A model generated the notes under the pieces. It did not search any database. It was given only the letters and a program-made list of their open reading frames with translations, and had not been told where the DNA came from. The translations under genes were made by a program, and so were the position numbers. From Kitasatospora kifunensis (GTDB taxonomy: Bacteria > Actinomycetota > Actinomycetes > Streptomycetales > Streptomycetaceae), in the NCBI RefSeq assembly GCF_014203855.1, contig NZ_JACHJV010000001.1:5208001-5272000 (forward strand): a stretch of DNA of 64,000 bases, given 5' to 3'. Positions 1 to 64,000 of the stretch are shown here, piece by piece; the first letter of the stretch is position 1, and every line of letters starts with the position of its first letter.

Positions 1-291
1 GCCGACCTGCGCCAGAGCATCGACAACATCGACGCCGCGGTCGTCCACATGCTCGCCGAGCGGTTCAAGGCCACGCAGCGGGTCGGCACCCTCAAGGCCG
101 CCCACAAGCTGCCCGCCGCCGATCCGGCCCGCGAGCGTGACCAGATCCGGCGCCTGCGGGAGTTGGCGGCGGGCGCGCGGCTCGACCCGGTCTTCGCGGA
201 GAAGTTCCTCAACTTCATCATCGCCGAGGTGATCCGCCACCATGAGGCGATCGCCAAGGATGCCTCGACCGCCGGGAACGACTCGCACTGA
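1..291 (+). CDS. Chorismate mutase, AroQ class (5' end outside window)
   Basis: The frame is open from base 1, leaving the last 96 residues. The segment reading SIDNIDAAVVHMLAERFKAT followed by QRVGTLKA is the first helix of the all-alpha AroQ fold, and the C-terminal FLNFIIAEVIRHHEAIA helix also fits. The enzyme converts chorismate to prephenate in the cytoplasm, the branch point to phenylalanine and tyrosine. Full-length stand-alone mutases of this type are about 100 residues, so only a few N-terminal residues are missing. Nothing of its promoter is visible. Family assignment is firm; the exact start is unknown. Confidence 0.85.
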   Translation, partial: ADLRQSIDNIDAAVVHMLAERFKATQRVGTLKAAHKLPAADPARERDQIRRLRELAAGARLDPVFAEKFLNFIIAEVIRHHEAIAKDASTAGNDSH

Positions 292-328
292 CGGCTCGTC
301 AGTGCCGCGGATACGGCGGCGGCTCAGT

Positions 329-631
329 TCAGTGCAGCCGCGAGCGGCCGCCGCCGGGCGTCCTGGTGCCGCGGCGGGTGCGAGCGGGACGGGACGGGCG
401 GACGTCCGGCCTGCCCGGCCGCTCCTCGGTGGGCGGGGTCGCCGCCCGCTGGCGGGCGGTGAGCAGCGCGACGGCCGCGGCCGCGGGCGGCTCGGCGATG
501 CCGAGTTCGCGCATCACGGCCTGGTGCTCGGTGCACCACAGCGGGCTGGCCTGGCTGCCGTCCCCGTAGCCGAGGCCTTCGGGCGGGAGGTAGTGGATCC
601 CGCACTCGGTGCACTGGAAGACGAGCCGCAT
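329..631 (-). CDS. Small conserved hypothetical protein, possible zinc binder
   Basis: This is a 100-residue protein whose N-terminal part looks conserved. Cys7 and Cys10 (QCTEC) and Cys33 with His36 (WCTEH) form a plausible zinc site. The last 40 residues are Arg/Pro/Gly-rich and may be disordered. Its ATG lies one base after the stop of the 51-residue zinc-knuckle protein encoded just upstream, so the two are almost certainly co-transcribed and translationally coupled. It is convergent with the chorismate mutase gene. No function can be named. Confidence 0.6.
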   Translation of the reverse strand: MRLVFQCTECGIHYLPPEGLGYGDGSQASPLWCTEHQAVMRELGIAEPPAAAAVALLTARQRAATPPTEERPGRPDVRPSRPARTRRGTRTPGGGRSRLH

Positions 632-632
632 C

Positions 633-788
633 TCAGTTCACGTGTCCCTTCCCGCCGCAGTGGGCGCAGGGGGAAAGGTAGCTCTCCTGCCTGGGCTGCT
701 GCGTGCCGTCGAGGCCGGTCTCGACGGTGTATCGGATCTTCTCGGTGACGCCAGTACCGCCACACCTCGGGCAGACCTGCTGACTCAC
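633..788 (-). CDS. 51-residue DnaJ-like zinc-knuckle protein
   Basis: The product starts at GTG and carries two DnaJ-type knuckles, VCPRCGGTG (Cys6, Cys9) and PCAHCGGKG (Cys41, Cys44), separated by a short segment with paired hydrophobics. Together these would bind one zinc ion, like half of the DnaJ Cys-rich domain or the small zinc-ribbon proteins of actinobacteria. The stop codon is one base from the ATG of the following Cys-containing protein. The role is unknown; a protein-protein or chaperone-adaptor function is only inference. The gene is shorter than usual annotation cut-offs and easily missed. Confidence 0.6.
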   Translation of the reverse strand: MSQQVCPRCGGTGVTEKIRYTVETGLDGTQQPRQESYLSPCAHCGGKGHVN

Positions 789-798
789 GGGATCGACG

Positions 799-1824
799 CT
801 ACTCCTGGCGGCCGACGCCCGGGAGGGGTTTCACACGCTCGAGGGACGGCGCACTCCGGTCGTGCGGGAGGTCGAGGGTGAGCTGGTCGGGCTCCGCGCC
901 GCCTGCGCCGCCGACCTGGGCGGCGAAGGCGCCGAGCAGGACCAGCAGGCCGCCGAAGAGCTGCAGGGTGCCGAGGTGCTCGTCCAGCAGGAACCAGGCG
1001 GTCACCGTGGCGACCACCGCCTCGACGTTGGCCACCACGCCCGCCACCGGTGGCGACAGGTGGCGCACCGAGACCACGCCGGTCAGATAGGCGAGGACGG
1101 TGGCGACCAGGACCATCCAGGCCGCGGGCAGCCAGGCCGGCAGGTGGTGGCCGGCCATGGTGACCTGGCCGCCGAGCCGACTCCAGTGGCCCTGCCAGGG
1201 GCGGGCGACCACGGTGAGTACCAGCGCGCCGATCAGCAGTCCGAACGCCGAAAGCCCGAGCGGGTCGGCGGGCCGCTCGCCGCGGCCGCCGGCGTCGGCC
1301 AGCACGAAGTAGCCGACCTGGCAGCAGGCCGCGCAGAGCGCGAAGAGCACGCCGACGGGATCGAAGCTCAGCCCCTGCCAGACCTCCACCACGCAGGCCA
1401 GCCCGGTGACCGCGACCGCGGCGCCGATCGCCGCGCCCCGGGTGACCGGACGGCGCTGCACGAAGCGGACGTAGCCCAACAGCAGTGGCGGCCCGAGGTA
1501 CTCGATCAGCAGCGCCACGCCGACGGGGATGCGGGATATCGCCGCGAAGTAGCAGGCCTGCACGCCCGCGACACCGAGCAGCCCGAACCCCAGCACCAGT
1601 GCGGGGCGCTCGCGCAGCACCGCCCGGTGGCGCCAGGCCAGCGGCAGCAGCACCACGGCGGCGCCGGTGGCCCGCAGCCAGACCACCTGGAGCGGGGAGA
1701 GGCCGGCTTCGATCAGCGGTTTGGCCGCGGTGCCGGAGCCGCCGAAGGAGAAGGCGGAGACCAGCGCGAGGGTGAGGCCGATGGCCCGGCGGGAGCGCTG
1801 TGCGGTGGCCGGGGTGGAGTGCAT
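799..1824 (-). CDS. EamA-family (DMT superfamily) membrane transporter
   Basis: The 341-residue protein has about ten hydrophobic helices arranged as two EamA repeats, starting with IGLTLALVSAFSFGGSGTAA and with the second repeat beginning near VGVLFALCAACCQVGYFV. EamA proteins are drug/metabolite exporters or amino-acid/nucleobase permeases of the inner membrane; the substrate cannot be read from sequence. The C-terminal 40 residues are a charged cytoplasmic tail. The frame is open far upstream, but MHSTPATAQR is the first methionine before the first helix and is taken as the start. It runs away from the penicillin-binding protein gene, which is transcribed in the same direction from further upstream. 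Confidence 0.85.
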   Translation of the reverse strand: MHSTPATAQRSRRAIGLTLALVSAFSFGGSGTAAKPLIEAGLSPLQVVWLRATGAAVVLLPLAWRHRAVLRERPALVLGFGLLGVAGVQACYFAAISRIPVGVALLIEYLGPPLLLGYVRFVQRRPVTRGAAIGAAVAVTGLACVVEVWQGLSFDPVGVLFALCAACCQVGYFVLADAGGRGERPADPLGLSAFGLLIGALVLTVVARPWQGHWSRLGGQVTMAGHHLPAWLPAAWMVLVATVLAYLTGVVSVRHLSPPVAGVVANVEAVVATVTAWFLLDEHLGTLQLFGGLLVLLGAFAAQVGGAGGAEPDQLTLDLPHDRSAPSLERVKPLPGVGRQE

Positions 1825-1879
1825 CGGAACATTCTGCCAGCAACCCGAACAAGTGTTTCTGCTGGTGCCTGACACGGCC

Positions 1880-4237
1880 CTAGGCGTCAGTCGGCACCGG
1901 CGGGGTGCTGCCGCCCCCGGAAGGGGAAGCGGACGTGGTCGGCGGGTTCGTCGTGGGTCGGGTCGGGTCGGGGCTGACCGGGGGCCTCGACGGCCGGCTG
2001 GGCGAGCTGGGCGGTGTGACCGGCGGGACCGGTGTCGAGGGTTCCTCGGGCCGGCTCGACGGCGTGCTGGGCGGCGTCTGGCTCGGCGGCTCAGGAGTGG
2101 GCGAGGCAGACGGCGGCTGGCTGCCCGCCGACGCGCCGGGGCTCGCGCTGCCCGGGGTCGAGGGGCGGGGGGTGTTCGGCTTGGCCGGGGTGGGCGAAGG
2201 AGTCGACGGAGCGACCGACGCAGTGGACGCGGCATCGTCCAGCACGGTTGGGCCGGGGTCGGTGAACTGGCCGACCGGGGTGCCCTTGAGCGCGGCCTTC
2301 ATGTAGTCGGTCCAGATCTGCGCCGGGTAGCCGCCGCCGTTGACCCGCCCGCCGCCGGCCGTGCCGGAGAGCGTGACCTGCTTGCCGGTGCCGGCCTGCT
2401 CACCGAACATCGCCACCGAGGTCACCACCTCGGGGGTGTAGCCGACGAACCAGGCCGAGCGGTTGCCGTCGGTGGTCCCGGTCTTGCCGGCCGCCGGGCG
2501 CCCCAGCTCCTTGGCCCGCCACCCGGTGCCGCCCTGGTCCGCCACCACGCCCTGCAGCATGTCGGTGACCTGCCGCGCGGTCTGCTCGCTCACCGCCCGG
2601 CTGCTCTGCCTGGGCGGCAGCGGCACGTCGGTGCCGTCCAGCTGGAGCGACTGCACCAGCCAAGGGCTCTGCTGCCGCCCGTCGTTGTCCAGCGTCGCGT
2701 AGACCCCGGCCATGTCCAGCACGCTCGGCATCGAGACGCCCAGCGGCAGCGAGGGCACGGCGTTCAGCTCGTTGGTGTCGGCGGGCAGGCCGAGCGCGAT
2801 CGCGCTCTGCTTGACCTTCTCCAGGCCGGTGTCCTGGGCGAGTTGGGCGAAGGCGGTGTTGACCGACCAGTCGGTGGCCTGGCGCAGCGTGATCTGGCCG
2901 TACTCGGCCTCGCCCTCGTTCGGCGGCGCGTACGGCGGCTTTGCCGTACCGCCGCGCACCGGGCGGCGGTTGGCGCCGTCGTAGACGGTGTCGGGGGTGA
3001 TGGTCCGCCCGTCCTGGGTCTTCGCCCCGCTCTCCAGCGCGGCGGCCAGCGCGATCGGCTTGAAGGTCGAACCGGCCTGGTAGTCGCGGCGGGTGGCGTT
3101 GTTGATGAAGTGCTGGGTGTAGTCGGTGCCGCCGTACATGGCCAGCACCCCGCCGGTCTTCGGGTCCACCGAGACCGCGCCGGCCTGGATGTCGCCGTCG
3201 CCCGGGCGCTTGGCGGCGTCCAGCTTGTCGGTCAACTGCCGCTGCACGGCGGTCTGCAGGTCCGCCTGGCGGGCCGGGTCGAGGCTCAGCGTGATCCGGT
3301 AGCCGCCTCGGGCGAGCGCCGCCTCGTCCACCAACTGGTGCGTCAGCAGGTACTCCTTGGCGGCGTCCACCAGGTAGCCGGCCTGTCCGGACAGGCCGAG
3401 CGCCGGCTGCGGCGCGCGGACCTGCGGGAAGGTGATCGCGGCCCGGTCGGCGGCCGGCAGCCAGCCCTCCTGGACCATGCCGTCCAGCACGTAGTTCCAG
3501 CGCCCGGTGGCCGCGCGCTTGCCCGCCTCGGTGGCACTCGAGACGTCGTATGCCGAGGGCGCGTTGAGCAGCGTCGCCAGGTAGGCGCCCTGCGCGGCGT
3601 TCAACTGGCTGGCGTCGACACCGAAGTAGGCCTGTGCCGCGGCCTGGATGCCGTAGGCGCCGCGCCCGTAGTAGGTGGTGTTCAGGTAGCTCGCCAGGAT
3701 CTCCTCCTTGGAGAGCGTGGCGTCCACCTTGATCGCGATGAAGATCTCCTTGACCTTCCGGCTGACCGTCCGCTGTTGCGTCAAGTAGGCGTTCTTGACG
3801 TACTGCTGGGTGATCGTCGAACCGCCCTGGGCGCCCTTGCCGGTGGCGGTGTTCCAGCCGGCCCGCAGCAGCGCGGCCGGGTTGACGGCGCCTTCGCGGT
3901 AGAAGTCGCGGTCCTCGGCGGCGAGGATCGCGTGCTGGGCCTCGGTGGAGATCTGGTCCAGGGACACGCTCTGCCGGTTGGTCTGGCCGGTCTGCGCGAG
4001 CACCGTGCCGTCCCGGTAGAGCCAGGTGTTGCGCTGCGCGGTGGCGGCGGCGTGGGCGTCCGGCACCTTGACCAGGGCCACGCCGAGCGCGAAGAACCCG
4101 GCGCCGAGCAGCAGCACGGTCACGGTCGAGAAGAGGCCGAACCGCCAGGTCGGTATCAGCCGGCGCCAGCCGTGGCGGCGCGGGCGCCCGGAGTGCAGCA
4201 GGCGGCGCGGCAGGGAGCGGGAAGCAGGTCGCGGCAC
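1880..4237 (-). CDS. Bifunctional penicillin-binding protein (transglycosylase/transpeptidase, class A)
   Basis: This 785-residue enzyme polymerises and cross-links peptidoglycan outside the membrane. A basic cytoplasmic tail is followed by one membrane anchor (about residues 33-56). The GT51 glycosyltransferase domain shows AAEDRDFY (about 107-113) and QGGSTITQQYVKNAYL (about 137-152). The transpeptidase domain shows the serine motif GSTFK (about 390), SVN (about 458) and KTGTT (about 585). The last 110 residues are a Pro/Thr/Ser-rich tail that probably spans the wall. The GTG start follows a GAGAGG Shine-Dalgarno. Paralogs are common in actinomycetes, so its specific role (growth or sporulation) is open. 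Confidence 0.95.
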   Translation of the reverse strand: MPRPASRSLPRRLLHSGRPRRHGWRRLIPTWRFGLFSTVTVLLLGAGFFALGVALVKVPDAHAAATAQRNTWLYRDGTVLAQTGQTNRQSVSLDQISTEAQHAILAAEDRDFYREGAVNPAALLRAGWNTATGKGAQGGSTITQQYVKNAYLTQQRTVSRKVKEIFIAIKVDATLSKEEILASYLNTTYYGRGAYGIQAAAQAYFGVDASQLNAAQGAYLATLLNAPSAYDVSSATEAGKRAATGRWNYVLDGMVQEGWLPAADRAAITFPQVRAPQPALGLSGQAGYLVDAAKEYLLTHQLVDEAALARGGYRITLSLDPARQADLQTAVQRQLTDKLDAAKRPGDGDIQAGAVSVDPKTGGVLAMYGGTDYTQHFINNATRRDYQAGSTFKPIALAAALESGAKTQDGRTITPDTVYDGANRRPVRGGTAKPPYAPPNEGEAEYGQITLRQATDWSVNTAFAQLAQDTGLEKVKQSAIALGLPADTNELNAVPSLPLGVSMPSVLDMAGVYATLDNDGRQQSPWLVQSLQLDGTDVPLPPRQSSRAVSEQTARQVTDMLQGVVADQGGTGWRAKELGRPAAGKTGTTDGNRSAWFVGYTPEVVTSVAMFGEQAGTGKQVTLSGTAGGGRVNGGGYPAQIWTDYMKAALKGTPVGQFTDPGPTVLDDAASTASVAPSTPSPTPAKPNTPRPSTPGSASPGASAGSQPPSASPTPEPPSQTPPSTPSSRPEEPSTPVPPVTPPSSPSRPSRPPVSPDPTRPTTNPPTTSASPSGGGSTPPVPTDA

Positions 4238-4413
4238 GAGGGCCTTTCCTCTCAGCCCCGTGACGGTCGTTCACGCGGTCGGTTCGGCGGTCGCGCCCGT
4301 GGTGGCGCAAGGACCGCCCCTGGATAGGGGACCGTCAAAGGGTGCCTGGGCCCGTTCGGTGGCCGGTAGGGACTTTTGTCCCTTTTGTTGGAAGTGGTGG
4401 GAGAACAGATGGT

Positions 4414-4419
4414 TAGGGT
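4414..4419 (+). promoter_or_regulatory. Candidate -10 element of a leaderless promoter
   Basis: TAGGGT lies seven bases before the GTG at 4426 and no Shine-Dalgarno is present between them. This is the spacing of a leaderless actinomycete message, where transcription begins at or next to the start codon. A TTGGAA that could be the -35 box starts at 4388, but the spacer would be about 20 bases, so the -35 is uncertain. Confidence 0.4.
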
Positions 4420-4425
4420 GGGATC

Positions 4426-5367
4426 GTGCCCGCCACCGATTCGGGACCGGCCGACCTGGGAGCAGTCGACCTGGGACCGGCAAACCTGCCGCCGGCCGCC
4501 GGTCCGCCGTTGCCCGTCGGCGCTCGGCTGCTGCGCGTCGACGGCACCGTGCTGCACGTCCGCTGTGAGGGCAGCGGCCCGGTCTGCGTGCTGAGCGGCG
4601 GGCTCGGCTGCGCCTGGTTCGACTGGGACGCGGTGGCGGCGCTGCTCGTCCCGCACCGCACCGTGGTCCGCTTCGATCGCCCCGGCTACGGACTGAGCGC
4701 GTCGGCCGCCGCGGCGCCCACGCTGCGCGGCGAGGCCGAGCGGATCCGCCGGATCCTCTCCGTACTCGGCCTGGCCGGCCCGGCCACCGTGGTCGGCCAC
4801 TCGATGGCCGCCTTCCACGTCGAGGCCTTCGCCCGGCTGCATCCCGAGCGCACCAGCGCGGTGGTGCTGGTGGACGGGAGCACCGAGCCGCACGCCAGGG
4901 AGCGTCCGCTGCCCCGCGCGCGGGTGCGCGCGGCGCGGCTGGCGGCGGGGGTGGCGCGCGGCCTGGCCGTGCCGTACCTGCTCGGGCCGCCCGGGCGGCG
5001 GCTGGTGGTGCGGCTGGCCACCGCCTGCGGGCGCGACCCGGCGCCGCGCCTCTTGGTGCGCCGCTGCTACCGGCCCTGGCGGGCGTTGCGCGCGGCCCTG
5101 CTCGAGAACACCTGCTACCGGGATCAGGCAGCCCAACTGCTCGTACTGAGAGCCGAGTTGCCGCTTCCGGCGCCGGTGGTGGTGCTGGCCGCCGACGACG
5201 GGAGCGCCTCGCGCCGGGCGCGGCGCCACCGCGCGCGGCAGCGGCAACTCGCCTTGGCACTCGGTGGCCGGCTGACGGTTGCCGCACCGAGTGGGCACCT
5301 GCTGATGCTGGACCGGCCGGAGGCCGTGGCGGCGGCGGTGCTCACGGCGAACGACAGTGCCGACTAA
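4426..5367 (+). CDS. Alpha/beta-hydrolase fold protein
   Basis: The 313-residue protein has the usual order of the fold: a strand-turn with VLSGGLGCAWFDWD as oxyanion region, the nucleophile elbow VVGHSMA (Ser about 126), and a late histidine in APSGHLLMLDRPE (about 290). The first 35 residues are Ala/Pro-rich and poorly structured. The nearly absent upstream leader and GTG start fit a leaderless message. Substrate is unknown; an esterase or epoxide-hydrolase-like activity is possible. The stop codon overlaps the stop of the convergent histidine kinase gene by four bases. Confidence 0.8.
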   Translation: MPATDSGPADLGAVDLGPANLPPAAGPPLPVGARLLRVDGTVLHVRCEGSGPVCVLSGGLGCAWFDWDAVAALLVPHRTVVRFDRPGYGLSASAAAAPTLRGEAERIRRILSVLGLAGPATVVGHSMAAFHVEAFARLHPERTSAVVLVDGSTEPHARERPLPRARVRAARLAAGVARGLAVPYLLGPPGRRLVVRLATACGRDPAPRLLVRRCYRPWRALRAALLENTCYRDQAAQLLVLRAELPLPAPVVVLAADDGSASRRARRHRARQRQLALALGGRLTVAAPSGHLLMLDRPEAVAAAVLTANDSAD

Positions 5368-6599
5368 GCGGCTTGATGATCAATCAGGTCGATGGCCAGG
5401 TCGGGCAGCGGGAGTCGCAGCCGGACCGCGAAGCCGCCGTCCGGCTCGGGCGCGGCCTCGATCGTGCCGCCCAGCAGTGCGGCCCGCTCGCGCAGCCCGA
5501 TCAGGCCGTGCCGCCCGCCCGGCAGCCCGGAGTCCGGGCACGGCCCGGTCGGCGCGTCATTGCACACCGTGACGTGCAGCGTCGTCGGGGTGATCCGGAC
5601 CAGTACCCGGGTGTCGGTGCCGGGCGCGTGCTTGCGCACGTTGGTCAGCGCCTCCTGCACCGTGCGGTAGGCCGCCCGCTCCACCGGCTCGGGCAACGGC
5701 CGCTCAAGGCACCCGTCCACCCGCAGGGTGGCGGCCACCTCGGCGGCGGCCACCAGGCGCGGCAGGTCGGCCAGCCGGGGTTGCGGCACCAGCTCGGTCG
5801 GCCCGGCCCCCGCCGCCCGCAGCACCAGGATCATCGAGCGCAGCTCTTCGAGGGTGGCCACCGCCAGACCGCGCAGGGTGGCGGCCGTCTCCCGGGTGGC
5901 CGGGTCCTTGGTGGTCACCTGGAGGGCGCCGGCCTGCACCGCGATCAGTCCGGCCTGGTGCGAGACCACGTCGTGCATCTCGCGGGCGATCCGGGCCCGC
6001 TCCGCGGCGATCACCGTCTTCGCGTAGAGCGCGCGCTCCTGGTCGCGCACCTCGGCCAGCTCGGCCACCCGCTCGGAGAGGTCGCGCCTGGTCTGGGCGA
6101 GCAGCCCGAGCGCCACCGGGCCGATGCCCAGCATGGTCGCGAAGATCAGCTGCTGGGTGAGAGTGCTCAGGCTCTCCGTCCGGAAGGCGGTGATCGGCCA
6201 GGGCAGGAAGCTGCCCAGCACCACCAGCAGCGCCGCGAGCGACTTCTGCCACCGCGCTCGCTCGCTGCGGGCCACGGTGTAGCCGGCGATCATGGCGGCG
6301 AGCAGCGCGTTGCCCGCGTACAGGCCGGGGAGGGTGAGCAGCAGGACGGTGCGCGGGAAGCGGCGGCGCACCAGCAGGGCGGCGGCCGCCACCAGGGAGA
6401 CCGCGAAGTGCCAGTCGTGCGTCGACGGCAGGTTCAGCAGGGCGTCCAGTGCGGCGGGCACCACCAGGAGCAGGTCCACCGCCCACGGGTGCCAGCGCCG
6501 CTCGGGACGCCAGAGCCAGCCGATCGACCGCTCCGCCCACCCCTTCGCTCTGGCTATCACGCTGCTCGCTCCGATCCTCGCCCGACCGGCCTCGGGCAC
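5364..6599 (-). CDS. Membrane sensor histidine kinase, HisKA_3 (NarL-type) family
   Basis: The protein has four to five membrane helices in the first half, then the dimerisation/phosphoacceptor box REMHDVVSHQAGLI (His about 207), an N-box EALTNVRKHAPG (about 317) and a G-box ending RHGLIGLRERAALLGG. It would autophosphorylate and pass phosphate to a NarL/LuxR response regulator. No regulator gene is adjacent, so it is an orphan here; the closest NarL-type regulator is 18 kb away at 24.9 kb. GTG at 6599 is chosen because TACCGT lies seven bases upstream, a leaderless arrangement; the frame is open to 6662. The 3' end overlaps the hydrolase gene. Confidence 0.85.
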   Translation of the reverse strand: MPEAGRARIGASSVIARAKGWAERSIGWLWRPERRWHPWAVDLLLVVPAALDALLNLPSTHDWHFAVSLVAAAALLVRRRFPRTVLLLTLPGLYAGNALLAAMIAGYTVARSERARWQKSLAALLVVLGSFLPWPITAFRTESLSTLTQQLIFATMLGIGPVALGLLAQTRRDLSERVAELAEVRDQERALYAKTVIAAERARIAREMHDVVSHQAGLIAVQAGALQVTTKDPATRETAATLRGLAVATLEELRSMILVLRAAGAGPTELVPQPRLADLPRLVAAAEVAATLRVDGCLERPLPEPVERAAYRTVQEALTNVRKHAPGTDTRVLVRITPTTLHVTVCNDAPTGPCPDSGLPGGRHGLIGLRERAALLGGTIEAAPEPDGGFAVRLRLPLPDLAIDLIDHQAA

Positions 6600-6698
6600 C
6601 CTGGCGACGGTACCGCACCGCCTCGGCCGGTGCGGCTGGTCGCCCAGGGGATGGGACAGCACACGGGAGCGCGGCGGTTTCCGAGCCGCCGATCGCTC

Positions 6699-6797
6699 TC
6701 AGGCGGCCGTGCGGCACAGCACCAGCGTGACGAAGCCGAAGCTCTCCCGGTAGACCCACAGCCCCTCGCCGCGCGCGGTGTTCGCGTGTTCGAGCAC
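6699..6797 (-). CDS. Possible 32-residue small protein or remnant C-terminus
   Basis: Reading from GTG gives a short product beginning VLEHANTARGEG and continuing LWVYRESFGFVTLVLCR, a protein-like mixture of charged, aromatic and hydrophobic residues in otherwise featureless sequence between two minus-strand genes. The frame is closed by a stop upstream inside the membrane-protein gene, and no strong ribosome-binding site precedes the GTG. It could be a small gene conserved in streptomycetes or the tail of a decayed gene. I cannot assign a function. Confidence 0.35.
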   Translation of the reverse strand: MLEHANTARGEGLWVYRESFGFVTLVLCRTAA

Positions 6798-6882
6798 CTG
6801 GGCCTGGTCCGGGTGCTCGGGGTGGTCGCCGTGGCGGGACGCTATCTGGGCACCGTGCTGGTGGAGTTGGAGCGATGAGGGC

Positions 6883-8532
6883 TCAGCACGCGCTTCCCCT
6901 GGGCAGCTGGTAGCGCGCGTCGATGCGGTAGTCGCCCGGGGCGGTCACGGTGAGCTTGGTCCAGTCCCCGTCCTGGCTCAGGCAGGCGCCGCCCGGGCCG
7001 TGCACGGTGAGCCAGGGCGAGTACGGGACCCGCAGCTGCACCGGGCCGGCGGCGCTGACGGTGAGCTGGATCCCCGCCGCGTCCGCCCGCTGCACGGTGG
7101 CCGGCGCGGCGGCCAGTGGCTGGGCGTCGGTGAACCGGAACAGCCGCCAGTTGTCGTCGTGCCAGACCTCCTGCAGCCAGCTGGGGCCGGTCCTGACCAG
7201 TGCGGCCTCGGCGACGCCGGCGGTGTCGGTGGGGCCGGTGGGCAGCGCGACGTAGCCGACCGCCCAGCGCTGCAGCCAGTCGTGGTAGCCGGCCGGGGTG
7301 AGCAGCTTGTTGGTCTTGTCGTAGAAGAGCGGGTTGCGCTGCACGTCGGCCTGGCGGTTCCAGCCGCGGGCCAGCTCGACGGCGTCGGCCAGCCGCCAGG
7401 ACTCGTAGTGGTTGAGCATCGGGACCGCCTCGACGCGGCTCTGCTCGGCGTTCAGCCGGTGCAGTTCGGCGATCAGCCCGTCCGCCTGCCCGGTCGGGGT
7501 GGGCGTCGGGATGCCGACGATGTTCGCGGTGATGGTCCAGTAGACCGACACCCCGAATCCGACGATCAGGGCGGTGAGCCGCCGCCAGGACCGGACGCGA
7601 CGCCAGTGCTCGTTGCTGAGCACGGCCAGCAGCACGACGCCGCCGAAGATCAGCGCCAGGCGCTGGACGTTCATGCCGATCGGCGTCTCGAAGGCCAGCG
7701 TCAGCCCGGAGCCCAGCGCGTACACCAGGGCGCCGAAGCGCACCGCGCGCCAGTCCTTGGGGACCAGCAGCGCCACCACCAGCGCGGTGCCCGCCGAGAA
7801 GATCGCGGTGGAGGCGGAGATCGGGTCGACCCCGGAGAAGGGGAAGAGCGCGGCGGTGCCCAGCACCACCACCGGCGGCGGCACGGCCATCGCCCAACCG
7901 GTCCGGTACCGCTTGGTGAGCAGCAGCGCGGCCGCCGCCACATCGACGAAGAGACCGGCCACCGGGCTGGCCGTGGTGGCCAGCAGCGCGCAGAGAGCGA
8001 CCGCCGAGACCCGCCACCAGTTCGCCGACCGCTGCTCTCCGGCCACCACCACCGCGGCCAGGGCGAACATGGCGCCGAGCGCGAAGGTCACCCGCCCGGC
8101 GGCGATGTCGCAGGTCAGCGAGAAGGCCCCGAAGAGCGCGGCGGGCAGTGGCCGGCGCACACCGGTGCGCTGCAGCAGCACGGTGAGCAGCGCGGTCGAG
8201 AGCACGCTTGCCGCCACGGCGATGGTGCGCACCCCGAACAGGGCCATCAGCGAAGGTGCGAGCAGGCTGTAGGAGGCGGGGTGGATGCCGCCGTACCAGG
8301 AGAAGTTGTACGCCGAGCCCGGGTGCTTGGCCATGAAGTCCGCCCAGGCGAACTGCGCCGAGAGGTCGGCGGTGACCCCGGCCATGAAGCGTGCCCAGAG
8401 CAGGCCCATGACCAGCGCGGCCGCGGTGGCGATCCACACCGGGGAGGTCCAGCGCCGCCAGAGTGGCGTGCGTGGCGGCTGGCTGGGCTCCGGCGGTGTC
8501 GGGGGTGCGGTGGGCTGCTGCAGAACGCTCAC
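6883..8532 (-). CDS. Large integral membrane protein, possibly GT-C-type glycosyltransferase
   Basis: The 549-residue protein starts with a Pro-rich cytoplasmic segment, then has about ten to twelve hydrophobic helices up to residue 350, and ends in a soluble extracytoplasmic domain of about 200 residues. The loop after the first helix (FAWADFMAKHPGSAYNFSWY) and the soluble tail resemble the layout of lipid-linked-sugar glycosyltransferases of the GT-C fold, but no catalytic DD or DE motif is certain. Actinomycete homologues are generally called membrane proteins. It is preceded by about 300 bases of non-coding DNA that separate it from the first tRNA-Lys. Confidence 0.75.
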   Translation of the reverse strand: MSVLQQPTAPPTPPEPSQPPRTPLWRRWTSPVWIATAAALVMGLLWARFMAGVTADLSAQFAWADFMAKHPGSAYNFSWYGGIHPASYSLLAPSLMALFGVRTIAVAASVLSTALLTVLLQRTGVRRPLPAALFGAFSLTCDIAAGRVTFALGAMFALAAVVVAGEQRSANWWRVSAVALCALLATTASPVAGLFVDVAAAALLLTKRYRTGWAMAVPPPVVVLGTAALFPFSGVDPISASTAIFSAGTALVVALLVPKDWRAVRFGALVYALGSGLTLAFETPIGMNVQRLALIFGGVVLLAVLSNEHWRRVRSWRRLTALIVGFGVSVYWTITANIVGIPTPTPTGQADGLIAELHRLNAEQSRVEAVPMLNHYESWRLADAVELARGWNRQADVQRNPLFYDKTNKLLTPAGYHDWLQRWAVGYVALPTGPTDTAGVAEAALVRTGPSWLQEVWHDDNWRLFRFTDAQPLAAAPATVQRADAAGIQLTVSAAGPVQLRVPYSPWLTVHGPGGACLSQDGDWTKLTVTAPGDYRIDARYQLPRGSAC

Positions 8533-8786
8533 TGCGCGTGGTTCTCCCGTCTTGGTGGGGGCGTCAGGCCGGCCGGTTCGGCCGGGTCGCCGGGTAGCTC
8601 CGGACCCCGTGAGCTGTCACCGCCTGCGCGTCAATCTTCCGATGACGCTCCCCCGCCGCGGCCACCGGGGGTCGGCGGCAGACCGTGGACCTGTTGGACG
8701 GAACGGATCACCAGGTGAACGTGGCTCATGGAGGGTGGCTCACCATGACCGGGAAGGCGGGCCGGGGAGGGCGGACCGGGAAAAGC

Positions 8787-8820
8787 GACGGGCCGCCCTC
8801 CCGTAGGAGAGCGGCCCGTC
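8787..8820 (-). terminator. Hairpin terminator downstream of tRNA-Lys copy 1
   Basis: The arms GACGGGCCGC and GCGGCCCGTC enclose a smaller CTCC/GGAG stem. On the minus strand the stem is followed by CTTTTCC, so it works as an intrinsic terminator for the tRNA gene immediately upstream. Confidence 0.75.
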
Positions 8821-8828
8821 GTTGTTGT

Positions 8829-8901
8829 GCGCCGCCAGGGACTCGAACCCCGGACCCGCTGATTAAGAGTCAGCTGCTCTAACCAACTGAGCTAGCGGCG
8901 C
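8829..8901 (-). tRNA. tRNA-Lys (anticodon CTT), copy 1
   Basis: The 73-base gene folds into a canonical cloverleaf: acceptor GCGCCGC/GCGGCGC, D arm GCTC/GAGC, anticodon stem GCTGA/TCAGC around loop CTCTTAA (anticodon CTT), and T arm with TTCGAGT. CCA is not encoded. A TAGTGT box lies 17 bases upstream and a hairpin terminator lies downstream. The same 73 bases recur three more times in this window. Confidence 0.97.
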
Positions 8902-9005
8902 CTGTTCAACGCGGAGAACACTACCTGACCAGCGGGCCTAGGCAGAAATCGAGCAAGAGCATCGCTCTGATGCGCGAGCAGTGCTCTCACTTCGGGGCGG
9001 CGATC

Positions 9006-9449
9006 TCATGACGGAACATCGCTCTCCAAGAACACGCGCAGCAGGAGTCCGTGCAGTTGCTCCCGCTCCGCCGCGCTCAGCGGGGCGAGCACCTCGTCCC
9101 GCACGCTCGCCGCCTCGGCGTGCAGTTCGGCGAGAGCGGTGCGGCCGGCCGGGGTGATGGCGACCTGCATCCGGCGGCGGTCGGCGGCGGAGCGGGTGCG
9201 TTCGACCAGGGCGGTCCGGCTCAGCTCGTCCAGCAGGCGCACCAGGTCGCTCGCGTCGATGCCCAGTCGTTCGGCCAGCTCGCGCTGGGCGTGCGGGCCG
9301 AAGTCGGCGAGCGCGGCCAGTACCGACAGGTGCCACAGGCGCAGCTCCCGCTCGGCGAGCCGGGCCGCGAGCCGCCCCCGGGCCCGTCGACCGGTCTGTG
9401 CGAGCAGGTAGGTGGTGAGCTCGAGCAGGCTCGGGGGTGTGGCATCCAT
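9006..9449 (-). CDS. MarR-family transcriptional regulator
   Basis: The 147-residue protein shows a winged-helix centre: QRELAERLGIDASDLVRLLD as the recognition region followed by the wing RSAADRRRMQVAITPAGR. MarR proteins are dimeric repressors released by small ligands or oxidation. It is divergent from a glyoxalase-like gene, and the 70-base gap between the two starts holds two palindromes, so it probably represses both itself and that neighbour. No cysteine suited to OhrR-type sensing is present, which favours ligand sensing. Confidence 0.88.
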   Translation of the reverse strand: MDATPPSLLELTTYLLAQTGRRARGRLAARLAERELRLWHLSVLAALADFGPHAQRELAERLGIDASDLVRLLDELSRTALVERTRSAADRRRMQVAITPAGRTALAELHAEAASVRDEVLAPLSAAEREQLHGLLLRVFLESDVPS

Positions 9450-9462
9450 GTCGGGGATTGTA

Positions 9463-9493
9463 TGGTGATCACCAATGATGGGTGGTCACCCAT
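9463..9493. promoter_or_regulatory. Two palindromic operator candidates between MarR and glyoxalase genes
   Basis: TGGTGATCACCA (9463-9474) is a perfect 12-base palindrome, and ATGGGTG-GT-CACCCAT (9478-9493) has perfect 7-base arms. They share the GGTGAYCACC-like core and sit between the divergent starts at 9449 and 9521, which is where a MarR dimer would bind. Confidence 0.6.
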
Positions 9494-9520
9494 TAATATT
9501 CCAGCCGTCTGGAGGGTCCG

Positions 9521-9928
9521 TTGGACGCGCTCTATCCCCGCCTGCTGGTCGCCCGGTTCGCCGAGTGCTTCCGCTTCTACGACGCGGTGCTGCCCGAACT
9601 CCTGGGCGCGGTGCGACAGAAGGGCGACGAGGGCGGCCCGTACGCCAACTGGGACGTCGGCGGTCAGGCCGCCCTGGTGCTCTTCGACCGCGCCGCGCTG
9701 GCCGCCACGGTCGGCACCGGCGAGCTGCCGCCCGTCGCACCGCCCGCGCAGGACAGCGCGATGCTGGTCTCCCGGGTCGCGGACGTCGATGTGGCGCTCG
9801 CCTTCTGCCTGGCCCACGGCGGCACCCTGGTGGCGGCCGCAGTCGACCGCCCCGAGTGGGGGCCGACCCTGCGCTCGGCCCATCTGCGCGACCCCGAGGG
9901 CCGGTTGATCGAGCTGCAGTCTTATTAG
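9521..9928 (+). CDS. Glyoxalase/bleomycin-resistance (VOC) fold protein
   Basis: The 135-residue protein begins at TTG, placed after the purine-rich GGAGGG at 9512-9516, and has the repeated beta-alpha-beta-beta-beta pattern of VOC proteins: LYPRLLVARFAECFRFYDAV at the start and the ending LRDPEGRLIELQSY with the usual metal-ligand Glu. These proteins are metal-dependent lyases, dioxygenases or drug-binding proteins. The substrate is unknown, but divergent control by a MarR regulator suggests a response to a toxic or aromatic small molecule. Confidence 0.82.
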   Translation: MDALYPRLLVARFAECFRFYDAVLPELLGAVRQKGDEGGPYANWDVGGQAALVLFDRAALAATVGTGELPPVAPPAQDSAMLVSRVADVDVALAFCLAHGGTLVAAAVDRPEWGPTLRSAHLRDPEGRLIELQSY

Positions 9929-9945
9929 TCGCACTTGGGCAGGTC

Positions 9946-9972
9946 GGGGCGCGCCGGATCCCGGCGCACCCC
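9946..9972. terminator. GC-rich hairpin between convergent genes
   Basis: GCGCCGG-ATC-CCGGCGC, flanked by GGGG and CCCC, lies between the stops of the glyoxalase-like and PfpI genes. It probably ends both transcripts; there is no T-run. Confidence 0.5.
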
Positions 9973-9980
9973 AGGGTGGG

Positions 9981-10547
9981 TCAGGCCGCCGGGGCCTTGG
10001 TCCGCAGGATCTCGAGGAACGCCCGCAGCCAGCCCGGGTGGTCCGGCCAGGCGCGCGCCGAGACCAGCACGCCGTCCACCACGGCCTCGCCGTCCCGGTA
10101 GTCGGCCCCGGCCGCCCGCACGTCCGGCTCCAGCGCCGGGTACGCGGCGGTGGTGCGCCCCGCCAGCACTCCGGCCGCCGCCGTGATCTGCGGCCCGTGG
10201 CAGATCTGCGCCACCGGCTTCTCCGCCTCGAAGAAGTGCCGGGTGATCCGCTGCACGTCGGCATCGTTGCGCAGGTATTCGGGCGCCCGGCCGCCGGGGA
10301 TCACCAGTGCCACGTACTGGGCCGGGTCGACCTCGCTGAAGGCCAGGTCGGCGGGCCAGGTGTAGCCGGGCTTCTCGGTGTAGGTGTCGAAGCCGTCCTC
10401 GAAGTCGTGCACCACGAAGCGCAGCTTCTTCCGGCTCGGGGCGGCGATGTCCACCTGATACCCCTCCTCGCGCAGCCGCTGGTACGGGTAGAGCACCTCC
10501 AGCGACTCCGCGGCGTCCCCGGTGATGAGCAGCACCTTCACAGCCAT
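9981..10547 (-). CDS. DJ-1/PfpI family protein
   Basis: The 188-residue protein has the class I glutamine-amidotransferase-like fold: the conserved Glu14 near the N terminus, VIPGGRAPEYLR, and the nucleophile elbow AQICHGPQ with Cys116 and His117. Members are intracellular proteases, glyoxalase III-type deglycases or stress chaperones. The Cys-His pair is intact, so catalysis is possible. It is convergent with the glyoxalase-like gene; whether the two act together on reactive aldehydes is inference. Confidence 0.88.
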   Translation of the reverse strand: MAVKVLLITGDAAESLEVLYPYQRLREEGYQVDIAAPSRKKLRFVVHDFEDGFDTYTEKPGYTWPADLAFSEVDPAQYVALVIPGGRAPEYLRNDADVQRITRHFFEAEKPVAQICHGPQITAAAGVLAGRTTAAYPALEPDVRAAGADYRDGEAVVDGVLVSARAWPDHPGWLRAFLEILRTKAPAA

Positions 10548-10695
10548 CTACGGCCTCGATTCAGCGGTCAAGTGGTGGGCGACGACGCCGGGCCCGGTAG
10601 CCGTTCACTCACGCAGCGGCACCGCCCTCCGGCCCCGCGTACCTCCCCGCCGGACGGTGCCGGGAAACGCCGGGAAACGCGCACCCCGGGAACGC

Positions 10696-10735
10696 CGAAG
10701 GCCTCCCGCTCAGTGAACTGAGTGGGAGGCCTTCG
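10696..10735 (-). terminator. Hairpin terminator downstream of tRNA-Lys copy 2
   Basis: CGAAGGCCTCCC and GGGAGGCCTTCG are perfect arms, with an inner CTCAGT/ACTGAG stem and a two-base loop. It lies ten bases beyond the 3' end of the tRNA gene. Confidence 0.75.
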
Positions 10736-10744
10736 ACCGTCGGT

Positions 10745-10817
10745 GCGCCGCCAGGGACTCGAACCCCGGACCCGCTGATTAAGAGTCAGCTGCTCTAACC
10801 AACTGAGCTAGCGGCGC
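10745..10817 (-). tRNA. tRNA-Lys (anticodon CTT), copy 2
   Basis: The 73 bases are identical to the copy at 8829-8901, including the CTCTTAA anticodon loop. On the minus strand a TAATGT box sits 16 bases before the 5' end (plus-strand 10833-10838), and a hairpin terminator follows. Confidence 0.97.
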
Positions 10818-10943
10818 GTGCTGACCTGGAGAACATTACACGGCCTGGCCGGAATCATCGAATCGTCACCGGGCCGTCGCGCACTGTTAACGCCTGGTGC
10901 CTCTGTCGGCGCCGCGCGGCGTGGGGGAAGCGGCCGGCGAGGG

Positions 10944-11309
10944 TCAGCGGTCCCGGCGCGGGGCGTGCCACCAGAGGAGCAGTACGAGCAGGAACGATCC
11001 GACGGAGAACGCCGTGGTCCACCAGGCGGTGTCGGCGTCGCCGATCATCCAGGCGTTGGTGGCCACCGTCAGCGCCCACAGCTGGCCGACCAGGGCGGCC
11101 ATGGCGAGTACCGCCCGTGCGCTGAGCAGGGCCGGATGTCCGGGTCGCGGCTCGCCAGCCGGGCTCGGCGGGAACCCGATCCGCCGTGCCCGGCCGTCGG
11201 GCTGGCTGCTGGAGCGGTCGGTGGAGCGACCGGTTGGGCGGCCGGCGGTTGGGCGCAGCCGTGGATAGCGGCCGGGTGTACGGCGATCGGAATTCTGACG
11301 GTCCGTCAT
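10944..11309 (-). CDS. Small membrane protein coupled to the Rieske gene
   Basis: The 121-residue protein has an Arg/Pro-rich 60-residue tail followed by two hydrophobic helices (about 66-86 and 96-114) and a short basic end. Its ATG overlaps the TGA of the Rieske gene (ATGA, 11306-11309), so it is translated with it and is likely a third component of the same membrane complex. No family is recognised. A structural subunit or assembly factor is the simplest inference. Confidence 0.72.
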   Translation of the reverse strand: MTDRQNSDRRTPGRYPRLRPTAGRPTGRSTDRSSSQPDGRARRIGFPPSPAGEPRPGHPALLSARAVLAMAALVGQLWALTVATNAWMIGDADTAWWTTAFSVGSFLLVLLLWWHAPRRDR

Positions 11310-11974
11310 GTGCTGGCCACCGCAGTCGCACTGGCGGACGCGGACGCGGAGGCCGGGGCGCCGGGTGCTTCGTTGCAGCCGGCCTGATCGGCGAGCTGGG
11401 GGTCGCGCTCGCGCAGCTGGCGGCAGAGGCCGTGCTCCTCGCTCTCGCCGGAGCGGGCCGTGCCGATCGCCCAGATGCCGCCGGCCTGGTCCTCCACCAG
11501 CACCACCTTCGGCAGCCCGCGCGGCGGCGGCCCACCCGTCACGTCGCCGGTCCGCACGTCGAAGGTGCCTTCGTGGCAAGGACAGTAGAGCTCGCCGGCG
11601 GCGCCGTGATCGGGGCGCCAGAGCACCGCGCAGGCCAGGTGGGTGCAGATGCTCGAGTAGCCGACCACCGCGCCGTTGGCCAGCCGGATCCCGATCGCCG
11701 GGTCATGCGCGGTGGGGTAGTTGAAGGTCACGGTCTCGCCGGGACCGAGCTGGGTGGCGACCTGGAGCGGGTCCGCACTGCCGTCGCCGTGCCGGGGCAG
11801 TACGCCGGCGGCCACCACGCAGGAGCCGACCGCGAGGCCGCCGGAGACGGTCGCGAGCAGGCGCAGGCAGTCACGGCGGGTGCTGCGGGAGTCGCCCTGG
11901 CCGAAGGCCGGGGGTGCGGCGGCGCCGTCCGGGTCGAGCCGGTGCGGCTGCTCCTCGGGGGGCGGGACGGTCAC
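11306..11974 (-). CDS. Rieske [2Fe-2S] protein with twin-arginine signal
   Basis: The 222-residue product has a TRRDCLRLLATVSGG segment (about 32-46) followed by a hydrophobic stretch, which is a Tat-type signal-anchor. Cluster ligands are Cys110/His112 in SICTHLAC and Cys131/His134 in CPCHEG, with the extra disulfide cysteines 115 and 133 of high-potential Rieske proteins. The C terminus is Ala/Ser-rich. GTG at 11974 starts the conserved part; the Pro-rich frame upstream overlaps the preceding gene and is not counted. It sits between a b-type-cytochrome-like gene and a small membrane protein and would pass electrons between them and an unknown partner. Confidence 0.88.
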   Translation of the reverse strand: MTVPPPEEQPHRLDPDGAAAPPAFGQGDSRSTRRDCLRLLATVSGGLAVGSCVVAAGVLPRHGDGSADPLQVATQLGPGETVTFNYPTAHDPAIGIRLANGAVVGYSSICTHLACAVLWRPDHGAAGELYCPCHEGTFDVRTGDVTGGPPPRGLPKVVLVEDQAGGIWAIGTARSGESEEHGLCRQLRERDPQLADQAGCNEAPGAPASASASASATAVAST

Positions 11975-12029
11975 GCGGACACTCCGTTCCCGGGCGTCGG
12001 GCGCCCGTCGACCTCGATGCCGGTGGCGG

Positions 12030-13274
12030 TCACCGGGCCTCCCGCTGCGGCTGGGAGAGGTAGGCGTCGCCGCGCAGCAGCCGCTGGCAGCGCCCGCAGT
12101 ACGCGGCCCACCGGTCGAAGCCGAACCGCAGGACGGCGCGACGGGCCTCGGCGGGGCTGGCGGTACCGGATCGGGTGGGGCCGGATCGGGTGGCGTCGGC
12201 CCTGGCGGTGCCGGATCGGGGGGTGCCGGATTGGGTGGTGCCGGATTCGGTGGTGCCGATCGCCTCGCCGCAGCGGCGGCAGGCGAAGGCGGCGCCACGG
12301 CGGTGCCCGGCGGCTCCCACTCCCAGATCGGCGAGCTCGGCGAACCGCAGGCCCACCCAGGGCGGGCGCGGCGCCAGCCGGGAGAAGGCGCCGAAGGGCA
12401 GGAAGACCAGGGTCAGCACCACCGAGGCCATGTGCAGCACGGCCAGGAACTGATAGCCGCCGCCGTGCAGAGCCAGCGCCGAGAAGGTCAGCAGCAGGCC
12501 GGTCACCGCGATGGCCACCAGCGCGATCAGCGGCAGGAAGTCGGAGCCGAGGCCCGTTTGGCCCGCCGCCTCCTGATCCCGGGGCCGCCGCCACAGCAGG
12601 TAGCCCGCGCCGGCGATCACCAGCACGGCCGCCAGGTCGAGACCGTGGAAGAGCGACCAGCCGAGGAAGCCGTCCGCGTCGAAGCCGAGCAGCCGAAAGC
12701 CCCACAGCCGCAGCTGGTAGCCGGACCCCGCCGGGTCGGCCGCGGTACAGGTGAGCCACCCCCAGGTCAGCGGGATGGTGATGACGGCGGCCAGCAGGCA
12801 GCCCCAGAAGAGCAGCTGCTGGGCGGTCCGGCGGGCCGGCGACCGGGCGCCGGGGGGTCCCTTGAGGCCGAGGCGGGCGAGCGCGAGACGGGGCAGCGTG
12901 ACCGGCGCGGTGCGCAGCCTGCGCCAGGAGAGCGTGGACCGCCCGCGCTGGGCCGGGTGCTCACTCAGCCACAGGGCGCAGCGGTAGGCCAGGCCGAAGG
13001 CCAGGAAGACGGTGGCCACCGCATAGGGGATCAGCGTGGCGTCGAAGTCGCGCAGCCCCCGGCTGCCCAGCAGGATCGCCGCCACCACCCCCAACACGGT
13101 CAGGGTGCCTGCCATGGCGGCGCGTTGGGCCGGCGTGCGGGCGAAGCGGTCGGGTTCGGCCCAGGGCGGCAGGTCGTCGGTGACGAGCAGATCGGCCTCC
13201 GCTGGGCCGGTGCCGGGCGGTTCGGTGCCCGGCACCGGCTGGGGCGCGGCGGTCTCCCGATCGGACACGGCCAC
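12030..13274 (-). CDS. Cytochrome b-like membrane protein (NarI/HdrE-like) with C-terminal CxxC pairs
   Basis: This protein of about 414 residues has around six membrane helices. Histidines in SLFHGLDLAAVLV, ALALHGGGY and VLHMASVVLTL fit heme b ligation as in NarI or heterodisulfide-reductase E subunits. The C-terminal cytoplasmic part has CRRCG (about 332) and YCGRC (about 393), a likely zinc site, separated by Ser/Gly/Thr-rich five-residue repeats encoded by a 15-bp degenerate repeat. GTG at 13274 is six bases from a GGAGGT; the frame opens to 13328. With the Rieske and small membrane genes downstream it suggests a quinol-linked electron-transfer module. Confidence 0.75.
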   Translation of the reverse strand: MAVSDRETAAPQPVPGTEPPGTGPAEADLLVTDDLPPWAEPDRFARTPAQRAAMAGTLTVLGVVAAILLGSRGLRDFDATLIPYAVATVFLAFGLAYRCALWLSEHPAQRGRSTLSWRRLRTAPVTLPRLALARLGLKGPPGARSPARRTAQQLLFWGCLLAAVITIPLTWGWLTCTAADPAGSGYQLRLWGFRLLGFDADGFLGWSLFHGLDLAAVLVIAGAGYLLWRRPRDQEAAGQTGLGSDFLPLIALVAIAVTGLLLTFSALALHGGGYQFLAVLHMASVVLTLVFLPFGAFSRLAPRPPWVGLRFAELADLGVGAAGHRRGAAFACRRCGEAIGTTESGTTQSGTPRSGTARADATRSGPTRSGTASPAEARRAVLRFGFDRWAAYCGRCQRLLRGDAYLSQPQREAR

Positions 13275-13587
13275 CTGGGGACCTCCACGGACGGCTGCCG
13301 CGCTCGTCCGCCCGGCACTCCTTCGCACGCTAGGCGGCTGGAGGGCCGGACGCCCGCCAGGACGGGCGTCCGGGTGACGGGTGGTGACGTGCAGTCAGGG
13401 GATGGGCTGATGACCTGATGGACAGTCAGCGAGTCTGGGTTTCGCTGGATCAGCCAGGCTGATCCGAACGCGCCCGTGCGCTGAGCGGAAGTGCTCCCGT
13501 CAACCCGCCGGTCGGCAGCGTGACCGGCGAGAGTGAAAGCCGAACGACGGGCTGAGCCGGGCCGACGGACCGTCCTACACTGGGTGA
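13275..13587. other. Intergenic region with divergent promoters
   Basis: These 313 bases separate the cytochrome b-like gene from the antitoxin gene. I see the GGAGGT ribosome-binding site of the former near 13285 and the -10 box of the latter near its other end. No repeat or RNA structure stands out between them. Confidence 0.5.
13576..13581 (+). promoter_or_regulatory. -10 element of the leaderless toxin-antitoxin promoter
   Basis: TACACT ends seven bases before the GTG at 13588 with no Shine-Dalgarno, the geometry of a leaderless transcript. Confidence 0.5.
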
Positions 13588-13872
13588 GTGACCGCTGCGT
13601 ACGACTACGAGGACATGCACCACCTGGTTGACCGGCTCACTCCGCCCCAGGTGCGGCGCCTGCGTCTGCTCGTCACCCAGGACGAGGAGCTCTCCCAGGT
13701 GGCCAAGACGCTGCCTGGGGCTGACTCCGCCGAGGCAGCGGCCGCAGCGCAGCAGGTCCCGGCAGGGCTGCTGGCCCTGATCGGGAGTATCGACGGGCCG
13801 TCCGACCTGGCCGAGCGGCACGACGACTACATCCGCGAGCGGATGCGCGAGCGTTTCGGCGACTCGGCGTGA
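13588..13872 (+). CDS. Putative antitoxin of a PIN-domain toxin
   Basis: The 94-residue acidic protein has an N-terminal helical part (MHHLVDRLTPPQVRRLRLLV) resembling antitoxins that pair with PIN toxins, and an Arg/Glu/Asp-rich C-terminal end (ERHDDYIRERMRERF) that could cover the toxin. Its TGA overlaps the GTG of the PIN gene (13869-13872), the coupling normal for type II pairs. No standard DNA-binding fold is certain from the sequence, so autoregulation is inferred from the family only. Confidence 0.75.
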   Translation: MTAAYDYEDMHHLVDRLTPPQVRRLRLLVTQDEELSQVAKTLPGADSAEAAAAAQQVPAGLLALIGSIDGPSDLAERHDDYIRERMRERFGDSA

Positions 13873-14279
13873 TCGCCACCGTCCTGGATACCGGCCCGCT
13901 CGCTGCGGCGCTGAACGCCGGCGACCGACGGCACGCCGAATGCGCCGCGCTGCTGCGCTCGCTCACCGGCCGTCGGCTGCTGCCCAGCCCCGTCCTCACC
14001 GAGGTCTGCTGGTTGCTCGAGCGCTGGCCCAAGGTCGAGGCGGCTTTCCTGGCTCAGGTCGCGCAGGGCACCTTCGAACTGGTTCACCCGACGCCCGCCG
14101 ACCTGAATCGGATGGGCGACCTTGTTCTCCAGTACGCCGACTTCCCGCTCGGCGGCGTCGACGCCTCAGTCATCGCGGTGGCTGAACGTTTCGGCGTCGA
14201 CCGGGTGGCCACTCTCGACCGGCGGCACTTCGGCGTGATCAAGCCGATGCACGTCCCCGCGCTCACTCTGCTGCCGTAG
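13869..14279 (+). CDS. PIN-domain ribonuclease toxin (VapC-like)
   Basis: The 136-residue protein carries the acidic quartet of active PIN nucleases: Asp7 (TVLDTGPL), Glu45 (LTEVCWLL), Asp98 (GGVDASVIAVAE) and Asp116 (VATLDRRHFG). VapC-type toxins cut tRNA or rRNA when the antitoxin is lost. All four positions are present, so it should be active. It overlaps the antitoxin start-to-stop and its 3' end overlaps the convergent ABC ATPase gene by 17 bases. Confidence 0.85.
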   Translation: MIATVLDTGPLAAALNAGDRRHAECAALLRSLTGRRLLPSPVLTEVCWLLERWPKVEAAFLAQVAQGTFELVHPTPADLNRMGDLVLQYADFPLGGVDASVIAVAERFGVDRVATLDRRHFGVIKPMHVPALTLLP

Positions 14280-16350
14280 CGTCCGGGTAGTGGCAGGCTG
14301 CCGCGTGGTCGACTCCCGCTGCGGAGGTCAGTGGCGGCGGTGTCGTCTCGCAGGCGGGGCGGCGGTCGGCGTCGAGGGTGGCGTAGACCGGGCAGCGGGT
14401 GCGGAAGGCGCAGCCGGTGGGGCGGCTGGTGGGGGAGGGCGGGTCGCCGGGCAGGAGCAGGCGGGTGCGGCCGCGTTCGGCGACCGGGTCGGGGATCGGT
14501 ACGGCGGAGAGCAGTGCGCGGGTGTAGGGGTGGCGCGGGGCGGTGAAGACCGCGTCGATGGCGCCGTGTTCGACCGTGCGGCCCAGGTACATCACGCTGA
14601 CCCGGTCGGCCAGGTGGCGGATCACCGACAGGTCGTGGGAGACGAAGAGGTAGGCCAGGCCGAGTTCGGCCTTCAGACGGCGCAGCAGGTTCAGCACGCC
14701 CGCCTGGATCGAGACGTCGAGTGCGGAGACCGGCTCGTCCAGCACCAGGAGCTGCGGTTCGACGGCCAACGCCCGTGCGATCGAGATGCGTTGGCGCTGG
14801 CCGCCGGAGAACTCGTGCGGGTAGCGGGTGGCGTGGGCCGCTTCCAGGCCAACCTGGTTGAGCAGCGCGGGGATTCGGTCGGCGATCTGCGCGCGGTCGG
14901 TGCCCAGGGCCTGCAGCGGCTCGGCGATGATGTCGCCGATCGGCATGCGCGGGTCCAGGCTGGCCATCGGGTCCTGGAAGACGATCTGCAGCTGGGCCCG
15001 CAGTCGGTGCGCGGCCTGGCGGGAGAGGGTGGCGGTGTCCTCGCCGAGGAACTCGATCCGGCCGGCCTCGGGGGCGCGCAGGCCGAGGATCTCGAAGAGC
15101 GTGGTGGACTTGCCGGAGCCCGACTCGCCGACCAGGCCCAGGGTTTCACCGCGCCGGATGTCCAGCGTGACGCCGTCCACCGCGTAGACCTCGCCGACCT
15201 TGCGCTTGAAGACGGTGCCCTTGAGCACCGGGAAGGTCTTGGCCAGCTCGGTGATGGTGAGCACGGCGGGCAGTGTTTCCCGCGGCACGAGCGCGGTGCC
15301 GGGCGCGGGGGCGGCCGGCAGCTCGGGCACCGGGTAGACCTCGGCCGGGGCGGGCCGGTCGGCGGCCAGCTCCTCGGCGCGCAGGCAGGCGGCCTGGTGG
15401 TCGGCGGGCCCGGCGAGCGCGGGTTCGCTCTGGCGGCAGCGGTCCTCCACCAGCGGGCAGCGGGCCGCGAAGGGGCAGCCGGGCGGCAGTTCGCCCAGGG
15501 TCGGCGGGTTGCCGGGGATCGGGACCAGCGGCCCGCCCTGCCGGTCGAGGCGCGGCACGGCGCCGATCAGGCCCAGCGAGTACGGGTGGTGGGGCGCGGC
15601 GAACAGCTCGTCGACCGAGGTGCTCTCCACCACCCGCCCCGCGTACATCACCGCGACCCGGTCGGCCATCTGCGCGATCACCCCGAGGTCGTGGCTGACC
15701 AGCACCAGCGCCGCGCCGGTCTCGCGCTGGGCGGTGCGCAGCACGTCGAGCACCTGGGCCTGGATGGTGACGTCCAGCGCGGTGGTCGGCTCGTCGGCGA
15801 GCAGGATGTCGGGCTTGTTGGCGACGGCCATCGCGATCATCGCGCGTTGGCGCATGCCGCCGCTGAACTCGTGCGGGAAGCTGTCCAGCGCCCGGTTCGG
15901 GTCCGGGATGCCGACCAGGTCGAGCAGTTCGGCGGCGCGGCGACGGGCGGTGGCCTTGTCGACCTTCTGGTGGACCTGGACGGCCTCGGCGATCTGGTCG
16001 CCGATCCGGTAGACGGGGGTGAAGGCGGAGAGCGGGTCCTGGAAGACCATCGCGATCCGGCGGCCGCGGATCTGCGACAACTCCCGCCCGGGCAGCCCGA
16101 TCAGCTCGCGCCCGTCGAGCTCGACCGAGCCGCGCACGGTGGCGGTGCCGGGCAGCAGGCCCAGGATCGCCAGCGCGGTGACGGACTTGCCGGAGCCGGA
16201 CTCGCCGACGATGCCCAGCGTCTCGCCGCGGCCCAGGGTCAGGTCGACGCCGCGCACGGCGGTGGTGGCGGCCCGGCCGCGGGCCCCGGCGAAGTCCACC
16301 CGCAGGTCGCGGACGGCCAGCAGCGGGGTTGCGGTGGTAGTGGTGGTCAT
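14263..16350 (-). CDS. Peptide ABC transporter, fused double ATP-binding protein
   Basis: The 695-residue polypeptide joins two complete Opp/Dpp ATPases. Both halves have a Walker A VGESGSGKS (about 48-56 and about 412-420), signatures FSGGMRQR and FSGGQRQR, and Walker B LLADEPTTALD and LVLDEPVSALD. Each half ends in the Cys-containing oligopeptide-transporter C-terminal segment (CPFAARCPL and CAFRTRCPV). It would drive both sites of one importer, replacing separate DppD and DppF. Its ATG shares a base with the stop of the upstream permease (TGATG), so the operon is coupled. Confidence 0.93.
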   Translation of the reverse strand: MTTTTTATPLLAVRDLRVDFAGARGRAATTAVRGVDLTLGRGETLGIVGESGSGKSVTALAILGLLPGTATVRGSVELDGRELIGLPGRELSQIRGRRIAMVFQDPLSAFTPVYRIGDQIAEAVQVHQKVDKATARRRAAELLDLVGIPDPNRALDSFPHEFSGGMRQRAMIAMAVANKPDILLADEPTTALDVTIQAQVLDVLRTAQRETGAALVLVSHDLGVIAQMADRVAVMYAGRVVESTSVDELFAAPHHPYSLGLIGAVPRLDRQGGPLVPIPGNPPTLGELPPGCPFAARCPLVEDRCRQSEPALAGPADHQAACLRAEELAADRPAPAEVYPVPELPAAPAPGTALVPRETLPAVLTITELAKTFPVLKGTVFKRKVGEVYAVDGVTLDIRRGETLGLVGESGSGKSTTLFEILGLRAPEAGRIEFLGEDTATLSRQAAHRLRAQLQIVFQDPMASLDPRMPIGDIIAEPLQALGTDRAQIADRIPALLNQVGLEAAHATRYPHEFSGGQRQRISIARALAVEPQLLVLDEPVSALDVSIQAGVLNLLRRLKAELGLAYLFVSHDLSVIRHLADRVSVMYLGRTVEHGAIDAVFTAPRHPYTRALLSAVPIPDPVAERGRTRLLLPGDPPSPTSRPTGCAFRTRCPVYATLDADRRPACETTPPPLTSAAGVDHAAACHYPDATAAE

Positions 16351-17327
16351 CAGGCGTTGCCCTTACGGAGGACCTTGCGCAGCTTGCCGAGCTTGCGAGG
16401 TGAACTGCGGCGCGCGGCCTGGGCGGTGGGGTCGAGCGCGTCGCGCAGCCCGTCGCCGATCAGGTTGACGGCCAGGACGAAGAGGACCAGCAGGCCGGCC
16501 GCGAAGTAGAACATCCAGGGGTAGGTGGGGGCGGCCTCGGTGCCGTCCGCGATCAGGGTGCCGAGCGAGACGTCGGGTGCCTTGACGCCGAAGCCGAAGT
16601 AGGACAGCGCCGTCTCGCTCATCACCGCCGAGCCGACCGCCACGGTGGCGTCCACGATCAGGTAGGAGGCGGCGTTGGGCAGGATGTGCCGCCAGATGAT
16701 CCGCAGCGGCCGCACGCCCATGAACTGGGCGGCGCGCACGAATTCACGCTCCTTGAGCGAGATGGTCATGGAGCGCACCACCCGGGCGGTGATCATCCAG
16801 TTGAAGGCGGCGAGCAGCACCACGAAGGCGATCCAGCCGGTGTCCTTCAGCCGGGGCGAGACGATCGCGATGATCAGGAAGCTCGGGAAGACCAGCATCA
16901 GATCGACGAAGAAGATCAGCAGGCGGTCGGTCCAGCCGCCGAAGTAGCCCGCGCAGGCGCCGACCACCCCGGCCAGCACGGTGGAGAGCAGAGCCACCAG
17001 CAGGCCGATGATCAGCGACTTCTGCAGCCCGCGCAGGGTCTGGGCGTAGACGTCCTGGCCGAGGCTGCCGGTGCCGAACCAGTGGGTGCCGGAGGGGGGT
17101 TCGCGCAGCGCCGTGTAGTCGACGTCGGTGTAGCTCCAGTGCGTCAGGAACGGGCCGACGAAGGCGAGCAGGAAGAGCAGCACCACCACCGCCAGGCCCA
17201 CCACCGCGCCGGGGGCGGCCAGCAGGCGGCGCAGCACCAGGCGGCCGCGGCCGACGGGCTTGGCGGGTGCGGCGCCGCTCGAGGCGATCGGCGTGTCGAC
17301 GACGGCAGTCACAGCAGCATCCCCCAT
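16350..17327 (-). CDS. Peptide ABC transporter permease, DppC/OppC type
   Basis: The permease of about 325 residues has an N-terminal anchor helix and a BPD_transp_1 domain; the coupling loop reads EREFVRAAQFMGVRPLRIIWRHILPN, the EAA motif of this family. It forms the membrane pore with the DppB-type subunit encoded just upstream. The start is ATG at 17327 overlapping the stop of that gene; GTG at 17330 is equally placed. It is the second gene of the minus-strand operon B-C-DF. Confidence 0.92.
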   Translation of the reverse strand: MGDAAVTAVVDTPIASSGAAPAKPVGRGRLVLRRLLAAPGAVVGLAVVVLLFLLAFVGPFLTHWSYTDVDYTALREPPSGTHWFGTGSLGQDVYAQTLRGLQKSLIIGLLVALLSTVLAGVVGACAGYFGGWTDRLLIFFVDLMLVFPSFLIIAIVSPRLKDTGWIAFVVLLAAFNWMITARVVRSMTISLKEREFVRAAQFMGVRPLRIIWRHILPNAASYLIVDATVAVGSAVMSETALSYFGFGVKAPDVSLGTLIADGTEAAPTYPWMFYFAAGLLVLFVLAVNLIGDGLRDALDPTAQAARRSSPRKLGKLRKVLRKGNA

Positions 17328-18307
17328 CACGCACGCACCCGCGGGTCGAGTGCCGCGTGGAGCGTGTCGGCCAGGAATCCGGAGGCCAGGATCGTCACCG
17401 CGGTGAAGAGGTTGACGGCCACCACCGCGTTGATGTCGTTCTCCTGGATCGAGCTGATGAACCACTCGCCCATGCCGTGCCAGCCGAAGATCACCTCGGT
17501 GAAGGTGGCGCCGGTGAAGATGCCCAGGATGTTGTAGGCGAAGAGGGTCGACATCGGGATCACCGCGGTGCGCAGCCCGTGCTTGAGCAGCACCTTGCGC
17601 CGGCTCAGGCCCTTGGCCTCGGCGGTGCGCAGGTAGTCCGAGCCGAGCACGTCGAGCATCGTGCCGCGCTGGTAGCGGCTGTAGGTGGCGATGCCGGTGA
17701 GCGCCAGCGAGAGGGTGGGCAGCAGCAGGTGTACGCCCCAGTCGAGCAGGTGGGCGCCGAGCCCGCCGCTCAGCCCCGGGGTCTCGTACCCGGTGAAGTT
17801 GATCAGCTGGTGGCCCGAGGCCTGGTTGACCGCGATCGCGCCGTTCTTCAGGAAGAGCGCGATCAGGAAGACCGGCGAGGAGAGCAGGACGAACGAGAAG
17901 ACGGTCAACGCCCGGTCGGAGATCCGGTACTGGCGTACCGCGCCCCAGGCGCCGGCCGCGACGCCGAGGATCGTGCCGAGCAGGCTGCCGATCACCAGCA
18001 GCCGCAGCGAGACCCAGAGCCGGCGGCCGAAGTCGGCGTTGACCGAGGTGTTGTGGATCGTCTGGCCGAGGTCGCCGTGCAGCACGCCGTCGGCCCAGTG
18101 TCCGAAGCGCACCGCCACCGGGGTGTGGTCGTTGATCCCCAGCGCCGTCAACTGGTGGTCGACCGCGGCCGCGGAGGGCTGTGGTCGCTTGTTCTCGAAG
18201 TAGGCGCGGGGGTCGAGCGCCGCGCTGGAGAGCGCGTAGGCGAGGAAGACCGCGACGATCAGGAGGACCACGTAGTAGGCGAATCTTTTCGCCAGATAGC
18301 GCAGCAT
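17327..18307 (-). CDS. Peptide ABC transporter permease, DppB/OppB type
   Basis: The 326-residue permease starts MLRYLAKRFAYYVVLLIVAV, the typical first helix of DppB proteins, and has the EAA loop YLRTAEAKGLSRRKVLLKHG. It is the first gene of the operon; a GAGAGGAC ribosome-binding site precedes the ATG. Transcription is divergent from the substrate-binding lipoprotein gene across a 567-base gap, so the two transcripts probably share control from that region. Confidence 0.92.
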   Translation of the reverse strand: MLRYLAKRFAYYVVLLIVAVFLAYALSSAALDPRAYFENKRPQPSAAAVDHQLTALGINDHTPVAVRFGHWADGVLHGDLGQTIHNTSVNADFGRRLWVSLRLLVIGSLLGTILGVAAGAWGAVRQYRISDRALTVFSFVLLSSPVFLIALFLKNGAIAVNQASGHQLINFTGYETPGLSGGLGAHLLDWGVHLLLPTLSLALTGIATYSRYQRGTMLDVLGSDYLRTAEAKGLSRRKVLLKHGLRTAVIPMSTLFAYNILGIFTGATFTEVIFGWHGMGEWFISSIQENDINAVVAVNLFTAVTILASGFLADTLHAALDPRVRA

Positions 18308-18610
18308 CAGTGTCCTCTCATGGCACAGCTGATGCCGCGACTCCCGATAGTCATGCTCAATTGCCTTCGCTCGATGGGTGTTCGAAGCAGCTTCGTGCAG
18401 CGGGATTCTGGAACCGATCGCTCGACCGGTCAAGGCCATGCGCACGGCTGCTTCGACGGGTTCGGCGAAGCAGCAGGTCAGAGTCTTGCAGGCAGTCGCA
18501 GCCAGGGTGTTGCCGCAGTATTGCGCCCTGTTGCGATTCGATCAGAAATGATCACACCCCTCTGGTCGGCGACCTGATCGGCTGTTACGTTCTGCTGGCT
18601 GGGCAGCATC

Positions 18611-18648
18611 TTGGCTGCCCACGTTCAAGTTGGCTGCCCACGTTCAAG
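18611..18648 (+). repeat. Two tandem 19-bp direct repeats
   Basis: The 19-base unit TTGGCTGCCCACGTTCAAG occurs twice with no gap (18611-18629 and 18630-18648). It lies just before the 15-bp array in the leader of the binding-protein gene. Both copies begin with TTG in different reading frames, so each could start a short leader peptide. Confidence 0.85.
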
Positions 18649-18668
18649 CCTGGTCACACCTGCACGTG

Positions 18669-18818
18669 CAGAACCGATCCGCCGCGGACCGGTCCGCTCA
18701 GAACCAGTCCACCCAGAACCGGTCCGCCCAAAGCCGATCCGCGCAGAACCGGTCCGCCCAAAGCCGATCCACCCAGAACCGGTCCGCCCAAAGCCGATCC
18801 GCGCAGAACCGGTCCACA
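18669..18818 (+). repeat. Array of ten 15-bp tandem repeats upstream of the peptide-binding lipoprotein
   Basis: Ten consecutive 15-base units alternate between two forms, CAGAACCGGTCCGCC and CAAAGCCGATCCGCG, with few substitutions; the middle seven units are the most regular. Because 15 is a multiple of three, every frame through it is open and encodes pentapeptide repeats. It ends about 55 bases before the binding-protein ATG, so it lies in the 5' leader or promoter. Confidence 0.9.
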
Positions 18819-18874
18819 CACCCGATCCGCCACGCGCAGCCCGATCCACCCCTGATGCCTGAGGAGAACCCTCC

Positions 18875-20590
18875 ATGGATGCCACCAAGCGGCCCGGCCG
18901 CACCCGTTCGCGGCTCCTGCGCTCGATGGTCCCGGCCGCCGCGCTGGCCATGGTGATCACCGGCTGCGGCTCCGGCGGTTCGGGCTCGGGCTCAGGCGCC
19001 GCCCCGAGCGCCGTGCCCAAGCTCGCCGCGGAGGACATCAACCCGCAGCCGCTGGACAACATCAAGGACGGCGGGGAGCTGCGCGAGCCGCTGCAGCAGT
19101 GGGTCGACCAGTGGAACCCGCTGCAGGTGGACGGCACCTACGGTGACTCGGTGGAGATCATGAAGATGGTCGAGCCGATGCTCTTCCGGATCGACGCCAG
19201 CGGCACCTTCCAGCCGGTCTCGGACTTCCTGCAGTCCGCCACCGTGGTCTCCACCTCGCCGCAGGTGGTGCTCTACAAGCTCAACCCCAAGGCCCACTGG
19301 TCGGACGGCAAGGCGCTCAGCTACCTGGACTTCAAGGCCGAGTGGCAGGCCGCCAGCGGCAAGAACCCGGCCTTCAACGTGGCCACCACCTCCGGCTACG
19401 ACCAGATCAGCGACGTCTCCCAGGGCGACGACCCGACCCAGGTCAAGGTCACCTTCGACAAGCCGTACGCCGACTGGCAGAACCTGTTCTACCCGCTGCT
19501 GCCGGCTGCCGGGATCTCCACCCCGGACCAGTTCAACAAGGGCTGGATCGAGCAGATCCCGATCACCGGCGGTGCCTTCAAGCTCGGCTCGCAGGACAAG
19601 GCGGCGCAGACCCTCACCGTGGTGCCCGACCCCAACTGGTGGGGGCAGAAGCCCAAGTTGGACAAGTTCACCTACCGGGTGCTGTCCGCCTCGGCGATCA
19701 CCCAGGCCTTCCTGAACAACGAGATCGACTACGCCAGCGCAGGGCGTGCGGACGCCTACAGTCAGCTCAAGGCCGACCCGAACGCGGTGATCCGCACCGC
19801 CGGGCCGTGGGACGAGGTGCACATCTCCTTCGGCTCCAACGGCGCGATGGCGGACCAGAAGGTCCGTCAGGCGCTCGGCAAGGCGATCGACCGCACAGCA
19901 CTGATCCAGGTGGTCAGCAAGGGCGTTCCGGTGGTCTTCCCGGAACTGGGCAACCACATCCTGATGACCAACCAGGCCGGCTACCAGGACAACTCGGGCG
20001 AGTGGGGCAAGTTCGACCCGGCCGCCGCCAAGCAGCTGCTGACCCAGGCCGGTTGGCAGGACGCCGGGGCCGGCAAGCCGCGCACCAAGGACGGGCAGCA
20101 GCTGGAGCTGCACTTCATCCTCGCCCAGGGCTCCTCGCAGCAGTCGGTCGACATGGCCACCGCCGTGCAGAACATGCTCGGCCAGGTCGGCGTGAAGCTG
20201 GACGTCGACCGGGTGCCGGACAACGACCTCAACGAGAAGTACCTCAACGTCGGCAAGTTCGACCTGGCGACCTGGCGCAACACCGGGTCCTTCCCGCCCT
20301 CGGTGGCCATCCCGAACTACCAGGCGCCCAGCGGCGACAACGTGTACGAGAACTACTCCAAGCTGAGCACGCCGGAGATCGACAGCCTGCTCAAGCAGGC
20401 CGCCTCGACCCTGGACCCGGTCGCGGCCGCCAAGCTCTACAACCAGGCGGACGCGAAGATCTGGGAGCTGGGCCACACCCTGGAGATCTACCAGCGCCCG
20501 CAGGTGACCGCGTTCCGCAAGGGCCTGGCCAACTTCGGGGCCAGTGGCCTGGCGGACGTCGACTACACCAAGGTCGGCTGGCAGAAGTAG
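18875..20590 (+). CDS. Peptide/nickel-type ABC transporter substrate-binding lipoprotein
   Basis: The 571-residue protein is a family 5 solute-binding protein. A basic signal peptide ends in the lipobox VITGC with Cys31, followed by a Gly/Ser linker, so it would be lipid-anchored outside the membrane. The family signature region around LYKLNPKAHWSDGKALSYLDF and the later VRQALGKAIDRTALIQ segment are clear. It is divergent from the permease and ATPase operon and completes that importer. Ligand is probably a peptide, but this cannot be read from sequence. Confidence 0.93.
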   Translation: MDATKRPGRTRSRLLRSMVPAAALAMVITGCGSGGSGSGSGAAPSAVPKLAAEDINPQPLDNIKDGGELREPLQQWVDQWNPLQVDGTYGDSVEIMKMVEPMLFRIDASGTFQPVSDFLQSATVVSTSPQVVLYKLNPKAHWSDGKALSYLDFKAEWQAASGKNPAFNVATTSGYDQISDVSQGDDPTQVKVTFDKPYADWQNLFYPLLPAAGISTPDQFNKGWIEQIPITGGAFKLGSQDKAAQTLTVVPDPNWWGQKPKLDKFTYRVLSASAITQAFLNNEIDYASAGRADAYSQLKADPNAVIRTAGPWDEVHISFGSNGAMADQKVRQALGKAIDRTALIQVVSKGVPVVFPELGNHILMTNQAGYQDNSGEWGKFDPAAAKQLLTQAGWQDAGAGKPRTKDGQQLELHFILAQGSSQQSVDMATAVQNMLGQVGVKLDVDRVPDNDLNEKYLNVGKFDLATWRNTGSFPPSVAIPNYQAPSGDNVYENYSKLSTPEIDSLLKQAASTLDPVAAAKLYNQADAKIWELGHTLEIYQRPQVTAFRKGLANFGASGLADVDYTKVGWQK

Positions 20591-21049
20591 CGCTGATCGG
20601 ACATCAGGTAACTGGCGAGTTGGTCGGGTCGGAGCGCTGTCGGGCAGCGCGGTGATCACGAGGCCGGTGCGGACGACGAGGGTGTGCCTCCCCGTCGATG
20701 CCGTACCGGCCTTGACCTTCCGCGTTGCCCGCAGGACGCCCTTCTTGCTGTTCCGCTGGAAGGGAATCTATCCGGACATTCGGGGCGATCGCACCATGCG
20801 ACACCCCAGGCGGGTGTCCGGGGTGGGGCGCTGTCACCCGGTTCGCGCACTGATTCGTCAACTCTCCTTGACCGCAGCGCGGTGGCCGGGCCGGCGGTTG
20901 CGCGGGCCAGGTGACGCATTGCCGTGGCGTGCCGTCGCGGTGCGTGCGCGGACCACCGGCGGCTGCCACGATCGGCCGGGAGGCGGCCCGTCGGGTTCGG
21001 CGGGCCGCGCCGACCGGGAGTGTCGAACGTGCTGGGAGTGTCGCAACCG
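20591..21049. other. Intergenic region, no gene recognised
   Basis: About 460 bases between the binding-protein stop and the LtrA mini-ORFs. Frames are open on both strands because of base composition, but none shows protein-like sequence. No strong hairpin directly follows the binding-protein stop. Confidence 0.4.
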
Positions 21050-21089
21050 ATGACCGCAGGAACCGTCCGATGACCGCAGGAACCATCCG
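21050..21089 (+). repeat. Duplicated 20-bp start/RBS module forming two overlapping mini-ORFs
   Basis: The unit ATGACCGCAGGAACC plus five more bases occurs twice in tandem (21050-21069, 21070-21089; one difference, GTC against ATC). Each copy starts a seven-codon ORF, MTAGTVR (21050-21073) and MTAGTIR (21070-21093). Each ends in a TGA that overlaps the next ATG, and the last overlaps the LtrA start at 21090. Confidence 0.8.
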
Positions 21090-22283
21090 ATGAGCGCCGA
21101 GGCCGCCGAGTCGCACGGGGGCGCGGCGAGCGAGCCGGCGGTGCGGCGCATGGTGCCGCGCAGCCGGGGCGAGGCACACCGCACCGCGACCTCGCTGGAA
21201 CTCTTCTTCGACCTCTGCTTCGTGGTCGCGGTCGCCCAGGGCGGGCGGCAACTGGCCACCGCGCTGGGCGAGGGGCACCTGCGGGTGGCCGTTCTCGGCT
21301 ATCTGATGGCTTTTTTCGCGATTTGGTGGGCTTGGATGAATTTCACCTGGTTCGCCTCCGCCTACGACTGCGACGACGTGCCGTACCGGGTCACCACGCT
21401 GGTCCAGATCACCGGTGCGCTGATCCTGGCGGCCGGGATCCCGCGCATGTTCCTGGACCGGGACTTCACCCTCGGCGTGCTCGGCTACGTGGTGATGCGC
21501 CTGGCGTTGGTCACCCAGTGGCTACGGGCCTCGCACGGGGAGAGCGGCGCGGCCCGGACCATGACGCGCAGCTACGCGGCTGGGATCGCGCTGGTCCAGG
21601 TCGGCTGGGTGGTGGTGCTCTTGCTGCCGAGTTCGGTGGTCCCGTGGGTGCTGCCGTTCGGGGTGATTGCCGAACTGTCCGTCCCGGCGATCGCCGAGCG
21701 CCGGGTGCAGAGCACCTGGCACCCGCACCACATCTCCGAGCGCTACGGGCTCTTCACCCTGATCGTGCTCGGCGAGACGGTCTCGGCCGCCACCGTGGCG
21801 GTGCAGAGCGCGGTGGACGAGCACGAGGCGCTGGGCAAACTGATCCCGGTCGCGGTCGGCGGACTCCTGCTCTGCTTCGCGGCCTGGTGGATCTACTTCG
21901 CCGCGCCGATCCACGAGCACCTGCGCTCCAACCGGCAGGCCTTCCTGTGGGGATACGGCCACTATCTGATCTTCGGATCGGCGGCCGCGATCGGCGCCGG
22001 CCTTGAGGTCGCCGTCGAGTACGCGGTCGGCAAGGCGCACATCTCCGCCGTTGCCGCCACCGCCACGGTGACCGTCCCGGCCGCGCTCTACCTGGCCACC
22101 GTCTGGGCGCTGCACTCGCGGCACAGCAAGACCGGCGCGGCGCAGTGGGTGCTGCCGGTGGCGGCCCTCGCGGTGCTGGCCTGCACCGCGATCGGCGAGT
22201 CGGGGGTGCTGGCGGCCGGGCTGGTCGCGGCGGCGGCGATCGCGGTGGGGGTGTGGCTGCACAGCCGGGAGGTGGTTGCGTGA
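21090..22283 (+). CDS. Low-temperature-requirement A (LtrA) family membrane protein
   Basis: The 397-residue protein has the LtrA opening RTATSLELFFDLCFVVAVAQ, a WWAWMNFTWFASAYDCDDV motif after the second helix, and about ten to eleven membrane helices. LtrA was named from a Listeria cold-growth mutant; its biochemical function is not known. The ATG follows the second of two tandem mini-ORFs with start-stop overlaps, so its translation is probably coupled to leader translation. It stands alone, without a co-directional operon partner of related function. Confidence 0.85.
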   Translation: MSAEAAESHGGAASEPAVRRMVPRSRGEAHRTATSLELFFDLCFVVAVAQGGRQLATALGEGHLRVAVLGYLMAFFAIWWAWMNFTWFASAYDCDDVPYRVTTLVQITGALILAAGIPRMFLDRDFTLGVLGYVVMRLALVTQWLRASHGESGAARTMTRSYAAGIALVQVGWVVVLLLPSSVVPWVLPFGVIAELSVPAIAERRVQSTWHPHHISERYGLFTLIVLGETVSAATVAVQSAVDEHEALGKLIPVAVGGLLLCFAAWWIYFAAPIHEHLRSNRQAFLWGYGHYLIFGSAAAIGAGLEVAVEYAVGKAHISAVAATATVTVPAALYLATVWALHSRHSKTGAAQWVLPVAALAVLACTAIGESGVLAAGLVAAAAIAVGVWLHSREVVA

Positions 22284-22349
22284 GGGTGAGTGTCGGCGCG
22301 ACCTGCGAGGATGCGCTGACCCCTGCCGTCCACCCACCGAGGACCCCCA

Positions 22350-22988
22350 GTGCCACTCGCCGACCTGCCCTACGCGCACCTGCTCCAGCCGCACGACGGA
22401 CCGCTGCGCCGGGACCACCGCTATGACACGGTGCACTTCGACGGCCTCTCCTTCGAGGGCGAGCAGGCCGGCGGCGCGCTCTTCCTGGAGTGCGCCTTCA
22501 CCGAGGTCGCGCTCACCGAGGTGAAGCTGCGTCAGGCCCGTTTCAACGAGGTCTGGTTGGAGCGCTGCCGCCTGGTGGCCTGCGAGCTGGTGGAGAGCGA
22601 GTGGCAGGACGCCACGGCGCAGGGCGGGCTCTTCGCGGGGGTCTCGGCGTACGGCGCGCAGCTGCGCCGGGTGACGGTGCGCCAGTGCAAGTTGGAGTCG
22701 GTCAACCTGCGTGGTGCGGTGCTGCGCGAGGTGGTCTTCGAGGACTGCCAGTTGCGGGACGTGGACTTCGGCGGCGCGAAACTGACGGACGTGAGCTTCC
22801 CCGGCAGCTCGCTGGAGGAGGTCAGGTTCGGCGGCGCCAAGCTCGCCAAGACCGACCTGCGCGGGGCGAGCCGGCTGCTGCTGCCGGACGGCCACGAGGG
22901 GCTGCGCGGCGCGCTGATCTCCTCGGCGCAGCTGATCGAGCTGGCACCGCAGTTCGCCCAGGCGCTCGGCGTGCAGGTGCGTGACTGA
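22350..22988 (+). CDS. Pentapeptide-repeat protein
   Basis: The 212-residue protein contains imperfect A(D/N)LXX-type repeats from about residue 40 to 170, for example RFNEVWLERCRLVACELVES and NLRGAVLREVVFEDCQLRDV, which would build a right-handed quadrilateral beta-helix. Some family members mimic DNA and protect gyrase (Qnr, MfpA), but many have no known function. GTG is the start, after a GAGGA. The C-terminal helix differs from the MfpA dimerisation tail, so a gyrase role is unproven. Confidence 0.8.
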   Translation: MPLADLPYAHLLQPHDGPLRRDHRYDTVHFDGLSFEGEQAGGALFLECAFTEVALTEVKLRQARFNEVWLERCRLVACELVESEWQDATAQGGLFAGVSAYGAQLRRVTVRQCKLESVNLRGAVLREVVFEDCQLRDVDFGGAKLTDVSFPGSSLEEVRFGGAKLAKTDLRGASRLLLPDGHEGLRGALISSAQLIELAPQFAQALGVQVRD

Positions 22989-23200
22989 GCGGGCGTGACT
23001 GGCTTGGCGCAGCTGAGCGGGTGCGGCTGATCGCCAATGCGATGCGGCCCGCAGTTCACCGGGCGGCCGCTCGCTGACCCCGGGGCAAACAGTCGAACAA
23101 GCCTCGGTGCAAGCCCCTAGCGGCTGCCGCCCGCCTGGGCCACGATGTGCGCGGCCCACGTTTGTCACGGGGTGAGCCGGCCGGGCGGCAGCACGGACGG

Positions 23201-24133
23201 TCACTGCTGGAAGTAGTGGCCCTTGTCGAGATCCTCGATGAGGCCGGGCTGGGTCGGCTGCCAGTCGAACTGCTCGCGGGTCAGTGCGCTGGAGACCGGG
23301 CCGTCGAGACCGATGAAGCCGCCCATCCACCCGAAGTGCTCGCCGGCGTCCTCGGGGGAGACGGAGACCACCGGCAGGCCGAGGTGTCGCCCGAGGACCT
23401 CGGCGACGGCGCGGATCGGCACGCCCTCGTCCGCGACCGGGTGCAGCGTCGATCCCGCCGGGGCCTGCTCCAGCGCCAGGCGGAACAGGCGGGCCGCGTC
23501 GAGCCGGTGGACCGCCGGCCAGCGGTTGGAGCCGTCGCCGACGTAGCCGGAGACGCCCTTGGCGCGGGCGATGTCGATCAGGGTCGCCATGAAGCCGTTG
23601 TCCCCTTCGCCGTGCACCGTCGGGGGCAGGCGCAGGATGGAGGAGCGGACGCCGCGGGTGGCCAGGGCGAGCGTCGCCTGGGCGTTGGCGTGCCGGATCG
23701 CCGGGCCGGACTGCGCGGCGCCCTGCTCGGCGCCCTGCTCGGAGCCGTGCCCGTCCCGCTCGGTCGCCACCCGGCCCGGGGCGAGCCCGAGCAGGCCCGA
23801 GGCGATGACGAACGGTCGGTCGGAACCGGCGAGCGCCTCGCCGAAGGTGTCGATGGCGCGGCGATCCGCGTTGGCAGCGCCGTCGAAGTCGCCGGTGAAG
23901 GCGATGTCGTGCTTGAACGCGAGGTGGATCACGCCGTCCGAAGCGGCGGCCGCCTCGCGCAGGGTGTCGAGGTCGTCGAGAGAGCCGCGCCGCACCTCGG
24001 CCCCGGCCTTGGTGAGGGCGTCGGCCGAGGCCTGCGAGCGGGCGAGCCCGACGACCTGGTGGCCGGCGCCGATGAGCTCGGGAACCACGGCGGAGCCGAT
24101 CCAGCCGGACGCACCGGTAACGAACACGCGCAT
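23201..24133 (-). CDS. NAD(P)-dependent epimerase/dehydratase-like SDR (extended)
   Basis: The 310-residue protein opens MRVFVTGASGWIGSAVVPEL with the GxxGxxG Rossmann motif (6-13) and continues like the atypical extended SDRs (NAD-binding 10 family). The usual YxxxK is not obvious, so a cofactor-binding or reductase role is less certain. It begins after a GGAGG site and is divergent from a TetR gene. Two copies of an inverted repeat lie between them, so it is the probable regulated target. Confidence 0.82.
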   Translation of the reverse strand: MRVFVTGASGWIGSAVVPELIGAGHQVVGLARSQASADALTKAGAEVRRGSLDDLDTLREAAAASDGVIHLAFKHDIAFTGDFDGAANADRRAIDTFGEALAGSDRPFVIASGLLGLAPGRVATERDGHGSEQGAEQGAAQSGPAIRHANAQATLALATRGVRSSILRLPPTVHGEGDNGFMATLIDIARAKGVSGYVGDGSNRWPAVHRLDAARLFRLALEQAPAGSTLHPVADEGVPIRAVAEVLGRHLGLPVVSVSPEDAGEHFGWMGGFIGLDGPVSSALTREQFDWQPTQPGLIEDLDKGHYFQQ

Positions 24134-24185
24134 GAGAAACCTCCAGTGTCGGCTGTGCTCGTCGCAGGACGTGCGCCGAGACAGC

Positions 24186-24206
24186 TGATGTCAGGTGCTG
24201 TCATCA
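24186..24206. promoter_or_regulatory. TetR operator candidate 1
   Basis: TGATGTCAG-GTG-CTGTCATCA is an inverted repeat with 9-base arms and one mismatch. It lies nearer the SDR gene and is 30 bases centre-to-centre from an almost identical second copy. Confidence 0.7.
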
Positions 24207-24215
24207 GAGTAGCTC

Positions 24216-24236
24216 TGATGACAGGTGCTGTCATCA
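24216..24236. promoter_or_regulatory. TetR operator candidate 2
   Basis: TGATGACAG-GTG-CTGTCATCA has perfect 9-base arms. It covers the expected -35 region of the TetR promoter, whose TAAGAT -10 is at 24239-24244, seven bases before the ATG; bound repressor would block its own leaderless message. Confidence 0.75.
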
Positions 24237-24251
24237 CGTAAGATCAGTCGC

Positions 24252-24821
24252 ATGGGGCGATGGGAGCCGAACGCGCGTGGCCGGCTGGAACAAGCGGCGC
24301 TGGAGCTCTATGTCGAGCGCGGATACGCGCAGACCACGGTTGCGGAGATCGCCGCGCGGGCCGGGCTGACGGAGCGGACGTTCTTCCGGCACTTCGCCGA
24401 CAAGCGCGAGGTCCTGTTCGGGGGCGCGGGCACCTTGCAGGAGCTGATGACGGGGGCCGTCGCCGACGCGCCTGAGCCCGCGAGCCCGATCGACGCGGTG
24501 GCCGCGGCCCTGCAGACCGCCGGTGCCATGTTCCAGGAGCGCCGCGAGGCCGTCCTGCGGCGCCAGAGCGTCATCGCCGCCAATCCGGAGTTGCAGGAGC
24601 GCGAGTTGATCAAGCTCGCGACGCTCGGCTCGGCGCTCGCCGAAGCGTTGCGCCGGCGCGGCGTCACGGACCCGGCCGCGAGCCTGGCCGCCGAGTCGGG
24701 GGTCGCCGTCCTGCGGATCGCCTTCGAGCAGTGGATCGGCGACACCGGCCAAGCCGAGCTGCCGCAGCTCATGCGCGCCTCGCTCGAGGAGCTCAGAGCC
24801 CTGACATCCGCCTTGCGCTGA
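24252..24821 (+). CDS. TetR-family transcriptional regulator
   Basis: The 189-residue regulator has the N-terminal HTH TTVAEIAARAGLTERTFFRH (about 27-46) and an all-helical ligand/dimerisation domain. ATG at 24252 is preferred over the upstream start at 24225, because a TAAGAT -10 box lies seven bases before it and no ribosome-binding site is present. It faces the SDR gene, and two inverted repeats in the gap are likely its operators. The ligand is unknown; an SDR substrate is a reasonable guess. Confidence 0.9.
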   Translation: MGRWEPNARGRLEQAALELYVERGYAQTTVAEIAARAGLTERTFFRHFADKREVLFGGAGTLQELMTGAVADAPEPASPIDAVAAALQTAGAMFQERREAVLRRQSVIAANPELQERELIKLATLGSALAEALRRRGVTDPAASLAAESGVAVLRIAFEQWIGDTGQAELPQLMRASLEELRALTSALR

Positions 24822-24855
24822 AGCACAGGGACACTCGACCGAGAGGAACGGCCGC

Positions 24856-25554
24856 ATGACGCAATCCCCGGAGCCGATCAGGGTGTTGATCGCAGATGAT
24901 CAGCCCTTGGTGCGGCGCGGCCTGGCGCTGATCCTGGCACCCAACCCGGCCTTCGAGGTGGTGGCCGAGGCGGAGCACGGTGAGCAGGCGGTCGAACTCG
25001 CCCACCAACACCGGCCCGACGTCGTGGTGATGGACATCCGGATGCCGGTCCTGGACGGGGTGAAGGCGACCGAGCGGCTCTCCCAGGAGCTGCCCGGGTG
25101 CCGGGTGCTGGCGCTGAGCACCTTCGACATGGACGAGTACGTGGTCGCCGCACTGCGCGCGGGCGCCTACGGGTTCCTGCCCAAGGACGTCTCCCCGGAG
25201 GAACTCCTCGCGGCGGTGCGCACCGTGCACCTCGGCGAGGCCGCCGTCGCGCCGCGCCTGCTCACCCGGCTGATCTCCACCTACGTCACCGCGCCCCGAC
25301 GCCCCGAGCCCGCCGCGACGTCGACCCTGAGCCTGGGCGAACTCACGCCCCGCGAGGTCGAGGTGTGGCGCCTGCTGGCCACCGGCCTGGACAACGGCGA
25401 GATCGCGGGGTCGCTGGAGATCAGTGTCTCCACGGTCAAGAACTACATCACCAGCATCTTCGGCAAGTTGAGCGTCCGCGACCGCGCCCAAGCGGTGATC
25501 GCGGCCTACGAGTGCGGCCTGGTCGAGGCCCGCTCGGCGAGTTCGGCGGGCTGA
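24856..25554 (+). CDS. NarL/LuxR-family response regulator (orphan)
   Basis: The 232-residue protein has a receiver domain with the acidic pair at Asp14/15, phosphoacceptor Asp60 in VVVMDIRMP and Lys in GFLPKDVSPEE (about 114). A linker leads to a LuxR HTH (about 165-225) with LTPREVEVWRLLATGLDNGE and VSTVKNYITSIFGKL. It follows the TetR gene by 34 bases with its own GAGAGGAA site and may be read through from it. No kinase gene is adjacent; the only histidine kinase in the window, of the matching family, is at 5.4-6.6 kb. Confidence 0.9.
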   Translation: MTQSPEPIRVLIADDQPLVRRGLALILAPNPAFEVVAEAEHGEQAVELAHQHRPDVVVMDIRMPVLDGVKATERLSQELPGCRVLALSTFDMDEYVVAALRAGAYGFLPKDVSPEELLAAVRTVHLGEAAVAPRLLTRLISTYVTAPRRPEPAATSTLSLGELTPREVEVWRLLATGLDNGEIAGSLEISVSTVKNYITSIFGKLSVRDRAQAVIAAYECGLVEARSASSAG

Positions 25555-25631
25555 CGGTCCGCCGGTCCGGCGGGCGGGCTGCCCTGGGGCTGTGCTGGGA
25601 TCAACTCATGCTGTGACGGGCCGTAATTCGC

Positions 25632-25660
25632 TTGACCTGGTCACGGGTCAACGCTGCACT
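25632..25660 (+). promoter_or_regulatory. Candidate promoter with overlapping inverted repeat for the acetyltransferase
   Basis: TTGACC at 25632 and TGCACT at 25655 are spaced by 17 bases. TTGACC and GGTCAA (ending at 25651) also form an inverted repeat across the spacer, a possible operator. Confidence 0.45.
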
Positions 25661-25713
25661 GTGGCGGGCACCACGAGTCGTGGTGCCGGCATCCCGGAAA
25701 GGCAGCGGCAGCG

Positions 25714-26940
25714 ATGGAGATCCGTCCCACGACCGATCAGGACCTCGAGGTCTTCGTCGACACAGTCTTTGCCGCGTTCGGGCGCTTCCGGGAATCCCCG
25801 GCCGAGGGCGACGGGTTCCTGTGGTCGGCGTACGAGATGGACCGCAACCTGCTCGCCGTGACGGCGGAGGGGCGGCCCATCGGCACCGCCGGTGCGTACT
25901 CCTTCGAGCTCACCCTGCCCGGTGAGACCGTCGTCCCGGTCACCGGGGTGACCGGCGTCGGCGTCCTGCCCTCGCACCGCCGCCAGGGCGTGCTCAGTGC
26001 GATGATGCGGCGTCAGCTCACCGAGCTGCGGGCCCGAGGGGAGTTCCTCTCCGTGCTGCTGGCCTCGGAGGCCGTGATCTACCGCCGGTTCGGCTACGGA
26101 CCGGCGACCTACACGGAGCGGCTGACCGTGCCGCGCCACCGGGCCGCCTTCGCCCGCCCGCGCGGAACGGGGGACGCCCCGGCTACCGGCTCCGACGTCG
26201 GCTCGGTCGAGCTGCTGCGGCGTGCCGAGTGCGGCGAGATCCTGGAAGAGGTCTACGACCGGTACCGCCGCGCACAGCCCGGCGCGCTGTCCCGGCCGCA
26301 CCGCTGGTGGGCCTCGGGCGCGGGGCAGCCCCCGGTCTCGACGGCGCCGCGCTACGTCGCCGTCCACCGTGACGCCGACGGCGTCCCGGACGGGTACGCC
26401 AGCTACTCAATGGGCGAGTCCGAGACCTTGACGGTCGACGAGACCATCGCCACCGACGACGCCGCCTACACGGCCCTGGCCCGGTTCGCGCTCGGACACG
26501 ACCTGGTCAGCCAGGTCGTGTTCAAGCACTTCCCGCCCGACCACCCGCTGCGCTGGCAGCTCGCGGACTTCAACGCCGGCCAGCTGAGCAACCACACCGA
26601 CTGGCTCTGGGTGCGGCTGCTGGACATCCCGCGCGCGCTGACCGCGCGCGGCTGGTTCACGGACGGCGAGCTCGTCCTCGACGTCGACGACCCGTTCCTC
26701 GGCGAACACGGCCGCTACCTGCTGACCGTGCGGGATGGGAAGGCCGACTGCGTCCCGACGGACCGGGAGCCCGACCTGTCCCTCGACGTGAGCGACCTGG
26801 GCTCGGTCTACCTCGGCGGTACCGCTGTGAGCACGCTCGTGCGCGCCGGACACATCCGGGCCCACCGCGAGGGCGCGGCCGCCCTCGCCGACGCCCTCTT
26901 CCGCGCCGAGCGTGCCCCGCACTGCCTGCACTGGTTCTGA
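25714..26940 (+). CDS. Eis-like GNAT acetyltransferase
   Basis: The 408-residue protein has the layout of mycobacterial Eis: an N-terminal GNAT domain with acetyl-CoA loop VGVLPSHRRQGVLSAM (82-97) and the conserved Tyr128 in YRRFGYGPATY, a second GNAT-like domain, and a sterol-carrier-like C-terminal domain. It ends in Phe (CLHWF), as in Eis, where the terminal carboxylate acts in catalysis. Eis enzymes acetylate aminoglycosides and other amines. Whether this copy gives resistance or modifies a metabolite or protein is unknown. Confidence 0.88.
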   Translation: MEIRPTTDQDLEVFVDTVFAAFGRFRESPAEGDGFLWSAYEMDRNLLAVTAEGRPIGTAGAYSFELTLPGETVVPVTGVTGVGVLPSHRRQGVLSAMMRRQLTELRARGEFLSVLLASEAVIYRRFGYGPATYTERLTVPRHRAAFARPRGTGDAPATGSDVGSVELLRRAECGEILEEVYDRYRRAQPGALSRPHRWWASGAGQPPVSTAPRYVAVHRDADGVPDGYASYSMGESETLTVDETIATDDAAYTALARFALGHDLVSQVVFKHFPPDHPLRWQLADFNAGQLSNHTDWLWVRLLDIPRALTARGWFTDGELVLDVDDPFLGEHGRYLLTVRDGKADCVPTDREPDLSLDVSDLGSVYLGGTAVSTLVRAGHIRAHREGAAALADALFRAERAPHCLHWF

Positions 26941-27025
26941 CCGCGCACTTGCCGAGCTGCAGGCAGCTGACACCCCGCCAGCCTGGCAAAAGGGATGACG
27001 GGGCGTCAGTGCGCAGGGCGTGCCA

Positions 27026-27229
27026 TCAGCTGGCGCCGAGGTCCCCGTGCTTCACGGCTGCCACGAAGGTGGCGAAGGCGGTGGGGGAGAGGAGGAGGGC
27101 AGGGCCGCTGGGGTCCTTGGAGTCACGGACGGGGACGACGTGGGGGAGGCTGGGGGCGACCTCTACGCAGTTGCCGCCACCACCGCTGTGGCTGGACTTG
27201 ATCCACTGAACGTTCAGGTCGAAGTGCAT
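27026..27229 (-). CDS. DUF397 domain protein, copy 2
   Basis: The 67-residue protein shows the DUF397 pattern: WIKSSHSGGGGNCVEVA, VPVRDSKDPSGPAL and a C-terminal FVAAVKHGDLG. DUF397 proteins are small partners of XRE-type regulators in filamentous actinomycetes. This is the distal gene of the XRE-DUF397-DUF397 group and is about 60% like its neighbour by eye, suggesting a local duplication. Confidence 0.88.
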   Translation of the reverse strand: MHFDLNVQWIKSSHSGGGGNCVEVAPSLPHVVPVRDSKDPSGPALLLSPTAFATFVAAVKHGDLGAS

Positions 27230-27254
27230 TCAAGTTCCTTCCGCGCGGAGCAGA

Positions 27255-27461
27255 TCAGACGTTGCCGAACTCGCCGCTCTTGACCTTGGCGACGAAGGCT
27301 GCGAAGGCGGTTGCGGGGAAGATGAGGGCGGGCTCGGTGGGGTTCTTCGAGTCGCGGACGGGGACGAGGCCGGGGAAGTCAGGGGCGACCTCGATGCAGT
27401 TGCCGCCGTTGCCGCTGTGGCGAGACTTGACCCACCGGGCGCCGGTCAGGTCGATGTTCAT
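27255..27461 (-). CDS. DUF397 domain protein, copy 1
   Basis: The 68-residue protein has WVKSRHSGNGGNCIEVA, VPVRDSKNPTEPAL and FVAKVKSGEFG, the DUF397 signature. Its start overlaps the stop of the XRE regulator by four bases (27458-27461), so the two are translated together. It probably binds or modulates that regulator, as known for Scr-type pairs; the effect is inferred from the family. Confidence 0.9.
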   Translation of the reverse strand: MNIDLTGARWVKSRHSGNGGNCIEVAPDFPGLVPVRDSKNPTEPALIFPATAFAAFVAKVKSGEFGNV

Positions 27462-28288
27462 TCAAGTTCCTTCCGAGCAGCGCGGATCATGGCGAGTGAA
27501 GCCCTCTTGGAAAGCGACTCCACCTGGAGCTGATCGTAGTCTCTCTCCCAGGCAGAGACGGCTTCACGACCGCGCTCAAGATAGCCCCGGAGCTGGGTTT
27601 CGGCGTAGCCGACGACCGTTCGATCAGGCAGGGTCAGCAGGACCACAGGCAGAACGAACGGGCGGTGCTCCGCGAGACTGAACGGGGCCACCTGGATCGT
27701 GATATGCGGGCGACTCGCCAGCTCCTCAAGGTGGTTCAGTTGCTCGATCATCCCGTCCGGTCCTCCGATCGGGCGCATCAAGCAGCTCTCGTCCATGACC
27801 GCGTGAATGGTCGGCGGTGACTTCTGTTCGAGCAGTCGCCGTTGCCGGGTGGCCAGGAAGGCCATTCGCTCATCCGCCTGCTCCTGGGTGATGCTGCCGC
27901 GTTGCACGGCCGCCGCTTCGAGAGCCGCCGCGTATCGGGGCGTCTGAAAGAGCCCCGGGATCACCCCGAGTTCGAACGTGCGCAGCCGTCGGCAGCGACG
28001 CTCGCAGTCCGCGAACTCCTCGAAGCCCTCCAGCAGAGCGGCACGCGTGTACCGCCGCCACAGTTCGACGAACTTGTCGCCGGACTCGAACACCTCGTCG
28101 GCTTTAACAGCGAAGTTCCTTGTTGGAGGACGCTTCCCTCCTTCGATGTACGAGACGAGCGTGTTCGAGAAGCCCATGCGCTTCCCGAGCCCGACCTGCG
28201 ACCAGCCTCTCGCCCGTCGTGACCTGCGAAGTTCGATGCCGAACCGGGTCGCCTGAGATGACGTTTGGTCAACTTCGTTGTCGCTCAA
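27458..28288 (-). CDS. Scr1/XRE-type regulator with DUF5753 domain
   Basis: The 276-residue protein has an XRE HTH (ELRRSRRARGWSQVGLGKRM and FSNTLVSYIEGGKRPP, about residues 19-56). It is followed by the large C-terminal DUF5753 region with ELGVIPGLFQTPRYAAAL and the late IQVAPFSLAEHRPF segment. These regulators occur in many copies in streptomycetes next to DUF397 genes and influence development and antibiotic production. It is divergent from two small hypothetical genes, with an inverted repeat in the shared gap. Confidence 0.92.
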   Translation of the reverse strand: MSDNEVDQTSSQATRFGIELRRSRRARGWSQVGLGKRMGFSNTLVSYIEGGKRPPTRNFAVKADEVFESGDKFVELWRRYTRAALLEGFEEFADCERRCRRLRTFELGVIPGLFQTPRYAAALEAAAVQRGSITQEQADERMAFLATRQRRLLEQKSPPTIHAVMDESCLMRPIGGPDGMIEQLNHLEELASRPHITIQVAPFSLAEHRPFVLPVVLLTLPDRTVVGYAETQLRGYLERGREAVSAWERDYDQLQVESLSKRASLAMIRAARKELE

Positions 28289-28359
28289 GATCGCTCGATC
28301 CTTTCACGCGCCAGTCTCGTCAAGGTTCAAGCCCTACCGATCACAGGGCCCGATGCCGA

Positions 28360-28384
28360 CTCTTGTAGTTGAACGACTACAGAG
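28360..28384. promoter_or_regulatory. Inverted repeat between XRE regulator and divergent small genes
   Basis: TGTAGT-TGAACG-ACTACA (28364-28381) has perfect 6-base arms and extends to CTC/GAG on the outside with one bulged base. The position between the divergent starts at 28288 and 28429 suits an operator for the XRE protein. Confidence 0.45.
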
Positions 28385-28428
28385 CGCACTTTCTTCCCGG
28401 ATGGTGCGCCGAGAACCACGGGACAGTC

Positions 28429-28803
28429 ATGACCTCAGACCTCACGCCCCAGGCCGCCAGTCACATCGAGACCTGGCGTCCCCCGTCCCTCGACCGCGGC
28501 CTGCCGGAGTGCGAGTGCCCCGCCAACTGCGGTGGCCGCCCGGAGGCGTTGCTCCGGATCGCGCCGGCCTATCCGACGATCATCCCGGGCGACGCTCGTC
28601 CCCCCGCCAATCCCTACGAGCCAACCGCCAAGGGCGAGTTGGTCTACGACGCGCTGAACGGCCGTACCGGCACCGTGATGGAGTGGCTCGGCGATCGCGT
28701 CTACCTGCGTCCCGAAGGCGGCGGCGTGGAGTGGGAGGCGCCCCTCTCCTGGCTGCAGCGGCCACCGACCGCACTCCCGCCCCGGATTGCGGGCGCATCG
28801 TGA
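28429..28803 (+). CDS. Conserved hypothetical protein next to XRE regulator
   Basis: The 124-residue protein has an N-terminal ECECPANCGGRPEALLR segment with clustered cysteines and a central region GRTGTVMEWLGDRVYLRPEG that looks like a small beta-barrel (KOW/SH3-like). No family is recognised. The chosen ATG is in MTSDLTPQAA; the frame is open to 28369. Its stop overlaps the GTG of the next small gene, so they form a coupled pair divergent from the XRE-DUF397 group and may be controlled by it. Confidence 0.65.
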   Translation: MTSDLTPQAASHIETWRPPSLDRGLPECECPANCGGRPEALLRIAPAYPTIIPGDARPPANPYEPTAKGELVYDALNGRTGTVMEWLGDRVYLRPEGGGVEWEAPLSWLQRPPTALPPRIAGAS

Positions 28804-29000
28804 ATCCCGTGCGCCGTCAGTTCGCCGAATCCGTCAACGAGTTGACTGAAGCCCTCACTGAGAGGGGTGTCGAGCTGGCGCCCCTCGGCGACGGCTTCCG
28901 GCTCACCGAGACGGGCACGGTCCTGATCGTGCTCCGCCCCCTCCTCCCGGCCGAGATCACGCAGTTGGCGAAGGTCATCCGGGGTACGGCATCGGCATAG
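28800..29000 (+). CDS. Small hypothetical protein coupled to the preceding gene
   Basis: The 66-residue protein begins at GTG overlapping the previous TGA (28800-28803). Sequence such as QFAESVNELTEALTERGVEL and TVLIVLRPLLPAEITQLAKV suggests a short alpha/beta fold. No family is recognised. It ends four bases before the stop of the convergent MarR gene. Confidence 0.65.
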   Translation: MNPVRRQFAESVNELTEALTERGVELAPLGDGFRLTETGTVLIVLRPLLPAEITQLAKVIRGTASA

Positions 29001-29004
29001 CGGT

Positions 29005-29418
29005 CTACTCGCCGAGCATCAGCTGGAGCAGGTCCCGCAGCGTCTCCCGCTGCTCGTCGCTCAGCGGCTCCAGCGGGTGGCTGGCGAACGGCATCCGTGC
29101 GCGCAGGTCGGCGATCACCGTCAGTCCGGCCTCCGTCGCGGCGACCAGTTTGACCCGGCGGTCGCCCGGGCTCGGGCGCCGCTCGGCCAGGCCACGCGCC
29201 TCCAGGCGGTCCACGATGGCGGTCACGTTGGACGGCTCGGCGTGCAGGTACTCGGCCAGCCGGCGCATCGCGACCGGGTGCTCGGCGGCCATCAGCGCCT
29301 TCGCCTGGAGCGGGGTCAGCTCGTACGGCGTGGCGGCGGCCTCGGACTCCCGGGCGTAGCGGCGGTTGATCGCGGCGAAGAGGGCCACGACCTGGGAGGT
29401 CAGTTCATCCGAGGGCAT
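29005..29418 (-). CDS. MarR-family transcriptional regulator
   Basis: The 137-residue regulator has a winged helix with MRRLAEYLHAEPSNVTAIVD as recognition region and the wing RRPSPGDRRVKLVAATEAG. It is divergent from a short-chain dehydrogenase gene, whose TTGACA promoter lies in the 97-base gap, and it probably represses that gene. Ligand unknown. Confidence 0.9.
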   Translation of the reverse strand: MPSDELTSQVVALFAAINRRYARESEAAATPYELTPLQAKALMAAEHPVAMRRLAEYLHAEPSNVTAIVDRLEARGLAERRPSPGDRRVKLVAATEAGLTVIADLRARMPFASHPLEPLSDEQRETLRDLLQLMLGE

Positions 29419-29439
29419 GAGGCCAGCCTATCGAAATAC

Positions 29440-29488
29440 TTGACAAGGGAAAACATCTGGCTACATAGTTATCAAGCCAGGTAGTTAT
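29440..29488 (+). promoter_or_regulatory. Sigma70-like promoter and repeat elements for the SDR gene
   Basis: TTGACA (29440-29445) and TACATA (29462-29467) are separated by 16 bases, close to consensus and unusually AT-rich for this genome. TAGTTAT is repeated directly at 29466-29472 and 29482-29488, and the TTGACA lies in the small palindrome CTTGACAAG. These could be MarR-binding sites. Confidence 0.6.
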
Positions 29489-29515
29489 GAATCATAAGTA
29501 TGAGGAGTGGGACAG

Positions 29516-30358
29516 ATGACCGCCGAGCGCACCGTTCTGATCACCGGCACGTCGTCCGGCATCGGCCTGGCCACCGCCGTCGCCGCCGCTCAGGCGGGCT
29601 GGCGGGCCGTGGCCACCATGCGGAACACCGCCAAGGCCGACGCGCTGCTGAAGGCCGCCGAGGCCGCCGGGGTGCGCGAGCTCGTCGAGGTCCGGGCGCT
29701 GGACGTGACCGACCCGGCCTCCGTCGAGGCCTGTCTGGCCGGGATCGTGGCCGAGCACGGGCGGCTGGACGCGGTGGTCAACAACGCCGGGGCCGGCCAC
29801 GTCGGGACGATCGAGCAGGAGACGGTCGAGGAGGTCCGCGCCGTCATGGAGGTCAACTTCTTCGGCGTGGTCGAGGTGACCCGGGCCGCGATGCCGCTGC
29901 TACGTGCCAGTGGCGGCCGGTTGCTCACGGTCACCAGCGTCGGCGGCGTGGTCGGGCAGCCGTTCAACGAGGCGTACTGCGCGGCCAAGTTCGCCGTCGA
30001 GGGCTTCATGGAGTCGCTGGCGCCGGTTGCCGCCACCGTGGGCGTCAAGGTGAGCGTGGTCGAGCCCGGCGCCGTGGCCAGCGAGTTCGTCGCCAACGTC
30101 GGGCTGGACCCGCAGGCGGTGGCGGCCGCAGGGCCCTACGCACTGGCGCTCACCACCTATCTGGCCCGCACCCGCAACGCCTTCGCCGCCGCCCAGACCC
30201 CCGAGCAGGCCGCGGCCTCGATCATCGAGGTGCTGACCGCCGAGCAGCCCGCCTTCCGGGTGCAGACCTCCGAGGCCGCTCGCGGGTTTACGGCCGTCAA
30301 GCTCGCCGACCAGGACGGCGCCGCGGTGCAGGGGCTGACCACGGGCTGGGTCAAGTAG
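29516..30358 (+). CDS. Classical short-chain dehydrogenase/reductase
   Basis: The 280-residue enzyme has the cofactor motif TGTSSGIG (10-17), NNAGAG, a serine in TVTSVGG and the catalytic Tyr154/Lys158 (AYCAAKFAVEGF). These make an active NAD(P)H-dependent oxidoreductase of unknown substrate. ATG at 29516 is eight bases from GAGGAG; an earlier GTG at 29507 is too close to it. It is divergent from and probably repressed by the MarR gene. Confidence 0.92.
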   Translation: MTAERTVLITGTSSGIGLATAVAAAQAGWRAVATMRNTAKADALLKAAEAAGVRELVEVRALDVTDPASVEACLAGIVAEHGRLDAVVNNAGAGHVGTIEQETVEEVRAVMEVNFFGVVEVTRAAMPLLRASGGRLLTVTSVGGVVGQPFNEAYCAAKFAVEGFMESLAPVAATVGVKVSVVEPGAVASEFVANVGLDPQAVAAAGPYALALTTYLARTRNAFAAAQTPEQAAASIIEVLTAEQPAFRVQTSEAARGFTAVKLADQDGAAVQGLTTGWVK

Positions 30359-30449
30359 CGCAGCCCGCCTGACCTCCTCCGAATGCGGCTGCGCGCGAGC
30401 GGTGACATGTTGGTGACAGCCCAGGTCGGACGAACCGCGAGGAGGAGAC

Positions 30450-30704
30450 ATGGGCATGTTGGACAAGCTCAAGGAGATGCTCGGCGGCCACAGTGAGAAG
30501 GCCACCGATATGGCGGACGCCGCCAAGCAGCGGGCCACCGACGCCGGCCAGCAGGCCGCCGACAAGGCCCAGCAGCATCTGCCGGGTCCAGCCGCCGACG
30601 CCATGGGGAACGTCACCAACCGGGCGCAGCCGGGCGGCGAGGACCAGATCCAGCAGGCCGAGTCGGACATGGAGAGCGAGGGCGGCCACGAGTGGGAGAA
30701 GTAG
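30450..30704 (+). CDS. Small antitoxin-like protein (MT0933/Rv0909 type)
   Basis: The 84-residue hydrophilic protein opens MGMLDKLKEMLGGHSEKATD and is rich in Ala, Gln, Asp and Glu, as in the MT0933-like antitoxin family. An excellent GAGGAGGAG site precedes the ATG. No toxin gene of the usual SRPBCC type is adjacent, so it may be an orphan or a stress-related disordered protein. A very strong hairpin terminator follows 19 bases after the stop. Confidence 0.7.
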   Translation: MGMLDKLKEMLGGHSEKATDMADAAKQRATDAGQQAADKAQQHLPGPAADAMGNVTNRAQPGGEDQIQQAESDMESEGGHEWEK

Positions 30705-30722
30705 CCCGCTGAATCTGACATG

Positions 30723-30763
30723 ACGGGCGGGGCGCATCCGGACTCCGGATGCGCCCCGCCCGT
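30723..30763. terminator. Strong hairpin between convergent genes
   Basis: Nineteen-base perfect arms starting ACGGGCGGGGCGCATCCGG enclose the three-base loop ACT. It lies between the small antitoxin-like gene and the 3' end of tricorn and probably terminates both. Confidence 0.85.
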
Positions 30764-30807
30764 TCTCCTGTCGACCATCACGACCCGACCATCACCCGCG
30801 CGGACCA

Positions 30808-33800
30808 TCACCCGCGCGGCGGAAGCGGCGGGCGGCGCAGGTCCGGGCGCGGGGTGTCGGCCGGTGGCGGGGCGGCGGCCTGGTGCTCGCGCAGCAGCTC
30901 CAGCGCGACCCGGACCGCTTCGATCAGCTCGGTGTTGCGCCCGGCCGCCCAGTCGGCGGGGGTGCGCAGCACCGGGATGTCGGGCGTAACGCCCCGGTTC
31001 TCCATGCCGAAGCCGTAACCGCCGCTGAACCAGGAGGCGTTGGCGGGCACCGAGATCTGGGTGCCGTCGCCCAGCGTGTGCCGGCCGATGGTGCCGACCA
31101 CGCCGCCCCAGGTCCGGCGGCCCACCACCGGTCCCAGGCGCAGCAGTTGGACGGCGGCGATGATCACGTCCCCGTCCGAGCTGGTCGCCTCGTCGGCCAG
31201 CGCCACCACCGGGCCGCGCGGCGCGTCGCGCGGCCAGCGGGCGGCGCGACGGCCGCGGGTGTGGTCCCAGGCGAGAACCCGGCGGCTGAGCTTCTCCAGG
31301 ACCAGCTCGGAGACGTTGCCGCCGGCGTTCCCGCGCACGTCCAACACCACGGCGGGCCGGTCGAGTTCGCGGCGCAGGTCGCGGTTGAACTGGGCCCAGC
31401 CGGAGCCGCCGAGGTCCGGGATGTGCAGGTAGCCGCAGAGCCCGTCGCTGAACTCCCGGACCAGCAGGCGCCGTCTGGCCACCCAGTCCTGGTAGCGCAG
31501 CGGCCGCTCGTCGGTCAGCGGGGTGATCGCCACCCGGCGCACCGGCTCGTCGGGGCCGCGCCGGAAGGCGAGTTCGAGGGTGCTGCCGCCGGCGCCGGCC
31601 AGCAGCGGGGCCGGGCCGCGCACCGGGTCCGGGGTGCGGCCCGCGATCGACACCAACTCGTCGCCCTCGCGCACCTGGCGGCCCGCCAGCGGGGCCCTGG
31701 CGCGCGGGTCGGAGGACTCGCTGAGCAGCACCCGGTCCAGCAGCCAGCGCCCGTCCGGGGCCTGGTGCACGCCTGCACCCAGCAGCCCGAGCGGGTGCTG
31801 CACCGGAGCCGGGCCCTCGCCGCGGCGGGCCGGGGTGACGTAGGCGTGCGAGGTGCCCAGCTCGCCGAGCAGCTCGCGCAGCAGGTCGGCGAAGTCGTCG
31901 GGGGAGGCGATCCGCTCCAGCAGCGGCTCGTACTGGGCCACCAGCTCGGTCCAGTCCAGGCCGCCCAGTGCCGGGTCCCAGAACTGGTCGCGGACCACTC
32001 GGGCCGCCTCGTGGTAGGCCTGGCGCCACTCGGGGCCCGGGTGCACGGTGTGGGTGATCCGGCGCAGGTCCACCGTGACCGCGCCGCCCGGGGCCGCCAG
32101 CGGCAGCAGCTTGAGCACCCCGGAGGCGAAGGTGGAGACCGTCGAGCCGTCCCCGGCCACCGCGTAGCCGTCCACCTGCTCCTGCACGGTGCTGCGGGTG
32201 GCGGAGGCCAGGTCGAAGTGCTCGAGCGCCGGGCGTCCGGAGACGTCGGTGGGGCTGGCGAAGGTCTCGCCGAGGGTGCCGGAGATCGGCCAGCGCAGCC
32301 AGAGCAGGCCGCCGCGCACCGGCGCGGGGGTGGAGTACTTGGAGGCGAGCACCGGGAACGGCACCAGCCGCTCGACCAGGCCCTCGGGGTCCACCAGCAC
32401 GGTGCCGTCGCCCGGGGCCGGGTCCGCCTCGTCGCCCACCGGGGCGGCGAACGGCGAGGGGGTGTCGGCGGCCAGCGGCACCAGGTAGGGGCGGCAGCCC
32501 AGCGGGAAGGACAGGTCGCCGGTGTGCACGTCGTGCACCGGGTCGAAGCCGCGCCAGGAGAGGAAGACCAGGTAGCGCCCGTCCCGGGTGAAGACCGGCT
32601 GCTCGTCCTCGAACCGCCCGTCGGTGACGTTCATCGGCAGGGCGTCCGCGCTGTCCAGGCGCAGCAGCCTGATTCGGCGCAGCGAACGCCCGGCCACCGG
32701 CTGCGACCAGGCCAGCCACTGCGAGTCGGGGGAGAAGGCCAGACCCCGGATCGGCCCGTATCCCGCCTTGGCCAGCTCCCGCACCTCGCCCTCGGCGCAG
32801 CCCACCAGCAGCAGCCGCCCGTCACTGGCGGCCACCGCCAGGCTCTGGCCGTCCGGGGCCGCGGCCAGTTCGAGTACCCGGCCGAGCTGCCCGGCCGCGA
32901 TCCGGCGCGACGGCTGCTGGGCCGCACTGCCCGGCAGCGCGGCCAGTTCGAGCGCGTCCTCGCCCTCGGCGTCGGTGACCCAGGCGATCTGCCCGGTGCG
33001 GCCGAGTACGGCGGGCAGCCGGGCCCGCACCCCGGGCGTGTCGGCCAGTGCCCTGGTCGGGCCGTCGCGGTGGGTGAGCCAGTACAGGCTGCCGCGCACC
33101 CCGACCACTCCGGCCCGTCCGGTGCTGTCGCAGACCAGGTCGTTCAGGTGCCGGGCGGCGTTCACCTGGTAGGGACGGCGACCGGTGCGGGCGCCACCCA
33201 GGCGCACGGAGAGCCGGCGCGGGGCGGGCGCCTCCAGGCTCTCCAGCAGCCACACGTCGCCCGCGTGCTGGTAGACCACCCGCCGGCCGTCGGTGGCGGC
33301 CTCGCGCGCGTAGTAGGTGGCGTGGTCGGTGTGCCGGCGCAGCTCGGTGCCGTCCAGGCGGCAGGAGTAGAGGTTGGCGACGCCCTCGTGGTCGCTCAGG
33401 AAGGCCACCCTGGGATTGTCGGGGCCGCCGACCAGCATCGGGGAGGACAGGTGCCCCGGCAGGTCGGGCAGCAGCTGTTCGCCGTCCAGCCAGAGCCGCC
33501 CGGTGGCGCCGCCCCGGTAGCGTTTCCAGGCGGCCGGCTCGTGCGGGGCGGCGCCGGTCAGCAGCAGGGTGTGGTCCGCCGTCAGGTGGGCGTCGCGCAC
33601 CGGGCCCCAGGGCAGCCGGCGGCCCGGCGAGCCGTCCGGGGGCAGCGCGCGGGCCCAGGTGTAGTGGGCGAACGGCTCGTGGTACGAGGTCACCGCGAGC
33701 ACTTCGCCGCTGGGCAGCCAGCCGCGCACCCGGGTGTCCTGGCTGCCGAAGTAGGTCAGCCGCACCGACTCGCCGCCCGAGGACGGGGCCGTCCACACCT

Positions 33801-34026
33801 CGGGGGTCAGCGCGGCCCAGCTGGTCCAGGCCACGGTGCGGCCGTCGGGGGAGAGCCGTGGGTGGCTGACCCGGGTGCGGTCGCAGCTGACCCGCCAGGC
33901 GCGCCCCGACGAGCCGTCGGGATCGAGCGGGGCGAGCCAGACGTCGTCCTCGGCGGTCAGGGTCAGCAGGTCACCGATGAGGTGCGGATGGCGAAGGTAT
34001 CCGGGCTTCTCGCTCACCTCTCCCAT
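30808..34026 (-). CDS. Tricorn protease
   Basis: This protein of about 1072 residues has the tricorn order: N-terminal six- and seven-bladed beta-propellers with repeated SPDG/RDGRYLVF blades (about 1-650), a C1 helical region, a PDZ domain and the C2 serine-protease domain. Catalytic positions are visible: GTSHAYV (about 728) with the Ser-His of the tetrad, nucleophile Ser in ATSSDGD (about 949), and Glu in MENRGVTPD (about 1008). It degrades peptides released by the proteasome or other proteases. ATG at 34026 is taken as start; the frame opens to 34053. Confidence 0.95.
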   Translation of the reverse strand: MGEVSEKPGYLRHPHLIGDLLTLTAEDDVWLAPLDPDGSSGRAWRVSCDRTRVSHPRLSPDGRTVAWTSWAALTPEVWTAPSSGGESVRLTYFGSQDTRVRGWLPSGEVLAVTSYHEPFAHYTWARALPPDGSPGRRLPWGPVRDAHLTADHTLLLTGAAPHEPAAWKRYRGGATGRLWLDGEQLLPDLPGHLSSPMLVGGPDNPRVAFLSDHEGVANLYSCRLDGTELRRHTDHATYYAREAATDGRRVVYQHAGDVWLLESLEAPAPRRLSVRLGGARTGRRPYQVNAARHLNDLVCDSTGRAGVVGVRGSLYWLTHRDGPTRALADTPGVRARLPAVLGRTGQIAWVTDAEGEDALELAALPGSAAQQPSRRIAAGQLGRVLELAAAPDGQSLAVAASDGRLLLVGCAEGEVRELAKAGYGPIRGLAFSPDSQWLAWSQPVAGRSLRRIRLLRLDSADALPMNVTDGRFEDEQPVFTRDGRYLVFLSWRGFDPVHDVHTGDLSFPLGCRPYLVPLAADTPSPFAAPVGDEADPAPGDGTVLVDPEGLVERLVPFPVLASKYSTPAPVRGGLLWLRWPISGTLGETFASPTDVSGRPALEHFDLASATRSTVQEQVDGYAVAGDGSTVSTFASGVLKLLPLAAPGGAVTVDLRRITHTVHPGPEWRQAYHEAARVVRDQFWDPALGGLDWTELVAQYEPLLERIASPDDFADLLRELLGELGTSHAYVTPARRGEGPAPVQHPLGLLGAGVHQAPDGRWLLDRVLLSESSDPRARAPLAGRQVREGDELVSIAGRTPDPVRGPAPLLAGAGGSTLELAFRRGPDEPVRRVAITPLTDERPLRYQDWVARRRLLVREFSDGLCGYLHIPDLGGSGWAQFNRDLRRELDRPAVVLDVRGNAGGNVSELVLEKLSRRVLAWDHTRGRRAARWPRDAPRGPVVALADEATSSDGDVIIAAVQLLRLGPVVGRRTWGGVVGTIGRHTLGDGTQISVPANASWFSGGYGFGMENRGVTPDIPVLRTPADWAAGRNTELIEAVRVALELLREHQAAAPPPADTPRPDLRRPPLPPRG

Positions 34027-34080
34027 GGTTCGGCGGCGCCGTGGGCCCGGCAACCGGAGGCGCCAGCGGCAGGCCGCTGA

Positions 34081-34530
34081 TCAGAGGGTCGAAGGCCGTT
34101 CGGAGCCGGTCGGCCACACCTCGTGCACCCAGAGTCCGGCCTTGCGGGTCAGCGCCGCGATCTCGGCGGGCTCGCCACCGGGCGTGCCGTCCCAGACCGC
34201 GATCAGCTCGTCCACCATGCCGACCAGCGCGCGGCCGAGGTCGTCGCCGAGCCCGCCGGCCGAGACGGGGGCCAGCCGGTGCACGGCGGTCGCCTCGCGG
34301 ACGAGCTCGGTGTCCGGCAGCGGTCCGGCGCCGGCCGGGACGATGATCTCCACCTTGCCGCCGTGCTCGCGCACCGCTTGGGCGAACCAGGTCTCGGGGC
34401 CGGGGCGCAGCGCGGTGACGCCGACCAGCTCGTACGGTCCGTAGCCGGTCACCAAGCGCCACAACTCGCCGCGCACCAGCAACTCGGTAAGGTCGGAGAG
34501 ACCCTGGTATCCGGTGATTCCGACGCGCAT
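34081..34530 (-). CDS. SLOG-like nucleotide-binding protein, unknown function
   Basis: The 149-residue protein opens MRVGITGYQGL and has a strand YELVGVTALRPG, then EIIVPAGAGPLPD and late helices with DELIAVWDGTPGG. This resembles the Rossmann-like SLOG superfamily (YpsA/LOG/DprA-like), where a conserved glycine turn and a DxxIAVWDG motif contact a nucleotide-derived ligand. It is a single-domain protein lying 55 bases upstream of tricorn on the same strand. Some SLOG proteins sense nucleotides in defence systems, but nothing nearby supports that here. Confidence 0.65.
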   Translation of the reverse strand: MRVGITGYQGLSDLTELLVRGELWRLVTGYGPYELVGVTALRPGPETWFAQAVREHGGKVEIIVPAGAGPLPDTELVREATAVHRLAPVSAGGLGDDLGRALVGMVDELIAVWDGTPGGEPAEIAALTRKAGLWVHEVWPTGSERPSTL

Positions 34531-34597
34531 TCTCGTGCCCTTCGCTGAGGGCCGTGCCGCCGCCAGGATAGCGCCGGGCGGCCTGCGGCGAAGGGGT

Positions 34598-35254
34598 TCA
34601 GTCGCCGAGGACCAGGCGCAGCCCGAAGCCGATCACCACGATGCCGGTGATCCGGTCCATCAGGCGGCGCGCGGCCGGGCGCCGCAGCCGCTCGCGCAGC
34701 GCCGTCGCGAACGCGATCAGCACGGCGGACCAGAGCAGGCCGAACAGGACGTGGACGGAGGTCAGCAGCAGGCCGAAGGCCAGGTGCGGCTCGGCGGGCG
34801 GGACGAACTGCGGGAGCAGGGCGACGTAGAAGACGCCCACCTTGGGGTTGAGCAGGTTGGTGACGGTGCCCTGGCGCCAGCCGGGGAGCAGACGGTCGGG
34901 GCCGCCCGGCGCGAGGTCGAGTTCCTCGCCGTGCGGCTCGCCGGTGGCCGCGCCGGTGCGCCGGCGCCAGGTGCTCAGCAGCATCCGGGCACCCATCCAG
35001 ACCAGGTACCCGGCACCGACCCAGCGCAGTGTCTGGTAGGCGAGTTGAGAGGCGGTGAGCAGCGCGGTGACGCCCAGCGAGGTGAGCGAGCCCCAGATCA
35101 GGGTGCCGGTCTGGACTCCCAGCACCACACCCCAGGCGCGGCGGCGCAGACCCAGCGCGGAGGTGCGCAGGATGAGCGCGGTGTCGAGACCGGGGGTGAG
35201 GGTGAGCAGGCCGACGACGGCGGCGAAGGACCAGAGGGCGGTGGCAGCGGTCAT
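34598..35254 (-). CDS. LysE-family amino-acid exporter
   Basis: The 218-residue membrane protein has six hydrophobic helices and the LysE/RhtB opening LLTLTPGLDTALILRTSALG, with LNPKVGVFYVALLPQFV in the middle. Members export lysine, arginine, threonine or homoserine lactone. No LysG-type regulator is adjacent. The ATG follows a weak purine-rich site; 67 bases separate its 3' end from the SLOG-like gene's start. Confidence 0.9.
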   Translation of the reverse strand: MTAATALWSFAAVVGLLTLTPGLDTALILRTSALGLRRRAWGVVLGVQTGTLIWGSLTSLGVTALLTASQLAYQTLRWVGAGYLVWMGARMLLSTWRRRTGAATGEPHGEELDLAPGGPDRLLPGWRQGTVTNLLNPKVGVFYVALLPQFVPPAEPHLAFGLLLTSVHVLFGLLWSAVLIAFATALRERLRRPAARRLMDRITGIVVIGFGLRLVLGD

Positions 35255-35326
35255 GGACCGTCAGCCTATCGACGGGTGGCGTACAACCGTTCGACAGGTA
35301 CCGCCGTGCTGCCGACCGCAGGCCGA

Positions 35327-35512
35327 CTACCAGCCGGCGTTGCCGCCGTAGCCCCGGACCCGGTCGAACTCCTGCGCCCGGACGAGCCTCATGTCCGGCA
35401 CACCCTGTGGCGCGTGGTGTGCGGTTGCGTGATCGTAGTGCGGCGGCTCACCGTTGTTGAGCCGCCAGAAGGTGCGGCTGACCACTGCCCATGCCGCCTG
35501 GATGCGCTTCAT
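35327..35512 (-). CDS. Small hypothetical protein
   Basis: The 61-residue basic protein reads MKRIQAAWAVVSRTFWRLNN then a His-rich segment (HYDHATAHHAP) and RLVRAQEFDRVRGYGG. A CCAGGAGCT ribosome-binding site precedes the ATG. No family is recognised; amino-acid content and upstream site suggest a real gene. Confidence 0.5.
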   Translation of the reverse strand: MKRIQAAWAVVSRTFWRLNNGEPPHYDHATAHHAPQGVPDMRLVRAQEFDRVRGYGGNAGW

Positions 35513-35703
35513 CTCTCAGCTCCTGGAGCCATTCGGTGCCCGTCCAGCGGGCATGTCGCCAGCCTAGGACCAACCCGTCGGCGGAGATCCGGCATTGAGC
35601 GAATCTTGATGATTCTCCGGCACGCTCGCTGCGACACTGCTGTACCCCTACTACCCGACTGCCGAGTGCGGCAGGCGCGCCAATCTCCGATGTGAGGCCG
35701 AAG

Positions 35704-35904
35704 ATGACCGAGCCCGTCACCCTGCGGGTGATCCACGGCAATCCCACCCCTGAGGAACTCGCCGCCGCCACCGCGGTCCTGCTCGCCCGGCGGGCGGCCC
35801 GCCTGCACGCCGCCCCGGCCCGGCTGCCGCGCCGCCGCAGCTCCTGGCGGATGGTCGTCAGCTACCAGCCGCCGGCCGCCTGGGCCTCGGTCTCAGCCAG
35901 CTGA
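35704..35904 (+). CDS. Acyl-CoA carboxylase epsilon-like subunit
   Basis: The 66-residue protein begins MTEPVTLRVIHGNPTPEELA, continues with a helix AAATAVLLARRAARL and has the late WRMVVSYQPPAAW. This is the pattern of the small epsilon subunits that bind and activate actinobacterial acetyl/propionyl-CoA carboxylases. Epsilon genes normally lie beside a beta-subunit gene; none is present within this window, so it is displaced or serves a complex elsewhere. A terminator and tRNA-Lys follow. Confidence 0.75.
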   Translation: MTEPVTLRVIHGNPTPEELAAATAVLLARRAARLHAAPARLPRRRSSWRMVVSYQPPAAWASVSAS

Positions 35905-35915
35905 CGGCGAAAACG

Positions 35916-35955
35916 ACTCTGGGCTCTCCCGCCGAAGCGAAGGAGAGCCCAGAGT
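35916..35955. terminator. Hairpin terminator between epsilon gene and tRNA-Lys copy 3
   Basis: ACTCTGGGCTCTCC and GGAGAGCCCAGAGT form 14-base perfect arms around a 12-base loop. It lies between convergent transcripts (epsilon gene plus, tRNA minus) and can end both. Confidence 0.8.
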
Positions 35956-35965
35956 ACTGACAGGT

Positions 35966-36038
35966 GCGCCGCCAGGGACTCGAACCCCGGACCCGCTGAT
36001 TAAGAGTCAGCTGCTCTAACCAACTGAGCTAGCGGCGC
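35966..36038 (-). tRNA. tRNA-Lys (anticodon CTT), copy 3
   Basis: The 73 bases are identical to the other tRNA-Lys copies. A TAATGT box is 16 bases upstream on the minus strand (36054-36059), and a 14-bp hairpin lies ten bases downstream. Confidence 0.97.
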
Positions 36039-36213
36039 CTGCTGACGACGAGAACATTACCTGGTCAGCAGCCGATTCTCCGAATCGGCCCCGGGCCCCG
36101 GTCTCAGGCCCGCTCGCAGCCTCGGGGCCACCGGCCCCCGTCGGCGTGCCGGGACAGGTCACGTTGGTTTGTCATATCTACACTCTCCCTGTCCGATAGG
36201 AGAGGATCCACGC

Positions 36214-37794
36214 GTGGCCCAGCTGTCCTTGCTCTTCCTGGTGCTGCTCGCCTCCGTGGTCACCATGCCGCTCGCTCGCCGCACCGGGGTGCCGCAGCCG
36301 GTGCTGATGACGGTGCTCGGGCTGGTGATGGCACTGGTCCCGCAGATCCCCAACATCGCGGTGGACCCCGACCTGATCCTGCCGCTGGTGCTCCCGCCGC
36401 TGATCTTCGCGGTGGCCCGGCGCGCCTCGCTCTCCTACTTCCGGGCCAACCTGCGCTCGATCCTGCTGCTGGCCGTCGCGCTGGTGGTGGTCACCACCAG
36501 TGCGGTCGCCGTGGCCTTCCACTGGCTGGCGCCCGCGCTGCCGGTGGCGGCCGCGGTGGCGCTCGGGGCGCTGGTCTCGCCGCCCGACCCGGTGGCCGCG
36601 GTGGCGGTGGCCGGCAGCGTCGGCCTGCCCAGGCGGCTGGTGTCGGTGCTGGAGAGCGAGGGGCTCTTCAACGACGTGACCGCGATCGTGGTCTACTCGC
36701 TGGCCGTCGAGGCGGTGGTGACCGGCGACTTCTCGGTGCCGCACGCGCTGCTGCGCTTCGTGCTGTCGGCGGTGCTGGCCGTGGTGGTCGGGGTCGCGAT
36801 CGGCTGGCTGGCCACGAAGATCGGCGCGCTGCTCGACGACCCCACCCAGCAGGTCGCGCTCAACCTGCTGGTGCCGTTCGCCGCCTACGCGCTGGCCGAG
36901 GAGATCGAGGGCTCGGGCGTGCTGGCCGTGGTGGTGGTCGGCCTCTACCTGGCCGACCGGGCTGCGGACGCCGACGACGTCTCCTACCGGCTGGTCGGCA
37001 GCGCGTTCTGGGACATCGTGGAGACCCTGATCACCGGCGTCGCCTTCGGGCTGATCGGCCTGGAGCTGGCCACCGTGCTCAAGGACGCCGGGGCCGGCTG
37101 GCACTCGATGCTCGGGGACGCGGCCGTGGTGATCGGCGTCGTGGTGGTGGTCCGGCTGATCTGGCTGCTGCCGGCCGCCTGGCTCTCCAAGCGGCTCGGC
37201 CGTGGCGAGGAGGACACCCCGCTCAGCTGGCGCGAGACCGTGGTGCTCTGGTGGTCGGGCATGCGCGGGGTGGCCACCGTGGCGCTCGCGCTGGCCATTC
37301 CGTTCACCACGCACGGCGGCCATGACTTCCCCGGGCGCGGGCGGATCGTCTTCACGGCGTTCAGCGTGGTGCTCTTCACGCTGCTGGTGCAGGGGCTCTC
37401 GCTGCCCTGGCTGGTCCGGCGCCTGGGCATCGACCCGCACCTGGACCGGCGCGAGCAGCAGCAGCGGCAGCTGTGGGGCCGGGCGGCCAGGGCGGCGCTG
37501 GTACGGCTGGGCGAGCTGGAGGAGGAGGACCGGTTGCCGATCGAACTCGTGGAGAAATTGCGGGAACGTCAGCATGACCGGCTGGCCCGGCTCTGCCCGG
37601 AGCAGTACGAGGAGGAGGAAGCGCTGGAGGCCCGCCAGCGGGTCTCGCGGCTGCGCAAACTGCGCGAGGTGGAGCAGGAGTTGCTGGCCGCCTCGCGCCG
37701 CGAGGTGCTGCTGGCCCGCGGCGAGCCGGGCGCGGACCCGGAACTGGTCGACCACGTGCTGCGCGGTCTGGACCTGCGCTCGGATCGGAAATGA
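36214..37794 (+). CDS. Na+/H+ antiporter, CPA1/NhaP type
   Basis: The 526-residue protein has about twelve membrane helices. GALVSPPDPVAAVAVAGSVG and ESEGLFNDVTAIVVYSLAVE include the conserved ND pair of the ion-binding site in CPA1 exchangers; WSGMRGVATVALALAIP is the later conserved Arg motif. The last 120 residues form a charged cytoplasmic tail with heptad-like Glu/Arg content (coiled coil). GTG at 36214 follows AGGAGAGGA at a good spacing. It would exchange sodium for protons in pH or salt homeostasis. Confidence 0.92.
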   Translation: MAQLSLLFLVLLASVVTMPLARRTGVPQPVLMTVLGLVMALVPQIPNIAVDPDLILPLVLPPLIFAVARRASLSYFRANLRSILLLAVALVVVTTSAVAVAFHWLAPALPVAAAVALGALVSPPDPVAAVAVAGSVGLPRRLVSVLESEGLFNDVTAIVVYSLAVEAVVTGDFSVPHALLRFVLSAVLAVVVGVAIGWLATKIGALLDDPTQQVALNLLVPFAAYALAEEIEGSGVLAVVVVGLYLADRAADADDVSYRLVGSAFWDIVETLITGVAFGLIGLELATVLKDAGAGWHSMLGDAAVVIGVVVVVRLIWLLPAAWLSKRLGRGEEDTPLSWRETVVLWWSGMRGVATVALALAIPFTTHGGHDFPGRGRIVFTAFSVVLFTLLVQGLSLPWLVRRLGIDPHLDRREQQQRQLWGRAARAALVRLGELEEEDRLPIELVEKLRERQHDRLARLCPEQYEEEEALEARQRVSRLRKLREVEQELLAASRREVLLARGEPGADPELVDHVLRGLDLRSDRK

Positions 37795-37982
37795 CGGCGG
37801 TGCGTCAGGTGCCGGTGGCGTCGGCCGCCCTGACTGTTCCGTAGGCTGGTGTCCGACTGACGAGAACCCGGCCGCGACACCCTGGCCGGCCGCCTATCGG
37901 GTCGGCGCCACGGGCCCCTCGCTCCGGGCCCTCGCTCCGGGTCCGAGTACCGCTTCCCAGAGACCGATTCGAGGAGAAACCG

Positions 37983-39632
37983 ATGGCCGACGGCCGTACC
38001 CCCCTGGACCGCACCCCGCAGTGGGCCGCCCTCGGTAAGCACCGGGAGGAGATCGGCGAGCTGCACCTGCGCGAGCTGTTCGCCGCCGACCCCGAGCGCG
38101 GCAGCCGCTACACCCTGCAGGTCGGTGACCTGTACCTGGACTACTCGAAGCACCTGGTGACCGACCAGACCCTGGAGCTGCTGCGCGAGCTGGCCGAGGC
38201 GATGGACGTGGCCGGCCTGCGCGACGCGATGTTCCGCGGCGAGAAGATCAACGTCACCGAGGACCGCGCCGTGCTGCACACCGCGCTGCGTGCCCCGCGC
38301 GGCGCCGTGGTCGAGGTGGACGGCGTCAACGTGGTCCCCGAGGTGCACGCGGTCCTGGACAAGATGGCCGGCTTCGCCAACCGGGTGCGCAGCGGCGCCT
38401 GGACCGGCCACACCGGCAAGCGGATCAAGAACATCGTCAACATCGGCATCGGCGGCTCCGACCTCGGCCCCGCGATGGCCTACGAGGTGCTGCGCTCCTA
38501 CACCCAGCGCGACCTCACCGTCCGCTTCGTCTCCAACGTGGACGGCGCCGACCTGCACGAGGCGGTGCGCGACCTGGACGCCGCCGAGACGCTCTTCATC
38601 GTCGCCTCCAAGACCTTCACCACGATCGAGACCATCACCAACGCCACCTCAGCCCGTGACTGGCTGCTCGGGCAGCTCGGCGCCGGGCAGGAGGCGGTGG
38701 CCAAGCACTTCGTGGCGCTGTCCACCAACGGCCAGGGCGTGGCCGACTTCGGCATCGACGTCGAGAACATGTTCGAGTTCTGGGACTGGGTCGGCGGCCG
38801 CTACTCCTACGACTCGGCGATCGGCCTGTCGCTGATGATCGCGATCGGCCCGGAGTACTTCCAGGAGATGCTGGAGGGCTTCCGCCTGGTCGACGACCAC
38901 TTCCGCACCGCCCCGGCGGCCGAGAACGTCCCGCTGCTGCTCGGCCTGCTCGGCATCTGGTACGGCCAGTTCTTCGACGCCCAGTCGCACGCGGTGCTGC
39001 CCTACTCGCACTACCTCTCCAAGTTCACCGCCTACCTGCAGCAGCTGGACATGGAGTCCAACGGCAAGTCGGTGCAGCGCGACGGCAACCCGGTCGGCTG
39101 GACCACCGGCCCGGTGGTCTGGGGCACCCCCGGCACCAACGGCCAGCACGCCTACTACCAGCTGCTGCACCAGGGCACCAAGGTGATCCCGGCCGACCTG
39201 ATCGGCTTCGCCAAGCCGGTGGCCGACCTGGCCCCCGGCCTGGTGGCCCAGCACGACCTGCTGATGGCCAACTTCTTCGCCCAGGCCCAGGCTTTCGCCT
39301 TCGGCAAGACCGCCGAGGAGGTCCGCGCCGAGGGCGTGGCCGAGTTCCAGGTGCCGCACCGCACCTTCCGCGGCAACCACCCGACCACGGTCTTCCTCGC
39401 CGAGGAGCTGACCCCCTCGGTGCTCGGCCAGCTGATCGCGCTCTACGAGCACAAGGTGTTCGTGCAGGGCGCCATCTGGAACATCGACTCCTTCGACCAG
39501 TGGGGCGTTGAGCTCGGCAAGGTGCTCGCCAAGAAGATCGAGCCGGTGCTGCTGACCGGCGAGGGCGGCGACCACCTGGACAGCTCCAGCGCCACCCTGG
39601 TGGCCAAGTACCGCACACTGCGCGGTCGCTGA
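37983..39632 (+). CDS. pgi: Glucose-6-phosphate isomerase
   Basis: The 549-residue enzyme interconverts glucose 6-phosphate and fructose 6-phosphate in glycolysis. The phosphate-binding [20 protein letters not shown], the SKTFTTIET loop, the MESNGKSV active-site glutamate region and the C-terminal signature [14 protein letters not shown] are all present and uninterrupted. A GAGGAGAAA site precedes the ATG. A long hairpin terminator follows 18 bases after the stop, so it is monocistronic at its 3' end. Confidence 0.98.
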
Positions 39633-39649
39633 TCATCCATCAGGCATGA

Positions 39650-39689
39650 GCGCCAGGGGCCCCGGACAGCCGTCCGGGGCCCCTGGCGC
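39650..39689. terminator. Strong hairpin between pgi and the glucosaminidase gene
   Basis: GCGCCAGGGGCCCCGGAC and its exact complement form 18-base arms with the loop AGCC. It sits between convergent genes and likely terminates both. Confidence 0.88.
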
Positions 39690-39703
39690 GTTCGGTGGGG
39701 CGA

Positions 39704-42583
39704 TCAGCTTCGCGGTGCCGCGGTGGCCACCACGTCGGTCTTCGGCGCGTTCCAGCCGGAGAGGCTGACCACCGGGGTCGCGCCGTGCAGGTCGGCCGAG
39801 TCGTAGCTCGCGGTCAGCGTTTCGGACTCACCGGGCCACAGGGTGGTGTCGTTGTCGCTCCAGATCGAGGACTGCAGCTCGTTGTCGCCCGGCAGTTCGG
39901 TACCGGCGGCCGTGCCCCGGCGCAGGTCCGCCCGCAGGAAGAAGCCCACGGTCGGCTTGGACGAGGTGTTGGTGACGGTCACCGTGACCAGCTTGTTCGA
40001 ACTGTTCGGCCCGGCCTGGTCGCTGGTGGTGGCCGTGGCCGTCACCGAGGCCTGCGGCAGGTTCCGCAGGGCCTTGAGGTCGGCGTAGGAGGTCATGGTG
40101 GACTGCGGCTGGCCGATGGTCTTCGACCAGTCGACGACGTCCGGGGTGGTGGAGTTCCAGTAGACGTTGCGGTCCACCAGGGCGCCGTGCTGCTTCACCA
40201 GCAGTTCGACGAAGTACACGGTGTTCGCCGCGCTCGGCAGCTTCGGCTTCAGCACGGCGCCCGCCACCTGCTGGGAGGCGAGCGTCAGGTCGCCGGAGCT
40301 CTGGTCGTCCAGCAGCGCCCCGGCCGTGTTGTAGACCTTGGCCTCCACCGTGACGCCTGCCTGGCTCCGGCCGCCGAGGTTGTCCAGCGTCACCGCGTGG
40401 TCGTCCAGCGAGTAGAGCGCGTGCAGCGGCCGGTTGGCCTGCTGGGCGCCGAAGTACGAGCCGGCCTGGTCGCCGTCGTTGTTGTAGAGCGACCAGAGCA
40501 GGGTCGGCCAGCCCTTGTTCAGCTGCCAGTAGAAGGTGCCGGTGGAGGGGGCGGTGGCGTTGGTGGAGTGGTCGATGAACGCCTCGAACTGGGCCCTGGT
40601 GTCCTCGTAGTTCTGCACCTGGGCCTCCTCGACGTACTGGGCCAGGCTCGACCAGGCGCCGTAGCGGCTGCTGATCGCGGTGTCGAGGTTGTAGTTGGTG
40701 CCGAAGTGGTAGTCGGTGTGCGCGGTGCCCTCGTAGTTGTCGTGGTACTGGTTGGCGCCGGGCTTCTGCCAGAGTGCCGCCTGGTCGGCGGGGGAGAGGA
40801 AGCGGTTGATCGAGTCCAGCGTCGGGATGGTGTTGCCGCCGCTCTGCTCGCTGTCGAAGCCCCAGGCGCCGCCCGCGTTGGTCCGCGTCGAGTCGGTGCT
40901 GTCGTAGTGCGAGGTGTCGTACCAGTAGTTCGGTGGCACCCAGTCGTACGGGCCCTCCTTCTCGCCGGAAGTCCCCAGCTGGGGGCTCGAGTTGTACTCG
41001 GCGGAGGAGATGAACGGGCCGCCGTAGTCGGCGGCCGCGAAGCCCTTGAGGGCCAGTGCCTCCTGGGTGGCGGTCGGTGCGTTGTCGCTCCACTGGAAGC
41101 TGAAGACGCTCGGGTGGTCGCGCAGCGTCTGGCCGATCGTCTGCGCGGTCAGCTGGTAGAGCGACTGCTGGGCACCGGTGTAGCTGGTGGCCTCCCAGAA
41201 GTCGCAGCACTGGAAGCCCGCGTTGACCAGGATGCCGGCCGCGTCCATCTGCTGGTACCAGTCGGCCGGCATGAAGTGGCCTTCCAGCCGGACGGTGTTG
41301 ACGCCCATCGCCTTCAGCAGGCCGATCTGCTTCGCGGTGTCCGCCGGGTCGTAGCGCAGGAACAGGTCCGGGTCCCAGCCGCCGCCGCGGATCACCAGCG
41401 GGGTGCCGTTGATCTTGAACGCCCGCACCCCGGCGGGCGCGGCGCTCGATGCGCCGGTCAGATAGGAGTCGACGGTGCGGATGCCGAAGGTCTCGCTGGT
41501 CGAGTTCAGCGTGCTGCCGTGCTGCGCTACCGCGGTGGCCAGCGTGTAGAGCGGCTGGGCGCCCAACTGGTAGGGCCACCAGACCTGCGGCTTCGAGAGG
41601 GTGATCGGCGCGAAGCTCACCGTGCTGGTGGAGCCGGCCGCCACCGTGACGTCCTGGTGCACCGTGATCGGGGCGCCGCCGCCGGGCGGGGTGACGCTCG
41701 CGCTCACCGTGCCGCTCTGTGCGCTCGACGAGGTGTTGGCGACGTCCGTCTTCACGGTCAGCGTCGAACTGCTCAGGTCGGCGGCGGTGTTCTGGACGAC
41801 ATGGGCGTTGCCGTCGACCAGGGGGGCTCCGCTCTGCAGCTGGACCGGGAACTGGATGCCGGTGTTGTTGTCCGGCGGGATCTGCGACCAGTCCACGTCG
41901 TCCACGGTGAGCATGGTGTTCGGGTTGTTCGGATGCACCTCGATCGCCAGCGAGTTGGTGCCGGCGCGCAGCAGCTTGCCGATGTCGAAGGCGGTGCGGG
42001 CGTAGCCGCCGGTGGCGGCGGTGGCCACCTCGGTGCCGTTCACCCAGACGTCGGCCGCGCCGATCACGCCGTTCAGCACCAGCTGCGCGCCCGCTGCGGC
42101 AGGTGGGGCGGTGAAGTCGGTGCGGTACCACCAGGGCACCGAGAACTGCTTGATGGTCTCCGGGCCGACCGCGGTCAGCTGGCCGAAGCAGCTCTTCATC
42201 GTGGTCGAGCTGAAGACGTTCGGGCAACTGCCGTTCTGCAGGAGGGCGTTGATCTCTGTCCCGGGGGCGCCGCCGCCGTCGTTGGCGACGCTGAGCCAAC
42301 CGGCGGTGTTGAAGCCCGCGGTGGAGATCCGGCTGCCGGACTGGGTGGCGGTGGCGCTGCTGAGCACCTTCCAGCCGCCGCCGGCACCGAGGTCGGTCAG
42401 CGCGCTGGAGCCGGTGGCCGGGTCGGGGAACCTGGTGGCGGTTGCCGCGGCGGGGTTCGCCGCGGTGGGGGTCGTCGCGGCGGGGGCGGCGCTGGTCGGG
42501 CGGATGGTCAGGGCGAGCAGGCCCAGCGCGGCGGCGGCGGTCGCCAGTGCGCGTCTCGGGGGCGCCGTTCTCGGGGGTGCCAT
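39704..42583 (-). CDS. csxA: Secreted exo-beta-D-glucosaminidase, glycoside hydrolase family 2 (CsxA-like)
   Basis: The 959-residue protein has a Tat/Sec-like signal (ARRALATAAAALGLLALT region), then the GH2 sandwich, Ig-like and TIM-barrel domains and two C-terminal Ig-like domains. The acid is Asp in FQWSDNAPTAT (about 500), not the usual Asn-Glu pair, and the nucleophile is Glu in GFDSEQSGGN (about 579). Both features, with PYDWVPPNYWY, are those of exo-beta-glucosaminidases that release glucosamine from chitosan ends. It was not possible to test specificity. An 18-base palindrome overlaps its leader. Confidence 0.9.
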   Translation of the reverse strand: MAPPRTAPPRRALATAAAALGLLALTIRPTSAAPAATTPTAANPAAATATRFPDPATGSSALTDLGAGGGWKVLSSATATQSGSRISTAGFNTAGWLSVANDGGGAPGTEINALLQNGSCPNVFSSTTMKSCFGQLTAVGPETIKQFSVPWWYRTDFTAPPAAAGAQLVLNGVIGAADVWVNGTEVATAATGGYARTAFDIGKLLRAGTNSLAIEVHPNNPNTMLTVDDVDWSQIPPDNNTGIQFPVQLQSGAPLVDGNAHVVQNTAADLSSSTLTVKTDVANTSSSAQSGTVSASVTPPGGGAPITVHQDVTVAAGSTSTVSFAPITLSKPQVWWPYQLGAQPLYTLATAVAQHGSTLNSTSETFGIRTVDSYLTGASSAAPAGVRAFKINGTPLVIRGGGWDPDLFLRYDPADTAKQIGLLKAMGVNTVRLEGHFMPADWYQQMDAAGILVNAGFQCCDFWEATSYTGAQQSLYQLTAQTIGQTLRDHPSVFSFQWSDNAPTATQEALALKGFAAADYGGPFISSAEYNSSPQLGTSGEKEGPYDWVPPNYWYDTSHYDSTDSTRTNAGGAWGFDSEQSGGNTIPTLDSINRFLSPADQAALWQKPGANQYHDNYEGTAHTDYHFGTNYNLDTAISSRYGAWSSLAQYVEEAQVQNYEDTRAQFEAFIDHSTNATAPSTGTFYWQLNKGWPTLLWSLYNNDGDQAGSYFGAQQANRPLHALYSLDDHAVTLDNLGGRSQAGVTVEAKVYNTAGALLDDQSSGDLTLASQQVAGAVLKPKLPSAANTVYFVELLVKQHGALVDRNVYWNSTTPDVVDWSKTIGQPQSTMTSYADLKALRNLPQASVTATATTSDQAGPNSSNKLVTVTVTNTSSKPTVGFFLRADLRRGTAAGTELPGDNELQSSIWSDNDTTLWPGESETLTASYDSADLHGATPVVSLSGWNAPKTDVVATAAPRS

Positions 42584-42595
42584 GGCGAGCTCCTA

Positions 42596-42613
42596 TAAAG
42601 TTAGGAAACTTTA
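42596..42613. promoter_or_regulatory. Palindromic operator candidate upstream of the glucosaminidase gene
   Basis: TAAAGTT-AGGA-AACTTTA has perfect 7-base arms and lies immediately upstream of the ribosome-binding site AGGAGCT. Its AGGAAA core resembles sites I recall for ROK-family repressors of chitosan-degrading genes in Streptomyces (CsnR); this link is from memory and not checked. Confidence 0.65.
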
Positions 42614-42709
42614 CTTACGGCACCAGGCAAGGTACTGGCCGCGTGCGGCGGGGGTCAACGGGTCTGCGTGGTTCCGCGCGCGCGGAAAGGGGGAGGCGGA
42701 GGCGGGAAC

Positions 42710-42745
42710 GCCGAAGGCCCCTCGCTCTCGCGAGGGGCCTTCGGC
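42710..42745 (-). terminator. Hairpin terminator downstream of tRNA-Lys copy 4
   Basis: GCCGAAGGCCCCTCG and CGAGGGGCCTTCGGC form 15-base perfect arms around a six-base loop, eight bases beyond the tRNA 3' end. Confidence 0.8.
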
Positions 42746-42752
42746 TGTCTGT

Positions 42753-42825
42753 GCGCCGCCAGGGACTCGAACCCCGGACCCGCTGATTAAGAGTCAGCTG
42801 CTCTAACCAACTGAGCTAGCGGCGC
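42753..42825 (-). tRNA. tRNA-Lys (anticodon CTT), copy 4
   Basis: The 73 bases are identical to the other three copies. The -10-like box is TACAGT, 16 bases upstream on the minus strand (42841-42846). It is followed by a 15-bp hairpin. Confidence 0.97.
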
Positions 42826-42855
42826 CTGCTGACAGAGAAGACTGTAGCAGCGGGC

Positions 42856-43512
42856 TCAGGCGGAGCCAAAATCGAATACCGCCAGGGGCGCGCCCTTGGC
42901 AGCGTCCTTACCTGAAGGCCGTGGGTAGATGGTGGTCGGCCCGGACCCCTGCCCGCCCGTGCCCCCGAGGCCTTCCTGCGGAGCCTGGGCCACTCCCCGG
43001 GCCGCCCGCACGCAGGCCCAGAGCAGCACCCCGGCGCTCGGCAGCCAGGGCTCGCTGGTGTCCGGAGCGACGATCCAGCGCCCGATCGGCGCACCGGGAG
43101 CGGTCGGCTGGTCGGGCGCCCGCCGCACCGGCGGCACGGTGACCGCATCGCCCAGCCCGTGGCAGAGCAGCGGTGGCACGTCCCGGGCCCACTCCTCCCA
43201 AGCGAGCAGCGTGCGCAGTCGGGGCGCCGCACCGGGCTGGACGAACAGCTGGGTGCGCCCGCGATACTCGGCCACCGGTCCACAACCCGGGCCCGAGGAC
43301 CACAGTTCGTCCAGCACCCGACGGCCGAACAGAGCCGGCAGGCTGATCACGTCAAAGGCCCGGCCACAGGGCAGCACGGTCGGCGCCCAGGGCCGGGCCT
43401 CCCACAGCGCCCGCAGGCTGCTCGGGTACTCGCTGGCCGAGGCCAACCAGGCCTCGCCCGCCACGGTGAGGTGCGCCACGGATTGCTCTGAGTGCTCTGT
43501 CCAGATATCCAC
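42856..43512 (-). CDS. Prim-pol N-terminal-like protein
   Basis: The 218-residue protein has segments typical of streptomycete proteins named bifunctional DNA primase/polymerase: VLPCGRAFDVISLPALFGRR, GPVAEYRGRTQLFVQPG and RWIVAPDTSEPWLP. It has only the prim-pol-like fold and no helicase domain, and the metal-binding acidic residues of active prim-pols are not evident, so it may not be a polymerase. GTG is the start. It shares its layout with the 133-residue protein at 51.5 kb. True function unknown. Confidence 0.7.
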   Translation of the reverse strand: MDIWTEHSEQSVAHLTVAGEAWLASASEYPSSLRALWEARPWAPTVLPCGRAFDVISLPALFGRRVLDELWSSGPGCGPVAEYRGRTQLFVQPGAAPRLRTLLAWEEWARDVPPLLCHGLGDAVTVPPVRRAPDQPTAPGAPIGRWIVAPDTSEPWLPSAGVLLWACVRAARGVAQAPQEGLGGTGGQGSGPTTIYPRPSGKDAAKGAPLAVFDFGSA

Positions 43513-43647
43513 GCGCAGTAGGCTGCGCCGAATCGCCGTGAGGTCGCAGCGAAAGTCCGATTCGCCGGACAGGGCAGGGGCGGGCGGCGTAGGCTTCCCC
43601 GCCGCATATGCCAGTGGCCCAGCCAGTCCCTGGGACCGGGGCTCGGC

Positions 43648-43995
43648 TCAGCTGTCGCCGGCCTCGCGCGGGCGCAGCAGGCCGCGGCCGTACTCGACCA
43701 TCCGGGCCGCGTAGTCCGCCGTCCAGTCCGCCCGGGCCGCCACCTCGGCCGGCGTCAGCGCGTCGAACCGGCGCGGATCGGCCAGCTGCGCGGCCGCGAT
43801 GGCCTGGAAGTCGGTGGCCCGCTCGGCCGCCGCCCGGAAGGCGAGCGCCAACTCGGTCGAGCGGCGCAGCAGTTCCGCCGGGTCCTCGATGCTCTCGAGC
43901 TGGAAGAACCGCTCCGGCTCGGCGACCAGGGCATCGGGCTCGAAGAGCAGCGGAGCCGGCCGCAGGCGGCGCGGCGGGTCTTGGCGATCGGGCAT
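43648..43995 (-). CDS. Conserved hypothetical protein, helical
   Basis: The 115-residue protein has a short basic start (MPDRQDPPRRLRPAP) and then mostly Ala-rich amphipathic helices, for example LLRRSTELALAFRAAAERAT and DWTADYAARMVEYGRGLLRP. No family is recognised. The frame is open to 44073 but the ATG at 43995 starts the protein-like part. It lies between the prim-pol-like gene and the 3' end of the helicase operon, on the same strand as both. Confidence 0.55.
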   Translation of the reverse strand: MPDRQDPPRRLRPAPLLFEPDALVAEPERFFQLESIEDPAELLRRSTELALAFRAAAERATDFQAIAAAQLADPRRFDALTPAEVAARADWTADYAARMVEYGRGLLRPREAGDS

Positions 43996-44186
43996 GCGAG
44001 GGCACCTTTGATGACGGGGACCGGCAGCGTCGCCGGTCGGCGGGTGGCCGTCGTCCATTCGGCCGTCGTCCATTGTCGCTCGTGCCCCACCCCGGACGGA
44101 ACGGTGCCAAGGCAGGCGCTCCAGCGGATACCGCGCCGGGGGGCGCGCGGCCGGGCCTTTTACTGGTTGGCGGACCCTCTTACCAG

Positions 44187-44255
44187 TCGGTTTGTCGGTC
44201 GACTGTCGGTCGGTTTGTCGGTTGGCTATAGGTCGGCTTGTCGGTCGGCGCAGCT
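44187..44255 (+). repeat. Three iteron-like 23-bp direct repeats
   Basis: TCGGTTTGTCGGT occurs at 44187-44199 and 44210-44222, and TCGGCTTGTCGGT at 44233-44245; the 13-base cores are spaced exactly 23 bases apart with variable 10-base tails. They lie just beyond the stop of the helicase gene at 44269. Period and structure recall iterons, but no replication gene is adjacent. Confidence 0.75.
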
Positions 44256-44268
44256 CCTCGGGCTGCGG

Positions 44269-45765
44269 TCACAGGCGGATCCGGTGCTCGGCGAGGTGCT
44301 GCAACACCCGGTAGTTGGCCTCCCAACCGTCCGGGAAGTGGGCGCCGACCCGCTCCAGCAGTGGGATCAGCTGGCCGCCGATCTTCTCCTCCCAACCGGG
44401 CGGGATCCGTACCGCGCTGCCCAGCTGCACCGGCTCGGTGGCCGGATGCTCGTCCAGCAGTTCGGCGATACCGGCCCTGGCCACCACGATGCAGGCGTGC
44501 CGGTGGCGCGAGGCGAGCACGCAGAGCCGACCGGTCTCCAGGTGGAAGGCGGTGGCGTCCGGGCGTCCGGAGAGCGGGTGCAGCACCACCGTGACGTCGT
44601 ACTCGCGGCCCTGCAGCCGGTTCGCGGTGTCCACGCTCACGGCCGGTCCCAGCGCGGGGTCCACCGGGACGCCGAGCGCGCCGAGCGCGGCCCGCACGGC
44701 CGCGGCCTGGTCGCGGTGCGCGGTGCCGACCGCGATCCGCCCGGCCGTCAGCGGCACCCGGCCCTGCTCGGAGCTGGCCATCAGGCCCCGGTCCAGCAGC
44801 CGGCGCACGGTCGCCGCGACCGCCGCCACCGCCTGCGGATCGGTGCGCACGGTGCGTCGGGCCGGCAGTTCGAGCAGTGACCAGCCGTGCTCGGCCGCCT
44901 CGTCGATCGTCGCGTCCACCGCGCTGCCGTCGGCCCGCTCGCGGGGGATCAGCAGCCGGTCGCCGGGCCCGGTCCCCGAGCGGAACGGCGTGTACGGGTA
45001 GAACGCCTGCGAGATCAGCGGCGCCGCCGAGGCCGGCAGCCGCCAGGAGACCGGCAGCCGCTTCGGCGTGATCGCCGGGTTGTGCGCGAGCAGGGTGACC
45101 ACCGCGCTGCTCGACGGGTCGTAGGACAGTCCGGTCCACTGCTCGGTGCCGACCACCGTGAAGGGGTCGAGCTGGCCGGGATCGCCGACGAACAACGCCC
45201 GTTCGAAGAGCCGGGCGACGGCCAGCAGCGCGTCCGAGCGCATCTGGTACGCCTCGTCCACGATCGCGTGCCGCCAGGGCTCGACGTCCTTGACCCACTG
45301 CCACTTGGCCGCGGTGGAGACCACCACGTCCAGCTCCAGCAGGTCGCTCGGCTTGCTGCTCGCCGTCACGTTCGGGTGCCGCAGCGCCTCGGCGGCCGGG
45401 CGGGCCTCCCCGCTGTGCAGTCGGCCGATCGTCAGATCCGGCCCCTTGGCCGCCAACCGGTCGACCAGGTCGTCCACCTGACTGTTCGTCTGGGCCACGA
45501 TCATCAGTCGCTCGCCGGCCGCGACCAGTTCGCGGGCCGCCTTGACCACCAGCGTCGACTTGCCGGCGCCGGGCGGCGAGTCCACCACCACGCCGCGCGG
45601 CGCGCCCGGGGCCGGGCGGACGGTGGCGTCCAGGATCGCCGCGACGGCGGCATCGGCGGCTGCGGCCCGGTCGGCTGCCGGGTCAGCTGCCGTGGCGGCT
45701 GCTGGGTCGACGGGGTCTGCGGGGTCGGCAGGGCTGGGCGTCAGGAGGGTCACGGTGTTGTTCAT
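44269..45765 (-). CDS. SF1B (Upf1/Dna2-like) DNA helicase
   Basis: The 498-residue helicase shows Walker A SPPGAGKST (63-71), motif Ia in MIVAQTNSQVDDLVDRL, Walker B VDEAYQ (169-174), motif III GDPGQLDP (194-201), motif IV VSWRLP (238-243), motif V DTANRLQGREYDV (378-390) and motif VI LASRHRHA (416-423). No nuclease domain is attached. The ATG at 45765 follows GGAGGAG and overlaps the previous stop (ATGA). It is the third gene of a coupled operon with a Cas4/RecB-like nuclease, so the three probably act as one DNA-processing complex. Confidence 0.88.
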   Translation of the reverse strand: MNNTVTLLTPSPADPADPVDPAAATAADPAADRAAAADAAVAAILDATVRPAPGAPRGVVVDSPPGAGKSTLVVKAARELVAAGERLMIVAQTNSQVDDLVDRLAAKGPDLTIGRLHSGEARPAAEALRHPNVTASSKPSDLLELDVVVSTAAKWQWVKDVEPWRHAIVDEAYQMRSDALLAVARLFERALFVGDPGQLDPFTVVGTEQWTGLSYDPSSSAVVTLLAHNPAITPKRLPVSWRLPASAAPLISQAFYPYTPFRSGTGPGDRLLIPRERADGSAVDATIDEAAEHGWSLLELPARRTVRTDPQAVAAVAATVRRLLDRGLMASSEQGRVPLTAGRIAVGTAHRDQAAAVRAALGALGVPVDPALGPAVSVDTANRLQGREYDVTVVLHPLSGRPDATAFHLETGRLCVLASRHRHACIVVARAGIAELLDEHPATEPVQLGSAVRIPPGWEEKIGGQLIPLLERVGAHFPDGWEANYRVLQHLAEHRIRL

Positions 45766-47444
45766 GCCCACTCCTCCACTCCGGAAGTCGAACTCCGGGC
45801 GGCCGACGGCGGACCACCGTGTGTCCACGGAGTGTCGTCGGGCTCGGGCAGCGGGGCGGATTGACGGGGTGTCAGCTCGAAGAGCGTGAACGTCACCCTC
45901 TGCCCGGGCTCGGGCACGCTGCCCGGCTCGGGTTCCTTGCGGCGCCCCATCCCGCTCAGCACCCGCAGCGTGACCAGGCCGGCCGCCGCGTCGTACGCCA
46001 CCACTTCGGCCTTCTGCGCGGCCGGGGACTTCTCCTCCGCCGTGGCCTGCCGCGCCGCCGGCGCGCGGTGCACCTCCCGGCCCGGGTCGGCGTGCGGGCG
46101 GTCGGCGGTGCGCACCGTCAACAGCGGGCGCGGCTTGGGGGAGCGGCCCGTGGTGTCGTAGTCCGGCACCACCTCGACCACCACACCGCTGAACGCCTCG
46201 CCGGCCAGCCGCCGTTCGGCCATCGCCAACGGATCGTCCAGCGCCTCCTGCACCGCGACCCGCACCTGCTCGCGCTCGCGCTGGGCGAGCTTGCGGGCCG
46301 CCGTCACCGCGTCGTCCACCCGCGGCTGGGGCGGCTCGCCCGTGGCCAGGCGGTCCCGGTGGCCGGTGAAGGACCAGCGGTCGCTCTCCCAGCGCTCGGC
46401 GACGTGCCCGCCCGGTGGCAGGGTCCGCAGCAGGTCGAGCCCGCGCCAGACGTCCTGCCAGGTGGGCAACAGGACGGCGAGCAGCAGGCGGCGCAGCTCG
46501 GCGACGCTGTGCCGCACGGCGGCCTCGGCCTCGCGGACCCGCGCTCGGTCGCCGGTGTCCCCGGCTGTGCCTTGCTGAGCATAGGCCTGGTCATGGGCCT
46601 GGTCATGGGCATGGGCATGGGCCTGGCGCAGCGCGGCCACGGTCGCGTCGTACCGGCTGATCGCCGGGGCCAGCAGCTTCTCGTCGAACCGCGGATCGGT
46701 GGCCGGTCCGGCGGGCGGGTGCAGCAGTTGGCCCTGCGCGTCCCGAGCGGTCTCGGCCAGTTCGGCCGCCTCGGCACCGGTGCGCCCGGGCGGTGGCGTG
46801 TGCCAGGCCAACTGGGCGGCCAACTGCTGGTCCTCCAACTGGCTCTGGCCGGTCGCCCAGTGCCGGGACAGCAGGCTCGTCATCGGCAGCAGCAGGCTGG
46901 CGCCCGGCACCTGGGCGCGCTCGGTGAGGTGGGTCAGCCAGCGGCCCAGCAGCGGCACCCGGGCCGGCGCCGGGTACGGCCCCGGGTCCGGATCCTCGGC
47001 CGTGCGGCGGAACCGGGTGGCCCGCCCGAGCAGCGCCAGATGCCGCACCGAGCCGACGCCGGGCACGATCAGCTGCGGCGCGTCGGCGCACAGCTCGCGG
47101 GTGATCAGGGTCTTCTCGCCGGTGGCCGGGTCCTTTTCGGAGCCCTCGAGCAACTCGACCGCCTCGGCGTAGGACTCCAGGTACGGCAGCAACTCGTCGG
47201 CCAGGGCGGCCAGGAACTCGGCCCGACGGTCCCGGTTGAGCGGTTGCGGCACGATGTGCAGCCGGGGCTCGGCGCGGTCGGTGCCGAGCAGCACGGCCAA
47301 CGGCGCGCCGTCCTCCGCGGCGGTGGCCAGCGGGATCAGCACCATCGGGCGGTCCGAGAGGTGCCGGTGCCGCACGGTGGCCAGCGGCTCGGCGCGGCCG
47401 CTGCGGATCGCCTCCAGCCGGGCCAGTGTGGTCAGCAGGCTCAC
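45762..47444 (-). CDS. Unknown 560-residue subunit of the nuclease-helicase operon
   Basis: I recognise no family. The N-terminal third (ARLEAIRSGRAEPLATVRHR, then TEDGAPLAVLLGTDRAEPRL) looks globular alpha/beta. The middle contains a helical region with a His/Asp/Gln-rich repeat (AHAHDQAHDQAYAQ, about residue 285) and DLLRTLPPGGHVAERWESDR. The C terminus (RVLSGMGRRKEPEPGSVPEP) is beta-rich with a low-complexity end. It starts at GTG overlapping the nuclease stop and ends overlapping the helicase start, so it is made in step with both. A scaffold or regulatory subunit is inferred from position only. Confidence 0.75.
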   Translation of the reverse strand: MSLLTTLARLEAIRSGRAEPLATVRHRHLSDRPMVLIPLATAAEDGAPLAVLLGTDRAEPRLHIVPQPLNRDRRAEFLAALADELLPYLESYAEAVELLEGSEKDPATGEKTLITRELCADAPQLIVPGVGSVRHLALLGRATRFRRTAEDPDPGPYPAPARVPLLGRWLTHLTERAQVPGASLLLPMTSLLSRHWATGQSQLEDQQLAAQLAWHTPPPGRTGAEAAELAETARDAQGQLLHPPAGPATDPRFDEKLLAPAISRYDATVAALRQAHAHAHDQAHDQAYAQQGTAGDTGDRARVREAEAAVRHSVAELRRLLLAVLLPTWQDVWRGLDLLRTLPPGGHVAERWESDRWSFTGHRDRLATGEPPQPRVDDAVTAARKLAQREREQVRVAVQEALDDPLAMAERRLAGEAFSGVVVEVVPDYDTTGRSPKPRPLLTVRTADRPHADPGREVHRAPAARQATAEEKSPAAQKAEVVAYDAAAGLVTLRVLSGMGRRKEPEPGSVPEPGQRVTFTLFELTPRQSAPLPEPDDTPWTHGGPPSAARSSTSGVEEWA

Positions 47445-48697
47445 CCGGTCACCGCCAGGGCTTCGGTCCCGTCTTCGCTCCCGAGTGGGCCGTCCGTGAC
47501 CAGGGGCGCTCCGCCCAGCGCCTCGGCGCGCAGCGCGGCGGCGTACCGCAGGCGCTCGGCCGCCTCGTCGGCGTCCCCGCCGTCAGCGCCCGTTGCGGCG
47601 CCCGGGCAGGCCGCCGCCAGCACGCCGTCCACCGTCCGCAGGTCGCCCAGGTCTGCCCGCACCCCGCGCCCCAACTGCTCGACCGCACCGGCGGCCCGCG
47701 CCTGTGCTCGGCAGTGGAACCCCAACTCGCAGGCCGACAGGCACTCTGGTCCGTAGGCGGCCGGCACGGTGTCCACCGCGGTGGCCAACTCCGCCACTGG
47801 CCTGGTCGGTTGGCCCGCGTCATCCGGTGCGAGGTCGAAGCTGGTGCCGGCCGGCAGGGCGTCCAGCAGCTCCTCGATCCGGGTCATCCGGGCCAGCTGG
47901 CGCCGGGTGGTGGCCAGTTCGCGCCGGACGTCGATCGCCGCGGCCACCGGTGTCTGCCCGAAGTCCTTGGGGCAGACCAGCAGGACCACGGGATCCGGGG
48001 CGCCGGGCCGCCGCTCGGCCGGCGGATCCTGCGCGGCGGGCCCGGAGCGTTCGTCCTGCTCGGCCGCCTGTTGCAGCGCCAGCACGTAGACCGCCGCCTG
48101 TCGGGCGGCCGCGCCGACCTTCGCGGGATCGGCCGAACCGTCCAGCACCGGGAAGGACTTGATCTCGACCACGGTGCACCGCCCGCCGTGCACCAGCACC
48201 GCGTCCGGCTCCAGGTAGGCGGGCGCGCCGGCCACCGTGAGCCGCAGCATCGGGTGGTCGAGCAGCGTCCAGCACCCCGGGTCGGCCAGCGAGGCGCTGA
48301 CCGCCTCGGCCAGCGCCTGGCTGGTGCGCGCCGCCCGCACCGCCGGACCGGAGCGCACCAGCAGGTCGGGGGTGCTCAGGCGCCGGCCGTCGTCCGCGGG
48401 CAGACCGAGGTGCTGGCGCAGCGGGGTCAGCAGCGCGGCGCAGCCGTCGGCCTTCAGCCGGGCTTCGAAGACGGTGCCGCGGGCGATCGCGAAGGGTGAG
48501 CGGCCGAACGGCGCGGGGCGGCCGAGCCGGCCCGCCACGGCGCCCTTGTCCACCCCGGCGGCATCCAGCAGGGCCCGGCGCCGGCAGCCGGGGTTGGCCG
48601 CCAGCGCGGCCAGGGCCCGGGCGTCCAGCCCGCGCTGCTCGGCCGCGCCGCGCAGCGCGGCCAGCCGCGGACCGTGATCGGAGAGCGAGACGTTCAT
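47441..48697 (-). CDS. RecB/Cas4-like PD-(D/E)XK nuclease with predicted Fe-S cluster
   Basis: The 418-residue protein shows the RecB nuclease motifs: Glu79 in RGTVFEARL, Asp165 in LEPDAVLV, Glu178-Ile-Lys180 in VVEIKSF, and Gln200-x3-Tyr204 in AARQAAVYVLAL. Cys319, Cys323 and Cys329 (PECLSACELGFHCR) with a distant Cys38 match the four-cysteine Fe-S arrangement of Cas4, AddB and Dna2. It should be a single-strand DNA nuclease. It is the first gene of the operon and is coupled by GTGA overlap to the unknown subunit. ATG at 48697 is chosen; 17 more codons are open. Confidence 0.82.
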   Translation of the reverse strand: MNVSLSDHGPRLAALRGAAEQRGLDARALAALAANPGCRRRALLDAAGVDKGAVAGRLGRPAPFGRSPFAIARGTVFEARLKADGCAALLTPLRQHLGLPADDGRRLSTPDLLVRSGPAVRAARTSQALAEAVSASLADPGCWTLLDHPMLRLTVAGAPAYLEPDAVLVHGGRCTVVEIKSFPVLDGSADPAKVGAAARQAAVYVLALQQAAEQDERSGPAAQDPPAERRPGAPDPVVLLVCPKDFGQTPVAAAIDVRRELATTRRQLARMTRIEELLDALPAGTSFDLAPDDAGQPTRPVAELATAVDTVPAAYGPECLSACELGFHCRAQARAAGAVEQLGRGVRADLGDLRTVDGVLAAACPGAATGADGGDADEAAERLRYAAALRAEALGGAPLVTDGPLGSEDGTEALAVTG

Positions 48698-48916
48698 GGT
48701 GCTCGCCAGTCTTGCACCCGTCACCGACAACCCCGGCGCCGCCACCACCTCGCGGCCCGGCGCCCGCCTTGGAGGGTCCGCCGGCAGGGGCTGGTGGACC
48801 CTCTCGCGCAGCCTCGGAAGGCCGCTGCGGCAGGGGCTACCCGGCGGTAACCGACGGGTAGGGAATCATGGCAGTGCACCTACCGTTGCACTGCACCCAG
48901 CCCTCAGGAGTCCGTG

Positions 48917-49567
48917 ATGCCCGCTCGTCTGATCCTCGTCCGCCACGGTGAGACCGCCTGGTCGGCGAGCGGCCAGCACACCGGTCGGACCGACATCCCG
49001 CTCACCGAGGAGGGCCGCCAGATGGCCCGCGCCGTCGGTGCCCGGCTGCGCCGCGCGCCCTGGTCCGGGCTGCCGGATGCCGTCGTCTACACCAGCCCGC
49101 TCTCCCGCGCCAGGGAGACCTGCGAGCTGGCCGGCTTCGGCGACCGCGCGGTGGACCGGCCCGAGCTGCTCGAGTGGGACTACGGCGCCTACGAGGGCCG
49201 CACCGGGGCCGAGATCCGGGAGCACGACCACCCGGGCTGGCTGATCTGGCGCGACGGCGTGCCGCAGGGCGAGAAGCTGGCGGACGTCGGCGCTCGGGCC
49301 GACTCCTTCATCGCCCAGCTCGAACAGGACCACGGCGCCCCGCACCCCGAGACCACCACCATGCACTGCGCCGACCGCGACGTGCTGGTCTTCGCGCACG
49401 GCCACCTGCTGCGGATCCTGGCCGCCCGTTGGCTCGGCCAGGCACCGGAGTTCGGCCAGCGGCTCAAGCTCGGCACGGCGGCGCTCTCGGTGCTCTCCTG
49501 GGAGTACGGCCTGCCCGCGATCGAGATCTGGAACGACCACAGCCACCTGGACACGCTGACCGCCTGA
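48917..49567 (+). CDS. Histidine phosphatase (phosphoglycerate-mutase-like) family protein
   Basis: The 216-residue enzyme opens [20 protein letters not shown] with the RHG motif (His10), has [15 protein letters not shown], acidic Glu in [16 protein letters not shown], and the second histidine in [15 protein letters not shown]. These make an active phosphohistidine-intermediate phosphatase; the substrate may be a sugar phosphate or nucleotide. ATG follows CAGGAG. It is divergent from the nuclease-helicase operon across a 219-base gap. Confidence 0.92.
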
Positions 49568-49634
49568 GCCGGGCCGCTCCTGGGGGCGGCCCTCCCGGAA
49601 CCGGCTGCCCTGCAACCGGTCGGCTGGGCCCCCG

Positions 49635-51041
49635 TCAGGCCGCCGCGCTGTCGAACCCGGTCAGGAACTCCCCGACCTCGCGCACCCCTTGGAAGGGTCG
49701 CAGCCGCTCGGCCGTGTCCGCGAGCATGCCGCGGATCCGCGCCGAGCGGACCTCACCGAGCAGGGCGACCGCCGCGCTGCCGTGCTCGGCGGCGCCGGCC
49801 AGATCGCCCCGGCCGAGCCGGTCGTGGGCCAACTCGGCGGTGTACAGGGCCCGGTTGCGCACGAAGTGCGGCTCCTGCAGCGCTATGGCCAGCCCGGCCC
49901 GCTCGCTGGCCCGGTCCCACTCGCCCAGCGCCGACCAGCACTGCGCCTCCAGGCCGGCGATCTCGGCCTCGCCGTAGAAGGACATCCACTCCGGGTCGGA
50001 CTCGCACTCGCCGCGCTCGAAGAGCGTGTACGCCCGGGCCAACGCCCGCTCGCAGGACGCCCGGTCGCGCAACAGCGCCCAGCCGCCCGCCTCGCGCATC
50101 ACCAGCAGCGAGAGCAGCCGGTCGGAGTCCAGGTGGCGGGCGGCGCTCTGGCCGGCCTGGGCGGCCCGCAGCGCCTCGCGCGGCCGCCCGGCGTCCCGGG
50201 CCAGGAAGGCGCTGTTGCAGAAGACGTGGGCTTCCAGAGCCGCGTCATTGGCCATCCGGGCGGTGGCCAGCGCCTCGGCGTAGAACGAGCGAGCATCGGC
50301 CAACCGCTGCGAGTCGTGCGCCAGCCAGCCCACCGAGATGGCCAGTTCGCCGGCCGTGGACTGCAGCCGACGCTCGGTGGTGAGGGTGTACTCGCCCTCG
50401 TTGAGCAGCACGTACGCCTGCCGCAACGACTGCCCGGCCTGCTCGAACAGGGTGTCGGCGCCGTGCTCGTCGTCGGCCAACCGGATCTCCCGGACGGCCT
50501 GTTCGACGATCTGGACGTCGGCTCCGCCGACTCTGCGCAGCGTGGGCAGGGGCTGCGGCGGCAGACCGGGCAGCGGCAGTGCGGCGGGCGTGGCGGCCGC
50601 CCGGGCAGGCGCATCGAGGCCGAGCACGGCGGCCAGGGCGGTCGGACCGCCACTCAGGAACGTACGGCGTTGCACGTCGTCGTTCTCCTCGTCGGGATGG
50701 TGCGGGGAGAGTCGGGGGGCGAACGGCTGGGCCGGCACGAACCCGGCGGCCGGGCGGCCGCGCACGGCCGTCCTGGGGGAGAAGCCGAGGTCCTGCAGTG
50801 AGCGGCCCGGCCAGATATGGCGGAACACCCGCTCGTACGCGTAGTTGGGACAGCGGATCGCGCCGGCCTCGACCCGTCCGATGTACCGGGCGTCGCACGA
50901 CACGTGCTCGCCGATCTCCCGTGCGGCGCGGCGGATCACGGTGGCGAACTCCGCGGGGGAGAGGTCGCCGCGCAACTCACGCATCGCGGTGTTCGGCCTG
51001 GGCGTGGCGGTTGAGGCGGAGGCGGCGGTTGTGGGGGTCAT
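49635..51041 (-). CDS. XRE-like regulator with TPR repeats (NsdA-like)
   Basis: The 468-residue protein has an N-terminal HTH-like region of XRE type (FATVIRRAAREIGEHVSCDA and RYIGRVEAGAIRCPNYAYER) followed by an Ala/Pro-rich linker with a short RRTFLSGG motif. About 300 residues of TPR-like helical repeats follow (ADARSFYAEALATARMANDA, GRPREALRAAQAGQSAARHL). This architecture is that of the NsdA family of streptomycete regulators of sporulation and antibiotic production. It is divergent from the small prim-pol-like gene over a 477-base AT-richer gap. Confidence 0.82.
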   Translation of the reverse strand: MTPTTAASASTATPRPNTAMRELRGDLSPAEFATVIRRAAREIGEHVSCDARYIGRVEAGAIRCPNYAYERVFRHIWPGRSLQDLGFSPRTAVRGRPAAGFVPAQPFAPRLSPHHPDEENDDVQRRTFLSGGPTALAAVLGLDAPARAAATPAALPLPGLPPQPLPTLRRVGGADVQIVEQAVREIRLADDEHGADTLFEQAGQSLRQAYVLLNEGEYTLTTERRLQSTAGELAISVGWLAHDSQRLADARSFYAEALATARMANDAALEAHVFCNSAFLARDAGRPREALRAAQAGQSAARHLDSDRLLSLLVMREAGGWALLRDRASCERALARAYTLFERGECESDPEWMSFYGEAEIAGLEAQCWSALGEWDRASERAGLAIALQEPHFVRNRALYTAELAHDRLGRGDLAGAAEHGSAAVALLGEVRSARIRGMLADTAERLRPFQGVREVGEFLTGFDSAAA

Positions 51042-51518
51042 GGTGCGCTCCGGGGCGAGACGGTGCTAGGGGCGCCGTCCGGTGCGGGGCGGGCGGCTGG
51101 GCCTCGATGGACCGAAGCGGCCCGGTGAGGCATGGCTGGACAGTACCCGCTGTCATCAAGTGATCACGATGGGTTCCCGGGAAAATAACCACTATTCAGT
51201 GGCAAATCCGACATATCTCAAGAGTTCTGCCATGAAATGCCATGGCTTGCTGTAAGAAGCCCCGTGGCCAAGAGGGGCTCGAAACCGTTGTGTTGATATC
51301 GGGCGGGCCGCCAGGGGGTTCGGTCTCCCGACGTATCACCCATCCATCGCTCAGCTTCAGTAGCCATTCATACCATCAGTTCACTTCTCTCACTGACGGC
51401 CACTCAGTCTTCCTTGCACAAGAGGGAGTTCGGCGGCAGCCGGTCGAACGTGGGGGAAAGCGGACGTGGAAAGCGGATGTGAGCGGCGCGGGGAGCGTAC
51501 CGAACCAGGAGGGCCCAC
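51042..51518. other. Divergent regulatory region, AT-richer than its surroundings
   Basis: The 477 bases between the NsdA-like gene and the gene at 51519 include a stretch (about 51160-51400) clearly lower in GC than the rest of the window, with runs such as GGGAAAATAACCACTATTC. No gene, RNA or strong hairpin was recognised. It probably holds the promoters and operator sites of both divergent genes. Confidence 0.5.
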
Positions 51519-51920
51519 ATGATGGTCACCGGGATGCCGCAGTTCCACACCTTCCTCACCGGGCAGTTGCCACGCAAACGGGAGGTCGGGCAGCGCTGCG
51601 ACACGGTCATCGCGCCGCTGCGGCTCGGCCTGGAGACGCTCGACATCCTGCGGCTGCGCCGGGCCTGCGGCTCGGTCGCCCAGGGCGCCGGTGGGGCCAG
51701 CGTCAGCTTCCTGGTGCCGGCCGGCACCGCCGATCTGTGGCACCTGCCCGGCACCTCCTGTCTGCCCGGCGCCATGCCACTGACCCCCACGGACCCGCGT
51801 TGGCTGGTGGCGCCCGCCGGTGCCGAGTCCGCCGTGGCCCCCACCGACCCCTGGGTGCTGCGCTCGGCACTCTGCGAGGCCGTTCGCACCCTCAATGCGA
51901 GCGGCCTCGGTCCGTTCTGA
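51519..51920 (+). CDS. Small prim-pol-like conserved hypothetical protein
   Basis: The 133-residue protein has RCDTVIAPLRLGLETLDILR, GGASVSFLVPAGTADLWHLP and RWLVAPAGAE followed by DPWVLRSALCEAVRTLNASG. The order of these blocks matches the 218-residue prim-pol-like protein at 42.9 kb, which suggests a shared fold. No catalytic residues are evident. An AGGAGGG site precedes the ATG. It is divergent from the NsdA-like regulator. Confidence 0.7.
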   Translation: MMVTGMPQFHTFLTGQLPRKREVGQRCDTVIAPLRLGLETLDILRLRRACGSVAQGAGGASVSFLVPAGTADLWHLPGTSCLPGAMPLTPTDPRWLVAPAGAESAVAPTDPWVLRSALCEAVRTLNASGLGPF

Positions 51921-52067
51921 GTCGTCCCATCCCCCTGGCCCCCGCTTCCTGCCCCTCCCCTGCTCCTCTCCCCGGCCCTCCCTCCCCGGCCCTCCCTCCT
52001 CGGCTCTTCCTCAGGGGATCGCCTCCCACCTGCGCGTTCGTCCGGCGGTCGAGAGATACTTCGCTCC

Positions 52068-52970
52068 ATGGGACGAGAGCAACGAGCCCCCCGCAAGCGT
52101 TCGACCACTCCCGAGGAGCCCACCGCCACGGGACCTCGTTCACGCCGTACCGAGTTCGGCCTGGCCGAGCTCATCCCCGACCGTGACCACCCGCAGGCCT
52201 GGTCACTGCTGCTGGACGGTGCACCGCAGTCGCACGTCGACCTCGCCGACCCCACCCGGCTCGCCTTCGAGTACCAGCGGCGGCTCGGTCACCTGGTGGA
52301 CCTGGCCGCAGCGCCCGGCAAGCCGATCCGGGTGCTGCACCTGGGCGGTGGCGCGCTGACCCTGGCCCGCTATACCGCCGCCACCCGCCCACGCTCGCGG
52401 CAGCAGGTCGCTGAGCTGGACACCACGCTCACCGAGTGGATCCGGGCCGAACTCCCCACCCCGTCCAGCTGGCAGATCAAGGTCCGCGGCGGTGACGCCC
52501 GGGCCGTGTTGGAACGTGCGCCCGAGGCCGGCGCCGACCTGGTGATCGCCGACGTCTTCTCCGGTGCCAGGGTCCCCGCGCACTGCACCACGGTGGAGTT
52601 CGCCACCCTCGCCGCCCGCGCCCTTGCGCCCGGCGGTCGCTACGCCGTCAACATCGCGGACGGTGCCACGCTGGCCTTCGCCCGCTGCCAGGTCGCCACC
52701 CTGCTCGCGGTCTTCCCCGAGGTGGCGCTGATCGCCGACCCGGCGGTGCTGCGCGGCAAGCGGTTCGGCAACCTGATCCTGGTCGCCGCTCACACGCCGC
52801 TGCCGATCGCCGAGTTGGCCCGCCGTACGGCCACCGACCCCACCCTCGCCCGGCTTGAGCACGGGCGCGAACTCGCCGCCTTCACCGGTGGCGCCCCGGT
52901 GGCCACCGACGCCTCGGCCGCGCCGTCCCCGGCGCCGCCGCCGAACACCTTCAAACACGTGGGTCGTTGA
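52068..52970 (+). CDS. Spermidine synthase-like methyltransferase-fold protein
   Basis: The 300-residue protein has the Rossmann methyltransferase core with VLHLGGGALTLARYTAATRP as motif I and DLVIADVFSGARVPAHCTTV as the polyamine-synthase catalytic loop. The usual GGGDG aminopropyltransferase signature is changed to GGGAL, so the reaction may differ from spermidine synthesis. The first 30 residues and the C terminus (Ala/Pro-rich) are disordered. It stands alone, 147 bases after the small prim-pol-like gene. Confidence 0.85.
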   Translation: MGREQRAPRKRSTTPEEPTATGPRSRRTEFGLAELIPDRDHPQAWSLLLDGAPQSHVDLADPTRLAFEYQRRLGHLVDLAAAPGKPIRVLHLGGGALTLARYTAATRPRSRQQVAELDTTLTEWIRAELPTPSSWQIKVRGGDARAVLERAPEAGADLVIADVFSGARVPAHCTTVEFATLAARALAPGGRYAVNIADGATLAFARCQVATLLAVFPEVALIADPAVLRGKRFGNLILVAAHTPLPIAELARRTATDPTLARLEHGRELAAFTGGAPVATDASAAPSPAPPPNTFKHVGR

Positions 52971-53060
52971 GCAGGGCGGCTGCCTGACTGGCGGCCACCG
53001 CCGCCACGTACGCGGGACCTTGGGCGCCGCAGTGGTCAACCGTGGCCTGCGCCAAGGCGA

Positions 53061-54263
53061 TCAGTGGCCGCGCGGCAGTCCGCGGTGCTTGTACATCGCC
53101 GCCCCCGTGAGCAACAGTCCGGCGGCGATCGGGATCAGCACCGCGTCCTGTGATCCGGTCGCCGCGAGCGGCTCGGCGGAGGCGGTGCCGCCCTCGGCCG
53201 CGGACCGGCCGGGGGCGCTCGGCCCGGTCCCGCCCGACTTCGGGGCGCCGGTCCCCGTCAGTCCGCTCGCCGCGTTCGGCCCGCCGACGGCGCCGACCCG
53301 CCCACCGTCCCGCGAGGCCGTGAGCTCCACCGTGTGCGCGCTGACCGCGAGCCCCGACAGGCCATCGGCCGACGGAATTACCGCGCGGCCGCCCGCGGCG
53401 CCCGCGCCCCGCGCGTCAGTGCCGCCGTTCCAGCCGTCCGCGGTGCTTCCTTGCCCCCGGGCCGTCGCCCCGTCCCCCGGTAGCCCGCCCCCGGGCGGCA
53501 ACGGCAGGTGGGAGAGTCGATCACCCTGCCCGCTCGCCCCGCCGGGCGATGCTCCTTGCGCGTCACCGGTGCTCGACCGTGCGTCCTGCGGGGAGCGGCC
53601 CTGCTGCGGACCGGACGGCAGCAGCACAGTCGCGATCGCGAACGCGTCGGGCACCGCCGTCGCCTGGCCGGGTAGCGGCAGGTCACCGGCCCGGATCCGG
53701 TTGTGCAGCAGCTGGTTGACGCTCCCGGTGCCGGTCGCCGCGCCGGCTGCGGCGTTCGTGGCCGTGCCGGTCGCAGCGCCGAGCCCGGTCGAGCCGAGGA
53801 CGCCCGAGCCGCTCGGCTCGACCGCCTCCGCGGCGCCGGGCGCTCGGATCGGCGTGGACCCGTCGGTGAGCCCGGCCGGTGGTGCTCCCGAGCCGCCGCC
53901 CGAGCCGCCGCCCGATCCGGTGCCCGTTCCCGGTTCGCCGGGCGCCAGTGCGTCAGCGGTTCGCCGTCCGCCGCTGGGTGGGTACGCACTGACCGGCTCG
54001 ACCGCCTGGGTCGGTGCCGCGATCGAGCCGACGGCCGCGGCAGGCCCGATGCCGAAACCCAGTCCGATCCCCCAGGCCTGCGCCACGAGCACCACCCAGC
54101 CGCCTGCCCAGGCGCGTGGACGCGATCGCCGTTCCCCCCGTCCCCCGCGCTGCGTCGGCTGGGCCGCCGTTGCCGACCGTGAGGCGGGCGATGGCTCGGG
54201 CGCGGGGAACGGCTGATTGGCTCGCACGTGAGAGGAGAACGAGCCCGACTGCCGAGAGGTCAC
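53061..54263 (-). CDS. LAXTG sortase-anchored, low-complexity surface protein
   Basis: The 400-residue protein has a basic start, one hydrophobic segment (WAGGWVVLVAQAWGIGLGFG, a signal peptide), a long Gly/Ala/Ser/Pro-rich body, and a C-terminal sorting signal: LAATG (366-370), a hydrophobic helix (AVLIPIAAGLLLTGAAMY) and a basic tail. LAXTG is the form recognised by class E sortases in streptomycetes. No sortase gene lies nearby. The middle has one plausible folded patch (NQLLHNRIRAGDLPLPGQAT). Biological role unknown; cell-surface display is well supported. Confidence 0.75.
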   Translation of the reverse strand: MTSRQSGSFSSHVRANQPFPAPEPSPASRSATAAQPTQRGGRGERRSRPRAWAGGWVVLVAQAWGIGLGFGIGPAAAVGSIAAPTQAVEPVSAYPPSGGRRTADALAPGEPGTGTGSGGGSGGGSGAPPAGLTDGSTPIRAPGAAEAVEPSGSGVLGSTGLGAATGTATNAAAGAATGTGSVNQLLHNRIRAGDLPLPGQATAVPDAFAIATVLLPSGPQQGRSPQDARSSTGDAQGASPGGASGQGDRLSHLPLPPGGGLPGDGATARGQGSTADGWNGGTDARGAGAAGGRAVIPSADGLSGLAVSAHTVELTASRDGGRVGAVGGPNAASGLTGTGAPKSGGTGPSAPGRSAAEGGTASAEPLAATGSQDAVLIPIAAGLLLTGAAMYKHRGLPRGH

Positions 54264-54455
54264 GCGGAAGGCTGACGCCTAGGCGGCTGAACTTGTCGGC
54301 GGGGTCGATTTCCGGCCGATCTGACGTCAAGTCAGCCGACGGGGGCGCGCCGCCGCGTGTGGTGGGTCTCGGTAGGCCGAGGCCGCCCGGCGGCTGTGCC
54401 CGCCCGAGTGTCTGCCTTGGATGCCCGCCTCGGGTGTCCGAGTGCCCTGGGTGGG

Positions 54456-54911
54456 TCAGGAGTTGGGGCGCAGCGTCCAGAGCACGCTCATCTCGCCGGT
54501 CACCGCGCCGTCCGCGCGGGTGATCTCGACCGCGACCGGGAACTCCGGGCGCTGGCCCGCATCCAGCTCCGCGATGATCTCCGCGATCGGACGCCCCAGC
54601 GTCGCGGTCGCGGTCACCTCGCCCATCGCCAGCTTCCGGTAGGCGATCTCCGCGCTGACCGCGAGCGGCACGGCCCGCGAGAGCTGGTCACCGAAGGCCG
54701 CCAGCACGATGCACCCGCTGGCCGACTCGCCCAGCGTGAACATCGCGCCGGCGTGCGGCCCGCCCACGTGGTTGTGGTAATCCGGCTGGTCGGGCAGCCG
54801 CAGCACGGCCCGCTCGGGGGTCGTCTCCAGGTACTCCAGGTTCAGCGTCCGGGCCATCGGGACGGTGGAGGCAAGCAGCTGGCCGATCGAGGGTGTCGTC
54901 ATGGCGGTCAT
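54456..54911 (-). CDS. Hotdog-fold thioesterase (PaaI/DUF4442-like)
   Basis: The 151-residue protein has the hotdog core with NHVGGPHAGAMFTLGESASG as the central helix and AEIAYRKLAMGEVTATATLG as the following strands. Such proteins hydrolyse acyl-CoA thioesters, for example aromatic or fatty acyl-CoA, as dimers or tetramers. Start is ATG at 54911; a second ATG at MTTPSIGQL is possible. No pathway neighbour is present. Confidence 0.85.
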   Translation of the reverse strand: MTAMTTPSIGQLLASTVPMARTLNLEYLETTPERAVLRLPDQPDYHNHVGGPHAGAMFTLGESASGCIVLAAFGDQLSRAVPLAVSAEIAYRKLAMGEVTATATLGRPIAEIIAELDAGQRPEFPVAVEITRADGAVTGEMSVLWTLRPNS

Positions 54912-55062
54912 GTTACTTGCCGGTAGCCTGTGGCGGCAGGGGAGATCGGCGAGAGTTTCCGCTCACTCGGCTCAGGGCACGGCCGGCCGCACTGCGCCCT
55001 GAGTTGCGCCCCGGGTTGTGCCCTGCGGGGGCTCGGGTCCGGGTCTGACTCCGGAAACGACT

Positions 55063-55096
55063 GAGGGCCTGATCTCCGACTGGAGATCAGGCCCTC
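55063..55096 (-). terminator. Hairpin terminator downstream of tRNA-His
   Basis: GAGGGCCTGATCTCC and GGAGATCAGGCCCTC form perfect 15-base arms around the loop GACT. It lies ten bases from the 3' end of the tRNA gene. Confidence 0.8.
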
Positions 55097-55105
55097 AACT
55101 ACTGG

Positions 55106-55179
55106 GGTGAGTGACGGGACTCGAACCCGCGGCCACCTGGACCACAACCAGGTGCTCTACCAACTGAGCTACACCCACC
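55106..55179 (-). tRNA. tRNA-His (anticodon GTG)
   Basis: The cloverleaf has acceptor GTGGGTG/CACTCAC, anticodon stem CCTGG/CCAGG around TTGTGGT (anticodon GTG) and a T arm with TTCGAGT. The extra G(-1) at 55179 and discriminator C are encoded, as required for histidyl-tRNA identity, and the next three bases read CCA. A 15-bp hairpin follows. Its place beside orn matches the streptomycete arrangement I recall. Confidence 0.95.
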
Positions 55180-55388
55180 ATCTGTCCGGCGCGTTCCCGC
55201 GCTGACAGGAAGAACTCTACAGGATCCGAGAGGGTGCTCGCGCCAGGGTTTCCCCGCCTGACCAGCCGGGCGGCGGTGCCGCGGCGCCGGAGTGACCGGC
55301 GCCACACCGCCGGAACCACCGCCCGGCACCGCCGGCCCTGCTCAACCACCGCCCAGCGCGCCGCCGTCCGGGGCCGCGGCGCGCAGAC

Positions 55389-55991
55389 TCAGTCCGACGG
55401 CAGCTGGTGCTTGGCGGCGATCTCCCGCGCCGCATCGCCGTCCGGGCCGGGCTGCGGGACGAACACCGTCTCGCGGTAGTACCGCAGTTCGGCGATGCTC
55501 TCCCGGATGTCGGCCAGCGCCCGGTGGCTGCCACCCTTCGGCGGGCTGTTGTAGTACGCCTTCGGGTACCAGCGGCGGGCCAGCTCCTTGATCGAGGAGA
55601 CGTCCACGATCCGGTAGTGCAGGTGCTGCTCAAGGGCCGGCATGTCCCGGGAGAGGAACCCGCGGTCGGTGGCGACGGAGTTGCCGCACAGCGGGGTCCG
55701 CCCGGCTTCCGGGGCGTGCTTGCGCACGTAGTCGAGCACCAGCTGCTCGGCCTCGGCCAACGTCACCCCGTCGGCGAGCTCGTCGAGCAGGCCGGAGGAG
55801 GTGTGCATCTCGCGTACCACCTCCGGCATGGTCGCGAGCGCCTCCTGGGGCGGGCGGATCACGACATCCACGCCCTCGCCGAGGATGTTGAGCTCGGAGT
55901 CGGTGACCAGCGCGGCCACCTCGATCAGCGCATCGCGATCGAGGTCCAGGCCGGTCATTTCACAGTCGATCCATACCAAACGGTCGTTCAC
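55389..55991 (-). CDS. orn: Oligoribonuclease
   Basis: The 200-residue 3'-5' exoribonuclease removes 2-5-base RNA fragments, including the dinucleotides from cyclic-di-nucleotide breakdown. The DEDDh residues are visible: Asp and Glu in [10 protein letters not shown] (9, 11), the central Asp ([19 protein letters not shown]) and the HRALAD His/Asp near the C terminus ([18 protein letters not shown]). GTG at 55991 gives the family length; the frame is open to 56225 but that part is low-complexity. adpA lies upstream on the same strand across 320 bases with two large hairpins. In streptomycetes adpA and orn are neighbours. Confidence 0.96.
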
Positions 55992-56311
55992 ACGACTCAC
56001 CCTACGGTGCACGCCCACCGCGCGGGCGCCGCCGGGGCCGCTGCTGCCGCGCGCCGGGTCAACTGGCGAGCCCTCAGCGGGCTTCCCAGAGGCCTCCTTG
56101 GGGCGCGGCTCCTCTTTCTCCTTGCGGTTTCTCTCTACGGTCTCTCTCTGCGGTCTCTTTGGTGAGGCTGCCTGGACAGCGGCGCGCTGTGGCCCGTCGT
56201 TCCATGAACGACGGGCCACAGTCACCTGGCACTCGCTGGGCCGCCGCCGACTAGTGACGCGTCAGGCAGCCTTTGCCCGTCGCGACGGGGTGAAGGCTGC
56301 CTGACGCGTCA
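55992..56311. other. adpA-orn intergenic region with purine-tract repeats and two hairpins
   Basis: On the minus strand the part nearest orn is purine-rich, with repeated AGAGACCG-type blocks and an AAGGAGAAAGAGG run (about 56095-56165). Upstream of it are two strong hairpins (56187-56221 and 56251-56315). The purine tract could hold an orn ribosome loading site or promoter region. No separate gene was recognised. Confidence 0.55.
56187..56221 (-). terminator. Second hairpin between adpA and orn
   Basis: CTGTGGCCCGTCGTTC and GAACGACGGGCCACAG are perfect 16-base arms with the three-base loop CAT. It follows the larger adpA-end hairpin by about 30 bases. Confidence 0.75.
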
Positions 56312-56315
56312 CTAG
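56251..56315 (-). terminator. 23-bp-arm hairpin overlapping the adpA stop codon
   Basis: CTAGTGACGCGTCAGGCAGC plus CTT pairs perfectly with its complement at 56293-56315 across a 19-base loop that itself contains CCCGTC/GACGGG. The adpA stop (56312-56314) lies within one arm, so a terminating ribosome would cover it. Confidence 0.8.
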
Positions 56316-58807
56316 GCCTCAGCCGTGGTGTCGGCGGTCGTGTCCACCGCGTCGGTCGCGTCCGCCGCCCCGGCGAGATCCGCGACGTCCACCGGGGATG
56401 GCGGCGCGGTCGCCGGTGCCGCCACCGGGTGCGTGCCGAGCTGCACTGCGGCGCGCTGCTCCGCTCGGCCTGCGGCGTCGCCGACGGGCGCGCCACCGGG
56501 CCGGGCCGTCGTTCCCGGGGCGCCGTAACCGCCACCCCGGGGGCCGCCGGTGCTCGCGCCGCTACCGTCGCCGCGGCGACCGGCGGCCTGCTGACTGCCC
56601 GACAGACCGGTGCGCTCCGCCCGGTCCGCCGTGTCCCGCCCGCCCGACGCGCGGGTGCCGCCGCCGAGTAGGCCGGCGCCACCGGTTGCGCCGCTGCTCC
56701 CGGTCACCCGGCCGTCAGTGCGTCGGCCGGGCCGCTCAGCGACCGGGCGTTCAGCGGACAGCCGGTCTGTGGACAGCCGGTCGGTGGACGGGCGTTCCAC
56801 GGCCGGACGCTCCGTGGCCGAACGTTCCACGGCTGGACGTTCCGTGGACCGGCGGTCGGCCGTCGGTCGCTCGGTGCGATGGCCGGTACCCGCGCCCCGC
56901 GCGCTCGGCTGCGAGTGGCCGTCCTCGGCCACCGCGTGCTCGACCGGACGCGGCGACCCGGCCGGACCGCGCCGGGTGGCCGGCCCGGGCTGGGGTGGGA
57001 CCAGCGGCCGGATGCGGTTCTTGCCGGGGGGCGGCAGCGCGCCGGGCGGTAGTGCCCGCCCGTTCGCGGCCGATCCGTTTGCGGCTGATCCGCTCGGGCC
57101 TGATCGGCTTGCGCCACCGGCCGTGCCCTTTGCACCGATGCCGCGTGAGCCGCCGGCGCCGGCCGAGCCCTGACTCGGGCCGCCCTCGGCCGTCGTCCCC
57201 GCGCCACCGACCGGCTGCCCCGCGGCCGCGCCGCTCGCACTGCTCGCGGCACCTCCGCCGGGCGTGCTCGCGCCGAGCCCGGCGGCCGCGGCGCCCGTGA
57301 AGCCCCCGGCCGACGAACCCGCCGCAGTCGAGCCGGCGACGCCCGCGACACCGCCGAGACCACCCAGCCCGGGAGCGCCGACCGCGCCGGTGGCGCCGCC
57401 GAAGCCCGATCCCGCCGCCGGGTTGCCCGGTCCGCTGGTGACCCCGACCGTCCGTTCGACCGCGCGGTCGCCGACCCGCTCGGCCGACCCGCCCTGCGGG
57501 GGCACGCCGGCGACCGGACCAGGCCCTGGGCGACGAGCCCGGTAGCTGGTCCGGTAGGCGGCGGGGGAGACGCCGAGCTGGCGGCGGAAGTGCCCGCGCA
57601 GCGCGACCGGCGAGCGGAACCCGCAGCGCCGGGCGACATCGTCGACCGAGAGTTCGGACGTCTCCAGCAGCCGCTGCGCCTGGAGCACCCGCTGGGTGAT
57701 CAGCCACTGCAGCGGCGCGCTGCCCGTGAGCGTGCGGAACCGCCGGTCGAAGGTCCGCCGACTCATGTACGCGCGGGCCGCCAGGACCTCGACGTCGAAC
57801 TGCTGGTTGAGGTTCTCCAGCGCCCAGGTCACCACCTCGGCGAGCGGGTCGTTGCCGATTTCTTCTGGTAATGACTGGTCGATGTACTGCGCCTGACCGC
57901 CCCCGCTGCGCCGGTTGGGTACCACCAGGCGGCGGGCCAGCGCATTAGCGGCCTCGGCGCCGTGGTCGCTGCGGACCACGTGCAGGCACAGGTCGATGCC
58001 GGCGGCGGTGCCGGCCGAGGTGAGCACGTCGCCGTCGTCCACGAAGAGTTCGCGCGGATCGACGTGCACCCGCGGGTATCGCTTGGCGAGCGTCGGCGCG
58101 TACATCCAGTGGGTGGTCGCGGGGCGGCCGTCCAGCAGTCCAGCGGCGGCCAGCACGAAGGCGCCGGTGCAGAGCCCGATGATTCGCGCGCCCTCGTGAT
58201 GGGCCTTGCGCAGGGCGGCGATCGCCTCCACCGGCGGCGGCTGCGAGATCGAGCGCCAGGCGGGGACCACGATGGTGCCGGCCCTGGCGAGCGCTTCCAG
58301 GCCGAACGGTGCGGTCAGGGTCACGCCCCCGGTGGTGGTCAGCGGCCCGTCCTCGCCCGCGCAGACCAGCAGCCGGTAGCGCGGCACACCCGCGTCCTGG
58401 CGGTCCACCCCGAAGACCGAGAGCGGGATGGAACTCTCGAAGATCGGCGCTCCGCTGAAGATCAGGACGGCGACGGTCTCACGGCGCCGCCGCCCGGCGA
58501 GCTTGCGCGGGGCGACGCTGATGGCCGGCCCGCCCTGGCCGCCTCCCGCGCCGAGGCCGGGCGACCCGCCCGAGCCGCTGCTGCCCAGGCTGCCGGCCCC
58601 CAGGCCGCTCCCGCTCAGGCCGCTGCCTCCCAGGCCACTTCCGCCCAGCGCGGCAGGTCCGCCGAGGCCGACCGGACCGAGGCTGCCAGACCCACCGAGG
58701 CCGGTGGGCCCTGCGGGGCTGCCCAAGCCGCTGCCGAGGCCGGAGCTGACGGGGTATCCGCTGAGGCCGCCACCCTCGTTCGACTCACTACCCAGACCTG
58801 ACGCCAT
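56312..58807 (-). CDS. adpA: AdpA-like global developmental regulator with extended termini
   Basis: The core (about residues 95-420 from the ATG used here) is AdpA: RKLAGRRRRETVAVLIFSG, the DJ-1/PfpI-like dimerisation domain with VVPAWRSI and GLCTGAFVLAAAGLLDGR, and an AraC HTH with YMSRRTFDRRFRTLTGSAPL and RCGFRSPVALRGHFRRQLG. A TTA leucine codon (57869-57871) sits in the linker, as in streptomycetes, so translation should depend on bldA tRNA-Leu. Unusually it has a Gly/Ser-rich N-terminal extension and a C-terminal extension of about 400 residues with ERPAVER/STDRLS repeats. The start is uncertain; the frame opens to TTG at 59149. Confidence 0.85.
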   Translation of the reverse strand: MASGLGSESNEGGGLSGYPVSSGLGSGLGSPAGPTGLGGSGSLGPVGLGGPAALGGSGLGGSGLSGSGLGAGSLGSSGSGGSPGLGAGGGQGGPAISVAPRKLAGRRRRETVAVLIFSGAPIFESSIPLSVFGVDRQDAGVPRYRLLVCAGEDGPLTTTGGVTLTAPFGLEALARAGTIVVPAWRSISQPPPVEAIAALRKAHHEGARIIGLCTGAFVLAAAGLLDGRPATTHWMYAPTLAKRYPRVHVDPRELFVDDGDVLTSAGTAAGIDLCLHVVRSDHGAEAANALARRLVVPNRRSGGGQAQYIDQSLPEEIGNDPLAEVVTWALENLNQQFDVEVLAARAYMSRRTFDRRFRTLTGSAPLQWLITQRVLQAQRLLETSELSVDDVARRCGFRSPVALRGHFRRQLGVSPAAYRTSYRARRPGPGPVAGVPPQGGSAERVGDRAVERTVGVTSGPGNPAAGSGFGGATGAVGAPGLGGLGGVAGVAGSTAAGSSAGGFTGAAAAGLGASTPGGGAASSASGAAAGQPVGGAGTTAEGGPSQGSAGAGGSRGIGAKGTAGGASRSGPSGSAANGSAANGRALPPGALPPPGKNRIRPLVPPQPGPATRRGPAGSPRPVEHAVAEDGHSQPSARGAGTGHRTERPTADRRSTERPAVERSATERPAVERPSTDRLSTDRLSAERPVAERPGRRTDGRVTGSSGATGGAGLLGGGTRASGGRDTADRAERTGLSGSQQAAGRRGDGSGASTGGPRGGGYGAPGTTARPGGAPVGDAAGRAEQRAAVQLGTHPVAAPATAPPSPVDVADLAGAADATDAVDTTADTTAEA
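57869..57871 (-). other. TTA (rare leucine) codon in adpA linker
   Basis: The plus strand reads TAA, the codon on the coding strand is TTA within DQSLPEEIG, between the PfpI-like and AraC domains. In streptomycetes the only tRNA reading UUA is the bldA product, so this codon links AdpA synthesis to development. Confidence 0.85.
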
Positions 58808-60113
58808 GCCACGTCCCGGGCCGCCGTCGGCCGCGGCGCTCGCCGCCGCCGCAGCCATCCCTCCCGCCATCCTGGACTGGGCGACGGGGGCGAACGGGCC
58901 GTTCTGGCCTAGTGCGGCCGCACCGAAGGGCTCCTGACGGATCGTTCGGCTCCTGCCGACCGCACCGAGGCCGCCGGCCTGGGGGAGGCCAGGGGAGGAG
59001 AGGGACCGAGGGGAGATGTACGGCGGAGTGAGCGAAGCCGACGGGGTGAGCGGGGCCGCACCTCTCGGGGTGTGGCCCACATGGCCGGCCGGGGACTGGC
59101 CGCTGTCAGGACCTGTCTCGCTCCTGCTCACCCTGTTCAAGGCGCCCAAGCCCCCTCGGTGGTGTGGTGTGGTGATGCGGCACTGCTTAACAAGATCGAA
59201 TCTACTGGGTGCACCGTCGCCGTTGTGACAAGTTCACCATCCGACGCTATGTCGACATGGCAATTTGGCGTGATGCATTCGATCACGAAGCGTGGCACCC
59301 GTCGACCCCTCTGGGAAGGGGGCGGGCGATCCGGTGGCTGGTTGCGGTACAGCGGATCCCTGGGGGCAGCGGATCCTTGACCTCCTGAGGCATCTTCGCC
59401 TGGAGGTATCTCCAACCGTCGTCGACTGAACCAAAACTGACTGAAAATAGGCGTTGCGGAGTTGGGGCGCGCGGTGTCCACGTGCGCCTGGCGGGCTGGT
59501 GGCGAGCGCCCCGCTTGGCCGTCAGGCCGGGGTTCGCCATGTGATCACCGTGGCCCTGCTCGCTGCCCTGCCTACCATCCTGCCTCCAGGGCTCCAGTCG
59601 GAGCCGGCTCGAACAGGCCACACCTGACAAGGGAGACCTTGGTGCGGTCTGCTGCCGCCCTGGCCGCAGCGCTGGGCCGCGGCGCCGGCTGCGCGGTCGG
59701 CGGTGTGCTCGATGGCCTGCTCGGCTGCGTGGGCGGCGGGCCAGCCGTGGCGGATCGGCAGAATTCGCGCCGGGTTCAAGGGGTGATCCCGGCAATCGGC
59801 TTCATTATTTTCGGGTTGGATGATCGAGTGCGCCGTGATCTTCGTGACCGAACTGAAAGTAATACGAATAACCTCTCGAGCTGACCTCATCTCTCTGGCC
59901 ACTCCCATCGATCCCCCCTGTCGCAGACTGCTGTCGATCCCACGCGGACGATTGCACCTACCGCCCATTCCAAGGCGAGTCCGGGTCGTTGTCCGGCCGG
60001 CCACCCACAGCCGTACCCCGCTACCTGGTCGAACGGTGTCCGCAGCCCCGCGACCGCTTTTCCTGCGTCCGCGATTGGGGACCGGCTCCCCTCTCAGCCG
60101 GTGATGCCCGCAC
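58808..60113. other. adpA leader/upstream region
   Basis: The adpA frame stays open to 59149, and TTG at 59140 is ten bases from a GAGGGGG site, so part of this may be coding. On the minus strand TAGATT at 59199-59204 with TTGTCA about 20 bases further upstream is a possible promoter. TGGCGTGATG at 59266-59275 is one base off the AdpA consensus TGGCSNGWWY. Between 59400 and 60100 I see no convincing gene; a lower-GC segment lies near 59790-59890. Confidence 0.4.
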
Positions 60114-61055
60114 TCAGCCGGCGGTGCCGGCGCCGGCGGAGACGGGCGCCGTGCCGCCGCGCTTGTCCAGCAACTCGAGCCGCGTCAGGACGGCCCCGCG
60201 GCTTGGGCCGGTCCCGTCGCCGTGCCGGACGCCATTTCCATGCGTGAGTCCGGTACTTCCCTGCCTGGCCCCGGCGACCGTCTTGGCTTCATCTCCACGG
60301 CCCGCCTTGGCCCCGCCCCGTTGCCGACCGCCGTTGCCCCACTCGGCGACGCTCGCCGTCCCCTGGGCGTTCATCGCCTCTGCGCTGCCGGAGGCCAGCG
60401 CCAGGGCGACGGCCTCCGGCAGCGACGAGGCGCAGTGCGTGGGGCGGTAGGCCCGCTCGGACCACGGGCGGCCGCAGTGCAGCCAGACGCTCCGCAGGCC
60501 GGCAGCGGCGGCACCGGCGATGTCCGCGGGCCCGTGGTCGCCGATCATCCAGGTGTCGGCTGCCCAGCCGGTCGAGAGCCCGATCCCGCAGCGCTGGGCG
60601 GCGACCTCGAAGATCAGCGGGTCCGGCTTGGCGCAGCCGGCCTCTTCCGACACCACCCAGGCATCGATCAGCGAACCGAGCCCGGTCCGGCGGATCTTCG
60701 CCAGCTGTGCGGTGGTCCCGCCGTTGCTGACGATGGCGATGGCCCAGCCCGCCGCCCGCGCGGCGCGCAGCGCCCGGAGGTGGGAACGGGGGCAGCGGAT
60801 ATGAGAGTTGATTCCCCTCCTGTAGTGCGCGAGCAGGCTCTCCAGCGACATGTCGAGGCCGTAGCGGCGGCGGGTGGCGCCCAGCACCGTGCTCCGGGGA
60901 ACGTAACCGCCGCCGTCCATGACGGTGAGCCAGCCGAGGTCGTCCGGCGGGAGCCCGAACTCCCCGAGGAAGTCCTCGGCCCAGGCCTGGAAGGCGGCGT
61001 CACGCGGGAGCAGGGTGTTGTCCAGATCGAGCAGGAGCAGCGGCATGGCGTGCAT
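60114..61055 (-). CDS. HAD-superfamily hydrolase
   Basis: The 313-residue protein has motif I LLLDLDNTLLP (Asp nucleophile about 10), motif II VSNGGTT, the motif III lysine in CAKPDPLIFEV and motif IV IGDHGPADIAGA. It is a phosphatase or dehalogenase-like enzyme of the phosphoglycolate-phosphatase type with a helical cap. The last 100 residues are Gly/Ala-rich and low complexity, unusual for the family. ATG at 61055 is used; MPLLL three codons later is also possible. Confidence 0.88.
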   Translation of the reverse strand: MHAMPLLLLDLDNTLLPRDAAFQAWAEDFLGEFGLPPDDLGWLTVMDGGGYVPRSTVLGATRRRYGLDMSLESLLAHYRRGINSHIRCPRSHLRALRAARAAGWAIAIVSNGGTTAQLAKIRRTGLGSLIDAWVVSEEAGCAKPDPLIFEVAAQRCGIGLSTGWAADTWMIGDHGPADIAGAAAAGLRSVWLHCGRPWSERAYRPTHCASSLPEAVALALASGSAEAMNAQGTASVAEWGNGGRQRGGAKAGRGDEAKTVAGARQGSTGLTHGNGVRHGDGTGPSRGAVLTRLELLDKRGGTAPVSAGAGTAG

Positions 61056-61491
61056 GCTGCCAGCGCGGACTCCCAGGAGGAAGCGTGCCTACCTCGTGGA
61101 GGTCTCAAGCGCCCCTACCTCGTGGAGGTCTCAAGCGCCCCACGGCTCTCATCCAGCCTCATGCGTGCGTGAACTTCGTACATCTGGTGTGTGGTCGACC
61201 TGTTGCATCGACAGACTCCGTCAGGCAAGCTCCTGGGAACCACGCGAGGGCGGGGCGTGATCTGGCTGTTACGGGGCGCGTGCCGATTACCTCGCGCCGC
61301 GGCCATTAGCGGGATCGTTGTCATTACCTTGTCGCAATGGCTGGGCGGCTACGCTCGCCCGTCGTACTCTGAAAGGAACAGGTCACTTACGGTGCCGCTC
61401 GGCCTCAACCGACCACGTGCCAATGAATGGCCTGCCGCTTGGGCAGCGCTGTCCTTCCTGTCGGCCCATCTCACTCGAAGAGTCTCGATTC
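61056..61491. other. Divergent intergenic region
   Basis: The 436 bases between the HAD and universal-stress genes contain a 26-bp tandem duplication (61088-61139) and AT-richer segments near 61310-61380 that may hold promoters (for example TACTCTGAAAGG). No gene was recognised. Confidence 0.45.
61088..61139 (+). repeat. 26-bp tandem duplication
   Basis: The 26-base unit starting CCTACCTCGTGGAGGTCTCA is present twice without a gap (61088-61113 and 61114-61139) in the divergent region upstream of the HAD gene. It could be a duplicated operator or a recent slippage event. Confidence 0.85.
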
Positions 61492-62259
61492 ATGGCCGGT
61501 TTTGAGTCTCCCCGATCTGCGGACTCGTTCCGTATTCTCGGCGCGGCGGATTTCTCCTCCACGGATTCGCCGCTCGAATCCAAGCGGTCCCGGCAGTCAC
61601 CGCCGACACCGCAGTCACGCCCCGGCGGCGGAATGGCGCGCCGGTGTTGGCCCAAGCTACGGCAGCGTCGGGAGGAGTCGGCGGCCGCTGTGGCGGGGGG
61701 TTCGGATGGTGCCGGTACCGCGCCCGGTGCCGGTGAGGATGGTGGAGGCGACGTGAAGTCCCGGCACTCCAAGCAGACTGTTCCGCTCGGCGGACAGGTG
61801 CCCGATGTTCAGCCCGAGTCGGTCCGGCCGTGTGATCCGGCGTTCCAGCACGGTGTGGTGGTGGGGTTCGACGGATCGCTCTCCAGTGAACGCGCGCTCG
61901 CCTACGCGGTGGGTATGGCTCGGCGCTCCCAGTGCGGCCTGGTCATCGTGCACGTGGCCAATCGCCTACCCGCCACTGTCTGGGCCGGCTGTGAGCCACC
62001 GGTCTTCGTCGACCTGCCCGACCATCGCACCGAGATCCTCGGCCTGGAGCTGGCCTGTGCGGACTTCCTGGCCGGGGTGCCCTGGATCCTGGTCGAGCGC
62101 GGCGGCGACATCTGTCATGAGATCGAGGAGGTCGGCAAGGAGTATGCCGCCGACGCGATCGTGGTTGGCACGACGCACGGCCTGCTCGGCCGTCTCTTCG
62201 GCTCCGTCTCGGGCCGACTCGCCCGCCGGGCCAACCGCCCAGTGATCGTGATTCCCTGA
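61492..62259 (+). CDS. Universal stress protein with disordered N-terminal extension
   Basis: The 255-residue protein has a single UspA domain in its second half: VVVGFDGSLSSERALAYAVG at the start of the fold and the ATP-binding loop VVGTTHGLLGRLFGSVSGRL near the end. About 115 residues before it are Ser/Pro/Gly/Arg-rich and likely disordered. These proteins bind ATP and act in dormancy or stress responses. ATG at 61492 is used; MARRCWPKL further in is an alternative start. Upstream is the divergent HAD gene. Confidence 0.82.
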   Translation: MAGFESPRSADSFRILGAADFSSTDSPLESKRSRQSPPTPQSRPGGGMARRCWPKLRQRREESAAAVAGGSDGAGTAPGAGEDGGGDVKSRHSKQTVPLGGQVPDVQPESVRPCDPAFQHGVVVGFDGSLSSERALAYAVGMARRSQCGLVIVHVANRLPATVWAGCEPPVFVDLPDHRTEILGLELACADFLAGVPWILVERGGDICHEIEEVGKEYAADAIVVGTTHGLLGRLFGSVSGRLARRANRPVIVIP

Positions 62260-62766
62260 GATTGGTTCAGCTCTTCCTGCTGCTCCAACTCTGCCCGCGT
62301 ATGCCCGCTCTCGCTCTCGGCTGCCGCGCCTATCAGTGACCGAAGCCAGTGGACCGAGGCCCTGGCCGGCAGGCGCCCTGCCCGACGGCACGCTCGCCGG
62401 GGCGCGGGGCCTGGATGCGGGGCCTCGGGCGCAGGCCCTGGGCACAGGCCGTGGGTGACAGATTGACCAGCCGATATTCCGTCATTTCCGTAGCCGGGGC
62501 GAGCATCGACGTCAGTGCGTTGCCCGACTCGCCCCGCCCCGCCCCGTAGCTCGCTGTCTCGCTGGTCTCTGGCGGTGCCTCAGGTGAGGTCCGCGAAGCA
62601 AGTGCTACCGGAAGGGCTGATGGCGGGGTGGTCGAGCAACTCCGTCAGGGCGCCCTGACGAAGGCTCGCTGCTCGACCGTCCACCAGCTTCCGGGCCCTG
62701 GCAGCTCCGCCGGTTACCCGCCTGTCGTCCATCTGCCCTGCACGGCCTGTTCCTTGGTGGCCAGTG
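62260..62766. other. Intergenic region with one perfect palindrome
   Basis: The 507 bases separate the stops of the convergent universal-stress and acyl-CoA dehydrogenase genes. CGTCAGGGCGCCCTGACG at 62643-62660 is a perfect 18-base palindrome and may be a terminator or protein site. GC-rich repeats are present near 62350-62450. No gene was recognised. Confidence 0.5.
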
Positions 62767-63957
62767 TCAGGAGGACATCCCCAACTCACGTGCGATCAAC
62801 ATGCGCTGGACCTCGGAGGTGCCCTCCCCGATCTCCAGGATCTTGCTGTCGCGCCAGAAGCGGGCGACAGGGTATTCGTTCATGAAGCCGTAGCCGCCGT
62901 GGATTTGGGTGGCCTCGCGGGCGTTGTCGACCGCGGCTTCGGATGAGTAGAGCTTCGCGATGGCGGCCTCCTTCTTGAAGGGTTCGGCGAGCAGCAGCCG
63001 CGAGGCCGCGTCCCGCCAGGCGAGGCGTGAGAGGTGCGTTCGCATCTCCATGTCGGAGATCTTGAACTGGATCGCCTGGTTGGCCCCGATCGGGCGGCCG
63101 AAGGCCCGCCTGGTCGCGGCGTACTGGAGCGACTGGTCGACGCAGCCCTGGGCAAGACCCGTGGAGAGGGCTGCGATGGCAATGCGGCCCTCATCGAGGA
63201 TCCGCAGGAACTGGGCAAAGCCACGGCCCCGCTGCCCGAGCAGGTTGGCTTCGGGAACTCGGCAGTCGGTGAAGGACAGTTCGCGGGTGTCGGAGGCGTT
63301 CCACCCGACCTTGGAGTACTTCTTCGACACCTGGAACCCGGGGGTGCCGACAGGCACGATGATGGAGGAGATCTCACGCTTTGGCGAGGCCTCTCCACCC
63401 TCTTCACTCGAACGGGCGATCGGTTCGGTGAGTGCGGTGACGGTGACCAGGCCGGTGATGTCGGTGCCGGAGTTGGTGATGAAGCACTTCGTACCGTTGA
63501 TCACCCACTCCCGGGTGGCCTCGTCGAACCGGGCCGTGGTCCGGGTGGCGCCCGCGTCGGAGCCGCCCTCGGGTTCGGTCAGGCCGAACGCGCCCAGCAT
63601 CTCGCCCGCGGCGAGCCGGGGCAGCCACTCGCGCTTCTGCTCCTCGGTACCGAACCGGTAGATCGGCATCGCACCCAGCGAGACGCCGGCCTCCAGGGTG
63701 ATGGCCACCGAGGAGTCCACCCGGGCGAGCTCCTCGAGGGCCAGGCAGAGCGCGAAGTAGTCGCCGCCCATGCCGCCGTACTCCTCGGGGAACGGCAGGC
63801 CGAACAGGCCCATCCGTCCCATCTCCTTGACGATCTCGTACGGGAACTCCTCCCGTTCGTAGAAGTCGCCGATCGTCGGGGCGACCACGTCGGCGGCGAA
63901 CTCGGCCACCGTGCGGCGCAGCTCCTCGTACTCGGAATCCAGTCGGTGGTCGAGCAT
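62767..63957 (-). CDS. Acyl-CoA dehydrogenase (AcdH-like)
   Basis: The 396-residue flavoenzyme has the family signature AFGLTEPEGGSDAGATRT, the FAD-binding QIHGGYGFMNEYPVARFWRD and the catalytic glutamate in IGEGTSEVQ (Glu378). It would oxidise short or branched acyl-CoA with transfer to electron-transfer flavoprotein. In streptomycetes the related gene lies near branched-chain amino-acid and carboxylase genes; the sequence before its start runs out of the window. The start is ATG at 63957, after TGGAGGAT. Confidence 0.95.
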   Translation of the reverse strand: MLDHRLDSEYEELRRTVAEFAADVVAPTIGDFYEREEFPYEIVKEMGRMGLFGLPFPEEYGGMGGDYFALCLALEELARVDSSVAITLEAGVSLGAMPIYRFGTEEQKREWLPRLAAGEMLGAFGLTEPEGGSDAGATRTTARFDEATREWVINGTKCFITNSGTDITGLVTVTALTEPIARSSEEGGEASPKREISSIIVPVGTPGFQVSKKYSKVGWNASDTRELSFTDCRVPEANLLGQRGRGFAQFLRILDEGRIAIAALSTGLAQGCVDQSLQYAATRRAFGRPIGANQAIQFKISDMEMRTHLSRLAWRDAASRLLLAEPFKKEAAIAKLYSSEAAVDNAREATQIHGGYGFMNEYPVARFWRDSKILEIGEGTSEVQRMLIARELGMSS

Positions 63958-64000
63958 CTGATCCTCCAGTGGTTCGCCCGGGCGGATGGTCCGGGCGCAG

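Follow-up and report, generated by a model that had tools for sequence, protein, structure and literature searches.

The Mre11-Rad50 complex (SbcCD) works together with Dna2 in eukaryotic cells and with HerA-NurA in archaeal ones. Dna2 itself consists, in order, of a nuclease, a barrel carried on a two-helix stalk, and a helicase (PMC4716839, in the portion available). The operon described here lies in a stretch of 64,000 nucleotides from Kitasatospora kifunensis (the window) and comprises three genes, A, B and C, in which the original prediction saw a Dna2 split over two polypeptides and accompanied by a further subunit that belongs to no recognised family. No characterised complex was matched by this gene set. 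The operon is also undescribed in the literature searched (titles and the beginnings of abstracts), and Dna2 or RecB is not mentioned in the available portions of PMC12839542, PMC10853773 and PMC3702460. We hold it somewhat probable that A, B and C form one Dna2-like DNA end-processing machine distributed over three chains, damage-inducible in its core copy and with relatives in defence islands.

Organization of the operon and its promoter

The locus contains the following features:

Gene A, 47441..48697, minus strand: 418 aa, ATG at 48697, end at 47441; predicted PD-(D/E)XK nuclease (RecB/Cas4/Dna2-type) with Cys38, 319, 323 and 329
Gene B, 45762..47444, minus strand: 560 aa, GTG at 47444, end at 45762; no sequence family; two long helices and a C-terminal barrel (predicted)
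Gene C, 44269..45765, minus strand: 498 aa, ATG at 45765, end at 44269; helicase core of SF1B type, in the Dna2/Ighmbp2/Upf1 group but lacking a barrel domain
Promoter motif, 48708..48730, minus strand: DNA-damage promoter motif of recA type, TTGTCGGTG-N9-A-N3-T; its end lies 10 nt ahead of the gene A ATG

As originally described, the three minus-strand genes overlap by 4 nt at each junction in the window (GTGA for A/B, ATGA for B/C). For B/C, an in-frame start lies exactly 4 nt ahead of the upstream stop in 65 of 75 core loci; for A/B this occurs in just 15 of 77 and is not general, the commonest overlap among relatives being 10 nt, in counts where start codons were chosen near the preceding stop, which favours short overlaps. 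Well beyond this strain, 96 of 100 loci keep order and strand; the remaining four are truncated by the locus end. Median dN/dS values of 0.21 for A, 0.19 for B and 0.14 for C (966, 1486 and 1507 non-independent pairs) indicate that all three genes are under purifying selection; together with the kept order and strand, these low values show that the arrangement exceeds chance.

The promoter motif has its sole match within the window ahead of gene A (0.02 expected). Genome-wide there are 26 matches vs. 3 for a reversed control, and the same motif precedes recA, uvrB and an lhr-like gene. The motif lies close ahead of the start codon, which fits the recA-type DNA-damage regulon of Streptomyces. 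The motif core, TTGTCRGTG, is exact at the same place in 67 of 84 core loci; the exact motif is missing from all 21 non-core A-B-C loci, and in 42 accessory loci it never lies ahead of A or of the additional gene D (see below); these absences count against our preferred reading. For Streptomyces venezuelae, one study reports that conservation of the mycobacterial PafBC motif was not found at first search (PMC9380542, in the portion available). Judging from its promoter motif, which is not induction itself, the core operon would be DNA-damage-inducible.

Predicted folds of the three products

The RecB-type motif residues assigned to A in the original prediction (Asp165, Glu178/Lys180, Gln200/Tyr204) are all present and, like Cys38, Cys319, Cys323 and Cys329, identical in 95/95 core-lineage A proteins. 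The four Cas4/AddB/Dna2-like cysteines are kept in all 155 distinct A proteins, including those of one accessory clade that has lost nuclease residues. Motif residues, expected originally to persist in close homologues, are lost only in accessory copies and one copy of family f19. In the structure model of A (pLDDT 77.9), the best VIA matches are to Cas4 (Z 10.6, with a second Cas4 match at 9.5) and EXO5 (Z 9.0), and the AdnA nuclease domain also appears; the best Foldseek match is MGME1 (E 1e-4). The match to Dna2 reaches only Z 7.0, below Cas4 and inside the range that the tool calls common, which counts against a Dna2-like reading. No NCBIfam model, TIGR03491 included, matches A at E <= 1. 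PDB profile matches to designed helical-repeat proteins were discarded, as the alignments span about 30 N-terminal residues. Residues and model together support a nuclease of RecB/Cas4/Dna2-type fold that carries a set of four cysteines.

The helicase assignment of C agrees with the original claim of a full set of SF1B motifs and no nuclease: the motifs are present, Pfam models AAA_11, AAA_30 and AAA_19 match above their cut-offs (AAA_12 slightly below), and at E <= 1 neither a UvrD-type model nor a nuclease domain is found. In the PDB profile search the match of C to mouse DNA2 spans positions 34-401 of 452 (E 1.3e-10), nearly the full length, with Ighmbp2 and Upf1 alongside it among the best matches. 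The catalytic positions are invariant in 154/154 C proteins, a set including the Rhodococcus plasmid helicase (L185), except for Ser70 (149 Ser, 5 Thr). PADLOC gives weak matches to general helicase models such as MkoA, and phage records contain no relatives of C. The N-terminus lies too close to Walker A to accommodate a barrel.

Protein B, proposed earlier for profile searches, has no match in Pfam, NCBIfam, PADLOC or PHROGs at E <= 1, no Foldseek match at E <= 0.001 and no relatives in viral contigs; PDB profile searches of B, its barrel and D returned nothing usable. In its model, two long helices (251-289 and 297-340) are followed by a barrel at the C-terminus (about 412-523). The closest structural matches of the barrel are those of Ighmbp2, SETX and Sen1, at Z 8.7-9.3, where models without a clear match typically reach a best Z of 7-8 and unrelated barrels in the same list reach slightly less than the Ighmbp2-type matches (uL3 up to 8.5). 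Both long helices precede the barrel, which counts against the Dna2-like reading. Matches to topoisomerase I and efflux adaptors were set aside as long-helix matches (bad rmsd or a single helix pair). Across 60 genomes TIGR00376 has no members above cut-off, which leaves a sequence test of B without a barrel-bearing relative from bacteria. With moderate confidence, and by structure only, the predicted barrel most resembles the Ighmbp2-type helicase barrel that C lacks, and because of this resemblance A-B-C may follow the domain order of Dna2. The nuclease fold and cysteines and the Dna2/Upf1-type helicase agree with the original prediction, but B, rather than being an added subunit, may itself be the barrel piece, A, B and C then being three pieces of Dna2.

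Core and accessory copies

Gene C is present in 197 of 200 genomes of the Streptomyces family, and the window copy occupies one fixed chromosomal site (78/78 long core loci). It is thus a core copy, and it carries the damage-type promoter motif. In family f39, A-B occurs without an adjoining C, a finding against our preferred reading, though C is still encoded in the genome, about 37 and 49 kb away (2/2). No matches to SbcCD, Wadjet, Cas3 or DUF2397 (which we take to be a Wadjet part) were found in core loci L001-L100.

In accessory copies the set includes a fourth gene, D, in the order D-A-B-C (41/42 loci). The 42 loci cover all 30 genomes with full-length D, two plasmids and a selection of 10 from other families; one of the two D-bearing copies of genome G754 is included, and further D-bearing genomes (e.g., G082 and several of f19), with flanks of only about 5 kb, stand outside the set. 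For each neighbor family, one example was identified by hmmscan and the assignment extended by BLAST clusters. SbcD lies upstream of D and divergent from it in 19/42 loci, all 19 with an SbcC match, and has diverged in parallel with all four gene products (Spearman 0.88-0.92, n = 18, 0/2000 permutations). A pPIWI-RE-type DinG/nuclease pair adjoins nine copies, Wadjet-type genes another count of nine, and cas3-cse1 two, a count that leaves out L223 (33% Cas3 match without Cse1). DUF2397 has six matches, four of them only 25-27% identical. Accessory A, B and D have no PADLOC match at E <= 1 and nothing usable in NCBIfam. In total, 34/42 loci lie near SbcCD or defence genes; the 8 without SbcCD, DinG/nuclease, Wadjet or Cas3 (5/5 D-bearing f19 loci and 3/30 loci of the family) count against our preferred reading. 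C is also matched by 48 plasmid records. Among four examined, two Streptomyces plasmids carry a D-bearing copy next to Wadjet, one Rhodococcus plasmid has a 34%-identical helicase within a different gene set, and one Nonomuraea record is without annotation.

If A-B-C is a Dna2-like machine, C would be an SF1B-type motor threading single-stranded DNA, by analogy 5'->3'; B would provide a barrel/stalk layer between motor and nuclease, with a family-specific N-terminal part; and A would cut the strand passed to it, with Cys38/319/323/329 holding an Fe-S cluster that pins its fold. The operon would serve the window lineage as a core DNA-damage-inducible repair function, and the relatives with D, often joined by divergent SbcCD, would act in defence islands, processing or degrading the ends that Wadjet, Cas3 or restriction enzymes leave on invading DNA. 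The repair or anti-phage role proposed originally thus appears to split by copy. More tentatively, and with some doubt, this undescribed actinobacterial complex could descend from an ancestral defence form (SbcCD with D-A-B-C), domesticated in Streptomycetaceae to a damage-inducible repair machine that lacks D; the nuclease of one accessory branch would have died beside the pPIWI-RE-type DinG/nuclease pair, as though a partner had taken over the cutting.

The window copy might instead be mainly an anti-phage or anti-plasmid system fixed in the family, its promoter merely tying it to phage-caused DNA damage. A damage-type promoter fits defence too, the six exact motifs in accessory loci lie ahead of JetA (2) and a ResIII gene (4), and D-bearing relatives cluster near defence genes, on two plasmids adjoining Wadjet. 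However, the fixed site, the presence in nearly all genomes of the family and the lack of SbcCD, Wadjet, Cas3 and DUF2397 in L001-L100 are unlike accessory defence systems, and we consider this explanation unlikely. It is still less probable that A-B-C acts on RNA-containing substrates: Ighmbp2 and Upf1 besides DNA2 among the profile matches of C, the Ighmbp2, SETX and Sen1 barrels nearest to B, and the R-loop targets proposed for pPIWI-RE systems (PMC3702460, in the portion available) would agree with it, but the nuclease fold of A groups with DNA nucleases, and the neighbors SbcCD and Wadjet act on DNA. A role for A as a Cas4-type helper in CRISPR adaptation, assisted by B-C, would account for the Cas4 matches topping its structural list and for the two loci abutting cas3-cse1; yet this neighbor is missing from 40/42 accessory loci and, as the original prediction had it, there is no CRISPR-like repeat array (window positions 36000-56000), making such a role very improbable.

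Should the Dna2-like reading hold, nearly all genomes in the Streptomyces family would encode a damage-inducible machine whose nuclease and middle subunit are unnamed in the family libraries searched, and end processing would have a further route in addition to AdnAB and SbcCD. One machine would then be common to genome repair and plasmid/phage defence, and a natural three-piece Dna2 would be available for probing the roles of barrel and Fe-S cluster.

Comparison with known systems

Like AdnAB, AddAB and RecBCD, the operon combines a helicase with a RecB-family nuclease, and the AdnA nuclease domain is one of the structural matches of A. In contrast to them, C has no UvrD-type (SF1A) Pfam match and the nuclease is a chain of its own, in keeping with the original exclusion of these complexes; AdnAB probably corresponds to two long PDDEXK_1 proteins encoded about 3 kb from each other at another place in this genome. 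The TM0106 family (TIGR03491) also has a RecB-like nuclease; its frames are long, most matches above cut-off measuring 898-1772 aa, and its aligned profile matches the helicase profile of C. It is a single chain, however, and A falls outside the family; no member was found in the same genome or three others of the family. For none of A, B and D does this comparison give a signal, and it is weak because several frames are incomplete. With Cas4, A shares the fold and the four cysteines. PADLOC-listed defence systems provide no model for A, B or D (E <= 1). The divergent SbcCD of accessory loci recalls Mre11-Rad50-linked resection, but the helicase and nuclease families differ from HerA-NurA, and core loci have no SbcCD match.

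As in Dna2, A has the PD-(D/E)XK residues and one cysteine far upstream of the three others, an arrangement also seen in PMC7311471 (in the portion available), and C has an Upf1-branch SF1B core. Between its nuclease and helicase Dna2 has a stalk-borne barrel, to which the one predicted in B may correspond, at Z scores near those of unrelated barrels. A shows no visible OB domain, and D and the N-terminal half of B have no counterpart in Dna2. Finally, whereas Dna2 is one chain, nuclease and helicase are here, and in relatives, encoded by separate genes, giving three chains.

A conserved operon and its upstream motif

Three minus-strand genes encode a PD-(D/E)XK nuclease (A), a protein without a sequence family (B) and an SF1B helicase (C). 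The window sequence bears out the positions originally predicted, with 4-nt overlaps at both the A/B and B/C junctions.

Features of the operon (window coordinates; the window is 5208001-5272000 of G000:C1, in a 9.57-Mb genome)
44269-45765, minus, gene C, 498 aa
45762-47444, minus, gene B, 560 aa, GTG start
47441-48697, minus, gene A, 418 aa
48708-48730, minus, recA-type motif TTGTCGGTGACGGGTGCAAGACT, 10 nt before the ATG of A

A scan with A confirmed at least 271 relatives; the best 80 of 271 were kept, mostly from Streptomyces and Kitasatospora. The nearest named ones belong to Kitasatospora, and the family is accordingly treated as Streptomycetaceae. Mapping across relatives, which the original prediction had called for, shows A, B and C in the same order and on the same strand in 96/100 loci, the other four running off the locus end. 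B is present in 36/36 same-genus genomes (own genome not counted), in 38/39 other family genomes within the class sample and in 70/394 genomes of that sample overall. At E <= 1e-60, C is found in 197/200 family genomes; since accessory C copies are also counted, the core (window-type) copy can be no more frequent than this. The core site is fixed, with histidine-phosphatase and regulator genes upstream in 78/78 long core loci. Median dN/dS is 0.21 for A, 0.19 for B and 0.14 for C (non-independent pairs of 84-99% identity). Downstream of C, 72/78 core loci have a small gene of ~115 aa in the same orientation (43648-44073, minus, in the window), at a median distance of 225 nt. Literature searches on the operon or its context, covering titles and abstract openings, found no description of A-B-C.

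The pattern has a single match in the window, the motif before A (0.02 expected). TTGTCRGTG is exact in 67/84 core loci; 16 of the remaining 17 have, in that position, a version with 1-3 mismatches, and in L036 the position holds no version of it. Counting both strands, the 2.57 Mb of loci L021-L100 contain 61 occurrences of the pattern, equal to the number of those loci with the pattern before A. The own genome contains 26 matches vs. 3 for a reversed control, including sites upstream of RecA (8 nt), UvrB (6 nt) and an Lhr-like helicase (6 nt). In mycobacteria, promoters of this type belong to PafBC. In S. venezuelae, an initial search is reported not to have found the mycobacterial PafBC motif conserved (PMC9380542). 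The sequence of the motif before A is similar to that of the S. rimosus recA promoter, which is UV-inducible (TTGTCAGTGGCN6TAGggT; PMC2375139). Six TnpB/OrfB_IS605-like genes elsewhere in the own genome (L277, L278, L279, L282, L283, L285) have the motif ending 6 nt ahead of their GTG, and for three more (L280, L281, L284; Pfam was run for L277, L280 and L281) it ends 0-6 nt away, so damage may induce IS605-type transposon genes in this genome.

Accessory copies carrying a fourth gene

The own genome holds a second A-B-C (L103, 5991-9990). A further gene, D (285 aa), stands before it, and cas3, cse1 and cse2 come after it. D matched no PADLOC or NCBIfam model and was not found in core loci; its profile, counting weak or broken matches, detects it in 24/394 class genomes and 33/394 family genomes. 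Among 42 D-containing loci surveyed ~8 kb to each side, D-A-B-C lie in order on one strand in 41. The other, L207 (8001-10926, D-forward), lacks A, B and C; its D homologue (42%) overlaps a 720-aa gene for which Pfam gave no match, and D may have another partner.

Neighbours of D in 42 loci
SbcD, 19/42, all upstream and divergent, all with an SbcC match (one pair broken)
DinG with PD-(D/E)XK, pPIWI-RE kind, 9/42
DUF2397, 6/42
ResIII gene, 5/42
Wadjet type I, 3/42
Cas3 with Cse1, 2/42
SMC-like ATPase, 2/42
PD-Lambda-1, 2/42
PDC-S37, 1/42

At least one of these occurs in 34/42 loci (27/30 family; 5/10 others, with 0/5 among those of f19; 2/2 plasmids), and JetA-B-C-D directly follow C on both plasmids. 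Co-occurrence with defence islands, which the original prediction proposed to check, is seen for many accessory copies. SbcCD, Wadjet, Cas and DUF2397 queries had no match in core loci L001-L100, of which L001-L020 are almost flankless. SbcD distances track those of A, B, C and D (Spearman 0.88-0.92, n 18, 0/2000 permutations), as for one travelling unit, and shared host ancestry contributes. Downstream of accessory D-A-B-C, the exact motif also stands shortly before JetA of Wadjet (L187 ~13340, L216 ~15214, D-forward) and before ResIII genes belonging to type III restriction-like pairs (L195, L197, L199 ~12980; L214 ~11511, D-forward), in 2 + 4 loci vs. ~2 matches expected at the genome-wide rate. 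Two D-A-B-C copies, L205 (G754) and L216 (G399), are located no more than ~25 kb from the end of a chromosome, and in G754 at both ends; the ends of linear Streptomyces chromosomes commonly house accessory genes.

When a tree of 70 A+B+C sets is rooted at its midpoint, a single D-less clade makes up the core lineage. D is also absent from f3 loci L104, L105 and L108 and f20 loci L153, L155, L156 and L161; L222, the most divergent member, carries both D and SbcCD. The simplest reading is three losses of D from an SbcCD + D-A-B-C ancestor, under a root placed by midpoint and not secured. Family f39 has A-B without adjacent C; in the two genomes examined, C lies at distances of ~37 and ~49 kb. 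A C-like helicase (34%) occurs in a different gene set, beside an AAA ATPase and a VWA-like protein, on Rhodococcus opacus plasmid pROB01 (L185, 4032-9134), with similar helicases on 26 Rhodococcus plasmids.

Protein architecture and comparison with Dna2

C matches AAA_11, AAA_30 and AAA_19 (Pfam) and, among PDB profiles, Ighmbp2 (E 3e-11), Upf1 and mouse DNA2 (E 1.3e-10, positions 34-401 of 452). Its Walker A starts at residue 66, still closer to the N-terminus in accessory copies, whereas Ighmbp2 reaches the equivalent point only at residue 208; C is therefore too short in this region to hold the barrel that comes before that point in Ighmbp2.

A matched no family model (Pfam, NCBIfam, PADLOC). 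In VIA-align, its structure model (52 sequences, pLDDT 77.9, pTM 0.73) comes closest to Cas4 (Z 10.6, 204 residues, rmsd 4.7), followed by type I-C Cas4 (Z 9.5) and EXO5 (Z 9.0), then lambda-exonuclease-like proteins, AddAB, MGME1, RecB and AdnA (Z 7.7), with Dna2 (205 residues, rmsd 4.7) and ACE1 both at Z 7.0. Alignments to Cas4, EXO5, AdnA, Dna2 and ACE1, all Fe-S cluster carriers, extend to residues 332-368, beyond Cys319-329; those to RecE and one putative exonuclease likewise reach ~350, and those to lambda exonuclease, MGME1 and RecB stop at 270-285. In AddB and DNA2, a lone cysteine precedes three others by a few hundred residues (PMC7311471), as it does in A. Across the core, 95/95 proteins share the predicted nuclease residues and the four cysteines, and 155/155 distinct A proteins have the cysteines. 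Motif-residue loss, sought among homologues, spares the core but affects 12/155 A proteins, which combine K180R with D165Q/E or E178L/A (L191, L193-L199, L202, L211, L213, L214); in L158, E178 alone is lost. These 12 loci form a single clade in the A+B+C tree and take in all 9 DinG/nuclease-pair loci and 0/19 SbcD loci. Helicase residues are intact in the 11/12 with full-length C (C of L211 is frameshifted), so this clade keeps motor and cysteines but has probably lost cutting by A.

As predicted, B matched no family, and it has no PDB sequence match (Pfam, NCBIfam, PADLOC, PHROGs, PDB profiles). A middling model (58 sequences, pLDDT 70.7, pTM 0.57) shows two long helices and a C-terminal barrel. 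Foldseek returned nothing at E <= 0.001. By VIA, the barrel's best matches include Ighmbp2 (4b3g, Z 8.8, rmsd 2.3 over 84; 4b3f, Z 9.3, rmsd 12.2), SETX (Z 9.0, rmsd 2.9 over 88) and Sen1 (Z 8.7), with ribosomal uL3 (to Z 8.5) and reductase-type barrels (to 7.8) close behind; the barrel may be of the Ighmbp2/SETX/Sen1 kind. In Dna2, a strikingly Ighmbp2-like barrel sits between nuclease and helicase on a stalk formed by a pair of long helices (PMC4716839); the modelled likeness thus hints that A-B-C would follow the domain order of Dna2. In B, both long helices precede the barrel, so the topology may not agree.

What is observed here is sequence, conservation, neighbourhood and the promoter motif; the A-B-C complex, an Fe-S cluster, polarity and induction, and both the core and the accessory role are proposals. 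In the core copy, DNA damage would induce A-B-C; C would pull single-stranded DNA, the barrel of B guide it and A cut it, processing ends or flaps alongside AdnAB (probably the two PDDEXK_1 proteins of the own genome). In accessory copies, Wadjet, Cas3 or restriction would leave ends for SbcCD and D to open or recognise, and A-B-C would degrade onward from there. A-B-C is proposed to work like Dna2, but its parts do not form one chain, and for this reason it is filed as a variant of a Dna2-like machine and not as a member of Dna2.
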